Source: Rubrivivax sp.
GTDB lineage: Bacteria; Pseudomonadota; Gammaproteobacteria; Burkholderiales; Burkholderiaceae_C
Reading direction: 5' to 3'
Assembly (NCBI GenBank): GCA_016789955.1
Contig: JAEUPB010000012.1
Span: 1 to 42,493, forward strand
Length of the DNA: 42,493 nucleotides
Of this stretch, positions 1 through 42,493 are shown piece after piece. Under the pieces are notes generated by a model. That model saw only the letters and a list, made by a program, of their open reading frames with translations. It made no database searches and was not told where the DNA came from. A program made the position numbers and the translations under genes. Position 1 is the first letter of the stretch. Each line of letters begins with the position of its first letter.

Positions 1-215
1 TTCACCGGTCGGCCGTCGAGTCGGATCTCGCCTTCGTCGGGAATCGTGGCGCCCGAGAGCGCCTTGATCAGGCTGGACTTGCCGGCGCCGTTGTCGCCGA
101 TCACCGCGAGGATCTCGCCGGCGCGCAGCTCGAAGTCGGCACCGTCCAGCGCGGTCACCTGGCCGTAGCGCTTCACCAGGCCCTGGGCCTGCAGCACGAG
201 CTTGGGGGTCGTCAT
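1..215 (-). CDS. frcA: Sugar ABC transporter ATP-binding protein, FrcA-like (partial)
   Basis: Only the first 71 codons are inside the window; the rest lies beyond the left edge. The protein begins MTTPKLVLQAQGLVKRYGQV and carries a Walker A motif GDNGAGKS at residues 40-47, the ATP-binding P-loop of ABC ATPases. In the CUT2 sugar importers this subunit sits on the cytoplasmic face and hydrolyses ATP to drive uptake. The opening resembles rhizobial FrcA, and the partner genes next door (permease and binding protein) are of FrcC and FrcB type. It is the last of three collinear genes: its ATG is 16 bases downstream of the permease stop. Whether the protein is single-domain (FrcA) or double-domain (RbsA) cannot be seen here. 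Confidence 0.9.
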   Translation of the reverse strand, partial: MTTPKLVLQAQGLVKRYGQVTALDGADFELRAGEILAVIGDNGAGKSSLIKALSGATIPDEGEIRLDGRPV

Positions 216-231
216 GATCGGCATCTCCGGT

Positions 232-1191
232 TCAGCGCGTGGCCTTGCGCGACAGCTGGTCCACCGTCACCGCGAGGATGACGAGAATGCCGGTGATCAG
301 CACCTGGTACACCGAGGACACGCCCATCAGCGTGAGCCCATTGCGCAGCACACCCACCACCACCGCGCCGATCAGCGAGCCGAGGATCACGCCGCGCCCG
401 CCGAACAGCGACGTGCCGCCCAGCACCACCGCGGTGATCGCGTCGAGGTTCTCGGTCTGCCCGGCGTTGGGGTCGCCCACGCCGGTGCGCGCCACCGCCA
501 GCAGCGACGCCACGCCGTAGAACGCGCCGGCCAGCACGTACACGCCCAGCAGCACGCGATCGGTGGGGATGCCCACCAGCCGCGTGGCCTCGGGGTTGTT
601 GCCCACCGCGTAGACGTGGCGGCCGGCGGCCGTCTCGCGCAGCCAGAACCACACGCCCAGGTACAGCAGGATCATCAGCACCGAGCCGAACGCCACGTTG
701 GTGCCGCCCAGCGAGAAGGTGTTGCCCAGCCAGGTCATCAGCGGCGGCACGTCGGTGACGGTCTGCGCACCCGAGTACAGCTGCGTGATCGCGAAGGCGA
801 TGTTCAGCGTGCCCAGCGTGACGATGAACGGCGGCAGCTTGATGCGCGTGACCAGCAGCCCGTTGATCAGCCCGAAGCCGGCGGTGACGGCGATGCCGGC
901 GAGGATCGCCAGCGGCGCCGGCAGCCCGAGCTCCGCGGCGAACTTGGTCATCACGATCGAACCCAGCGCCATCACCATGCCGCACGAGAGATCGATGCCC
1001 GCGGTGAGGATGATCAGCGTCTGCCCGATCGCGATCACGCCCACGACCATCACCTGCTGCAGGATCAGCGAGAAGTTCTCGCCGCTGAAGAAGCGCTCGG
1101 TGGTGGCGCCGAAGAACAGGCACGCGACGAGCAGCGCGATGAAGGGCCCGAGCTGGCCGATCGGCGGCAGTTTGGCCTTGAGCGTGTCCAC
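232..1191 (-). CDS. frcC: Sugar ABC transporter permease, FrcC/RbsC-like
   Basis: A 319-residue hydrophobic protein of the BPD_transp_2 family, the membrane channel of CUT2 importers for fructose, ribose and related monosaccharides. Many membrane segments are visible, and the family signatures GIDLSCGMVMALGSI, YAVGNNPEATRLVGI and the C-terminal AVVLGGTSLFGGRG are present. The open frame runs far upstream, through the binding-protein gene in another frame, so the start must be chosen by context. GTG at 1191 (VDTLKAKLPP) is 11 bases after the binding-protein stop and follows a GGGGG stretch that can serve as ribosome binding site. Transcribed with frcB and frcA. The exact sugar is inferred from the fructokinase next door. 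Confidence 0.9.
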   Translation of the reverse strand: MDTLKAKLPPIGQLGPFIALLVACLFFGATTERFFSGENFSLILQQVMVVGVIAIGQTLIILTAGIDLSCGMVMALGSIVMTKFAAELGLPAPLAILAGIAVTAGFGLINGLLVTRIKLPPFIVTLGTLNIAFAITQLYSGAQTVTDVPPLMTWLGNTFSLGGTNVAFGSVLMILLYLGVWFWLRETAAGRHVYAVGNNPEATRLVGIPTDRVLLGVYVLAGAFYGVASLLAVARTGVGDPNAGQTENLDAITAVVLGGTSLFGGRGVILGSLIGAVVVGVLRNGLTLMGVSSVYQVLITGILVILAVTVDQLSRKATR

Positions 1192-1202
1192 GCCTGGGCC
1201 CC

Positions 1203-2213
1203 CTACTTCTTGCCCCAGCAGAGATCGGTGCCGGTCTTCACGTCCTTGCTGTCGACGCCGGCCACCGCCTTGGCGGCGATCAGCGTGACGCCGGTGTCGG
1301 TGTAGCCGCTGACCTTCTTGCCGGTCTTCGCATAGGCCACGCCGGCCTCCACGCCCATCGAGGCCATCTTCAGCGGGTACTGCTGGCTGGTGGCGGCGAT
1401 GACGCCCGCGCCGACGTTCTTCACTCCTTCGCAGCCACCGTCCACCGAGACGATCAGCACGTTCTTCTCCTTGCCGGCCTTCTTCAGGGCGTTGAAGGCG
1501 CCGGCCGCGGCGGGTTCGTTGATGGTGTAGACCACCGTCACGTCGGGCGACTTCTGCAGGCAGTTCTCCATCGCCGTCTGGCCCTTGGCGCGGTCGCCGA
1601 ACGAATCGGCCATGCACACCACCTCGGCGGGCTTGGCGAGTTCGTTGTTCTTCGCGTCGAAGCTCTGCAGGCCCAGGCCCTGCAGGAAGCCGTTGTGGCG
1701 TTGCGCGCCCACGGGGTGGCCGGGGAAGAGGTCGAGCGTGACGATCTTCAGCGGCTTGCCGGCCATGGCGGCCTTCGCGTACTGGCCGATCAGCACGCCG
1801 GCCTTGTAGTTGTCGGTGGCGAAGAGGGCGTCGGTGGCGTCGGCAGGGTCGGTGGGGCTGTCGAGCGCGATGACCATCACGCCCTTGTCGCGCGCCTTCT
1901 TGATGGCCGGGATGATGGCCTTGGAGTCGCTCGGCGTGATCAGGATGGTCTTGGCACCGGCGGCAATCATGTTCTCCATCGCCGTCACCTGTCCGGCGTT
2001 GTCGCCGTCGGTCTTGCCGGCGCCGGTCAGCAGCTTGGCGCCCTGGGCCTTGGCGGCCTCGGCCGCGCCTTCCTTCATCTTCACGAAGAAGGGGTTGGTC
2101 TCGGTCTTGGTGATCAGGCCGATGACGGGCTGGCCTTGCGCCGCGGCCCAGCCGGGCAGCAGCGCCGCGCTGGCGGCCAGGGCGATGGAGGTGAGGGCGG
2201 TGCGGGTCTTCAT
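1203..2213 (-). CDS. frcB: Periplasmic sugar-binding protein, FrcB-like
   Basis: A 336-residue periplasmic solute-binding protein (Peripla_BP_4 fold) that captures sugar for the FrcCA importer. Residues 1-26 form a Sec signal peptide (MKTRTALTSIALAASAALLP then GWAAAQ). The mature part has the FrcB-type stretches LITKTETNPFFVKM, YTINEPAAAGAFNAL, VSVDGGCEGVKNV and ATSQQYPL. The ATG at 2213 is preferred over an in-frame one 39 bases upstream because AGGAGA (plus-strand tctcct at 2221-2226) lies just before it and because it begins the signal peptide. It is the first gene of the transporter operon and diverges from a fructokinase across 152 bases, which suggests joint regulation by the sugar. Confidence 0.92.
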   Translation of the reverse strand: MKTRTALTSIALAASAALLPGWAAAQGQPVIGLITKTETNPFFVKMKEGAAEAAKAQGAKLLTGAGKTDGDNAGQVTAMENMIAAGAKTILITPSDSKAIIPAIKKARDKGVMVIALDSPTDPADATDALFATDNYKAGVLIGQYAKAAMAGKPLKIVTLDLFPGHPVGAQRHNGFLQGLGLQSFDAKNNELAKPAEVVCMADSFGDRAKGQTAMENCLQKSPDVTVVYTINEPAAAGAFNALKKAGKEKNVLIVSVDGGCEGVKNVGAGVIAATSQQYPLKMASMGVEAGVAYAKTGKKVSGYTDTGVTLIAAKAVAGVDSKDVKTGTDLCWGKK

Positions 2214-2258
2214 GGGGCTGTCTCCTGTGGGCGTCCGGGTGCATTCCGGCATGGACGA

Positions 2259-2300
2259 GGTTTTAATAGATAAAGCGCAGTGAGTTATTAATGGAAAACC
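2259..2300. promoter_or_regulatory. AT-rich dyad between divergent sugar operons (candidate operator)
   Basis: The gap between frcB and the fructokinase contains an unusually AT-rich island. GGTTTT at 2259-2264 is mirrored by AAAACC at 2295-2300, and the inner parts (TTTAATAGATAA and TTATTAATGG) are also roughly mirrored. Such a dyad could be the binding site of a sugar repressor acting on both promoters. No regulator gene for it is in the window, and the arms are short. Confidence 0.35.
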
Positions 2301-2365
2301 CGGTACCGCCCGACGCGCAGGCGCGGCAACCTCGCGGGCATCCTGAAGACGAAAGGACGAGAACC

Positions 2366-3304
2366 ATGATCGTGGTCTGCGGCGAAGCGCTGATGGACGT
2401 GTTCGACGCCGGTGCCACCGCCACCGGACAGGCGCTGGACGCGCGGCTGGGCGGCTCGCCGTTCAACGTGGCGCTGGGGCTGGCACGCCTGCAGCAGCCG
2501 GTGGCCTTCTGCGCGGCGATCTCCACCGGCTTCCTCGGCCGGCGGCTGCTGCGCACGCTGCAGGAGGAGGGCGTGGACACCGCGCTCGTGCAGCACGTGG
2601 ACGCGCCCACGTCGATGTGCGTGATCGGGCTCGATGCCCGCGGCGTGCCGGCCTACGACTTCTACGGCGAGCGCGGCGCCGACCGGCAGCTCGACGCCGC
2701 CGTGCTGGCGCGCGTGCCCGGGGGCGTGCGGGCCGCCACGTTCGGCTCGTACGCGATGGTGGTGGAGCCGGTGGGCTCGACGCAGCGCGCGCTGGTGGAG
2801 CAGCTCGCCGGCCGCGCGCTGATCGCCTACGACCCCAACGTGCGGCCCACGGTCGAGCCCGACCTCGCGCGCTGGCGCGACGTGCTGGCGTGGATGGCCG
2901 CACGCACGCAGCTGTTGAAGGTGAGCGAGGAAGACCTCGGGTTGCTGTTTCCCGGGCAGCCGCTGGAGGCGCTGGCCGCGGGCTGGCTGGCGCAAGGCGT
3001 GCAGCTCGTGGTCGTCACGCGCGGCGAGCAGGGCGCCGTGGCCTGGGCGCCGGGGCTGCACGTGCAGCGGCCGCTGCCACGCGCGGTCGACGTGGTCGAC
3101 ACCGTCGGTGCCGGCGACACCTTCCAGGCGGCGATGCTGACCTGGCTCGCGGAGCAGGGTCGCCTCGAGCGGGGTGCTGCAGGCATGCGCGGCCTGGACG
3201 CCGGCGCGATCGGCGCGATGCTCGACTTCGCGATGCAGGCCGCCGCCATCACCTGCTCGCGCCGCGGCGCCGACCTGCCGCGCCGCCACGAGCTGCCGGC
3301 CTGA
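2366..3304 (+). CDS. Fructokinase-like PfkB-family carbohydrate kinase
   Basis: A 312-residue PfkB/ribokinase-family kinase, cytosolic, that phosphorylates a free sugar (probably fructose) with ATP. It begins MIVVCGEALMDVFDAG and has the early LGGSPFNVALGLARL sugar-site signature. Near residue 245 it carries DTVGAGDTF, the family signature whose GAGD holds the catalytic aspartate and anion hole. The ATG at 2366 is chosen over an upstream in-frame ATG (2291) because AAGGA lies at 2353-2357 and the family start is MIVVCGE. It diverges from frcBCA, so sugar uptake and its first phosphorylation are probably co-regulated. Related kinases for mannose or ribose cannot be excluded. Confidence 0.88.
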   Translation: MIVVCGEALMDVFDAGATATGQALDARLGGSPFNVALGLARLQQPVAFCAAISTGFLGRRLLRTLQEEGVDTALVQHVDAPTSMCVIGLDARGVPAYDFYGERGADRQLDAAVLARVPGGVRAATFGSYAMVVEPVGSTQRALVEQLAGRALIAYDPNVRPTVEPDLARWRDVLAWMAARTQLLKVSEEDLGLLFPGQPLEALAAGWLAQGVQLVVVTRGEQGAVAWAPGLHVQRPLPRAVDVVDTVGAGDTFQAAMLTWLAEQGRLERGAAGMRGLDAGAIGAMLDFAMQAAAITCSRRGADLPRRHELPA

Positions 3305-3346
3305 TGTCCGCCTGATGCCGGTGGCGCCGGGCCTATGCTCGGCGCC

Positions 3347-3820
3347 ATGAGCGACCACCCTTCCGAGCTGCCGCCGCGCGAGCGCTGGTTCGACGACTTC
3401 CGCGCCGGTGACACCTTCGCCTTCGGCGCCTACCCCATCACCGAGCACGAGATCGTCGACTTCGCGAGCCGCTGGGACCCGCAGTCCTTCCACCTCGACC
3501 ATGCCGCCGCCGAGGCCTCGCACTTCGGCGGCCTGGTGGCCAGCGGCTGGATGACGGCCGGCGTGATGATGCGGCTGCTGTGCGAGCACTTCATCTCACC
3601 CGAATCGTCGATGGGCTCGCCGGGCCTCGATGAACTGCGCTGGCTGCAGCCGGTGCGCCCGGGCGACGTGCTGAGCGTGCGCGTGGAGGTGCTCGAGTCG
3701 CGGCCCTCGCGCAGCAAGCCCGACCGCGGCATCCTGAAGCTGCGCGAGCAGGTGCTGAACCAGCGCGGCGAGGTGGTGATGTCGGTGCTGGCGATGGCGA
3801 TGCTGCGGCGCCGGAAATAA
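3347..3820 (+). CDS. MaoC-like (R)-enoyl-CoA hydratase/dehydratase
   Basis: A 157-residue single hotdog-fold protein of the MaoC dehydratase family, which hydrates or dehydrates acyl-CoA thioesters in the cytoplasm. The hydratase-2 type active site is visible as FASRWDPQSFHLD, giving Asp44 and His49 as likely catalytic residues, followed by FGGLVASGWM. The ATG at 3347 is preferred to one four codons upstream. No good ribosome binding site is seen, but TATGCT at 3333-3338 looks like a -10 element, so the transcript may be almost leaderless. It is followed 36 bases later by an AcuI-type reductase, consistent with a role in acyl-CoA metabolism. The substrate is unknown. Confidence 0.85.
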   Translation: MSDHPSELPPRERWFDDFRAGDTFAFGAYPITEHEIVDFASRWDPQSFHLDHAAAEASHFGGLVASGWMTAGVMMRLLCEHFISPESSMGSPGLDELRWLQPVRPGDVLSVRVEVLESRPSRSKPDRGILKLREQVLNQRGEVVMSVLAMAMLRRRK

Positions 3821-3856
3821 TCGCGGGCTCCGCAGACGACTCCCGAGGAACCCGCG

Positions 3857-4840
3857 ATGTTCAAGGCCCTGATGCTGACCCGCGACGGCAAGACCGTGCA
3901 TGCCGCCGTGACCGAGCTCGACGAGGCCGTGCTCGGGCCGGGCGACGTGACCGTGCGCGTCGAGTACTCGACGCTGAACTTCAAGGATGGCCTGGCCATC
4001 ACCGGCCGTGGCGCCATCGTGAAGAACTGGCCGCTGATCGCCGGCATCGACCTCGCGGGGACCGTCGAGGCGAGCGAGTCGGCGGCGTGGAAGCCGGGCG
4101 ACCAGGTCGTGATCAACGGCTGGGGCCTGGGCGAGACGCACCACGGCGGCCTGGCACAGAAGGCGCGCGTGTCCTCGGGCTGGCTGCTCGCCGTGCCCGC
4201 GCCCTACAGCACGCGCGACACGATGGCGTTGGGCACCGCCGGCTACACCGCGGCGCTGTGCGTGCAGGCGCTGCTGCGCCACGGCGTGAAGCCGACCGAC
4301 GGCCCGGTGCTCGTCACCGGCGCCAGCGGCGGCGTGGGCATCATCGCGGTGCGGCTGCTGGCGGGACTGGGCTTCGAGGTCGATGCCTCCACCGGCCGCC
4401 CGCAGCACGGCGACGCGTTGCGCGCGATGGGCGCTACCCACCTCGTCGACCGCGCCGAACTCGCCGCGCCCGGCAAGCCGCTGCAGAGCGAGCGCTGGGC
4501 CGGCGTGGTCGATGCGGTGGGCAGCCACACGCTGGTGAACGCCTGCGCGCGCACGAAGTGGAACGGCGCGGTCGCGGCCTGCGGGCTGGCGCAGGGCGCC
4601 GACCTGCCCGGCACCGTGCTGCCGTTCATCCTGCGCGGCGTCACGCTCTACGGCATCAACAGCGTCTACGTGCCCGAAGCGCAGCGGCGCGAGGCCTGGG
4701 CCTTGCTGGCCGCGCATGTGTCGCCGCAGGTGCTGGCGGGCCTCGGCCACGTGATCGGCCTCTCGGAGGCGATCCCGGCGGCGGCCGACCTGCTCGACGG
4801 GCGCATCACCGGCCGCGTCGTCGTCGACGTGAACCGCTGA
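3857..4840 (+). CDS. acuI: Acrylyl-CoA reductase AcuI-type (YhdH/YhfP MDR family)
   Basis: A 327-residue medium-chain reductase of the YhdH/AcuI group, which lacks structural zinc and uses NADPH to reduce acrylyl-CoA to propionyl-CoA. The N-terminal part has YSTLNFKDGLAITGRG and IAGIDLAGTVE, typical of the group. The Rossmann domain has LVTGASGGVGIIAVRLLAGL for NADP binding, and the C-terminal part has LPFILRGVTLYGINSV. Length and motifs match the family end to end. GAGGAA at 3844-3849 is a good ribosome binding site. It follows the MaoC-like gene and ends 16 bases before the convergent Nudix gene. In many proteobacteria this enzyme detoxifies acrylyl-CoA formed from DMSP or 3-hydroxypropionate; no DMSP genes are seen here. 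Confidence 0.88.
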   Translation: MFKALMLTRDGKTVHAAVTELDEAVLGPGDVTVRVEYSTLNFKDGLAITGRGAIVKNWPLIAGIDLAGTVEASESAAWKPGDQVVINGWGLGETHHGGLAQKARVSSGWLLAVPAPYSTRDTMALGTAGYTAALCVQALLRHGVKPTDGPVLVTGASGGVGIIAVRLLAGLGFEVDASTGRPQHGDALRAMGATHLVDRAELAAPGKPLQSERWAGVVDAVGSHTLVNACARTKWNGAVAACGLAQGADLPGTVLPFILRGVTLYGINSVYVPEAQRREAWALLAAHVSPQVLAGLGHVIGLSEAIPAAADLLDGRITGRVVVDVNR

Positions 4841-4847
4841 TCGGTTC
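4831..4847. terminator. Short hairpin at the convergent acuI/Nudix ends
   Basis: GAACCG, a five-base loop CTGAT, then CGGTTC form a perfect six-pair stem spanning the acuI stop codon, in the 16-base gap between convergent genes. There is no T-tract, so it is a weak candidate for a bidirectional terminator. Confidence 0.3.
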
Positions 4848-4856
4848 AACGCCGAT

Positions 4857-5492
4857 TCACGGCAGCCGCGGCGCGTCCTCCCAGCCGGGGTCGCCACGCA
4901 GCAAGACGCCGCGCAGGCGGCCGTCTTCGAGGTGCAGGCGCGGCTCCATCACCGGCAGCGGCTGCCGAGCGGCCCAGGCGAGCAGCGCCTGCACGCCGCC
5001 GCCTTCGTGTGGCACCAGCGATTGCACCGTGCGCACGGTGGCGAACTCCATCGGATGTTCGCCGCGGCCGTGTGCATCGAGCGCCGCCGAGGGCTGCACC
5101 CACGCGATGGCGGTGGTCTCGCTCTCGTCGGCCCGGGCCACCTGGCCTTCGGGTGCACGGCAGACGTAGAACATCGTGTCGAAGCGCTTGGGCAGCCCCA
5201 GCGGCGTGGTCCAGCGGCTCCACGGCACCAGCGCGGCCGGGTCCAGCCGCAGCGCGCATTCCTCCAGACACTCGCGCGCCGCGGCCACTGCGTGCGGCGA
5301 CGGCCCGGCCGCGTGGTCGGCTGCATCGACGGCGCCGCCGGGGAACACGTAGGCGCCGGGCATGAAGCTCGCCTGCAGCGAGCGGCGCACCATCAGCACC
5401 TCCATGCGGCCGGGGCCGTCGCGCAGCACCAGCGTGGTGGCGGCGGCGCGGATGGGCACGGCGGCGGCGTCGGTGGCGGGGAGGATCTTCAT
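4857..5492 (-). CDS. Nudix hydrolase (CoA-type/NUDT19-like)
   Basis: A 211-residue Nudix-family pyrophosphohydrolase. After an N-terminal strand region with VLMVRRS comes FMPGAYVFPGGAVD, then AARECLEECAL at residues 71-81, which supplies the REcLEE core of the Nudix box (Arg73, Glu74, Glu77, Glu78) that binds the metal. The distance between the GG and the RE..EE helix is longer than in MutT, as in the peroxisomal/CoA-type NUDT7/19 group. A CoA or acyl-CoA substrate is therefore plausible, and the neighbouring acyl-CoA enzymes fit, but this is inference. No clear ribosome binding site precedes the ATG. Confidence 0.82.
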   Translation of the reverse strand: MKILPATDAAAVPIRAAATTLVLRDGPGRMEVLMVRRSLQASFMPGAYVFPGGAVDAADHAAGPSPHAVAAARECLEECALRLDPAALVPWSRWTTPLGLPKRFDTMFYVCRAPEGQVARADESETTAIAWVQPSAALDAHGRGEHPMEFATVRTVQSLVPHEGGGVQALLAWAARQPLPVMEPRLHLEDGRLRGVLLRGDPGWEDAPRLP

Positions 5493-5510
5493 CGGGTGGG
5501 CATCGGGTCG

Positions 5511-5529
5511 TTGGTTCTACCAATGGTAG
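5511..5529. promoter_or_regulatory. Nested palindromes resembling a GntR/FadR-type operator
   Basis: Between the divergent Nudix and aldolase genes, TTGGT-TCT-ACCAA (5511-5523) is a perfect dyad that fits the TNGTNNNACNA pattern of FadR-subfamily GntR regulators. It overlaps a second perfect dyad, CTACCA-A-TGGTAG (5517-5529). The site is 19-37 bases upstream of the Nudix start codon. No GntR gene is in the window. Confidence 0.45.
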
Positions 5530-5586
5530 TGCCTCGCGCAGGCCTTCCCCGCGGCCTGCCGGTGCCCCCGCGGCGACAATCGTGGC

Positions 5587-6270
5587 GTGCCAGACCGTGA
5601 TCCCGATGTGTCCGACCCGCGCGACGATGCCGCGCGCCGCGCAGCCCTCGTGGCCGTCGTGCGCCGGCTCGACGCCCGCGGCCTGAACCGCGGCAGCACC
5701 GGCAACGCCAGCGTGCGCGATGCCTCGGGGCAGGGCATGTGGATCACGCCCACCGGCATGGGTGCGGAGGTCGAGCCCGACGACCTGGCTTGGCTGTCGC
5801 TGGACGGCGCCACCGCGCGCGGCCGCTGGCAGCCGTCGAGCGAAGCGCCGTTCCACCTCGCGGCGTACCGAGCGCGGCCCGACCGCGGCGCGCTGCTGCA
5901 CACCCACAGCCCGCACGCCACCGCGCTGGCCTGCCTGCAGCGCGAGCTGCCGCCCTTCCACTACATGGTGGCGGTGGCCGGCGCCGACCGCGTGCCGCTG
6001 GTGCCCTACCACCTGTTCGGTACCGAGGCGCTCTCGCAGGGCGTGGCCGCGGCGCTGGCTGGCAGCGACGCCGCGCTGCTGGCGCACCACGGCCTGGTGG
6101 CGATCGGCGCCACGATCGGACGCGCCGAGCATGTGCTGGACGAGATCGAGGCGCTGTGCGGCATCTACCTGCAGGCCCTCGCGGTGGCCGAGCCGCCGCT
6201 GCTGACGCCGGCGCAGATGGCCGAGGTGCACGCGCGGTTCCGCGGCTACGGCCGCGCGCAGCGCGCCTGA
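5587..6270 (+). CDS. Class II aldolase/adducin family protein
   Basis: A 227-residue zinc-dependent class II aldolase/adducin-fold enzyme (FucA/AraD-like), which cleaves or epimerises a phosphorylated or acidic sugar-type substrate. Visible features are RGLNRGSTGNASVR (the N-terminal phosphate-loop type GNxS), SSEAPFH with the likely acid/base Glu86, LLHTHSPHATAL with zinc ligands His105 and His107, and LLAHHGLVAIG with the third ligand near His168. The start is GTG at 5587. No ribosome binding site is evident, but GACAAT lies only a few bases upstream and resembles a -10 box, so the message may be leaderless. It is followed 16 bases later by an AEC transporter, which may move its substrate. 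The substrate is unknown. Confidence 0.85.
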   Translation: MPDRDPDVSDPRDDAARRAALVAVVRRLDARGLNRGSTGNASVRDASGQGMWITPTGMGAEVEPDDLAWLSLDGATARGRWQPSSEAPFHLAAYRARPDRGALLHTHSPHATALACLQRELPPFHYMVAVAGADRVPLVPYHLFGTEALSQGVAAALAGSDAALLAHHGLVAIGATIGRAEHVLDEIEALCGIYLQALAVAEPPLLTPAQMAEVHARFRGYGRAQRA

Positions 6271-6286
6271 GCGCGACCGTCGACCG

Positions 6287-7195
6287 ATGCCCAGCCCCTG
6301 GCTGCTGCTGCCCGACTTCGCGCTGATCGCGCTGGGCTGGCTGCTGTGCCACCACACGCCACTGAACCGCCCGGTGTGGGACGGCGCCGAGCGGCTGGTG
6401 TACTACCTGCTGTTCCCGTGCCTGCTGTTCCAGGCCATCGTGCGCACGCCGATCCGCCACGACGAGCTGCTCTCGCTGGGCAGCGTGGGCTTCGCCGTGT
6501 GCGGCACGGGCGTGGTGCTGGCGCTGGCGCTGGGCCGCTGGCCGGGGGTGGACCCGCTGCTGCATGCCAGCGGCGCCCAATGCGCCTTCCGCTTCAACAG
6601 CTACGTGGCGCTGGCGCTGGCCGAGCGGCTGGCCGGCGCGCCGGGGCTGGCCTGGCAGGCGCTGATCACGGCCGTCTGCGTGCCGCTGTGCAACGTGGGC
6701 GCGGTGTGGCCGCTGGCGCGCCAGGGCGGGCACCACTTCGGCGGCGAGCTGCTGCGCAACCCGCTGATCGTCTCGACGATGGCGGGGCTGGCCTGCAACC
6801 TCGGCGGCGTGACGCTGCCGGAGCTGGCGACGACGACGCTCTCGCGCATCGGTGCCGCGGCGTTGCCGTTGGGGCTGATGGCGGTGGGCGCCGGGCTGCG
6901 CATGGGGGCGCTGCGCGAGGGGCCGGGGCTGGCGGCCTCGCTGCTGGCCATTCGCCACCTCGTGCTGCCGCTGCTGGCGATCGGCCTCGTGCTGGCGATG
7001 CAGCTGCCGCCGGCGCAGCAGGCGGTGGCGGTGGCCTTCGCCGCGATGCCCTCGGCCAGCAGCGCCTACGTGCTGGCGGTGCGCATGGGCGGCCACGGCG
7101 GCTACGTGGCCGGGCTCGTGACCGTCTCGACGCTGATCGCGATGCCCGGGCTGCCGCTGGCGCTCGGGCTGCTGCAGCAGTTGCGCGGCCCGTAG
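6287..7195 (+). CDS. AEC (auxin efflux carrier) family transporter
   Basis: A 302-residue integral inner-membrane protein of the auxin efflux carrier family (Mem_trans). About ten membrane segments are visible, beginning LLLPDFALIALGWLLCHHTP, with the family feature YYLLFPCLLFQAIV in segment two and a C-terminal half starting LLRNPLIVSTMAGLACNLGG. Bacterial members export or import small organic acids such as malate or malonate. It is 16 bases behind the aldolase gene, so both are probably one transcription unit. The substrate is not predictable from sequence. Confidence 0.85.
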   Translation: MPSPWLLLPDFALIALGWLLCHHTPLNRPVWDGAERLVYYLLFPCLLFQAIVRTPIRHDELLSLGSVGFAVCGTGVVLALALGRWPGVDPLLHASGAQCAFRFNSYVALALAERLAGAPGLAWQALITAVCVPLCNVGAVWPLARQGGHHFGGELLRNPLIVSTMAGLACNLGGVTLPELATTTLSRIGAAALPLGLMAVGAGLRMGALREGPGLAASLLAIRHLVLPLLAIGLVLAMQLPPAQQAVAVAFAAMPSASSAYVLAVRMGGHGGYVAGLVTVSTLIAMPGLPLALGLLQQLRGP

Positions 7196-7250
7196 GCATC
7201 GCCTGCGGCCGCGGCCTGCGGCACCATCGCGGCTGTTCCGGAGAATGCCG

Positions 7251-8417
7251 ATGACCGCCACGCCCACCCGCTACACGCTGCACGTCGCCGACGACGTGCT
7301 CGACGACCTGCGCGCGCGCCTGGCCCGCACACGCTGGCCCGACGAGCCGCCGCCCGAACAGGTGCCGCCGTGGAGCAGCGGCACGAGCTTGGCGTACCTG
7401 CGCGGCTTCGTCGAGCATTGGCGCACGGCGTACGACTGGCGCGCGCAGGAGGCGCTGCTGAACCGGCTGCACCACTGGACGGTGCCGCTGGGCGGCATCC
7501 AGCTCCACTACCTGCACGAGCCGGGCGTCGGGCCGGCACCGTTGCCACTGCTCATTTCGCACGGCTGGCCGGGCTCGATCGTCGAGTTCCGCCGGCTGAT
7601 CCCGCTGCTCACCGATCCCGGCCGCCACGGTGGCGACCCCGCCGACGCGTTCACCGTCGTCGCGCCCTCGCTGCCGGGCTACACGCTGTCGTACACGCCG
7701 GGCCAGCCGCGCTTCGGCGTGGAGGAGATCGCCGACCTCTACGCCACGCTGATGACCGACGTGCTCGGCTACGCGCGCTACGGTGCGCAGGGCGGCGACT
7801 GGGGCGCGTTCGTCACGTCGCGCCTCGCGTGGCGGCACCCGGAGCGGTTCACCGGCCTGCACCTGAACCTGCTGGCGGTGCGGCGCGACCCCGAGCTCGT
7901 GGCCGATGCCGACGCCGACGAACGCCGCTTCCTCGGCGAGCTGAAGGGGTTCCTGAAGGAGGAGACCGGCTACCAGTGGATCCAGGGCACGAAGCCGCAG
8001 ACGCTGGCCTACGGCCTCACCGATTCGCCCGCAGGCCTGGCCGCGTGGCTGGTGGAGAAGTTCCACCGCTGGACCGACTGCCGCGACGACGACCCCGCCA
8101 CCGCGGTGCCGATCGACGAGCTGCTGACCAACCTCACGCTGTACTGGGCCACCGGCGCGATCGGCTCGTCGTTCTGGCCGTACCACGCCCGCATGCACCG
8201 GCCGTGGCCCATCCCGCCGGGCGAGACGGTGCGCGTGCCCACCGGCTACGTGCAGTTCCCGCGCGAGATCCTGCGCCCGCCGCGCCGCCTGGCCGAGCGC
8301 ACCTATCCGGACCTGCGCCGCTGGACGGTGGCCGAGCGCGGCGGCCACTTCGCCGCGATGGAGCAGCCCGAGCTGATGGCGCGCGAGATCCGCGAGTTCT
8401 TCAGGCCGTTGCGCTGA
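7251..8417 (+). CDS. Epoxide hydrolase (alpha/beta hydrolase, EHN domain)
   Basis: A 388-residue microsomal-type epoxide hydrolase. The N-terminal EHN domain (DLRARLARTRWPDEPP) is followed by an alpha/beta-hydrolase core with the oxyanion motif HGWPGS (from His104), the nucleophile Asp183 in GAQGGDWGAF and the catalytic His366 in RGGHFAAMEQPE. Such enzymes open epoxides to vicinal diols through an ester intermediate. The ribosome binding site decides the start: GGAGA at 7240-7244 is six bases before the ATG at 7251, but practically abuts the in-frame ATG at 7245. It follows the aldolase and AEC genes and ends 16 bases from the convergent hemerythrin gene. Confidence 0.9.
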   Translation: MTATPTRYTLHVADDVLDDLRARLARTRWPDEPPPEQVPPWSSGTSLAYLRGFVEHWRTAYDWRAQEALLNRLHHWTVPLGGIQLHYLHEPGVGPAPLPLLISHGWPGSIVEFRRLIPLLTDPGRHGGDPADAFTVVAPSLPGYTLSYTPGQPRFGVEEIADLYATLMTDVLGYARYGAQGGDWGAFVTSRLAWRHPERFTGLHLNLLAVRRDPELVADADADERRFLGELKGFLKEETGYQWIQGTKPQTLAYGLTDSPAGLAAWLVEKFHRWTDCRDDDPATAVPIDELLTNLTLYWATGAIGSSFWPYHARMHRPWPIPPGETVRVPTGYVQFPREILRPPRRLAERTYPDLRRWTVAERGGHFAAMEQPELMAREIREFFRPLR

Positions 8418-8433
8418 GGCCGGAGGGCCGCGC

Positions 8434-8982
8434 CTACAACCGGAACGCCCCGCCCTTCAACAGCTCGGGCACCGCGTGCCGCAGGTGCAGCGAGAGGCCG
8501 AGCGCCGCCATGTGGTTGCTGTTGCGGCCGAGGATCTGCTGCGCCAGCGGCAGGAACTGCGCTTCCTCGTAGCCGGCGTGGCCGCGGTAGTCGGCCACGA
8601 GGGCCGCCACGTCGGCGCCGTCGAGCGCGGCATCCTCGCCACGGGCCGCGCGCTTGATCGCCGGTTCCAGCGCCTGCCAGGCCGCTTCCACGCGCCGGTG
8701 CTCGGCGGTGAGCCGCGTGACGATGGCGGCGATGCGGTCGTGCTCCTCGCCCGCCGCCGCGCTGGCCAGCACTGCCGGGAACAACTCGCGCTCCTCCTCG
8801 GCGTGGTGCTCCATCACCACGTCGCGGAAGAAGGCCAGCAGCGCCTGCGCGATGGCGCGCGCCTGCTTCGCCGACGCCACCAGCGCCGGCAGCCGTGCCA
8901 GCTCGTGCAGCTGCGCGGTGATGCCCTCGTGGCAGTTCGAGAAGGCCTGGATCGGGGCGTCGTGCGGCACGGGGGTGATCAT
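8434..8982 (-). CDS. Hemerythrin-domain protein
   Basis: A 182-residue four-helix hemerythrin-type protein with a likely di-iron site that binds O2 or NO, or handles iron. Candidate ligands are His18 (SNCHEGI), the HHAEEERELFP motif on helix 2, AEHRRVE on helix 3 and RGHAGYEEAQFLP on helix 4. It has no signal peptide, so it is cytoplasmic. ATG 8982 is preferred to an in-frame ATG eight codons upstream because GGAGG (plus-strand cctcc, 8991-8995) precedes it by eight bases. It diverges from the hybrid sensor kinase, with an FNR-like box and an 18-base palindrome between them, so oxygen- or NO-dependent control is plausible. Confidence 0.88.
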   Translation of the reverse strand: MITPVPHDAPIQAFSNCHEGITAQLHELARLPALVASAKQARAIAQALLAFFRDVVMEHHAEEERELFPAVLASAAAGEEHDRIAAIVTRLTAEHRRVEAAWQALEPAIKRAARGEDAALDGADVAALVADYRGHAGYEEAQFLPLAQQILGRNSNHMAALGLSLHLRHAVPELLKGGAFRL

Positions 8983-8992
8983 GGCCGGGTCC

Positions 8993-9010
8993 TCCAATGC
9001 GTGCATTGGA
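8993..9010. promoter_or_regulatory. 18-base palindrome overlapping the hemerythrin ribosome binding site
   Basis: TCCAATGC-GT-GCATTGGA is a near-perfect dyad (8-base arms, 2-base centre). On the minus-strand message its proximal arm includes the GGA of the hemerythrin Shine-Dalgarno sequence. It could be a protein operator or an RNA hairpin that masks the ribosome binding site. Confidence 0.5.
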
Positions 9011-9032
9011 CGCGACGCACCGGCCGCGCGGC

Positions 9033-9074
9033 TTGATCCGGGGCAAGTCGCCCCGGCGTCGATGCCGCTATGCT
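9033..9074 (+). promoter_or_regulatory. FNR-like box and -10 element of the hybrid kinase promoter
   Basis: TTGAT-CCGG-GGCAA (9033-9046) matches the FNR/Anr consensus TTGAT-N4-ATCAA at eight of ten positions. A TATGCT -10 element follows at 9069-9074. A transcription start about seven bases after the -10 would put the box centre (9039.5) at about -41.5, the class II position for FNR activation. The site is also 51-64 bases upstream of the divergent hemerythrin start, so it may serve both genes. Confidence 0.42.
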
Positions 9075-9484
9075 GGCCGCGTCGTACCAGGGGTCCGGAG
9101 ACCGAATGCCGCCAGTCCAGCCTGACGCCGTGATCTCCGCACCCGGCACCCCGCTGGCGCACTACCTGCGCCAGCTGACGTGGGCGGCGATGCTGCCGCT
9201 GCTGCTGCTGGTGGTGGTGCTGGGCGCGGTACGGCTGGAGCATCAGCGCGACGACGAAACCGTCGAGGGCAACCGGCTGGTCGAGCGGCTGGCGCGCGAG
9301 GTCGACGACGTGCTGGGCGACCGCATCAAGGCGCTCACGCTGCTGGCCAGCTCCCCCATGCTGCAGGAAGACCGGCTGGCCGACTTCCACCGCCGTGCGC
9401 AGGCCTTCAAGCAGCAGTTCGGCTCTGAACTGCTGATGGCCGACGACCAGGGTCGCATGCTGCTGCACACCGGTGTGGACTACG

Positions 9485-9575
9485 GCTCGGCACTGCCGCC
9501 GCTGCCGCGGCCCCCGGGGCGAGCCGCGGTAGCTCGGCACTGCCGCCGCTGCCGCGGCCCCCGGGGCGAGCCGCG

Positions 9576-9577
<2 letters not shown>
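9485..9577 (+). repeat. 47-bp tandem duplication inside the sensor kinase gene
   Basis: Bases 9485-9530 are repeated exactly at 9532-9577, giving two 46-base copies separated by one base (period 47). Because 47 is not a multiple of three, the second copy shifts the reading frame. The unit is extremely GC-rich and partly self-complementary (CCGCGG, CCCCGGGG, CCGCGG), a sequence prone to replication slippage and to assembly error. Confidence 0.95.
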
Positions 9578-13745
<4,168 letters not shown>

Positions 13746-13804
13746 GCCGCGGCAGCGCTGGCACGGCCTGCCGCCGCGCCGCGCCGCATTGGCCGCGCCG
13801 GCGT

Positions 13805-13818
13805 TTGCTCCCGATCAA
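13805..13818 (+). promoter_or_regulatory. FNR-like box upstream of the small gene at 13876
   Basis: TTGCT-CCCG-ATCAA matches the FNR/Anr consensus TTGAT-N4-ATCAA at nine of ten positions. TAGACT at 13861-13866 could be the -10 element. With a start near 13873 the box centre would be at about -61.5, a class I activator position. Computed by eye; the promoter assignment is inference. Confidence 0.42.
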
Positions 13819-13821
13819 CGG

Positions 13822-13861
13822 ATGCCTGCTCGGCGGCCGTCGCACGCCCGGGAGCAGGCAT
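13822..13861. repeat. 10-base inverted repeat upstream of the 104-residue protein
   Basis: ATGCCTGCTC (13822-13831) is the exact reverse complement of GAGCAGGCAT (13852-13861), with a 20-base GC-rich loop. A further stem CAGGCA-TAGAC-TGCCTG (13855-13871) competes with it. The pair could form alternative structures or be an operator; no T-tract follows. Confidence 0.5.
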
Positions 13862-13875
13862 AGACTGCCTGCACC

Positions 13876-14190
13876 ATGAGACCCACCGTCCGCCTCTCCT
13901 ACGGCCCCGCCGAGGTCATCGCCCACGCGCCCGAGGGCCGCGAGGCCTGGAGCGCCGAGCAGGCGCGCCGCTGGCTCGACGACCAGTTCGTCGCCTGGGA
14001 GTGCGAGCCGCTGCGCGCGCTGGGCAAGGTCCTGGCCAAGGACAAGGTGCTCGCGCTGGCCGATGCGATCGGCGTGCGCGGCTTCGAGGCCGACGAGGCC
14101 TTGCGCGGCGACTACGCCAGCGCCGTCACGTCGCTGTTGGCCCGGCCGCAGGTTCACGTGGACGTGGCCGGGCGGGCGGTCAGCTACTAG
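13876..14190 (+). CDS. Conserved-looking hypothetical protein, 104 residues
   Basis: A small acidic-to-neutral soluble protein that I do not recognise. It has no signal peptide or membrane segment and is probably mainly helical (EAWSAEQARRWLDDQFVAWE; PLRALGKVLAKDKVLALADA). It reads as a real gene: codon use matches its neighbours and it begins with ATG 13876. The start codon sits only about nine bases after a possible -10 element (TAGACT), so the message may lack a leader. An FNR-like box and an inverted repeat lie just upstream, hinting at regulated expression. No function is proposed. Confidence 0.65.
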   Translation: MRPTVRLSYGPAEVIAHAPEGREAWSAEQARRWLDDQFVAWECEPLRALGKVLAKDKVLALADAIGVRGFEADEALRGDYASAVTSLLARPQVHVDVAGRAVSY

Positions 14191-14229
14191 CCGGGGTCTG
14201 CGCGGCGGGGGCACCCACGGGGCGCCGGC

Positions 14230-14247
14230 GGTAACGGCGGGGTAACG
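14230..14247 (+). promoter_or_regulatory. GGTAACG heptamer direct repeat (SARP-type operator)
   Basis: GGTAACG at 14230-14236 is repeated at 14241-14247 with four bases between, an 11-bp period. Heptamer direct repeats with this spacing are the known binding pattern of SARP/BTAD regulators, and the next gene encodes such a regulator. A weak -10-like stretch (CTTACA) begins nine bases after the second heptamer. Autoregulation is inferred. Confidence 0.5.
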
Positions 14248-14272
14248 CGGCCCGCCTTACACCGATTGCATC

Positions 14273-14293
14273 CGGGCCCGAACGTCGGGCCCG
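14273..14293 (+). promoter_or_regulatory. Strong GC hairpin in the leader of the SARP-type gene
   Basis: CGGGCCCGA, loop ACG, TCGGGCCCG: a perfect nine-pair stem ending 28 bases before the ATG at 14322. It lies between the heptamer repeats and the start codon, so if transcribed it could pause transcription or affect translation. It has no T-tract and is not a typical terminator. Confidence 0.45.
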
Positions 14294-14321
14294 GGCCTGC
14301 ACCTGTCGGACACTCCTCGCC

Positions 14322-17300
14322 ATGCCTGCCGCCGCGTCTCCTGCTGCCGCGCCCGCCCCGGGCCCGCGCTGGGCCTTGCGCCTGCTCGGGCCGCCGGCGC
14401 TGGTGGCGCCGGGCCTGGAGTCGATCGTGCCGCTGCGCCCGAAGGATGCGGCGCTGCTGGCGGTGGTGGCGCTGTCGGCGCCGGTCAAGGCCGAGCAGCT
14501 CGCGGCGATGCTCTGGCCCGAGGCCAGCGCGAAGCAGGCCGACGCCAGCCTGCGCCAGCGGGTGTTCCGGCTGCGGCGCCAGACGCAGGCCACGCTCGTG
14601 AACACCGGGCCGCTGCTGCAGCTGGCCGACGACCTGGCCACCGACCTCGACGCCGCGCTGGCGCGGCTGCGCGCCGACGAGCAGGCACCGGTCGGCGAGC
14701 TGCTCGCCGAGCTCGACTTCGATGCGCTGCCCGAGCTGGCCGCGTGGCTGCGCGCCGAGCGCAGGCGCTGGCACGAGCGCACGGTGCAGGTGCTGGCCGA
14801 GGGCGTGGCCGGGTGCCAGAGGCAGGGCGCGATCGCGCGCGGTCTCGTGTACGCGCAGCGGCTCGCCGATGCCGAGCCGCTGGCCGAGCACGCGCACCGC
14901 AGCCTGATGCGGCTGCACTACCTGCGCGGCGACGGCGGCGCGGCGATCGCGGTGTTCGAGCGCCTGGAGCGGCGGCTGAAGGACGAGCTGGGCGCGCGGC
15001 CGTCGGCCGAGACGGTGGAGCTGGTGGGCACGCTCGAGCGGGGTGCTGCGCGGCTGCCCGAACGCCGTTCGGTGGCGCCGGTGAGCCTGCTGCGGCCGCC
15101 GCGGCTGATCGGGCGCGCGCGCGAGCTGCAACGGCTGCAGCAGGTGTGGGACGCCGGCCGCGTGTTCCTGGTCAGCGGCGAGGCGGGCATCGGCAAGACG
15201 CGCCTGCTGCAGGAGTTCGCCGCCGACCGGCCGGGCACGGTGATCGTGCACGCGCGGCCCGGCGATGCGAACGTGCCGTACGCGGTGCTGGCGCGGCTGC
15301 TGCGCGCGGTGCTGGCGGTGTTTGCCGGGGCTGCCCCCGAGGCACGCCGCGCCGAGCTGGCGCTGGTGCTGCCCGAGCTGGGCGCGGCGGTGGACGTGTC
15401 GGGCCCGGCGCAGCGCTGGCGCATCGGCCGCGCGGCCGAAGCCACGCTGGTCGATGCGATGGCGCTCGGCTTGCGGGCGGCGCTGGTGGACGACCTGCAC
15501 GGCGCCGATGCGGCGAGCCTCGAGTTCCTGCAGACCTTCGTCGACGCCGAGCCGCTGGCCGCGCTGCGCTGGGGCTGCGCGGGCCGCGCGGCCGATGGTG
15601 GCGAGGCGCTGGCCCGGCTGCAGCATGCGCTCGAGGAGGCGGGGCGGATCGAGCGCATCACGCTGGATCCGCTGGACCTGGACCAGCTCGCGGCGCTGGT
15701 CGAATCGCTGGGCCTGGTGGAGCTGGACCCGGCGCGGCTGGCGCCGGCGCTGCTGAAGCACACCGGCGGCAACCCGATGTTCGCGCTGGAGACCCTGAAG
15801 GACCTGGTGCTGTCGGGCCTGCCCGCGGCGGCGGGCGATGCCTCCGGCACCGAGGCGCGGCTGCCGCAACCGGCCACCGTGGGCGCGCTGGTCGAGCGGC
15901 GGCTGGCGCAGCTCTCGGCACCGGCGCTGAGGCTGGCCCGTGTCGCGGCACTGGCCGGTGTGGACTTCACCGCCGAGCTGGCCGCCGCAGTGCTCGACAC
16001 GCATCCGCTGGACCTGGCCGAGCCGTGGCGCGAGCTGGAGACGGCGCAGGTGATCCGCCAGCAGGCGTTCGCGCACGACCTGGTCTTCGAGGCGACGCTG
16101 GCCTCGGTGCCGCAGCCGATCGCGCAGCTGCTGCACGGTCGCATCGCCGCCTACCTGGCGGGCCGCGACAGCCTGCCGGAGCGGCTGGCGCCGCACTGGG
16201 CCGGCGCCCGTGTATGGCCGCGCGCCGGCGAGTGCTACGGGGCCGCGGCGCGGCGCGCGCAGCGGGCCTCGCAGCGCAGCCACGAGGTGGCGTACTGGCG
16301 GCTCGCGGCCGAGGCGTTCGATGCCGCCGGGCTGCCCGAGCGCGCCTTCGATGCGCGCTGCCAGGCGGTGCCGGCGCTGATCGTGGTGCAGGGCGTGACG
16401 CGCGCGCACGAGGTCATCGACGGCCTGCTCGCCGCCGCTGCCACCGATGCGCAGCGCGCCGCCGCCTGCACGGCCAAGGCCACCGCCGCGCTGATGGCCG
16501 CCGACCACGCCACCGGCATCGCCGCGGCGCAGCAGGCGCAGGCGCTGACGCAGGGGCTGGCCTCACCGTGGCCGCGCTTCGAGGCGGCGCGGCTGCAGGC
16601 CGTGGGCTTGTCGATGGCCGGCCGCACCGACGAGGCGCTGGCCGCGATCGAACCCTGGCGCGAACCCGTGGAAGCGAGCGGCGACCCCGAGCACGGCGGC
16701 CATTTCTGGGCCGACTACGCCTACGTGCTGAACACCGCGCGTCGCCTTCGCGACACCGCGCAGGCGTTGCAGCAGGCGATGGTGCACGCGCAGGCGCTGG
16801 GCGACGTGGCCGAGCTGGCCACGCTCACCTCCAACCTGGCCACCGTGCGCGGCAACCTCGGGCAGGTGCCCGAGGCGCTGGAGCTGGCGCAGCGCTCGCT
16901 GGCGCTGCAGGGGCAGCTGGGCGCCACCGACGGGCCCGAGGGCGCGGTGGTGCAGACCTACGTGGCGCTGTACGGCGCGATGACGGGCCGCTACGGCGAG
17001 GCGCTGCAGCACCTGGAAGCGGCGATCGCCTGCTTCAGGCGCGACCGGCAGGTGGTGTGGGTGGCGGTGGCCTCCAACCACCTCGCGCAGCTGATGATCG
17101 ACCTCGGCCAGCACGCGCGCGCCCAGCAGGCGCTGGACTACGAGCCGCCGCCGATCCCCCATATCCGCGCCCGCGGCGCGACGATCGCGGCGCGGCTGGC
17201 GCGCGCGGCCGGCCGCAGCGGCGACGCGAAGGCCGAGGAGGCGCTGGCGCTGCTCGCCACCGGCGGCGACCCGCACGTGCGCATGCACGCGCTGCTCGAG

Positions 17301-17717
17301 CATGCCCACGGCGACCAGGGCGCGGCCGACACGCGGGCCTACGACGAGGTGCTGCAGCTGGCGCAGCGCTACGAGTTCGCCGGTGTCGAGATGAAGGTGC
17401 GCCTGCTGCGCGCGCTGGCGCAGAGCCGACGTGGCGACACGGCGGACGCCGCCGCGCAGATGCGCACACTGGTGGCGAAGCTGCCGCAGGTGCAGCCGGC
17501 CGACCTCTACCCCGGCGAGGCCTGGTGGATCGCGGCGCGCGTGTTCGATGCCCACGGCGACGACGACGACGCGCTGATGGCGCTGGGGCACGGCATGAGG
17601 TGGGTGCGCCGCGAGGCGCTGCCCCAGGTGCCCGAGCCGTTCCGCGACAGCTTCCTGCAGCGCAACGCGAGCAACCGCGCGCTGCTCGCGGCGGCGGATC
17701 GCAGGCTCGACCGATAG
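14322..17717 (+). CDS. BTAD/SARP-type ATPase transcriptional regulator with TPR repeats
   Basis: A 1131-residue cytoplasmic regulator of the AfsR/SARP-like large ATPase type. An N-terminal winged-helix-like part (about 15-100) is followed by a bacterial transcriptional activation (BTAD) region with HAHRSLMRLHYLRGDGGAAI and DELGARPSAETVEL. An AAA/NB-ARC-like module follows with Walker A GEAGIGKT (Lys292) and Walker B ALVDDLHGAD. The C-terminal half consists of TPR-like helical repeats. Such proteins bind heptameric direct repeats and couple nucleotide state to activation. A matching GGTAACG repeat lies 75 bases upstream, and the calpain-like gene follows in the same direction, making it a likely target. 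SARP-type regulators are best known from actinobacteria and are less usual in proteobacteria. Confidence 0.85.
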   Translation: MPAAASPAAAPAPGPRWALRLLGPPALVAPGLESIVPLRPKDAALLAVVALSAPVKAEQLAAMLWPEASAKQADASLRQRVFRLRRQTQATLVNTGPLLQLADDLATDLDAALARLRADEQAPVGELLAELDFDALPELAAWLRAERRRWHERTVQVLAEGVAGCQRQGAIARGLVYAQRLADAEPLAEHAHRSLMRLHYLRGDGGAAIAVFERLERRLKDELGARPSAETVELVGTLERGAARLPERRSVAPVSLLRPPRLIGRARELQRLQQVWDAGRVFLVSGEAGIGKTRLLQEFAADRPGTVIVHARPGDANVPYAVLARLLRAVLAVFAGAAPEARRAELALVLPELGAAVDVSGPAQRWRIGRAAEATLVDAMALGLRAALVDDLHGADAASLEFLQTFVDAEPLAALRWGCAGRAADGGEALARLQHALEEAGRIERITLDPLDLDQLAALVESLGLVELDPARLAPALLKHTGGNPMFALETLKDLVLSGLPAAAGDASGTEARLPQPATVGALVERRLAQLSAPALRLARVAALAGVDFTAELAAAVLDTHPLDLAEPWRELETAQVIRQQAFAHDLVFEATLASVPQPIAQLLHGRIAAYLAGRDSLPERLAPHWAGARVWPRAGECYGAAARRAQRASQRSHEVAYWRLAAEAFDAAGLPERAFDARCQAVPALIVVQGVTRAHEVIDGLLAAAATDAQRAAACTAKATAALMAADHATGIAAAQQAQALTQGLASPWPRFEAARLQAVGLSMAGRTDEALAAIEPWREPVEASGDPEHGGHFWADYAYVLNTARRLRDTAQALQQAMVHAQALGDVAELATLTSNLATVRGNLGQVPEALELAQRSLALQGQLGATDGPEGAVVQTYVALYGAMTGRYGEALQHLEAAIACFRRDRQVVWVAVASNHLAQLMIDLGQHARAQQALDYEPPPIPHIRARGATIAARLARAAGRSGDAKAEEALALLATGGDPHVRMHALLEHAHGDQGAADTRAYDEVLQLAQRYEFAGVEMKVRLLRALAQSRRGDTADAAAQMRTLVAKLPQVQPADLYPGEAWWIAARVFDAHGDDDDALMALGHGMRWVRREALPQVPEPFRDSFLQRNASNRALLAAADRRLDR

Positions 17718-17781
17718 GGCCTGCGCGGGCGCGGGGCCGTCCGGTCGTGCGCGCGTATCCGGGTAGGCCCGGCCTGCGCAA

Positions 17782-17793
17782 TGACTTTGGTCA
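17782..17793. promoter_or_regulatory. Small dyad in the promoter region of the calpain-like gene
   Basis: In the 173-base gap before the peptidase gene, TGAC-TTTG-GTCA is a perfect 4-base-arm dyad. Just downstream CACAAGTG and GTGAAGTG (17792-17811) form an imperfect direct repeat with 12-base period. They differ from the heptamer upstream of the regulator gene, so a shared regulator is not demonstrated. Confidence 0.3.
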
Positions 17794-17890
17794 CAAGTGC
17801 GGTGTGAAGTGATCGATGCCGGGTGGCGGGCACCCCCGGACACTGCGCCCGTCTCCAACCCCAAACCTGCCGACCACCCCGAGGGAGCCC

Positions 17891-19906
17891 ATGTCCACCA
17901 AGCCCAATGTCCTCGAGCCGCACCTGCGCCACGCCGGTTCCGCCATCCTCTACATCGACACCAATGCCGCCTGGTACGTCGGCACCAGCGTGCAGTCGCT
18001 CGTCAAGGTGCAGTTCGGCACGATCACGGCGATCGACGACTCGACCTTCGGCTTCTCGGCGCTGGCGGTCGAGAAGGACGGCGACGGCTACCGCCTGTGG
18101 GTGCGCTCGGACACCAGTGACCAGACCATCGTCGAGGTCAAGGTCGGCGCCACCGGCCAGGTGGATGCCGCCTCGCTTGCGGTGCTCACCCGGGAGCAGA
18201 CCTTCGCGGTCGAGAACCAGTACAGGGTCGACCTCGACGACAGCGACAGCTTCGGCGGCGAGCCGATGCTGCTCGAGGGCGGTGACATCAACCTCTACTT
18301 CAGCGCCGACCAGGCGTTCCAGGTCGGCAGTTCGCTGACCGACCTCAAGACCTTGACCATAGGCGGCACGCCGCTCACCGAGGACGCGCTGCCACCGGGC
18401 TGGAAGATCGTGGAGGTGGTGCCGACGGCCACCGGCTACGAGATCTATGCGCAGGACCCGAGCGGCCTGATCTTCGATGCGCAGTTCAACAGCGACGCGG
18501 CGTTCGCCGGCGGAAACGTGCTCTCCACCGCCCAGGTGGCGCAGGCCGAGCAGACGCTGGGTCGCGACATCGACGGCAACAACAACGTGCCGGCGCCGGC
18601 CGGCTGGGCCGCGGCGCTGAAGACCGAGTCGATCCGCACTGCCGTCAACACCGCGCTGGCGTCCGGCAACATCATCACCCACGCCGAGGCGGTGTCGCTG
18701 GTGCAGGGGATCGTGGCGGCGCACAAGGCCTCGGGCAGCCCGCTGAGCGCCGACGAGTTCGCGGACCTGCAGGCGATCGCCGGCCGCGGGGCCAACATCT
18801 TCGGTGGGTCCGGCACATCGGTGGCCGAGTACCTCGCCTACTGCTTCTCGAAGATGGTCGAGAGTTCGCCGGCGAACAAGTTCTACACCGGCGGGCAGGC
18901 GCGCCCCGCCGAGCTCGGATCGCTGGCCGCCGGCTCGTCGGCCGACACGCTCGAGAAGCTGATGGGCAAGTGGCTGCTCGGGTCCGACCTGCCGTCGACG
19001 GCCACCGCCGGCGATTCCGCCACCGGCGCGGCCAGGGCCGTGACGGCGTTCTACGCCAAGTCGTCAGGCACGCTGTTCGTCGACGGCATCGCGCTGGCCG
19101 ACGCGCAGCAGGGCACCACCGGCAACTGCTACATGGTGGCGGCGGTCGGCGGCATCGCCGGCTCCAACTCGGGCGCGATCACCGCGATGATCGTGGAGAA
19201 CCCGGCCGTCGACGGCGTGCGCACCTGGGGCGTGCGCTTCTTCGACTCCGCGGGCAAGGCCAACTGGGTCACCGTCAACGACATGCTGCCGGTCGATGCC
19301 GAAGGCTCGACCACGCTGGCCTACGGTGGCGCGCCGGGCAAGAACCTCAACGGCGAGATCTGGTTCTCGCTGGTGGAGAAGGCCTATGCCCAGGTCAACG
19401 CGCTGGGGATCCTGCCGCGCGACGAGCAGACGGGGCTGAACAGCTACGCCGCCGTCGAAGGCGGCCAGGGCGACCCGCTGGCCCAACTGACGCCCGGCAG
19501 GGTGACGGCCTACACGCTGAACCCCAGCGCATCGTTCGCCAACAACCCGTACATCACGCTGAACATCGTCGACAAGAACAACGCCGCGGCGGTGACGTCT
19601 CTGGTGGACACGCTGAAGGCCGCCGCCAACAGCGGCAAGACGATCTGGGTCGGCGTCGACAACACCGTGCGCGATGCCTTCGGCAACCAGCTGCTGGTGG
19701 GCAGCCACGCGCACTACATCCTCGACGCCGATCCGGCCAACCCGAACAACAGCAACGTGCTGGTCTACAACCCCTGGGGCATCTCGAACCTGCCGACCCC
19801 GCCGGGGCCCGTCGAGGGCGACCAGAAGTTCGTGAGCCCGGCGCCATACGAGCTGGTCGACCTGGTCGGGATCGCGGGGCTGGACTTCATGATCCTGCAG
19901 GGGTGA
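17891..19906 (+). CDS. Calpain-like (family C2) cysteine peptidase with N-terminal repeat region
   Basis: A 671-residue protein whose C-terminal half has a papain/calpain-type active site. AQQGTTGNCYMVAAVGG gives oxyanion Gln407 and nucleophile Cys413; LLVGSHAHYILD gives His606 (less likely His608); VLVYNPWG gives Asn627. The order C-H-N and the NPWG motif are those of family C2. Residues 1-240 hold two or more beta-rich repeats, the last ending AEQTLGRDIDGNNNV, reminiscent of Trp-rich adhesin repeats that end in QDLNGDG. There is no Sec signal peptide, so it is either cytoplasmic or exported by a leaderless route such as type I secretion. ATG 17891 is chosen because GAGGGAG lies just upstream; the open frame extends further back without a better start. 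Confidence 0.8.
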   Translation: MSTKPNVLEPHLRHAGSAILYIDTNAAWYVGTSVQSLVKVQFGTITAIDDSTFGFSALAVEKDGDGYRLWVRSDTSDQTIVEVKVGATGQVDAASLAVLTREQTFAVENQYRVDLDDSDSFGGEPMLLEGGDINLYFSADQAFQVGSSLTDLKTLTIGGTPLTEDALPPGWKIVEVVPTATGYEIYAQDPSGLIFDAQFNSDAAFAGGNVLSTAQVAQAEQTLGRDIDGNNNVPAPAGWAAALKTESIRTAVNTALASGNIITHAEAVSLVQGIVAAHKASGSPLSADEFADLQAIAGRGANIFGGSGTSVAEYLAYCFSKMVESSPANKFYTGGQARPAELGSLAAGSSADTLEKLMGKWLLGSDLPSTATAGDSATGAARAVTAFYAKSSGTLFVDGIALADAQQGTTGNCYMVAAVGGIAGSNSGAITAMIVENPAVDGVRTWGVRFFDSAGKANWVTVNDMLPVDAEGSTTLAYGGAPGKNLNGEIWFSLVEKAYAQVNALGILPRDEQTGLNSYAAVEGGQGDPLAQLTPGRVTAYTLNPSASFANNPYITLNIVDKNNAAAVTSLVDTLKAAANSGKTIWVGVDNTVRDAFGNQLLVGSHAHYILDADPANPNNSNVLVYNPWGISNLPTPPGPVEGDQKFVSPAPYELVDLVGIAGLDFMILQG

Positions 19907-19933
19907 CCGGCGGGGCGTCGGCGCAGTCGGTCC

Positions 19934-19952
19934 GTCCTCGGGAACCGGGGAC
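19934..19952 (+). terminator. Candidate terminator hairpin after the peptidase gene
   Basis: GTCCTCGG, loop GAA, CCGGGGAC: an eight-pair stem with one G-T wobble, 27 bases after the peptidase stop. No clear T-tract follows (GTTCAT), so termination is uncertain. Confidence 0.35.
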
Positions 19953-20012
19953 GTTCATGCGGCATTCAGGGGCGGGGGCCGACACTGGCTCCTTCGACCA
20001 CCGGAGTGCCGC

Positions 20013-20174
20013 ATGCATCCCGAACTGCACCGCTTCCTGTCCCGCTACATCGGCGCGGTTGCGCTCGCCCTGGCGCCCGTGATCTTCACGGCCTTCGTCT
20101 CGATGCCGCTGAACCTGGCCCGGCATCCAGGCGAGCAGGCGGTGGTGGGGCAGGCGTGGAAGCACATGACCTGA
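20013..20174 (+). CDS. Small membrane protein, 53 residues
   Basis: A short frame beginning MHPELHRFLSRYIGAVALAL with one hydrophobic segment (about residues 12-34, YIGAVALALAPVIFTAF) and a soluble tail ending QAWKHMT. CCGGAG at 20001-20006 is six bases before the ATG, which strongly supports translation. It lies between the peptidase gene and the convergent 3' end of the sensor kinase at 20206. I do not recognise the family. A small accessory protein for a membrane complex or sensor is possible, but nothing in the sequence decides this. Confidence 0.6.
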   Translation: MHPELHRFLSRYIGAVALALAPVIFTAFVSMPLNLARHPGEQAVVGQAWKHMT

Positions 20175-20205
20175 CTGCACCCGGTGGCCGTCACCGGTGC
20201 GTCGA

Positions 20206-21582
20206 TCAGTCCGCGGCGGGCAGCGTCAGCCGCGCGCACAGGCCTCCCGATGCGGTGGCATCGAGCGCCAGGTCGCCGCCGTACTGCCGGGCGAGATCGA
20301 GCACGATCGCCAGGCCCAGCCCGCTGCCGGCGCGGCTCTCGTCGAGCCGCACCCCGCGCTGCAGCACGGCGGCGCGCTGATCCGGCGCGATGCCCGGGCC
20401 ATCGTCCTCGACGGCGATGTGCAGCAGCGGCCCCACGCGCGTGGCCCGGACGCACACCCTGGTGCGCGCACTGCGGCAGGCGTTGTCGAGCAGGTTGCCG
20501 AGCATCTCCTGCAGATCCTGCGCCTCGCCGGCGAAGGCGAGGGCGGCCGGCACGTCGTCGGCGCCGAGGTCGAGATGGCGATCGGCATGCAGCCGGTCCA
20601 TCGTGCGCAGCAGGTCCGTCGCCACCGGCAGCACCAGCGTGCGCTGCCCCGGCATGCGCTGGGTGGCGGCGGCGCGCGCGCGCGCCAGGTGCCACTGCAG
20701 CTGGCGCTCCGCGACCTGCACCTGTTCATCCACCAGGGTGGGCAGCGCGCCGGGGCCGGCCCCGCGCGCGGCCTGCCCGAGGATGGCCAGCGGCGTCTTC
20801 AGCGCATGGGCCAGGTTGCCGGCCTGCGCGCGGGCGCGCTCCACGCTCTGCGCGTGGCGTTCGAGCACGCCGTTGAACTCGTCGACGAGCGGCTGCACCT
20901 CGGCCGGGAAGCGGCCCGCGAGCCGCTGGTCTCGGCCCGCACGCACGCGCTGCAGCCCTTGCTGCATCGTGCGCAGCGGTGCCAGCCCCACCGCCACCTG
21001 CGCCAGCGCCGCCAGCGCCAGCAGCACGCCCAGGCCCAGCAGCGAGAGTGCCAGCACGCCGTTGAAACGCTCGATGGCTGCAGCGGTGTCGCGCAGGTCC
21101 CCGGCGACGATCAGCCGCCATCGCGCGTCGGCGGGCTCGCCGGCCTGCAGTGATCGCTCCGCCGTGCGCAGCGGCTCGCCGCGCGGTCCGGCGACGTCGT
21201 GCCGGTGCACCGCGCCGTCGGCCAGCGCGTCGACGGGCATGGCCAGCTCGGCGTCCCACAACGAGCGCGAGCGCAGCATGCTGCGGCGCGCGGCGCCACC
21301 GGCGGGCAGCCGCTCCACCTGCCAGTACAGGCCCGAGTACGGCTGCTCCCAGCGCGGGTCGCTCATGCCGCGCGGGCCGATCACCGGCCGGCCCTGTGCG
21401 TCGAACTCCAGCCGCGCGGCGAGCTGGTCGAGCTGCTGAGAGAGCGCCTGGTCGAACTGGCCCAGCACGTGGTCGCGGAACAGCCCGGCGAGCCACGCGT
21501 GGGCGCCTGCCAACGCGACGACCAGCGTGGCCAGCGTGACGGCCAGGAGTCGCAGGCGCAGCGAGCCGGGCCGCGCGGACAT
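20206..21582 (-). CDS. Sensor histidine kinase, PhoQ/QseC-like
   Basis: A 458-residue inner-membrane sensor kinase. Membrane segment 1 is at about 8-32 and segment 2 at about 176-200, enclosing a periplasmic sensor of about 140 residues. HAMP-like linker (LAPLRTMQQGLQRV), HisKA with His259 in NLAHALKTPLAIL, an N box (MLGNLLDNACRSA), G1 DDGPGIAPDQR and G2 GSGLGLAIV follow. The LAHALKTPLA variant is typical of PhoQ-like kinases. ATG 21582 lies seven bases after the response-regulator stop, favouring it over an overlapping upstream start. It is the last gene of the PepSY-regulator-kinase operon and probably phosphorylates the regulator at 21590-22249. Confidence 0.9.
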   Translation of the reverse strand: MSARPGSLRLRLLAVTLATLVVALAGAHAWLAGLFRDHVLGQFDQALSQQLDQLAARLEFDAQGRPVIGPRGMSDPRWEQPYSGLYWQVERLPAGGAARRSMLRSRSLWDAELAMPVDALADGAVHRHDVAGPRGEPLRTAERSLQAGEPADARWRLIVAGDLRDTAAAIERFNGVLALSLLGLGVLLALAALAQVAVGLAPLRTMQQGLQRVRAGRDQRLAGRFPAEVQPLVDEFNGVLERHAQSVERARAQAGNLAHALKTPLAILGQAARGAGPGALPTLVDEQVQVAERQLQWHLARARAAATQRMPGQRTLVLPVATDLLRTMDRLHADRHLDLGADDVPAALAFAGEAQDLQEMLGNLLDNACRSARTRVCVRATRVGPLLHIAVEDDGPGIAPDQRAAVLQRGVRLDESRAGSGLGLAIVLDLARQYGGDLALDATASGGLCARLTLPAAD

Positions 21583-21589
21583 GCTGCCG

Positions 21590-22249
21590 CTACGGCGCGG
21601 CCAGGCGGTAGCCCTGGCCACGCACGGTCTCGATCAGCCCAGGCGGCAGCTTGCGGCGCAGGCGGCCGACGAACACCTCGATGGTGTTGGAGTCGCGGTC
21701 GTGGTCCTGGGCGTAGATGTGCTCGGTGAGCTCGGTGCGCGACACCACCGCGCCGGGCCGGTGCATCAGGTAGTCGAGCACCTTGTACTCGTGGCTCGTC
21801 AGCGTCACCGCCTGCCCGCCCAGCGTGACCTTGCCGCTGCGCGTGTCCAGCGCCAGCTCGCCGCAGCGCAGCACCGGCGCGGCCTGCCCGGCGGCGCGGC
21901 GGATCAGGCCGCGCAGACGCGCCAGCAGCTCTTCCATGTGGAAGGGCTTGGTGAGGTAGTCGTCGGCACCGGCGTCGATGCCGGCCACCTTCTCGCTCCA
22001 GTTGTCGCGCGCGGTGAGGATCAGCACCGGCACCGTGCGGCCGGCCTCGCGCCAGCGCTTGAGCACCGTCAGGCCGTCGAGCAGCGGCAGGCCGAGGTCG
22101 AGCACCACGGCGTCGTAGCTGCCGGTGTCGCCCAGGTGGTGCGCGTCGCGGCCGTCGGCGGCTTCGTCCACCGCGTAGCCGGCCTCACCGAGGCCCGTGC
22201 GCAGCATTGCGCGCAGCGTCGGCTCGTCCTCCACCAGCAGCACTCTCAC
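21590..22249 (-). CDS. OmpR-family response regulator
   Basis: A 219-residue DNA-binding response regulator. The receiver domain has the acidic pair in VEDE, phosphoacceptor Asp51 in VVLDLGLP and the LTKPF lysine. The C-terminal winged helix (about 125-217) has the usual VTLTSHEYKVLDYLM, DSNTIEVFVGRLRRKL and VRGQGYRLA. The start is GTG at 22249, 14 bases after the PepSY stop. It belongs to the PhoP/QseB/PmrA branch, which binds TTCA- or TTAA-type direct repeats with 11-bp period. Exactly such repeats lie in the divergent promoter region at 22645-22681, so it probably controls both this operon and the cytochrome operon at 22731. Confidence 0.93.
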   Translation of the reverse strand: MRVLLVEDEPTLRAMLRTGLGEAGYAVDEAADGRDAHHLGDTGSYDAVVLDLGLPLLDGLTVLKRWREAGRTVPVLILTARDNWSEKVAGIDAGADDYLTKPFHMEELLARLRGLIRRAAGQAAPVLRCGELALDTRSGKVTLGGQAVTLTSHEYKVLDYLMHRPGAVVSRTELTEHIYAQDHDRDSNTIEVFVGRLRRKLPPGLIETVRGQGYRLAAP

Positions 22250-22263
22250 GGGCGTCGACGGTA

Positions 22264-22620
22264 TCAGGGGCGCGCGTCGGGCCCGCGCGGCCGTTCCTTG
22301 CGCCGCAGCACCTCGGCGGTGGCCGCATCGACCTCGAGCTTGACGAGCCGGCCGCCGGGTTGCAGCAGCTTGATCTCGTAGATCCAGCGGTCGCCCTTCT
22401 GTTCGAGCTCTACGTCGAGCACCTGGCCCGGCGCCTCGCGCTCCAGCCGCACCAGCACGGTCTTCAGCGGCAGCGCCTGCCCGGCCTGCACGGCGGCGCG
22501 TGCGCGGTCCTGGTCGTGTTCGCGGTCGCGTTCACGGTCAGCCTGCACGGGCAGGGCGGCCAGCGCCAGCGCGCACGCCGCAGCCTGCAGCAGGTGGATG
22601 GGGCGGCGAGAGGCAGGCAC
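22264..22620 (-). CDS. PepSY-domain periplasmic protein
   Basis: A 118-residue exported protein with a signal peptide (about residues 1-29: VPASRRPIHLLQAAACALAL then AALPVQA), a charged stretch rich in Asp and Arg, and one PepSY domain (ALPLKTVLVRLEREAPGQVL to KLEVDAATAEVLRRK). PepSY proteins often sit in front of two-component genes and may modulate the sensor or a periplasmic protease. GTG 22620 is the best start, since the longer frame would have to begin at TTG 22674 inside the promoter boxes. It is first in the operon with the regulator and kinase, and diverges from the SHP cytochrome operon. Confidence 0.8.
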   Translation of the reverse strand: MPASRRPIHLLQAAACALALAALPVQADRERDREHDQDRARAAVQAGQALPLKTVLVRLEREAPGQVLDVELEQKGDRWIYEIKLLQPGGRLVKLEVDAATAEVLRRKERPRGPDARP

Positions 22621-22644
22621 GTGCCGATTGTCCCGTCGCGATCC

Positions 22645-22681
22645 TGAACGCCCGATGAACAGCGCCTTCAGCAACGGTTCA
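22645..22681. promoter_or_regulatory. Mirror pair of OmpR-type direct repeats (divergent operator)
   Basis: TGAAC-N6-TGAAC (22645-22660) reads GTTCA-N6-GTTCA on the minus strand. Five bases later CTTCA-N6-GTTCA (22666-22681) reads the same way on the plus strand. Each is an 11-bp-period direct repeat like the PmrA/QseB box, and the two point toward the PepSY operon and the cytochrome operon respectively. This is a strong candidate binding region for the response regulator at 21590-22249. Confidence 0.55.
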
Positions 22682-22730
22682 AGCGCGGGTCCGCAGACTG
22701 CCGGCCATCACGAACCCGGAACCCTGCACG

Positions 22731-23135
22731 ATGTCCCGTCCGATCCCGTCCGCCCTGCTGGCCTGCGCCCTCGCGGCGGGGCTGTCGCTGCCCGTGCGCG
22801 CTGCCGACACCAACCCCGCCCGGCAGCTCGCCGACTGGAGCGCACGCGCCGGCCAGACCGGCGACGCCGGCCGCGGCCGTGCCTTCTTCGGCAGCCGCCA
22901 CGGCGGCGAATGGTCGTGCAGCTCGTGCCACGGCACGCCACCCACGCGCAGCGGCCAGCACGCCCGCACCGGCAAGGCCATCGACCCGCTGGCCCCGGCC
23001 TTCAACCCGAGGGCCTTCACCGACACGGCGCGCGTGGACAAATGGTTCCGCCGCAACTGCAACGACGTGCTGGCACGCGAGTGCAGCGCGGCCGAGAAGG
23101 CCGATTTGCTGGCCTACCTCATCGGCCTCCAGTAG
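22731..23135 (+). CDS. shp: SHP-like monoheme cytochrome c (DUF1924)
   Basis: A 134-residue periplasmic cytochrome c with signal peptide (1-24) and one heme site, C63-S-S-C66-H67 in EWSCSSCHGTPP. The C-terminal part has WFRRNCNDVLARECSAAEKA, where Cys110 and Cys118 can form the disulfide, and an Asn of the RNCN stretch (Asn109 or Asn111) the axial ligand, described for Sphaeroides heme protein (SHP). SHP binds O2, NO or other small ligands at the weakly bound heme iron. It heads an operon with the diheme cytochrome and cytochrome b that form its known electron supply chain. TTCA boxes end 50 bases upstream. Confidence 0.85.
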   Translation: MSRPIPSALLACALAAGLSLPVRAADTNPARQLADWSARAGQTGDAGRGRAFFGSRHGGEWSCSSCHGTPPTRSGQHARTGKAIDPLAPAFNPRAFTDTARVDKWFRRNCNDVLARECSAAEKADLLAYLIGLQ

Positions 23136-23159
23136 GCCCTTCGATCCGGAGCCCCCACG

Positions 23160-23669
23160 ATGAACATCTCGCTGATCCACCTGCTGTCCATCGCCACCGT
23201 GGCGTGGTTCACCGCCGCGCCCGCCCTGGCCGACGGCGGCCGCGCGATGCCGCCAACCGTGCCGCCGGCCTACGTGCAGGAATGCGGCTCCTGCCACGCG
23301 GCCTATCCGCCCGGCATGCTGCCGGCGCGCTCGTGGCAGCGCGTGATGAACGGCCTGGATCGCCACTACGGCAGCGATGCGTCGCTGGACGCCCCCACGG
23401 CGCGGCAGCTCGGCGACTGGCTGCAGCAGCACGCCGGCACCTGGAAGCGCGTGGCCGAGGAGCCGCCGCAGGACCGCCTGACGCGATCGGCGTGGTTCGA
23501 GCGCAAGCACCGCAAGGTCGAGCCGGCGGTGTGGCAGCTGCCGAGCGTGCAGAGCGCGGCCAACTGCGCCGCCTGCCACACCGGCACCGGGCAGGGCCGC
23601 TACGACGACCACGGGCTGCGCATGCCCGCCGGGCTGTCGTTGCGGCAGCGCCGGGCCTGGTTCGATTGA
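23160..23669 (+). CDS. Diheme cytochrome c (DHC)
   Basis: A 169-residue periplasmic diheme cytochrome c. A signal peptide (1-24) precedes heme site 1 (C42-G-S-C45-H46 in VQECGSCHAAYP) and heme site 2 (C136-A-A-C139-H140 in AANCAACHTGTG). Length, motif spacing and the phrase ECGSCHAAYPPGMLPARSW match the DHC family. In Rhodobacter and Shewanella, DHC is a redox partner of SHP and takes electrons from a membrane cytochrome b. CGGAG just upstream of the ATG is a good ribosome binding site, and the gene is 24 bases behind shp. Confidence 0.92.
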   Translation: MNISLIHLLSIATVAWFTAAPALADGGRAMPPTVPPAYVQECGSCHAAYPPGMLPARSWQRVMNGLDRHYGSDASLDAPTARQLGDWLQQHAGTWKRVAEEPPQDRLTRSAWFERKHRKVEPAVWQLPSVQSAANCAACHTGTGQGRYDDHGLRMPAGLSLRQRRAWFD

Positions 23670-23692
23670 GTCCACTTCCACAAGAGATCGCC

Positions 23693-24466
23693 ATGTCCGC
23701 ATCCACCACCACCGCCGCTGCACCGCAGCGCCCCGCCACCGCACCGGCACCCGGCCGCCGCGTGATCGACGCGCCGATGCGCATGTTCCACTGGCTGTTC
23801 GCGGCCAGCTTCGCCGGCGCCTACCTCACGGCCGAGAGCGAGCACTGGCGGCTGGTGCACGTGACGCTGGGCTACACCTTCGCCGGGCTGCTCGGCTTTC
23901 GCGTGCTGTACGGGCTGTTCGGGCCGCGCCACGTGCGGCTGTCGCTGCTGTGGCGGCGCGTGGCGGGGCTGCCGGCGTGGCTGCGCTCGATCGCGGCCGC
24001 GCGGACAGGCCCGGCCGTGAACTGGCGGCAGGGCCAGAACCTGGCGATGGCAGCGGCCCTCGTGGGGATGCTCGCGCTCGTCGTGCCGCTGGTGCTCAGC
24101 GGGCTGGGCACCTACAACGAGTGGGGCGGCGGCGAGTGGCTCGAGGAGACGCACGAGTTCTTCGGCAACACCTTCCTCGCCGTGGTGCTGGCGCACCTGG
24201 GCCTCATCGCCGCGCTGAGCGTGCTGCGACGGCAGAACCAGGCACGGCCCATGCTGACCGGCCGCGCGCCGGGCACGGGCCCCGGCCTCGTGACCCACAA
24301 CCGGGGCTGGCTCGCAGGCCTGTTGCTGGGCGCCGTGGTGGCGTTCGGCGCGTGGCAATGGTGGGATGCGCCGAGCGGCGATGCGGCGGCGCGTGCGTCC
24401 GGGCCGGAGCACAGCGGCATCGCGCACCGGCGCCACGGAGCGCACCGCGACACGGACTCCGATTGA
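23693..24466 (+). CDS. Cytochrome b561-type membrane protein (SHP/DHC operon)
   Basis: A 257-residue inner-membrane cytochrome b of the bacterial Cytb561 family, probably oxidising quinol and reducing the diheme cytochrome. Four core membrane segments are visible, with candidate heme ligands His33 (MFHWLFAASF), His56, His154 (EETHEFFGNT) and His168 (LAHLGLIA). A fifth segment (RGWLAGLLLGAVVAFGAW) and a hydrophilic His-rich tail (HSGIAHRRHGAHRD) follow. The His-rich C-terminus is unusual and could bind metal. The ATG at 23693 is used because the longer open frame upstream runs through shp and DHC in another frame. Confidence 0.88.
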   Translation: MSASTTTAAAPQRPATAPAPGRRVIDAPMRMFHWLFAASFAGAYLTAESEHWRLVHVTLGYTFAGLLGFRVLYGLFGPRHVRLSLLWRRVAGLPAWLRSIAAARTGPAVNWRQGQNLAMAAALVGMLALVVPLVLSGLGTYNEWGGGEWLEETHEFFGNTFLAVVLAHLGLIAALSVLRRQNQARPMLTGRAPGTGPGLVTHNRGWLAGLLLGAVVAFGAWQWWDAPSGDAAARASGPEHSGIAHRRHGAHRDTDSD

Positions 24467-24521
24467 CGGGGCGCGGCGCGGGCGCGCGGGCCCGCGTCCG
24501 TTGCGCTCAACGCGCCGCGAT

Positions 24522-25574
24522 TCAGGCCGGGGGCAGCGGGCCCACGCCGAGCTTCTCGTGCAGCGGCCCTTCGTCGGCGACGAACAGGAACGCCGGCTCG
24601 GCGATCGAGGCGTTGCGCAGCGTCACGGCGGTGTAGCCGGGTGCGCAGCAGGTGTCGGCCTCTGCGAGCGTGAACGCCTGGCCTGCCGGACCCTCGCCCA
24701 CCTGCACCGACACGCCGCCCTCGATCAAGTGGAACACCTGCGCGGCACTGCCGACAGGCAATGCCAGCACCTGCCCGGGCCGCAGCATCAGCGCGTGGTA
24801 GCCGAGGATGTTCTGCACCGGGCCGCCGGTCTCCGGGTTCACGTAGGTCAGCTGCACCGGATCGTGATCGCCGAGATCCGCGGCGAGCGACAGCAACGCG
24901 GCGCGGGCCTCCGTCCAGGGGTAGCGCAGCATCGGGTAGGCATCGGTGCTGCGCCGGCCGCCGGGGGAGGGCAGCAGCCCGCCGCGCGCATAGCGACGCT
25001 CGGCGGCACCGGGCTTCACGGCCTGGCGCTGGCCGTTGAGGTGGTAGCTGGCCTCGAGGTAGTACACGAGCGGCAGGTCGAGCACGTCGAGCCACACCAC
25101 GGGCTCGGTGCCGTCGTGGCCGTGCTCGTGCCACAGGCCGGTGGGCGTGAGGATCAGGTCGCCGCGGCTCATCGGCAACCGGTGGCCGTCCACCGTGGTG
25201 TAGGCGCCGTCGCCTTCCACCACCATGCGCACCGCGTTCGGCGTGTGGCGGTGCGACGGGGCCCACTCGCCGGGCAGCAGCAGCTGCATGCCGAGGTAGA
25301 TGGCGGGGCTGGCCTGCATCTTCTCGAGACCGTGGCCGGGATTGGCGAGCACGAGCACGCGGCGCTCGGCCTTCTCGATGGGTGTCAGTTCGCCGGCCTT
25401 CAGCAGCAGCGGGCGCAGCGACTCGTAGGGCCAGTGCGTGGCGCACGTGCGGCGCGTGGGCACCTTCGGCGGCAGCACGCCGCGCAGGCTGGGCCACAGC
25501 GGCACGAGGTTCAGCGCGCGCAGGTCCTCCACGTACGAGGGCGGAAGGTCTTCGAGGCGTCCGAGGTCGTTCAT
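24522..25574 (-). CDS. Gentisate 1,2-dioxygenase
   Basis: A 350-residue bicupin that cleaves gentisate (2,5-dihydroxybenzoate) with O2 to maleylpyruvate using Fe(II). The N-terminal cupin carries the iron site: SHRHTPNAVRMVVEG (His108 and His110) and LTPTGLWHEHG (His149/His151). A second cupin occupies residues 240-340. Length and motifs fit the family throughout. GGAG stands just before the ATG. The gene is 18 bases behind the 3-hydroxybenzoate 6-hydroxylase gene, whose product it consumes. Maleylpyruvate isomerase and fumarylpyruvate hydrolase, the next two steps, are not in the window. Confidence 0.94.
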   Translation of the reverse strand: MNDLGRLEDLPPSYVEDLRALNLVPLWPSLRGVLPPKVPTRRTCATHWPYESLRPLLLKAGELTPIEKAERRVLVLANPGHGLEKMQASPAIYLGMQLLLPGEWAPSHRHTPNAVRMVVEGDGAYTTVDGHRLPMSRGDLILTPTGLWHEHGHDGTEPVVWLDVLDLPLVYYLEASYHLNGQRQAVKPGAAERRYARGGLLPSPGGRRSTDAYPMLRYPWTEARAALLSLAADLGDHDPVQLTYVNPETGGPVQNILGYHALMLRPGQVLALPVGSAAQVFHLIEGGVSVQVGEGPAGQAFTLAEADTCCAPGYTAVTLRNASIAEPAFLFVADEGPLHEKLGVGPLPPA

Positions 25575-25592
25575 CGCGATGCTCCGTGGCGA

Positions 25593-26792
25593 TCAGGAGG
25601 CAAGACAGGAGTCGGCCGTCCAACCGTACAGCCATTCGAGCGCATCGTAGAAGCGTTCGGGCGTGCGGCCCTTCCACAGGTCGTTGCGCACCAGTCGTTC
25701 GACGCCGTGTGCATGGTAGATGCGGCCCATCTCGCGCGAGCTGAGCACGATGCGCGCCGTGCGGGCGACGCGCGAGCGCTGGTAGAGATCCAGCGCCGGG
25801 CCCCAGTCGTTGCCGTGCACGCGCAGCGCCTCGCCGAGCGTGACGCCGTCCTCCATCGCCATGCAGGCCCCCTGCGCCATGTACTGCGTGGTCGGGTGCG
25901 CGGCGTCTCCGAGCAGCGTGGCGCGGCCGTGCGTCCAGTTCGCGATCGGCTCGCGATCGGCCGTGGCCCAGCGCTTCCAGCTCTTCGGCAGCTCGATGAG
26001 CTGGCGCGCGATCGGCACGATGCCCTGGAAGTAGCTCCGCACCTCGTCCTGGCTGCCTTCGCGCACGCCCCAGGTCTCGGTCTCGCGGCTGTGGAAGGTG
26101 ACGACCACGTTGTATTGCTCGCCGCCGCGCAGCGGGTAGTGCACGAGGTGGCAGTTCGGGCCCACCCAGATGCTCGCGGCGTTCCATTGCAGGTCGGCGG
26201 GGAAGTCGGCGCGGTCGACCACCGCGCGGTACACCACGTGGCCGGTGACGCGCGCCGGGTCGCCCACGTACTGCGCGCGCACCACCGACTTCACGCCGTC
26301 GGCGCCGATCAGCGCCTGGCCGCGGAAGCTGCGCCCGTCGGCGCTGTGCACGGTGACGCCGTGCGCGTCCTGTTCCACCCGCTGCACCGCGGTGGAGGTG
26401 CGGAACTCGATGCGGCCGGTCTCCTGCGCCCCTTCGAGCAGCGAGGTGTGCACGTCGACGCGGTGGATCACCGCGTACGGGTTGCCGAAGCGGCGGCGGA
26501 AGGCCTCGCCGGTGGGGATGCGGCCGACGAGGCGGCCGTCGACGGCGTCGTGCATCACCATCTGCTCGGTGTAGACGGCGCGGCCGCGCGCCTTCTCGCC
26601 CACGCCCAGCGCGTCGAAGGCCGCAAACGCGTTCGGGCCGAGCTGGATGCCGGCACCGATCTCGCCGATCTCCGCCGCTTGTTCGAGCACCAGCACGTCG
26701 AAGCCGCGGCGGACCAGAGCGAGGGCCGCGGCGAGGCCGCCGATGCCGCCGCCGGCGACGATCACCGGCAACGAGGCCGACGGGGAGTTCAT
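25593..26792 (-). CDS. 3-hydroxybenzoate 6-hydroxylase (FAD monooxygenase)
   Basis: A 399-residue single-component flavoprotein hydroxylase. VIVAGGGIGGLAAALALVRRG is the FAD-binding Rossmann motif, IGADGVKSVVRA is the conserved DG motif, and LLGDAAHPTTQYMAQGACMAMEDG is the GD motif that binds the FAD ribityl and phosphate. Together with the adjacent gentisate dioxygenase this points to 3-hydroxybenzoate 6-hydroxylation to gentisate with NAD(P)H and O2; salicylate-type hydroxylases are the closest alternative. ATG 26792 follows AGGAG; the frame extends upstream through the marR locus, but without biological sense. It is divergent from marR, which probably represses it. Confidence 0.92.
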   Translation of the reverse strand: MNSPSASLPVIVAGGGIGGLAAALALVRRGFDVLVLEQAAEIGEIGAGIQLGPNAFAAFDALGVGEKARGRAVYTEQMVMHDAVDGRLVGRIPTGEAFRRRFGNPYAVIHRVDVHTSLLEGAQETGRIEFRTSTAVQRVEQDAHGVTVHSADGRSFRGQALIGADGVKSVVRAQYVGDPARVTGHVVYRAVVDRADFPADLQWNAASIWVGPNCHLVHYPLRGGEQYNVVVTFHSRETETWGVREGSQDEVRSYFQGIVPIARQLIELPKSWKRWATADREPIANWTHGRATLLGDAAHPTTQYMAQGACMAMEDGVTLGEALRVHGNDWGPALDLYQRSRVARTARIVLSSREMGRIYHAHGVERLVRNDLWKGRTPERFYDALEWLYGWTADSCLAS

Positions 26793-26814
26793 GGTGTGCT
26801 CCTGGAGAGTTCGA

Positions 26815-26826
26815 TCAGTATACTGA
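26815..26826. promoter_or_regulatory. Perfect palindrome between hydroxybenzoate genes and marR
   Basis: TCAGTA-TACTGA is a perfect 12-base palindrome and contains TATACT on both strands, so it can be both operator and overlapping -10 element for the two divergent promoters. It is 22 bases upstream of the hydroxylase start and 54 upstream of marR: the expected place for a MarR-type repressor site. Confidence 0.55.
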
Positions 26827-26880
26827 CGATAAGTGTAGTGATACGCTGTGCCGCCACCGTTCGGGTTTACCCCTGTCGCC

Positions 26881-27375
26881 ATGAAGACCACCGCCGCCCT
26901 GCCGCCGATCGACCTCGAGGAGCAACCCGGCCACGTGATCCGCCGCCTGCACCAGATCGCCGTGGCGATCTTCCTGCGCGAGGCCGAGGACACGGGCCTC
27001 ACGCCGGTGCAGTACGCGGTGCTGCAGACGGTGGCCAACCAGCCCGGCGTCGACCAGCGCACGCTGGCGCGCAGCGCCGGGCTGGACACGTCCACCATCG
27101 CCGGCGTCGTCGACCGGCTCGAGGCCCGCGAGCTGCTCGTGCGCGGCACCACGCGCGAGGATCGGCGCGTGCGGCGCCTGAGCCTCACCGGGGACGGCCA
27201 CGCCCTGCTCGCGCAGGCCGTGCCGGCGATGCGCCGCGCGCAGGAGCGTATCCTCGAGCCGCTGGATGCCGCCGAGCGCCGCGACTTCATGCGGTTGATG
27301 CGCAAGCTGGTGGCCGAGAACAACGAGATGAGCCGCGCGCCGCAGCTCGGTGTCGGTTCCGCCAACGCGAGCTGA
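26881..27375 (+). CDS. MarR-family transcriptional regulator
   Basis: A 164-residue winged-helix regulator. The helix-turn-helix region reads VDQRTLARSAGLDTSTIAGVVDRLEARELLVRG, split here by its recognition helix TSTIAGVVDRL, and the wing has REDRRVRRLSLTGDG, the DxRxxxLxLTxxG signature of MarR. It is divergent from the 3-hydroxybenzoate 6-hydroxylase gene with a perfect palindrome between them, so it is most likely the aromatic-acid-responsive repressor of the gentisate route. ATG 26881 (MKTTAALPPI) is preferred over a start 11 codons upstream, which would overlap the promoter. The inducing ligand is unknown. Confidence 0.9.
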   Translation: MKTTAALPPIDLEEQPGHVIRRLHQIAVAIFLREAEDTGLTPVQYAVLQTVANQPGVDQRTLARSAGLDTSTIAGVVDRLEARELLVRGTTREDRRVRRLSLTGDGHALLAQAVPAMRRAQERILEPLDAAERRDFMRLMRKLVAENNEMSRAPQLGVGSANAS

Positions 27376-27411
27376 CGCGCCCCGGCCACCACGTCGCCTG
27401 CAGGAGCGTTC

Positions 27412-28260
27412 GTGAGCAACAGCGCCGCCGCCGACACCGTCGAGCGCCTGGCCGCCGCGCTGCGCGGCCGCCCGCTGCCGCGGGTGCGCGCGCTGCACCT
27501 GCCGCCCACGCCGTGGACGGGCACCAAGGACGGCGAGTTCTGCGCACTCGAGCTCGACGACGGATCGCTCGGCGTGAGCTACGTGCTGCTCGAAGACACG
27601 CTGGCCGGGCTGGCCGCCCGGCACCCGCACGGCGATGCGCTGGCCGGCGACGACCCGATGGCGTGGGCGCGCTGCTGGGCCGACGCGTCGGCGCCGCCGC
27701 TGCGGCGCACGATCGGCTACGCCGCGGTGAACGCGCTGACGCGCCACCTGCACGACCGTGCCGGGTACGTGCCGCCCACGGCGCCCGACTCGATCGGCGG
27801 CCTCGACCCGCGGCCCGGAGAGACGATCGGCATGGTGGGCTACTTCCCGCCGCTGGTGCGGCAGGTCACGGCGCGCGGGGCTCGGCTCGTGGTGGTGGAA
27901 CTGCGCGCCGACCTGGCCGGCGCGCACGACGGCTTCCGCGTCACGCTGGACCCGGCCGCGCTGCGCGAGTGCAGCGCCGTGCTGATGACCAGCACCGTGC
28001 TGCTGAACGACACGCTGGACGTGCTGCTCGCGTTCTGCCGCGGCGCGCGCGCGGTGGCGATGGTGGGGCCGGGTGCTTCGTGTCTGCCCGACGCGCTGTT
28101 CGAGCGCGGCGTGAGCTGCCTGGCCGGCGTGTGGATCGAGCACGGCGCGGCCTTCGTGCAGGCGCTGCGCGACGGTGCCCCCTGGGGCACGCACGTGCGC
28201 AAGGTGGCGATCCGGCGCGACGCGACGGGAGCCGCTCAGCCCGGTGCCGCCGCCTCGTAG
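27412..28260 (+). CDS. DUF364-domain protein (putative heavy-metal chelation family)
   Basis: A 282-residue cytoplasmic protein with an N-terminal DUF4213-like part (GVSYVLLEDTLAGL; RRTIGYAAVNALTRHL) and a C-terminal DUF364 Rossmann-like part (ETIGMVGYFPPLVRQV; CSAVLMTSTVLLNDTLDVLL; VAMVGPGASCLPDALFERGV). The family is annotated as a putative metal chelation or enolase-fold-associated protein, but its biochemical role is not established. The start is GTG at 27412 with AGGAG five bases upstream. It is 36 bases behind marR in the same direction and may be cotranscribed. Its 3' end overlaps the convergent diguanylate cyclase gene by 25 bases. Confidence 0.75.
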   Translation: MSNSAAADTVERLAAALRGRPLPRVRALHLPPTPWTGTKDGEFCALELDDGSLGVSYVLLEDTLAGLAARHPHGDALAGDDPMAWARCWADASAPPLRRTIGYAAVNALTRHLHDRAGYVPPTAPDSIGGLDPRPGETIGMVGYFPPLVRQVTARGARLVVVELRADLAGAHDGFRVTLDPAALRECSAVLMTSTVLLNDTLDVLLAFCRGARAVAMVGPGASCLPDALFERGVSCLAGVWIEHGAAFVQALRDGAPWGTHVRKVAIRRDATGAAQPGAAAS

Positions 28261-29186
28261 AAAGCGTAGCCGTCACGGCGGCGCTTGGCACGGTACATCG
28301 CCGCGTCGGCGTTGCGCAGCAGCGTGTCGGCATGGTCGCCGTGGTCGGGGTGCAGGGCGATCCCGATGCTGGCGCGCACCGAGAGCTCGACGTGGCCCAC
28401 GCGCATCGGCGCGGCGACGCTGCGGCACAGCGAGTCGGCCAGTTGGGCGACGCGGGCGGCGGCTTGCGCCGGCGGCTGCAATCCGGCGATCAACAGCGCG
28501 AACTCGTCACCGCCCTGGCGGCTCACCAGGTCGCCCGCGCGCACGGCGTGCAGCAGGCGGGCCGCGACGATCTTCAGCACCTCGTCCCCGGCGCAGTGTC
28601 CGTGGGCGTCGTTGACCGACTTCATGCCGTCCAGGTCGACGTACATCACGCCCGCCAGCGGCCTCGCGCCGCGAGTGGGTTCGCCGTCGACCGGCCACCG
28701 CAGCGCAGCATCGAGTTGCTCGCGAAAGTGACTGCGGTTGGGCAGCGACGTGAGGCCGTCATGCAGCGCCCGATGCTGAGCCAGCCGCGCCTGCTCGCGC
28801 GTCGACTCCAGTTCCCGCTGCAGCTGCGCGAGCCGCTCCTGCGCATCCGTGGCGACGGCCTTCCACTGCGCGCGCTGCAGCCGCTCGCGCGACAGCAGCG
28901 CCTGCAGCTGCCCCAGGGCGCGGGTGCATTCCAGCACGCCGCTGCGCACGTCGCCGGGGCCCGGCTCGGCGCGCACCCCGCTCACGAGCGCGCGCAGGCG
29001 GCCCTCGACGGCGTCCAGCAGCACGGCACCGTCGGCGAGGGTGCGGATAGCGAGCCGCCCGGCCGGGGCGGTGGGCGACGTTTCGTCCGTCGCGACGGCG
29101 CCGGGCTCCACGGGAGACATGGCCGGCATGTGCGTGGTGCGCCGGGTGGCGCGGGTCGGAGCGGGCTTGTTCAGGGCGTGGATCAT
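28236..29186 (-). CDS. Soluble diguanylate cyclase (GGDEF)
   Basis: A 316-residue cytoplasmic enzyme that makes cyclic di-GMP from two GTP. The catalytic motif is intact as GGDEF at residues 225-229. An RxxD inhibitory site (Arg216 to Asp219, RAGD) stands five residues before it, so product feedback is likely. Residues 1-100 match no known sensor by eye; a coiled coil (about 100-140, RLAQLQRELESTREQARL) leads into the GGDEF domain and could mediate dimerisation. There is no membrane segment. ATG 29186 is 16 bases after the stop of the flavin-fold gene. It is the third gene of a stress-related operon with the hibernation factor. Confidence 0.88.
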   Translation of the reverse strand: MIHALNKPAPTRATRRTTHMPAMSPVEPGAVATDETSPTAPAGRLAIRTLADGAVLLDAVEGRLRALVSGVRAEPGPGDVRSGVLECTRALGQLQALLSRERLQRAQWKAVATDAQERLAQLQRELESTREQARLAQHRALHDGLTSLPNRSHFREQLDAALRWPVDGEPTRGARPLAGVMYVDLDGMKSVNDAHGHCAGDEVLKIVAARLLHAVRAGDLVSRQGGDEFALLIAGLQPPAQAAARVAQLADSLCRSVAAPMRVGHVELSVRASIGIALHPDHGDHADTLLRNADAAMYRAKRRRDGYAFYEAAAPG

Positions 29187-29202
29187 CTGGAAGTCCCGTG
29201 CA

Positions 29203-29685
29203 TCAGGTCCGCGTTGCGGCGGACGATCCCTCATCGCCAGCCGGCTGCACCGGTTCCGCGACGAACAGGCGCGTCATGGCGTGGTGCGCGGCGTCCCAAC
29301 GGTCGGCGCACGCGGGTGTCAGGCACAACAGCGTCAGGTCGGCCGAGCCGGAGCCGTCGGCTGCCCAGGGCCGTGCGAAAGGCATCCACAGACTCTCGAG
29401 GCGGGCGGGGTCCGTGACGATGCGGCCGTGACCGGACACCGAGATGTACACGTCGGCCGTCGAGTCGACGAAACCGGCGTTCAGCGCAGCCACGTCGTCC
29501 GGAGGCTGCAAGCCCTTGCGCGTGGTGAACCACAGGTCGCCAGCGGCATCCATCTCGAGCGCCGACATCGGCTCGCTGACCAGCGTGCCGCGCGCTTCGG
29601 CCCGGGTGCACATCGCCACCGTGAACGGCTCGATCAGCCTGCCCAGCAGCGCGTGGCCGTCGCGGGCCTGCTCCTGGATCTTCAC
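29203..29685 (-). CDS. Pyridoxamine 5'-phosphate oxidase-like general stress protein 26
   Basis: A 160-residue split-barrel flavin-binding-fold protein of the general stress protein 26 group. Recognisable parts are LIEPFTVAMCTRAEARGTLV, GDLWFTTRKGLQ, DVYISVSGHGRIV and a C-terminal segment DLTLLCLTPACADRWDA, which is typical of the group. Members bind FMN or F420 or have lost the cofactor, so catalytic activity is uncertain. The start is GTG at 29685. It lies between the hibernation factor (23 bases upstream) and the diguanylate cyclase, suggesting a common stress or stationary-phase operon. Confidence 0.8.
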   Translation of the reverse strand: MKIQEQARDGHALLGRLIEPFTVAMCTRAEARGTLVSEPMSALEMDAAGDLWFTTRKGLQPPDDVAALNAGFVDSTADVYISVSGHGRIVTDPARLESLWMPFARPWAADGSGSADLTLLCLTPACADRWDAAHHAMTRLFVAEPVQPAGDEGSSAATRT

Positions 29686-29708
29686 GTCGGGGTCCCGCGG
29701 ACGTCGGG

Positions 29709-30080
29709 TCAGGCGATCTGGCCGACGTCGGGCCCGGCCGGCAGGCTCGCTGCCTCCGGCCCGTCTGCGCGCGGATCAGGCCGGGAGATGGCGTATCCGA
29801 TGGCGCGCCGGAGCTTGCGCAGGGCCCCTTCGATCGCCTGGTGGGGGCTGCCGCCGCGATCGGAGGTGACCACGTGGTCGATGCCCTTGACGTGGGCCTG
29901 TACCGTGCACTGGACGCGGGTGCCCTTGCGGCGCGTGGGCGGGGAGAGGCCCATGAAGGCGTCCACACGCGTGACGCGTTCGCCGAACCGCTGCAGCGCG
30001 TCGTCGGCGACGATCTTCAGGTGCTGGTCCATGCGGTGGTAGCTCAGGCTGTGGTTGTCGGCGTGGAGGATCGTCTGCAT
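29709..30080 (-). CDS. Ribosome hibernation factor, HPF/RaiA family
   Basis: A 123-residue protein of the HPF/YfiA (sigma-54 modulation) fold, which binds the 30S decoding centre and silences or protects idle ribosomes. The beta-alpha-beta layout is visible: MQTILHADNHSLSYHRMDQH, IVADDALQRFGERVTRVDAF, KGTRVQCTVQAHVKGIDHVV, then the helix HQAIEGALRKLRRAIGYAI. It is a short form without the C-terminal dimerisation domain. ATG 30080 follows GGAG by eight bases. First of three genes with the stress flavin-fold protein and the diguanylate cyclase. The family match is from the fold pattern, and some divergence from classical HPF is evident. Confidence 0.75.
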   Translation of the reverse strand: MQTILHADNHSLSYHRMDQHLKIVADDALQRFGERVTRVDAFMGLSPPTRRKGTRVQCTVQAHVKGIDHVVTSDRGGSPHQAIEGALRKLRRAIGYAISRPDPRADGPEAASLPAGPDVGQIA

Positions 30081-30183
30081 GGTGCTGTCTCCGTGGATGC
30101 TGCTGCGGGACGGACGAGGCGTCTTGGCCGACACGCTAGGGCGCCCCGCCCGTATGGTCTGTGCGCTGCCCGACACAACGGCC

Positions 30184-30441
30184 TCAGATGCGGTGGCTGT
30201 GCCCGGTGTAGCTCGCGTCGGATCCCGGCTCGTGGCGTCCGGACAGGGGCGGCAGCATGAGATTGCCCCGCCATCCGCACCCGCCGCAGCGGTAGCGGCG
30301 CAGCGGCAGCAGGATCAGTGCGCCGAAGAGTCGGTCGAGGAGGCGGCGGTGCACACGCCAGACGAGGCCTGCGCATCGGGGGCAAGATCTCGGGGGCGCG
30401 AGCGTACGGCCGCGCAGTGTTGGCGCAGCGAGGGTGATCAT
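30184..30441 (-). CDS. Small zinc-ribbon protein, 85 residues
   Basis: A basic small protein with two cysteine pairs, C20-P-R-C23 and C52-G-G-C55, spaced like a zinc ribbon, separated by a moderately hydrophobic stretch (LLDRLFGALILLPLRRYR). It could be a membrane-associated zinc-binding protein; I know of no function. The frame is a plausible gene because both Cys pairs and the CGWRG motif recur in hypothetical proteins of this type. The ribosome binding site is weak. It stands alone between the hibernation factor promoter region and the divergent sensor kinase. The 259 bases from here to 30701 hold no other gene I can support. Confidence 0.55.
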   Translation of the reverse strand: MITLAAPTLRGRTLAPPRSCPRCAGLVWRVHRRLLDRLFGALILLPLRRYRCGGCGWRGNLMLPPLSGRHEPGSDASYTGHSHRI

Positions 30442-30700
30442 GCCCCGGGTTCTACGCCGCGCCCGTGGGGAGCGTCGGTTCGGTGCCGCACGCGGCGCGG
30501 GCGCATCCGCCTACGCCGCGCGCACCGATGCCACGCGGTGCGCGCGGCGCCGATGCGATGATTGCCGCGCGTCGGAATGCGGCGCCGAGGTCAACGATGC
30601 GCTCTTCCACCGCCCTGGATGGCGGACTCTCGCGGCCGGTCGGGCCGGCCTGCATGCCGCGGCAGCGCGGCACCGAACCGTCCGCGGGAGGTCGGTCCCC

Positions 30701-32203
30701 GTGAGCCGTGCAGATATCGCGCCCGCGCGCGGATGGTCGATCCGCGGGCGCATGCTGGCGGTGGTCGTGACCATCGCCGCGCTGTCCTGGCTCGTCGGCG
30801 GTCTGGCCGCCTTCGGGGCCGAGGCCTACGGCGAGGCGCGGGCGCGCGATGCGCGCCTCGTACACCTGGCCGAGGCATTGGCGGCGTTGTCGGAGCACGA
30901 GCTGGCCGAGATCGCGGCCGAGCGCGACGGGCCGCTGGAGCAGATCGAATCGCACTTCGAGCGCGACACCCATGGCGACCGCTACCGCTTCCAGGTGTGG
31001 CGCGCCGGCGGCGCGATGCTGATGCGCAGCCGCCACGCGCCGCCCGACCAGCCCCTGGTGGCCTCGCGCCAGCCGGGGCACGCGGACGGGTCGATCGACG
31101 GCCGGCGGCTGCGCACCTACCTGCTGCGCAGCACCGCCGCGCTGGCTCCCGGGTACACGCCGGGGATGTCCGACGCATCCGGGCCGGCCGCCTCTCCTGC
31201 AACGCCCTCCCGTTCCGCGACCATCGAGATCCACGTGGCCGAGCGCGTCGAACGCGACGTGGCGGCGCTGGCCACGCTCGGCGGCGGCCTGCTGGCCGGG
31301 CTGCTGCTCACGGGGGCCGGCGTGGCCGCGCTGGCGGTGTGGGTGGTGGTGCGTGCGTTGCGGCCGGTCGCGCAGGTCCGCGAGGCCCTGCTGCACCGGG
31401 ACCCTTCGGACACCGCGCCGCTGGCCTTGACCGACGTGCCGCGCGAGCTGCAGCCGATGGTGGCCGCACTCGACGGCCTGATCGAGCGCATGGCCGAGCG
31501 CGTCTCGCACGAGCGCGGCTTCACGGCGCTGGCGGCGCACGAGCTGCGCACGCCGCTGGCCGCGCTGAAGCTGCGCGCGCAGGTGGCGCTGCGGGAGGCC
31601 GACGGCGAACGCCGCGCGCAGCAGCTCGCGGCCGTGCTGCCGCTGGTCGACCGCTGCAGCCACCTGATCGACCAGCTGCTGGCGCTGGCCCGGCTGGAGC
31701 AGGACGGCGCCCGCGATGCGCCGCAGCGGCTGGACCTGCAGGCGATCGTCGACGAGCTGCTGCACGACGCCGCGCCGCTGGCCGCCGAGCGCGGCCTGCG
31801 GGTGGACGTGGCGCTGGATGCCGCGGAGCTGCACGGCCGGCCGATGGCGGTGCGGCTGCTGCTGGCCAACCTGTGCTCCAACGCGCTGCGCCACGCGCGC
31901 GACGGCGGCCGGGTGCGGTTGTCCAGCCGGCTCGAAGGCTCGCGGCTGGTGCTGGAGGTCGAGGACGACGGGCCGGGCATCGCGCCGGAGCATCGCGCGC
32001 GCGCCTTCGAACGTTTCGTCAAGGTCGGCAGTGGCGGCCCGGGCGGCGGCAGCGGGCTCGGCCTGTCGATCGTGCGCGGCGCGGCCGACGCCCACGGCGC
32101 GCAGGTCACGCTGCTGGAATCACCGCTGGGGGGCCTGCGTGCGCAGGTCAGCTTTCCAGCGCCTGCGCCGGCCCCAGCCGATAGCCACGCCCCCGCACCG
32201 TGA
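30701..32203 (+). CDS. Sensor histidine kinase, TctE/QseC-like
   Basis: A 500-residue inner-membrane kinase with segment 1 at about 18-38 (MLAVVVTIAALSWLVGGLAAF) and segment 2 at about 185-215, around a periplasmic sensor. HisKA has His280 in AAHELRTPLAALKL, followed by the N box LLANLCSNALRHAR, G1 DDGPGIAPEHR and G2 GSGLGLSIV. Start GTG 30701 is supported by GGGAGG at 30686-30691; the open frame reaches back to 30434 but without membrane or domain content. The gene faces the response regulator gene at 32148-32825, and their 3' ends overlap by 56 bases, an uncommon layout for a cognate pair. It probably regulates the multiheme cytochrome operon. Confidence 0.85.
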   Translation: MSRADIAPARGWSIRGRMLAVVVTIAALSWLVGGLAAFGAEAYGEARARDARLVHLAEALAALSEHELAEIAAERDGPLEQIESHFERDTHGDRYRFQVWRAGGAMLMRSRHAPPDQPLVASRQPGHADGSIDGRRLRTYLLRSTAALAPGYTPGMSDASGPAASPATPSRSATIEIHVAERVERDVAALATLGGGLLAGLLLTGAGVAALAVWVVVRALRPVAQVREALLHRDPSDTAPLALTDVPRELQPMVAALDGLIERMAERVSHERGFTALAAHELRTPLAALKLRAQVALREADGERRAQQLAAVLPLVDRCSHLIDQLLALARLEQDGARDAPQRLDLQAIVDELLHDAAPLAAERGLRVDVALDAAELHGRPMAVRLLLANLCSNALRHARDGGRVRLSSRLEGSRLVLEVEDDGPGIAPEHRARAFERFVKVGSGGPGGGSGLGLSIVRGAADAHGAQVTLLESPLGGLRAQVSFPAPAPAPADSHAPAP

Positions 32204-32825
32204 CGATCAGCTCCGGCGCGATCGAGCGCCGCAGGTGGTGCACGTAGACCTCGATGGTGTTGCTGTCGATGCCCTCGGCGCGGCCGTACAGCGCGGATTC
32301 GAGCTGTGCCCGCGTCAGCGTCTGCGCCGGGTTGCGCAGGAACTGCTCCAGCACCCAGCGCTCGCGCTCGCGCATCGGGATGCGGCGGCCTTTCCACGTC
32401 ACCACGCCCTGGCCGGTGTCCACGCGCAGCGCGCCGTGCTCGAGCACCGTGTGCTCGGCCGACGGGTTCGCCCGCCGCGCCACCGCGCGCAGCCGCGCGG
32501 CCAGCTCGCCCACGTCGACGGGCTTGACGAGGTAGTCGTCGGCGCCGAGGTCGAGCAGGTCGATGCGGTCGCTGCGCTGGCCGCGTGCGGAGATCACGAT
32601 CACCGGCGTGCCGTCGCGCCGCCGGCGCAGCTCGCGCAGCAGCCGCTCGCCGTCGGTGTCGGGCAGCGTCAGGTCCAGCAGCACGGCGTCGACGCGGTGC
32701 GCCAGCAGCGTCGCCTCGAAGGCCTTGCCATCGCGCTGCCAGGTCACCTCGTGGCCGTCCTGCGCCAGCGCGTCTCGCAGCGCCGCGCCGAGGTCGGGGT
32801 CGTCCTCGACCAGCAGGAGCTTCAT
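32148..32825 (-). CDS. OmpR-family response regulator (multiheme cytochrome locus)
   Basis: A 225-residue response regulator. The receiver has VEDDPD, phosphoacceptor Asp51 in VLLDLTLPDTDG and the YLVKPVD lysine; the C-terminal winged helix has IPMRERERWVLEQFLRNP, DSNTIEVYVHHLRRSI and VRGRGYRLGP. AAGGGG precedes the ATG. It is the last gene of the minus-strand series that begins with the multiheme cytochrome, 58 bases behind the ferredoxin-FAD oxidoreductase. The facing kinase overlaps its 3' end by 56 bases and is the likely partner. It may autoregulate the electron-conduit operon; its promoter lies outside the window. Confidence 0.92.
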   Translation of the reverse strand: MKLLLVEDDPDLGAALRDALAQDGHEVTWQRDGKAFEATLLAHRVDAVLLDLTLPDTDGERLLRELRRRRDGTPVIVISARGQRSDRIDLLDLGADDYLVKPVDVGELAARLRAVARRANPSAEHTVLEHGALRVDTGQGVVTWKGRRIPMRERERWVLEQFLRNPAQTLTRAQLESALYGRAEGIDSNTIEVYVHHLRRSIAPELIVTVRGRGYRLGPAQALES

Positions 32826-32883
32826 CGGACGCCCCTTCGCACTGCGTGCTCCGGGATGAGCGCTTGGGAGCGGCCCGGCGCGC

Positions 32884-34200
32884 TCATGCGGGCAACCCGT
32901 GGTGCGTCTGGAAGCGGATGCCGACCTTGCGCAGCAACGGCATCGGCAGCTCGCCGCCGGCGCAGACGATGACGTCGTCGTTGGGCAGCGCTTCGGTGTG
33001 CCCGTCGTTCTCGATCTGCACCGCGTCGGCATCGATGCGGCGCACCTGCGTGCCGAGCAGCACCCGCAGCCGTCCGGCGGCCTGCGCTTCCTGCACCGCG
33101 ACGCGGTTCTTGGCCTTCACGCGCGAGAACGCGTCGCCGCGGTAGGACAGCGTCACCTGCGTGCCCGCCTCGGCGCAAAGCGCCAGCGCGGCTTCGAGCG
33201 CGCTGTCGCCGCCGCCCACCACCAGCACGCGGCGGCCGCGGTACTGCGAGGGGTCGATGAGCCGGTACACGACCTTGGGCGTGTCCTCGCCGGGCACCTC
33301 GAGCTTGCGCGGCGTGCCTCGGCGGCCCATCGCCAGCAGCACGCTGCGGGTGCGGTAGCGGTTGCGCTGCGTGTGCACGACGAAGCCGTCGCCGTCGGCC
33401 TCGATGTGCTGCAGGCACTCGCGGAACTCGATGCGCAGGCCGGTCTTGCGCACGATGTCGTTCCAGAACTCGAGCAGCTTCTCCTTGGCCACCTCGCCGA
33501 AGCGCACGGTGCCCACCACCGCGAGCTTGACGGGCGCCGTCATCGCGATCTTGGCGCGCGGGTAGTGGAACACCGCGCCCCCCAGCGAGTCTTCCTGCTC
33601 CAGCAGCCGGTAGCGCAGCCCGTGCTCGATGCAGGCCAGACCCGCCGACAGCCCGGCCGGCCCGCAGCCGACGATCACCACGTCGAGGTCCCAGCCGGTG
33701 CCGCTGCGCTTGCGCACGTGCTCGATGGCCTGCCGGCCCTGCTCGGCGGCCTTGCGGATCAGGCCCATGCCGCCCAGCTCGCCGGCGATGTACACGCCGG
33801 GCACGTTGCTCTCGAAGGCCGGCGTGACGTCGGGGATGTCGATGCCGCGTCGCTCGGTGCCGAAGACGAGCTGGATCGCGTCGAACGCGCAGGCGGACTG
33901 GCAGGCCCCGTGGCCGATGCAGGCCGAGCCGTTGATCAGCACCGCCTTGCCGCCGACGATGCCCAGGGCGCCTTCAGGGCAGGCGCTGACGCACGAGCCC
34001 GAGCCGATGCAGGCCAGCGGGTTGACCACCGGGTGCAGTGACGGCGGCTCGGCCAGCCCTGCCTCCAGCGACTGCTGCATCTCGGCGGCGTACGCCCGCT
34101 GCCGGCGCTGCCGCCAGCGCAGGTACAAGCCGAGGGCCAGCAGCAGCACGCAGCCGTACATCACGGGATGGAGCCAGCTGGCGAGGGTGTCGCCGTTCAT
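32884..34200 (-). CDS. Membrane-anchored ferredoxin-FAD/NAD(P) oxidoreductase
   Basis: A 438-residue fusion: one N-terminal membrane segment (about 10-27), two ferredoxin-type motifs, and a pyridine nucleotide-disulfide oxidoreductase-like domain with two dinucleotide sites (VIVGCGPAGLSAGL and VLVVGGGDSALEAAL). Motif 1 is C64-I-G-S67-G-S-C70-V-S-A-C74-P and motif 2 is C94-I-G-H97-G-A-C100-Q-S-A-C104. In both, the second cysteine of CxxCxxCxxxC is replaced, by Ser and His, so [3Fe-4S] or unusual clusters are expected. The flavin domain lacks a redox-active CxxC pair. Anchored to the membrane, it could pass electrons between NAD(P)H or quinone and the periplasmic cytochrome system. GGAG precedes the ATG; it is 36 bases behind ccmI. 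Confidence 0.82.
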   Translation of the reverse strand: MNGDTLASWLHPVMYGCVLLLALGLYLRWRQRRQRAYAAEMQQSLEAGLAEPPSLHPVVNPLACIGSGSCVSACPEGALGIVGGKAVLINGSACIGHGACQSACAFDAIQLVFGTERRGIDIPDVTPAFESNVPGVYIAGELGGMGLIRKAAEQGRQAIEHVRKRSGTGWDLDVVIVGCGPAGLSAGLACIEHGLRYRLLEQEDSLGGAVFHYPRAKIAMTAPVKLAVVGTVRFGEVAKEKLLEFWNDIVRKTGLRIEFRECLQHIEADGDGFVVHTQRNRYRTRSVLLAMGRRGTPRKLEVPGEDTPKVVYRLIDPSQYRGRRVLVVGGGDSALEAALALCAEAGTQVTLSYRGDAFSRVKAKNRVAVQEAQAAGRLRVLLGTQVRRIDADAVQIENDGHTEALPNDDVIVCAGGELPMPLLRKVGIRFQTHHGLPA

Positions 34201-34236
34201 GGCTGCTCCGCTCTTGCAACGGGCCGCACGGCGAGG

Positions 34237-35565
34237 TCAGCGGCCGACGGTCTGGTCGATGAGCACGGCCACGCCGGTGGCGCCCGGCACCACCGGTGCC
34301 GACAGGCCCTGCAGGTCGCCGGGCTGCGGCATCGCCTGCCCGTCCTTGCTGATGCGCGCGCCGACGACCACCTGGCGCTGGCCCGAGAGCTTCGCAGCGG
34401 GGCTCATCGCATGGCTGTCGTCCAGCGTGTAGCGCAGCGGCAGGTCCGCCACGCGATGGCGGCGGATGGCCACCGGCATGCGGCTGCCGTCGGCCGGGCG
34501 GGCGTAGACGAACAGCGTGTCGTCGGGCGACGCCTGCGCCTTCAGCGCCGGGGCCAGCGTGATCGTCCCGGTGATCGATGCACCGGCCGCGGCAGCGGCG
34601 CCCGTCGCGGGAGCGGTGGTGCCCTCGCGCGCCGTGGGCGCGGCGGCTGGCAGCGGCGGCAGCCCGGCCAGTTCGCGGGCCTCGTCGATCGCGCCCTGCA
34701 CGCCGCGGGCGATCGGATGGTCGGCCGGCGCGACGCTCTTCAGCCGCTCCCAGTGCTTCAGCGCCGTGGCGTAGTCCTTGCGCTCGAAGGCCTCGGTGCC
34801 CGCCAGCGAGAGCGCCTTCACGTTGTCGGGGTCCACCGCCAGGGCCCGCTTGACCAGCGCGATCGGCTCGCCGGACAGGCTGCGCTGCTGCGTCATCGCC
34901 AGCGCATCGGCGTAGTCGGCCAGCAGCACCGGGTCGTCGCCGCGCAGCGCCGCGGCCTTGCGGAACGCGGGCACCGCCTGGTCGTGGCGGCCGGTCACCG
35001 CGTAGGTGCGGGCCAGCATCGCCCAGCCGTTGTAGTCGTCGGGCTGCTGCGCGAGCCGCGCGACGAGCTTGTCGGTGATGCCGGCGATCTGGTCAGCGCC
35101 CAGTTCGTGCGGGGCCTGGGTGCCCGCGGCGGCCGCAGGCTCGTCGGCCACGCCGGAGGCGGGGGTGTCGTTGCCCAGCCACCAGCTGCCGGCGGCGACC
35201 ACGGCCACCACGGCGGCCGAGACCGCCAGGGCGAGCTTCGGCGGCCGGCGCAGCATCGGTGCCGGCGGCACCGAAACCGGTGCGGCTGCGGGCGGCTCGG
35301 CCATCACGTGGTCGAGGATCCTGCGCTCGATCGCGGCGCGCGCGCTGGCATGGGCCTCGGCGCCCAGCGTGCCTTGCTCGTGCAGGCGGTCGAGTTCGCG
35401 CAACTGCTCGCGGTAGCGCTCGACGGGCGAGGCGTCGCCGACGGTGGAGAGGGCCCGCGTGTCGGCGCCCGGAGCGGCGGCACGCCGGGCCGGCCACCAC
35501 AGCGGGCGCGTCAGTACGACAAGGGTGGTCAGCGCCATCACGGCGGCCAGGGTCACGAAGAGCAT
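34237..35565 (-). CDS. ccmI: Cytochrome c biogenesis protein CcmI
   Basis: A 442-residue CcmI protein, which holds apocytochrome c for heme attachment on the periplasmic side of the inner membrane. Two membrane segments (about 3-24 and 110-131) enclose a cytoplasmic loop with the leucine-zipper-like ERYREQLRELDRLHEQGTLG. TPR repeats follow (about 160-290, GWAMLARTYAVTGRHDQAV; VKALSLAGTEAFERKDYATA), then a C-terminal beta domain with ITGTITLAPALKAQ and LFVYARPADGSRMPVAIRR. It is 15 bases behind ccmF. The usual ccmG and ccmH genes between ccmF and ccmI are absent, so this may be a dedicated maturation pair for the neighbouring multiheme cytochrome. Confidence 0.92.
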   Translation of the reverse strand: MLFVTLAAVMALTTLVVLTRPLWWPARRAAAPGADTRALSTVGDASPVERYREQLRELDRLHEQGTLGAEAHASARAAIERRILDHVMAEPPAAAPVSVPPAPMLRRPPKLALAVSAAVVAVVAAGSWWLGNDTPASGVADEPAAAAGTQAPHELGADQIAGITDKLVARLAQQPDDYNGWAMLARTYAVTGRHDQAVPAFRKAAALRGDDPVLLADYADALAMTQQRSLSGEPIALVKRALAVDPDNVKALSLAGTEAFERKDYATALKHWERLKSVAPADHPIARGVQGAIDEARELAGLPPLPAAAPTAREGTTAPATGAAAAAGASITGTITLAPALKAQASPDDTLFVYARPADGSRMPVAIRRHRVADLPLRYTLDDSHAMSPAAKLSGQRQVVVGARISKDGQAMPQPGDLQGLSAPVVPGATGVAVLIDQTVGR

Positions 35566-35580
35566 CGGCAGGTTCTCGTT

Positions 35581-37662
35581 CTAGGTCGCGGGCGTGCCCG
35601 GCGCGGGGGCCAGCATCGCGGCTCCGGCGACGGGTGCGGGGGTCGGGCCGTCGGCGGCCGGGGCCGGGGCGGGCAGCGCCTCGTCTTCGGCGGATGCGGG
35701 GGCGCCCGGTGGCGCCTCCTGCGCGGCCGTGGCGGCACGGCGGTAGCGGCGGTCGGTGGCGGCCAGCGCGCCGCCGAGCGCCATCAGCACGCATCCGCCC
35801 CAGATCCAGTCGATGAATGGCTTCACGTACAGGCGCAGCGTCCAGTCGCGCTCGCCCACCGGTTCGCCCAGCGACACGTACAGGTCGCCCAGCAGGCCGG
35901 GTGCGATGGCCGCTTCGGTCATCGGGTTCTGCTGCACGCGGTAGACGCGCTTCTCGGGCTGCAGCCGCGTGACGACGCGGCCTTCGCGCTCGACCACCAC
36001 CTCGCCACGCACGCCCTCGTAGTTCGGGCCGGTGATGTCGCGCAGCGCGGCCAGGCGGAACGTGAGCCCGGCCAGTTCGGCGCTGCCGCCCACCGTCATG
36101 CGCACGTCGCGCTCGACCTCGTAGCTGCGCACGCAGGTCACGCCGATGACGAAGGCTGCCACGCCCAGGTGCGCCAGCATCATGCCGGCAGTGGCACGCG
36201 GCAGCCGCCGCAGGCCGGCCCAGCCCCTCAGCGGCTGGCCTGCCTGGCGCCAGCCGGCGACGTCGGTGACGATGCTGGCGATGATCCAGAACGCGACCAC
36301 GAGTCCGAGCGTCGTGCCGGTCATCAGCCGCCCGGTGGCCGCCGCGATGCCGGCCCCGGCCACCAGCGCCACCGCGGCCGCCACGGCGACGCGCCGGCCC
36401 AGCGCCAGCGGGTCGGCCTGCTTCCAGGCCGCCAGCGGCCCGACGCCCAGCAGCAGCAGCACCGGCAGCATCAGCGGCACGAACACCGTGTCGAAGTAGG
36501 GCGGCCCCACCGAGATCTTGCCCAGCCCCAGCGCGTCGAGCACCAGCGGATACAGCGTGCCCAGCAGCACGCTGCCCAGCGCCGCGACGAGCATCGCGTT
36601 GTTGGCCAGCAGCAGCGATTCGCGCGACACCAGCGCGAAGCGCGCGCCGAGCCCGATGCGCGGCGCACGCCAGGCGTACAGGGCCAGCGACACGCCCACC
36701 ACCAGCCCGAGCAGCACGAGGATGAAGAGGCCGCGGCGCGGGTCGGTGGCGAAGGCGTGCACCGACGACAGCACGCCCGAGCGCACGAGGAAGGTGCCCA
36801 GCAGCGACAGCGCGAAGGCGACGATCGCCAGCAGCACCGTCCAGCTCTTGAAGGCGCCGCGCTTCTCGGTCACGGCCAGCGAGTGCAGCAGCGCGGTGCC
36901 GGCCAGCCACGGCATGAACGACGCGTTCTCCACCGGGTCCCAGAACCACCAGCCGCCCCAGCCCAGCTCGTAGTAGGCCCAGCCGCTGCCCAGCGCGATG
37001 CCCAGCGTCAGGAAGCACCAAGCGGCGGTGGTCCACGGGCGCGTCCAGCGCGCCCAGCGCTGGTCGAGGTCGCCGCCGATCAGCGCCGCCACCGCGAACG
37101 CGAAGGCCACCGAGAAGCCGACGTAGCCCATGTAGAGCATCGGCGGGTGGAACACCATGCCCGGGTCCTGCAGCAGCGGGTTCAGGTCGCGGCCGTCGGG
37201 TGCCGCGGGCACGAGCCTCTCGAACGGGTTCGACGTGGCCAGGATGAAGGCCAGCAGCCCGACGCTGATCGCGCCCATCACGCCGAGGATGCGCGCCAGG
37301 ACCGGCGCGGGCAGCCGCCGCCCGAACCGTTCCACCGCCAGCGTCCACAGCGCCAGCATCAGCTGCCACAGCAGCATCGAGCCCTCGTGGCCGCCCCACA
37401 CCGCGGCCACGCGGTACGCCAGCGGCAGCGCGCGGTTCGAATTGCTCGCCACGTACATCAGCGAGAAGTCGTGCCGCACGAAGGCCGCGGTGAGCAGCCC
37501 GAAGGCCAGCACCACCATCAGCGCCTGCGCCTGCGCGGCGCTGCCGCCCAGCGCCATCCAGCTGTCGCGGTCGCGCGCGGCGCCGACCATCGGCAGCGTG
37601 GCCTGCACCAGCGCCACGGCGAGCGCCAGCAGCAGCGCGAACTGTCCGAGCGAGCCGATCAT
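35581..37662 (-). CDS. ccmF: Heme lyase CcmF/NrfE
   Basis: A 693-residue polytopic inner-membrane protein of the CcmF/NrfE family, which attaches heme to CxxCH motifs of apocytochromes in the periplasm. The WWD heme-handling signature is at about 235-253 (GWGGWWFWDPVENASFMPWL). The four conserved histidines seen in CcmF are present: His172 (FHPPMLY), His260 (LLHSLAV), His302 (SSVHAFATDP) and His498 (MMLAHLGVA). A Pro/Ala-rich tail follows the last membrane segment. GGGAG precedes the ATG. It stands between the outer-membrane barrel gene (21 bases) and ccmI, so it is probably dedicated to this locus rather than to general cytochrome c maturation. Confidence 0.93.
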   Translation of the reverse strand: MIGSLGQFALLLALAVALVQATLPMVGAARDRDSWMALGGSAAQAQALMVVLAFGLLTAAFVRHDFSLMYVASNSNRALPLAYRVAAVWGGHEGSMLLWQLMLALWTLAVERFGRRLPAPVLARILGVMGAISVGLLAFILATSNPFERLVPAAPDGRDLNPLLQDPGMVFHPPMLYMGYVGFSVAFAFAVAALIGGDLDQRWARWTRPWTTAAWCFLTLGIALGSGWAYYELGWGGWWFWDPVENASFMPWLAGTALLHSLAVTEKRGAFKSWTVLLAIVAFALSLLGTFLVRSGVLSSVHAFATDPRRGLFILVLLGLVVGVSLALYAWRAPRIGLGARFALVSRESLLLANNAMLVAALGSVLLGTLYPLVLDALGLGKISVGPPYFDTVFVPLMLPVLLLLGVGPLAAWKQADPLALGRRVAVAAAVALVAGAGIAAATGRLMTGTTLGLVVAFWIIASIVTDVAGWRQAGQPLRGWAGLRRLPRATAGMMLAHLGVAAFVIGVTCVRSYEVERDVRMTVGGSAELAGLTFRLAALRDITGPNYEGVRGEVVVEREGRVVTRLQPEKRVYRVQQNPMTEAAIAPGLLGDLYVSLGEPVGERDWTLRLYVKPFIDWIWGGCVLMALGGALAATDRRYRRAATAAQEAPPGAPASAEDEALPAPAPAADGPTPAPVAGAAMLAPAPGTPAT

Positions 37663-37683
37663 CCGGCGGCTCCCACACGGGCA

Positions 37684-39978
37684 TCAGAACTCAAAGCGGG
37701 CTCCCAGCGAGTAGTTGACGCGGTGCGTGGACTCGTCGGTCGTCGACACCGTGTCGGTGAGTTCCTGCCGCCGGCTGGCGCGGCCGATCTCGTAGGTGAG
37801 GTTGGACTCGATCGCCCAGCGCTGCCAGCCGCGGTAGGTGAGGCGCAGCCCCGGCGTCCAGCGCCGGCTGGTGCTGCCGTCGCCGTTGCGGTCGCGGTAG
37901 TACTGCAGCGAAGGCTCCACTTGCCAGACGTCGGCCCATAGCGACGAATTGTTGTACCCGAGCAGGGTGCCCGTCAGCGTCGGGCCGCTGATCCGGCTGG
38001 CCGAGATCACGTGGGTGTCGCGCGTGGAATACAGGTTGAGCCCGATCAACTGCGCACTGGCCGTGATGATGTTGCCGGTGGCCGGGCGCCCGTTCTCGAA
38101 GCCGGCCACCTCGGGCACGGCCGGGATCGCGCCGGTGTTGGTGAGCTGCAGGCTGCCCGCCACCTGCCAGTTCTTCGTGACGGGCCTGGTCACGCCCACC
38201 TGGGCCTTCGTGATCATCGGCGTGATGCGCTTGATCTGGTCGCGCAGCGCGGCCACGGTGGTGCCGGCCAGGCGGTCGGCGATGCGCGTGTACAGCACGC
38301 CGGGGCGCGACGGATCCTCGAAGGTCAGCGCGTTGCCCAGGCCCAGCGTGGCCAGCGCGCGGCGGTCGTACAGCGCGTTGTAGACCGTGTTGTCGGCCGT
38401 CACGACGGTGGCCTGCACGGTGGCCACGTTCATCGCCTGGATCAGCACGTCGCGGTCGAACTGCGCGAACACCGTGGTGCCGCCGTTGAAGTAGCGCAGG
38501 TCCAGCCCGACGGCGCGGCGGTCGGTGTAGCCGTCGATGCGCTGCTCGATCATCCACAGCCCGCCGCCCAGGCCGCCGGGCAGCCGGTCGGCATCGATCG
38601 ACACCCCGCCGAACGTGCGCTTGGACTCGAAGAAGCGGTCGGTGGGCTCGCCCATCACGGCGCCGAGCTTGACGCGCGGACTTGCGTTCCAGCTGCCCTT
38701 GATGCCGTCGAAGCGGCTCATCACGCCGCCGCCGGTGGGCGACTGCCGGCCCAGCCGCACGTTCCACCCGCCGGCGATCGAGCGGTGGTCGAAGTACAGC
38801 GACGACAGCCGGTTCCTGCTCTTGTCGGGGCGGATCTCGTCGCGCGTGTACGAGTCGCGGAAGACGAAGCGCTGCTCGACCTCGCCATTGCGACGACGCC
38901 AGTTCAGGTCGACGTCGGAAAAGATCTGGCGCGAGCGGTCGCTGGTGAGCTGGGCATCGCCCGCCACCTGCGGCAGCCCGGCGATCGGCGAGTCGAGGAA
39001 CTCGCGGCTGCGCACCTGGCCGTTGCCGCGATAGGCCGTGACCGACGCGCTGCCGTTGGTGGTGATCTCGGTCTCGGCGCGTGCCTGCGGGCCCGGTGCC
39101 GGCGCCGCTGCGGCACCGGGCGCCGGCAGTGTGGCCAGCAGCGCGCGCACGCGGTCGCTGCCCTCGCCCTGCGGGAACAGTTGCAGGTAGGTCTCGAGCT
39201 CGGCGCGGGCGCGGGCGGTGTCGCCGGCCTTCAGGTGGGCGCGGCCGACGAGCTCCTGCGCCTCGCGGGTGGAGGAGGTGGGCGGCAGTTCCAGCAGTTC
39301 GTTCAGCCGGTCGACGGCCTCGCCGATGCGGCCGGCCTCCCACGCGACCTTGGCACGGGCGAGCAGGTCGGCGGCCTTCGCTTCGAGCTCGGGCGTGCCG
39401 GCCATGGGCACCGGCGGTGCGGCGGTGGTGGGCGGCACCGTCGCCGTGGCGGGCGCCGGGGCCGGGGCGGCCGCGACCGGTGGTGCCGGCGGGGGTGCGG
39501 GCGGCACGGGCGGCCGCGCCGTCGCGGGGGGTGCCTGCGGCAGCTCCCGTCCGCGGCCGGGCAGCACGATCTCGATGCTGCGGTTGCCGCGCCCGCCACG
39601 CGCGCGCAGCACAACCGGCTCGGCGAATCGCAGCGTGAGGCGGCGCGACTGATCGCCGCGCTCCTTGCGGTCGGGCTCGTCCGTCAGCTCGACCTCGGGC
39701 AGGCCGCGCGTGCGCAGCCGCAGCGCCTGCACCGGCGTGGACAGTCGCGCGTTGGTGGTGGTGAGCAGCGTGTAGATCACCTGCGTCAGGTCGCCCGAGC
39801 GCGTGGACACCGCGCGCTGGAACTGCACCTCGGTGCCGAATCGCACCTGGATCACGGCATCGGCGCCCTCGCGGCGCACCTCCACCTCGTCGATGGCCTG
39901 GGCCTGGGCGGCGACGGAAGCGGCGAGGATCAGCGGGGCGACGAAGGTCGGCGGCAGGGCGGGGCGCAGGGGGTTCAA
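37684..39978 (-). CDS. Outer-membrane beta-barrel protein with periplasmic AMIN-like and TPR parts
   Basis: A 764-residue exported protein. A signal peptide (1-28, ending AAQAQA) is followed by an AMIN-like beta domain (about 29-145) and a Pro/Ala linker (150-192). Helical TPR repeats come next (about 195-285, AKVAWEAGRIGEAVDRLNEL; AGDTARARAELETYLQLFPQ). The C-terminal part (about 310-764) is rich in alternating amphipathic strands and ends RVNYSLGARFEF, with the terminal Phe typical of barrels inserted by BAM. It is a good candidate for the outer-membrane sheath of a porin-cytochrome complex. The only usable start is TTG 39978, as no ATG or GTG lies between the cytochrome stop (same frame) and the signal peptide; no clear ribosome binding site is seen. 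Confidence 0.78.
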   Translation of the reverse strand: MNPLRPALPPTFVAPLILAASVAAQAQAIDEVEVRREGADAVIQVRFGTEVQFQRAVSTRSGDLTQVIYTLLTTTNARLSTPVQALRLRTRGLPEVELTDEPDRKERGDQSRRLTLRFAEPVVLRARGGRGNRSIEIVLPGRGRELPQAPPATARPPVPPAPPPAPPVAAAPAPAPATATVPPTTAAPPVPMAGTPELEAKAADLLARAKVAWEAGRIGEAVDRLNELLELPPTSSTREAQELVGRAHLKAGDTARARAELETYLQLFPQGEGSDRVRALLATLPAPGAAAAPAPGPQARAETEITTNGSASVTAYRGNGQVRSREFLDSPIAGLPQVAGDAQLTSDRSRQIFSDVDLNWRRRNGEVEQRFVFRDSYTRDEIRPDKSRNRLSSLYFDHRSIAGGWNVRLGRQSPTGGGVMSRFDGIKGSWNASPRVKLGAVMGEPTDRFFESKRTFGGVSIDADRLPGGLGGGLWMIEQRIDGYTDRRAVGLDLRYFNGGTTVFAQFDRDVLIQAMNVATVQATVVTADNTVYNALYDRRALATLGLGNALTFEDPSRPGVLYTRIADRLAGTTVAALRDQIKRITPMITKAQVGVTRPVTKNWQVAGSLQLTNTGAIPAVPEVAGFENGRPATGNIITASAQLIGLNLYSTRDTHVISASRISGPTLTGTLLGYNNSSLWADVWQVEPSLQYYRDRNGDGSTSRRWTPGLRLTYRGWQRWAIESNLTYEIGRASRRQELTDTVSTTDESTHRVNYSLGARFEF

Positions 39979-40035
39979 GATGCGATGTCGGCGTTTCGGT
40001 GCGGGTTGGGTGCGTGACGGGCCGGGTCGAGACCG

Positions 40036-42493
40036 TCAGTCCCACTTCGTGTAGGCGGATCCCTTGCTGCCGAGCGGCCGATGGCAGCCCGACTGCGAGC
40101 AGTCGGTGACCCCGGTGCTCCTCTCGTGCGTCAGCGACTTCTTCTCCATGTCGCCGAGGTAGCTGGTGCCGCTCTGGTGGCAGGCCTTGCACCAGCCGGC
40201 GCCGTTGCCCTGGCTGGCGTTGTGGTTCATGCGCATCGACCCCCACGACGTGGTGCTGGTGTGGCAGGCGTTGCAGTCCATCGCCGTGCCGTTCAGCAGC
40301 TGCGACTCGGGGATGTGGTTGGTCGGCTTGGCCAGCGCGTTCACCGACACGTGGGCGCCGCCATGGCACGACTTGCAGGTGCCGCCGGTCACCACCGCGT
40401 GGTTCATGGTCACCGCGGTCTTCCACGAGGCCTGCGAGCGGTGGCACGAGTCGCAGCGCGCGGCGCCGGCCGGGACGGGGATGTGCCCCGCGTTCTTGCC
40501 GGTGGCGGTGGAGCCGTTGTGGCAGGTGTCGCAGGTGCCGGTGCCCACGGCGTTGGCCGGCGAGTGCGTGTAGGAGATCGAAGACCAGGACGTCGTCGAT
40601 TTGTGGCAGGTCTCGCAGCTGCCCGTCACCGTGGCGTGGATCGCGTTCGACGGCTTGCCGACCGCGCTGAGGTAGGCCCCGGTGTGGCAGGTGTAGCAGC
40701 CGGTGGAGACGCTGAAGTTCGCGTGGAAGCGGCCGTTGGACCAGGTCGAGTAGCTGCCCTTGTGGCACGCGTCGCAGTTGGCGCCGGCCGCCACCGGCAC
40801 CGACGCATACGGAACGTGATTCGAGACGCGACCGTCGGCGGGCGGATAGCCGCCGGTGTGGCAGGTGGCGCACTGAGCGGTCACCGGCAGCTGCGAGTGG
40901 TTCCACTTGGTCGGCCGCCAGCCGGTGACCGAGTGGCAGGTGTAGCAGTTGGTGGCACCCACGGGGATGTGGGTGCTCGGCTTGCCGGTGGCGCCGGTGC
41001 CGTTGTGGCAGCTCGCGCAGACGGTGCTGTCGTTGAAGGTGCTGTGGTCGACCCTGGCACCGGACCAGGTCGATGTCGACTTGTGGCAGCTCTCGCAGTT
41101 GCCCGTGACCGTCGCGTGCACCGCGTTCGACGGTTTGCCCACGGCGTTCAGGTACGACCCGGTGTGGCAGGTGTAGCAGCCGGTGGAGACGCTGAAGTTC
41201 GCGTGGAAGCGGCCGTTGGACCAGGTCGAGTAGCTGCCCTTGTGGCACGCATCGCAGTTGGCGCCGGCCGCCACCGGCACGGACGCATACGGAACGTGAT
41301 TCGAGACGCGACCGTCGGCGGGCGGATAGCCGCCGGTGTGGCAGGTGGCGCACTGCGCGGTCACCGGCAGCTGCGTGTGGTTCCACTTCGAGGGCGCCCA
41401 CGTCGTCACCGAGTGGCAGGTGTAGCAGTTGGTCGATCCCGACGGGATGTGCGTGGCCGACTTGCCCGGGGCTGCGGTGCCGTTGTGGCAGCTCGCGCAG
41501 ACGGTGCTGTCGTTGAAGGTGCTGTGGTCCACCTTCGCGCCGGACCAGGTCGATGTCGACTTGTGGCAGCTCTCGCAGTTGCCGGTGACGGTGGCGTGCA
41601 CCGCGTTCGACGGCTTGCCCACCGCATTGAGGTACGCGCCCGTGTGGCACGTGTAGCACCCGGCGGAGACGCTGTAGTTCGTGTGGAACCTTCCGTTGGC
41701 CCAGGTGGCGTAGCTCCCCTTGTGGCAGTTGTCGCAGTTCGCGCCCGCGGCCACCGGCACCGAGGCATACGGGATGTGGTTGGACGCCTTGCCGTCGGCG
41801 GGCGGGTAGCCGCCGGTGTGGCAGCTCGCACATTGCGCGGCCACCGGCAGCTGCGTGTGGTTCCACTTCGATGGCGCCCAGGTCGTCACCGAGTGGCAGG
41901 TGTAGCAGTTGGTGGAGCCCGACGGGATATGGGTGGCCGACTTGCCCGTGGCCGCCGTGCCGTTGTGGCAACTGGAGCAGACGGTGGTGTCGTTGAAGGT
42001 CGAGTGGTCGACCTTTGCGCCGGACCAGGTGGTGGTGGACTTGTGGCAGGCCTCGCAGGTGCCGGTGACGGTGGCGTGCACCGCATTCGACGGCTTGCCG
42101 ACGGCGGCCAGGTAGCTGCCGGTGTGGCACGTGAAGCATCCCGCCGAGACGCTGAAGTTCGCGTGGAACTTGCCGGTCGCCCAGGTGGCGTAACTGCCCT
42201 TGTGGCAGGCATCGCAATTGGCGCCTGCGGCGACCGGCACCGATGCATAGGGAACGTGATTCGCCACGCGCCCATCGGCCGGCGGGTAGCCCCCGGTGTG
42301 GCAGGTGGCGCACTGCGCGGTCACCGGCAGCTGCGTGTGGTTCCACTTCGAGGGCGCCCACGTCGTCACCGAGTGGCAGGTGTAGCAGTTGGTCGAGCCC
42401 GACGGGATGTGGGTTGCCGACTTGCCGGGGGCTGCGGTGCCGTTGTGGCAGCTCGAGCAGACGGTGCTGTCGTTGAAGGTCGAGTGGTCGACC
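40036..42493 (-). CDS. Giant repeat-built multiheme cytochrome c (N-terminus beyond window)
   Basis: The frame is open from 40036 to the right edge, at least 819 residues; the start and signal peptide lie outside. By eye I count 29 CXXCH heme-attachment motifs plus one CX4CH (CSQSGCH, near 40081-40101) at the C-terminus, about 30 hemes in the visible part. Most lie in a 160-residue unit with six motifs in fixed order (CATCH, CDACH, CYTCH, CESCH, CASCH, CYTCH), repeated four times. The last 150 residues are unique (CDTCH, CDSCH, CKSCH, CNACH, CKACH, CX4CH). Such heme density forms a molecular wire in extracellular electron transfer proteins. It heads the visible operon with an outer-membrane barrel, CcmF and CcmI. 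Internal GTG codons at repeat positions are not starts. Confidence 0.93.
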   Translation of the reverse strand, partial: VDHSTFNDSTVCSSCHNGTAAPGKSATHIPSGSTNCYTCHSVTTWAPSKWNHTQLPVTAQCATCHTGGYPPADGRVANHVPYASVPVAAGANCDACHKGSYATWATGKFHANFSVSAGCFTCHTGSYLAAVGKPSNAVHATVTGTCEACHKSTTTWSGAKVDHSTFNDTTVCSSCHNGTAATGKSATHIPSGSTNCYTCHSVTTWAPSKWNHTQLPVAAQCASCHTGGYPPADGKASNHIPYASVPVAAGANCDNCHKGSYATWANGRFHTNYSVSAGCYTCHTGAYLNAVGKPSNAVHATVTGNCESCHKSTSTWSGAKVDHSTFNDSTVCASCHNGTAAPGKSATHIPSGSTNCYTCHSVTTWAPSKWNHTQLPVTAQCATCHTGGYPPADGRVSNHVPYASVPVAAGANCDACHKGSYSTWSNGRFHANFSVSTGCYTCHTGSYLNAVGKPSNAVHATVTGNCESCHKSTSTWSGARVDHSTFNDSTVCASCHNGTGATGKPSTHIPVGATNCYTCHSVTGWRPTKWNHSQLPVTAQCATCHTGGYPPADGRVSNHVPYASVPVAAGANCDACHKGSYSTWSNGRFHANFSVSTGCYTCHTGAYLSAVGKPSNAIHATVTGSCETCHKSTTSWSSISYTHSPANAVGTGTCDTCHNGSTATGKNAGHIPVPAGAARCDSCHRSQASWKTAVTMNHAVVTGGTCKSCHGGAHVSVNALAKPTNHIPESQLLNGTAMDCNACHTSTTSWGSMRMNHNASQGNGAGWCKACHQSGTSYLGDMEKKSLTHERSTGVTDCSQSGCHRPLGSKGSAYTKWD
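40574..42493 (-). repeat. Four tandem 480-bp coding repeats in the multiheme gene
   Basis: The sequence repeats with a period of exactly 480 bases, for example GCAGGTGGCG-type heme codons at 40861, 41341, 41821 (diverged) and 42301, so the stretch from 40574 to the edge is four units. Units differ in age: 40681-40860 and 41161-41340 differ at only two of 180 bases, whereas other pairs differ more. The array continues beyond the window. The leftmost unit fades into unique sequence near 40574. Confidence 0.9.

Follow-up and report, generated by a model that had tools for sequence, protein, structure and literature searches.

The window analysed here, a stretch of 42,493 nucleotides from Rubrivivax sp., breaks off inside the gene of a multiheme cytochrome. 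An earlier note on this DNA had read the genes beside it as a self-contained electron conduit, possibly of a new architecture, and we asked whether they form such a unit or belong to a known type. The window is a whole contig (C27), and the terminal 127 bases of a second contig of the same assembly (C40) are identical to the reverse complement of its last bases (42367..42493, no strand). Only two exact copies of this overlap occur in the assembly, both at these contig ends, and it probably marks an assembly break at a repeat that was not resolved. Across the join the reading frame is unbroken and the heme spacing stays in register which, together with the 127 exact bases, supports the join. 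Since it runs through a repeat, the number of repeat units is unproven. Beyond position 42493, C40 supplies the rest of a giant cytochrome and, just upstream of it, the genes of an inner-membrane protein (IMP) and of a second cytochrome, with 27 hemes. The reconstructed order is IMP, 27-heme cytochrome, giant cytochrome, porin, ccmF, ccmI, FdR (a ferredoxin-FAD oxidoreductase), response regulator and facing kinase. The gene content proposed for a self-contained locus was largely confirmed, but the window cuts the cytochrome at the contig end and the locus continues on C40. The claim that a periplasmic cytochrome is lacking does not hold; its apparent absence results from the contig break.

The cytochrome fragment in the window (40036..42492, minus strand) encodes the C-terminal 818 amino acids of the giant protein, the remainder of which lies on C40 (L005 12657-16957). 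We counted 29 CXXCH motifs in the fragment, in agreement with the roughly 30 noted before, while 2000 shuffles of the same residues gave a mean of 0.34 and a maximum of 4. Four copies of a 480-base tandem repeat (six hemes per 160 amino acids) lie at 40583..42493 on the minus strand. C40 contributes 53 CXXCH, two of them common to both contigs, so the simplest join gives a protein of 2210 amino acids with 80 CXXCH, from which further repeat units may be missing; by motif count, the giant cytochrome would carry at least 80 hemes. The two cytochromes of the locus have low values of 27.6 and 25.5 amino acids per heme and about two histidines per heme, as do their homologues for histidine. Their leader peptides are visible by eye, and a motif scan of both found no CXXCK. 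A sequence search of the PDB with the cytochrome returned no match. Intact giant genes in relatives encode 91, 92 and 105 hemes and offer study material for long protein wires. The 105 hemes do not set a record: the giant cytochromes of Methanoperedenaceae, which are archaeal and likewise pack very many hemes into one protein, reach 113 in the published passages (PMC7082337).

This gene set resembles PCC3, a porin-cytochrome cluster described by He et al. 2017 (PMC5566968), and we made the assignment on the gene set and IMP motifs as given there. The published passages describe cytochromes with repeats and 22-39 amino acids per heme, and an IMP with two WX3HX13H motifs, SGXXG and five transmembrane helices (PMC5566968). 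Across C27 and C40 we found a porin, two large multiheme cytochromes (both within that spacing range and one with the 480-base repeat) and an IMP. The locus shares with PCC3 the porin, heme-rich cytochromes of predicted extracellular and periplasmic location, the IMP motifs, the repeats and the low number of residues per heme. It differs from the passages published in having FdR, an extra ccmF-ccmI set and a two-component pair, and in its heme number, at least 80 by motif count against a median of 34 and a maximum of 85 (PMC5566968). From these sequence features, we consider it likely that this is a PCC3-type locus of a Rubrivivax-like betaproteobacterium, divided between two contigs and encoding a trans-envelope electron conduit. 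Homologous loci retain these genes together, in several arrangements.

MtrCAB, MtoAB and PioAB also combine a porin with multiheme cytochromes as an outer-membrane conduit, and the locus could in principle be a relative whose decaheme subunit was fused or lost. The cytochrome does resemble DmsE-type (143 bits against a cut-off of 192) and OmcA/MtrC proteins (76 against 209), in both cases below the cut-off. We found no decaheme MtrA-type gene, as had been noted before, and the families that 63 porin homologues matched did not include MtrB/PioB; the predicted periplasmic cytochrome has 27 hemes instead, and its gene and the PCC3-type IMP contradict such a descent. We therefore rejected an MtrCAB filing, and a relationship of this kind appears very improbable. 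A new architecture is not supported, since the set is of the PCC3 type. The porin (37684..39978, minus strand, 764 amino acids) combines a beta domain at residues 29-139, TPR helices at 196-283 and a predicted 22-strand barrel at 304-763. The proposal of a barrel with periplasmic parts was supported as regards a porin-like protein with TPR, but not as regards an AMIN-like part: we rejected an AMIN domain because the 63 homologues together matched 24 Pfam families (E 0.1), none of them AMIN, and residues 29-139 form a nine-strand domain without family assignment. The 50 Foldseek matches listed for the porin were all general barrels or ushers, and a plasmid collection held no match to it.

The IMP carries WX3HX13H at positions 89 and 271 and SGXXG at position 130. 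Among aligned IMPs, both WX3HX13H motifs are present in 34/35 and SGXXG in 35/35. In the predicted model, the five transmembrane helices could correspond to 28-43, 52-68, 86-108, 115-143 and the last part of 234-295, though simple hydropathy does not resolve all of them. No Pfam family matched, and the best Foldseek match to solved folds had an E value of 0.57. The proposal in the literature that the protein is a two-heme cytochrome b consequently rests on the published motif argument. A plasmid collection contained a single match, at 28%, from Emticicia.

FdR (32884..34200, minus strand) has one N-terminal membrane helix, two variant iron-sulfur motifs (C64xxSxxCxxxCP and C94xxHxxCxxxC) and a FAD/NAD(P) domain of the thioredoxin-reductase type without CxxC, which bears out the membrane-anchored ferredoxin-FAD oxidoreductase called earlier. 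The residues C-terminal of the helix are the positive side in 37/37 proteins, and FdR is accordingly predicted to face the cytoplasm. Full-length FdR was present in 67 of 68 PCC3-bearing genomes tested from a set of 79 loci (36 in locus DNA, 29/30 among genomes searched whole and two from a survey of relatives). Among relatives, it occurs in 6/7 PCC3-positive and 0/34 PCC3-negative genomes, a contrast whose Fisher value ignores kinship. It is missing in G024, which has the porin, and in the genome of L062. FdR is thus a near-constant PCC3 partner, and the earlier idea of an inner-membrane flavin/iron-sulfur module beside the conduit is supported genome by genome. The words ferredoxin, biogenesis, maturation, histidine kinase and two-component do not appear in the main text of PMC5566968, and the literature searched (listings and passages of openly accessible main texts) held no tie of FdR to PCC3. 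Relative to the published PCC3 passages, the FdR partnership, the extra CcmF-CcmI clade and the intact giants of 91, 92 and 105 hemes are new.

The position of FdR bears on its role. In 36 loci it adjoins the IMP in 13 and follows ccmI on the same strand in another arrangement, also in 13; in some it lies after the porin. The placement after ccmI and the thioredoxin-reductase-type fold would suit a function in cytochrome maturation, as reductant for heme or thiols outside the electron path. This appears improbable, since CxxC occurs in the flavoprotein part of 0/37 proteins, the 34 relatives without PCC3 all lack FdR, and the loci where it adjoins the IMP include the Gallionellaceae-type L085, L106 and L108, which have no ccm genes in the downstream DNA examined. 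Its near-constancy, frequent place beside the IMP and predicted cytoplasmic orientation suggest instead a direct partner, which may link the IMP on the cytoplasmic side to a soluble, NAD(P)H-like carrier. FdR would pass electrons between such a carrier, most likely NAD(P)H, and its own FAD and two iron-sulfur centres; the IMP may take them through the inner membrane, and the 27-heme cytochrome, possibly held by the beta and TPR domains of the porin, would span the periplasm into the barrel, from where the giant cytochrome would carry charge outside the cell.

The direction of flow is a separate matter. PCC3 occurs in many bacteria and is discussed in published passages as a possible iron oxidase (PMC12442390). 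An electron-uptake conduit (from Fe(II), minerals, perhaps Mn) in which the IMP feeds the quinone pool is a hypothesis already in print (PMC5566968, PMC10734462); on this reading FdR would be a downstream accessory that might, for instance, help to supply NAD(P) or protect against stress. Porin homologues in records of Leptothrix discophora (47%), Sideroxydans (27-28%) and Gallionella fit it. Many carriers, among them Ideonella, Roseateles and Caenimonas, are not known as iron oxidisers, which counts against uptake, as does the near-constant, cytoplasm-facing FdR so often beside the IMP. Cultured carriers include Leptothrix discophora, Sphaerotilus mobilis, Ideonella and Rubrivivax albus. We regard uptake as a serious contender, if somewhat short of probable. 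More tentatively, we propose that PCC3 may be a machine of five parts, not four, with FdR as its missing cytoplasmic end, possibly an NAD(P)H-coupled exporter that would send reducing power outward through a giant extracellular heme wire in many bacteria and would not primarily serve Fe(II)-oxidising uptake into the quinone pool, with a private heme lyase retained in the Rubrivivax branch. FdR provides an assayable handle on the cell-side partner of the PCC3 wire.

The two maturation genes called earlier were confirmed by profile matches above cut-off: ccmF (35581..37662, minus strand; TIGR00353, 740 bits against 569) and ccmI (34237..35565, minus strand; TIGR03142, 51 bits against 29; PF23892, PF23914). 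The gene set agrees with a putative porin-cytochrome conduit that brings along maturation genes of its own. The window-type CcmF forms a separate, PCC3-linked clade (support 100/99) with L031, L056 and L098. All four genomes with this type also have a complete ccm operon at another site, in the present one at L110. CcmF-CcmI is therefore an extra set of its own clade beside the general Ccm system, and may be a heme lyase set retained for heme-heavy clients. Here it lacks a ccmH/nrfF gene, while three sister loci carry ccmH. Dedicated lyases of the NrfEFG type likewise pair a CcmF/NrfE-type protein with a TPR subunit near client cytochromes, with general Ccm elsewhere; the clients here differ in having ordinary CXXCH and no CXXCK, and the locus in lacking ccmH/nrfF. 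The main-text listings and passages searched contained no link between PCC3 and CcmF. We rejected the idea that every PCC3 has its own maturation genes, since 18/53 loci with enough downstream DNA have none; varying among loci, these genes are not a defining part. Where genomes of PCC3 loci with a near-complete ccm operon were searched, a second full-length CcmF was missing in 13/15, so that PCC3 there merely precedes the general operon. The extra lineage points to a possible benefit of a private heme lyase for proteins with very many hemes.

The last two genes presumably govern expression. The OmpR-type response regulator (32148..32825, minus strand, 225 amino acids) was confirmed by PF00072 and PF00486. 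The facing sensor histidine kinase is present on the plus strand (30434..32203; HisKA/HATPase, PF00512 and PF02518), but it lies almost wholly to the left of 32148, where the locus had been taken to begin. Its true start is probably inside the open reading frame, and the 3' ends of the two genes overlap by about 55 bases.

The window is the entire contig C27 (42,493 bases) of a genome that is 79.6% complete in 116 contigs, and its right end lies inside a minus-strand cytochrome gene. The 818 aa encoded in the window carry 29 CXXCH motifs, compared to a maximum of 4 in 2000 shuffles of the same residues. Leftward on the same strand follow genes for the porin, CcmF, CcmI, the membrane-anchored ferredoxin-FAD protein (FdR) and an OmpR-type regulator, and then a facing histidine kinase gene that overlaps the regulator gene tail-to-tail by ~55 bases. 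The ~30 heme motifs and the gene set read in the earlier note are confirmed. The last 127 bases of a second contig, C40, match the reverse complement of the window end exactly, and the assembly contains no further exact copy of this 127-mer. Since 127 is a common assembler word length, the junction of the two contigs probably falls in a repeat that the assembly left unresolved. The reading frame is unbroken across the join, the heme spacing of 26-27-26-24-25-32 keeps its register, and the 160-aa units spanning it (residues 1082 to 1881) are each 84-91% identical to the next. The simplest join gives a giant cytochrome of 2210 aa with 80 CXXCH motifs, although additional repeat units may be absent from the assembly. 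Upstream of the giant, C40 encodes a 296-aa membrane protein and a 688-aa cytochrome with 27 CXXCH motifs, whose stop overlaps the start of the giant gene. The observed locus is real and larger than first stated, and it encodes a putative periplasmic cytochrome of the kind that had been thought missing.

The earlier note suggested that the locus could be a different architecture. He et al. 2017 describe two WX3HX13H motifs and SGXXG in the inner-membrane protein (IMP) of the porin-cytochrome cluster PCC3 (PMC5566968), and all are present in the 296-aa protein. Among 35 aligned IMPs, our own included, 34 have both WX3HX13H motifs and all have SGXXG. Matched to the published description rather than to the 2017 reference sequences, the porin, two cytochromes and IMP fit the PCC3 gene set. 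We conclude that the locus is most probably a PCC3-type conduit, not a new architecture; newly seen here are its near-constant flavoprotein partner, FdR, and an additional heme lyase that belongs to this branch. Later papers, where they treat PCC3, present it as a candidate without functional test (PMC10734462, PMC12442390, PMC13386937). The IMP matched no Pfam family and had no look-alike among solved structures by Foldseek (best E 0.57), so its putative role as a cytochrome b rests on the published motif reasoning. A weak IMP homologue (28%, E 3e-15) lies on a plasmid of Emticicia oligotrophica, from another phylum (NC_018749.1, 81515-82123).

The two cytochromes have 27.6 and 25.5 aa per heme, which also fits PCC3. 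Their total histidines (164 in the giant, 56 in the 27-CXXCH cytochrome) are ~2 times the heme number, and their homologues have medians of 2.02 and 2.04 per heme, which fits bis-histidine hemes. Judged by eye, both cytochromes and the porin start with export-signal-like leaders. An AlphaFold model of the porin, built with 63 sequences (mean pLDDT 84, pTM 0.62), folds residues 29-139 into a 9-strand domain, 196-283 into TPR helices and 304-763 into a 22-strand barrel. Its 50 best Foldseek matches are ushers, the TPR-barrel BcsC and barrels of a general kind, and no TM-score among them, taken by query length, exceeds 0.30. TPR_9 was found in 49/63 porins and SPOR in 13/63, the latter hinting at peptidoglycan contact in some.

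Single-contig closed ORFs for giant cytochromes were found in the related genome G014 (92 hemes, 3460 aa), Rubrivivax sp. A210 (91 hemes) and Burkholderiales MAG REEB380 (105 hemes), counts read from assemblies in which repeats may be miscounted. These three share a 7-heme repeat (spacing 28-29-34-36-40-44-56; L027/L023 in G014, L113 and L114), in contrast to the 6 hemes per 160 aa of the window giant. PCC3 cytochromes are reported by He et al. to reach 85 hemes (PMC5566968), and a Methanoperedenaceae cytochrome is reported to have 113 (PMC7082337), compared to our maximum of 105.

We assessed the distribution of FdR in two samples, which overlap (G013=L031, G011=L038, G008=L047, G014=L079, G018=L099). 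Among 41 related genomes, our own included, 8 had a porin match, of which one was marginal (G006, E 7e-4), so 7 were counted as PCC3-positive. Full-length FdR homologues occurred in 6/41, all porin-positive (62-67% identity apart from our own); the seventh positive, G024, had none, and the 34 porin-negative relatives gave just weak partial flavoprotein matches (Fisher 1.6e-6, kinship ignored). A scan of named genomes yielded 172 stretches encoding a relative, and the best 79 were analysed; their organisms include Rubrivivax, Leptothrix discophora, Sphaerotilus, Ideonella, Roseateles, Caenimonas, Thiobacillus, Methylotenera, Gallionella and Sideroxydans. FdR lay inside the locus DNA examined in 36 of these 79. 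Whole-genome searches of 30 further carriers found it full-length in 29 (52-70% identity), the exception being the genome of L062, and the related-genome search supplied two more (L079, L099). In total, 67 of 68 PCC3 carriers covered have FdR, with 11 of the 79 outside the count. In the 36 loci, FdR is divergent beside the IMP gene (13), directly after the porin (6), after ccmI (13) or on the opposite strand downstream (4), so the FdR-PCC3 link survives rearrangement.

In 37/37 FdR sequences the N-terminal helix has more K/R after than before it, which by the positive-inside rule predicts cytoplasmic redox domains. No CxxC was found in the flavin part (0/37). The second Cys is replaced by Ser (33/37) or Ala (4/37) in the first ferredoxin motif, and by His (37/37) in the second. 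Ferredoxins with like variants, as reported by Child et al., held [3Fe-4S] clusters, with potentials more positive with His and lower with Ser (PMC6237146). Electrons would pass from a soluble carrier through the FdR flavin, its FeS centres and the IMP hemes to the 27-heme cytochrome in the porin, the giant and an outside partner. Redox potentials and the membrane voltage would favour outward flow from NAD(P)H and would not favour uptake. Alternatively, PCC3 may serve quinone-linked metal oxidation.

For the maturation genes, we checked ccm families in 53 loci whose downstream DNA reached 8.5 kb or more and found a near-complete operon in 22, a partial set with ccmF in 4, ccmI only in 9 and none in 18. 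Among 15 near-complete-operon loci whose genomes were searched, 13 genomes have a single full-length CcmF, so PCC3 there stands before the general operon. Our genome has three: one in the window, one in a complete operon on contig C37, and one with ccmG and ccmH on contig C92 (L111, 17-19 kb), beside ORFs of 3 and 4 CXXCH; this last set is perhaps another client-specific lyase. The window CcmF forms one clade (support 100/99) with the PCC3-linked CcmFs of L031, L056 and L098, whose genomes also have a complete operon elsewhere, which supports an extra heme lyase retained with the conduit. Our own set lacks ccmH, which is present in these three sister loci. The note's reading of a locus with its own maturation genes is supported, and own regulation by the regulator and kinase is plausible; their clusters occur in 17 and 12 of the best 79 of 172 loci, many of them short. 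A GGDEF diguanylate cyclase (28236-29234, minus strand) lies a few kb from the kinase.

Elsewhere in the window, a plus-strand cytochrome b561-type ORF (22598-24466, PF01292) is overlapped in another frame by a short plus-strand ORF with 2 CXXCH by motif count (23136-23669), and together they could form another small redox pair. A further plus-strand ORF (17816-19906) has a calpain-family cysteine protease domain (PF00648), a family uncommon in bacteria.
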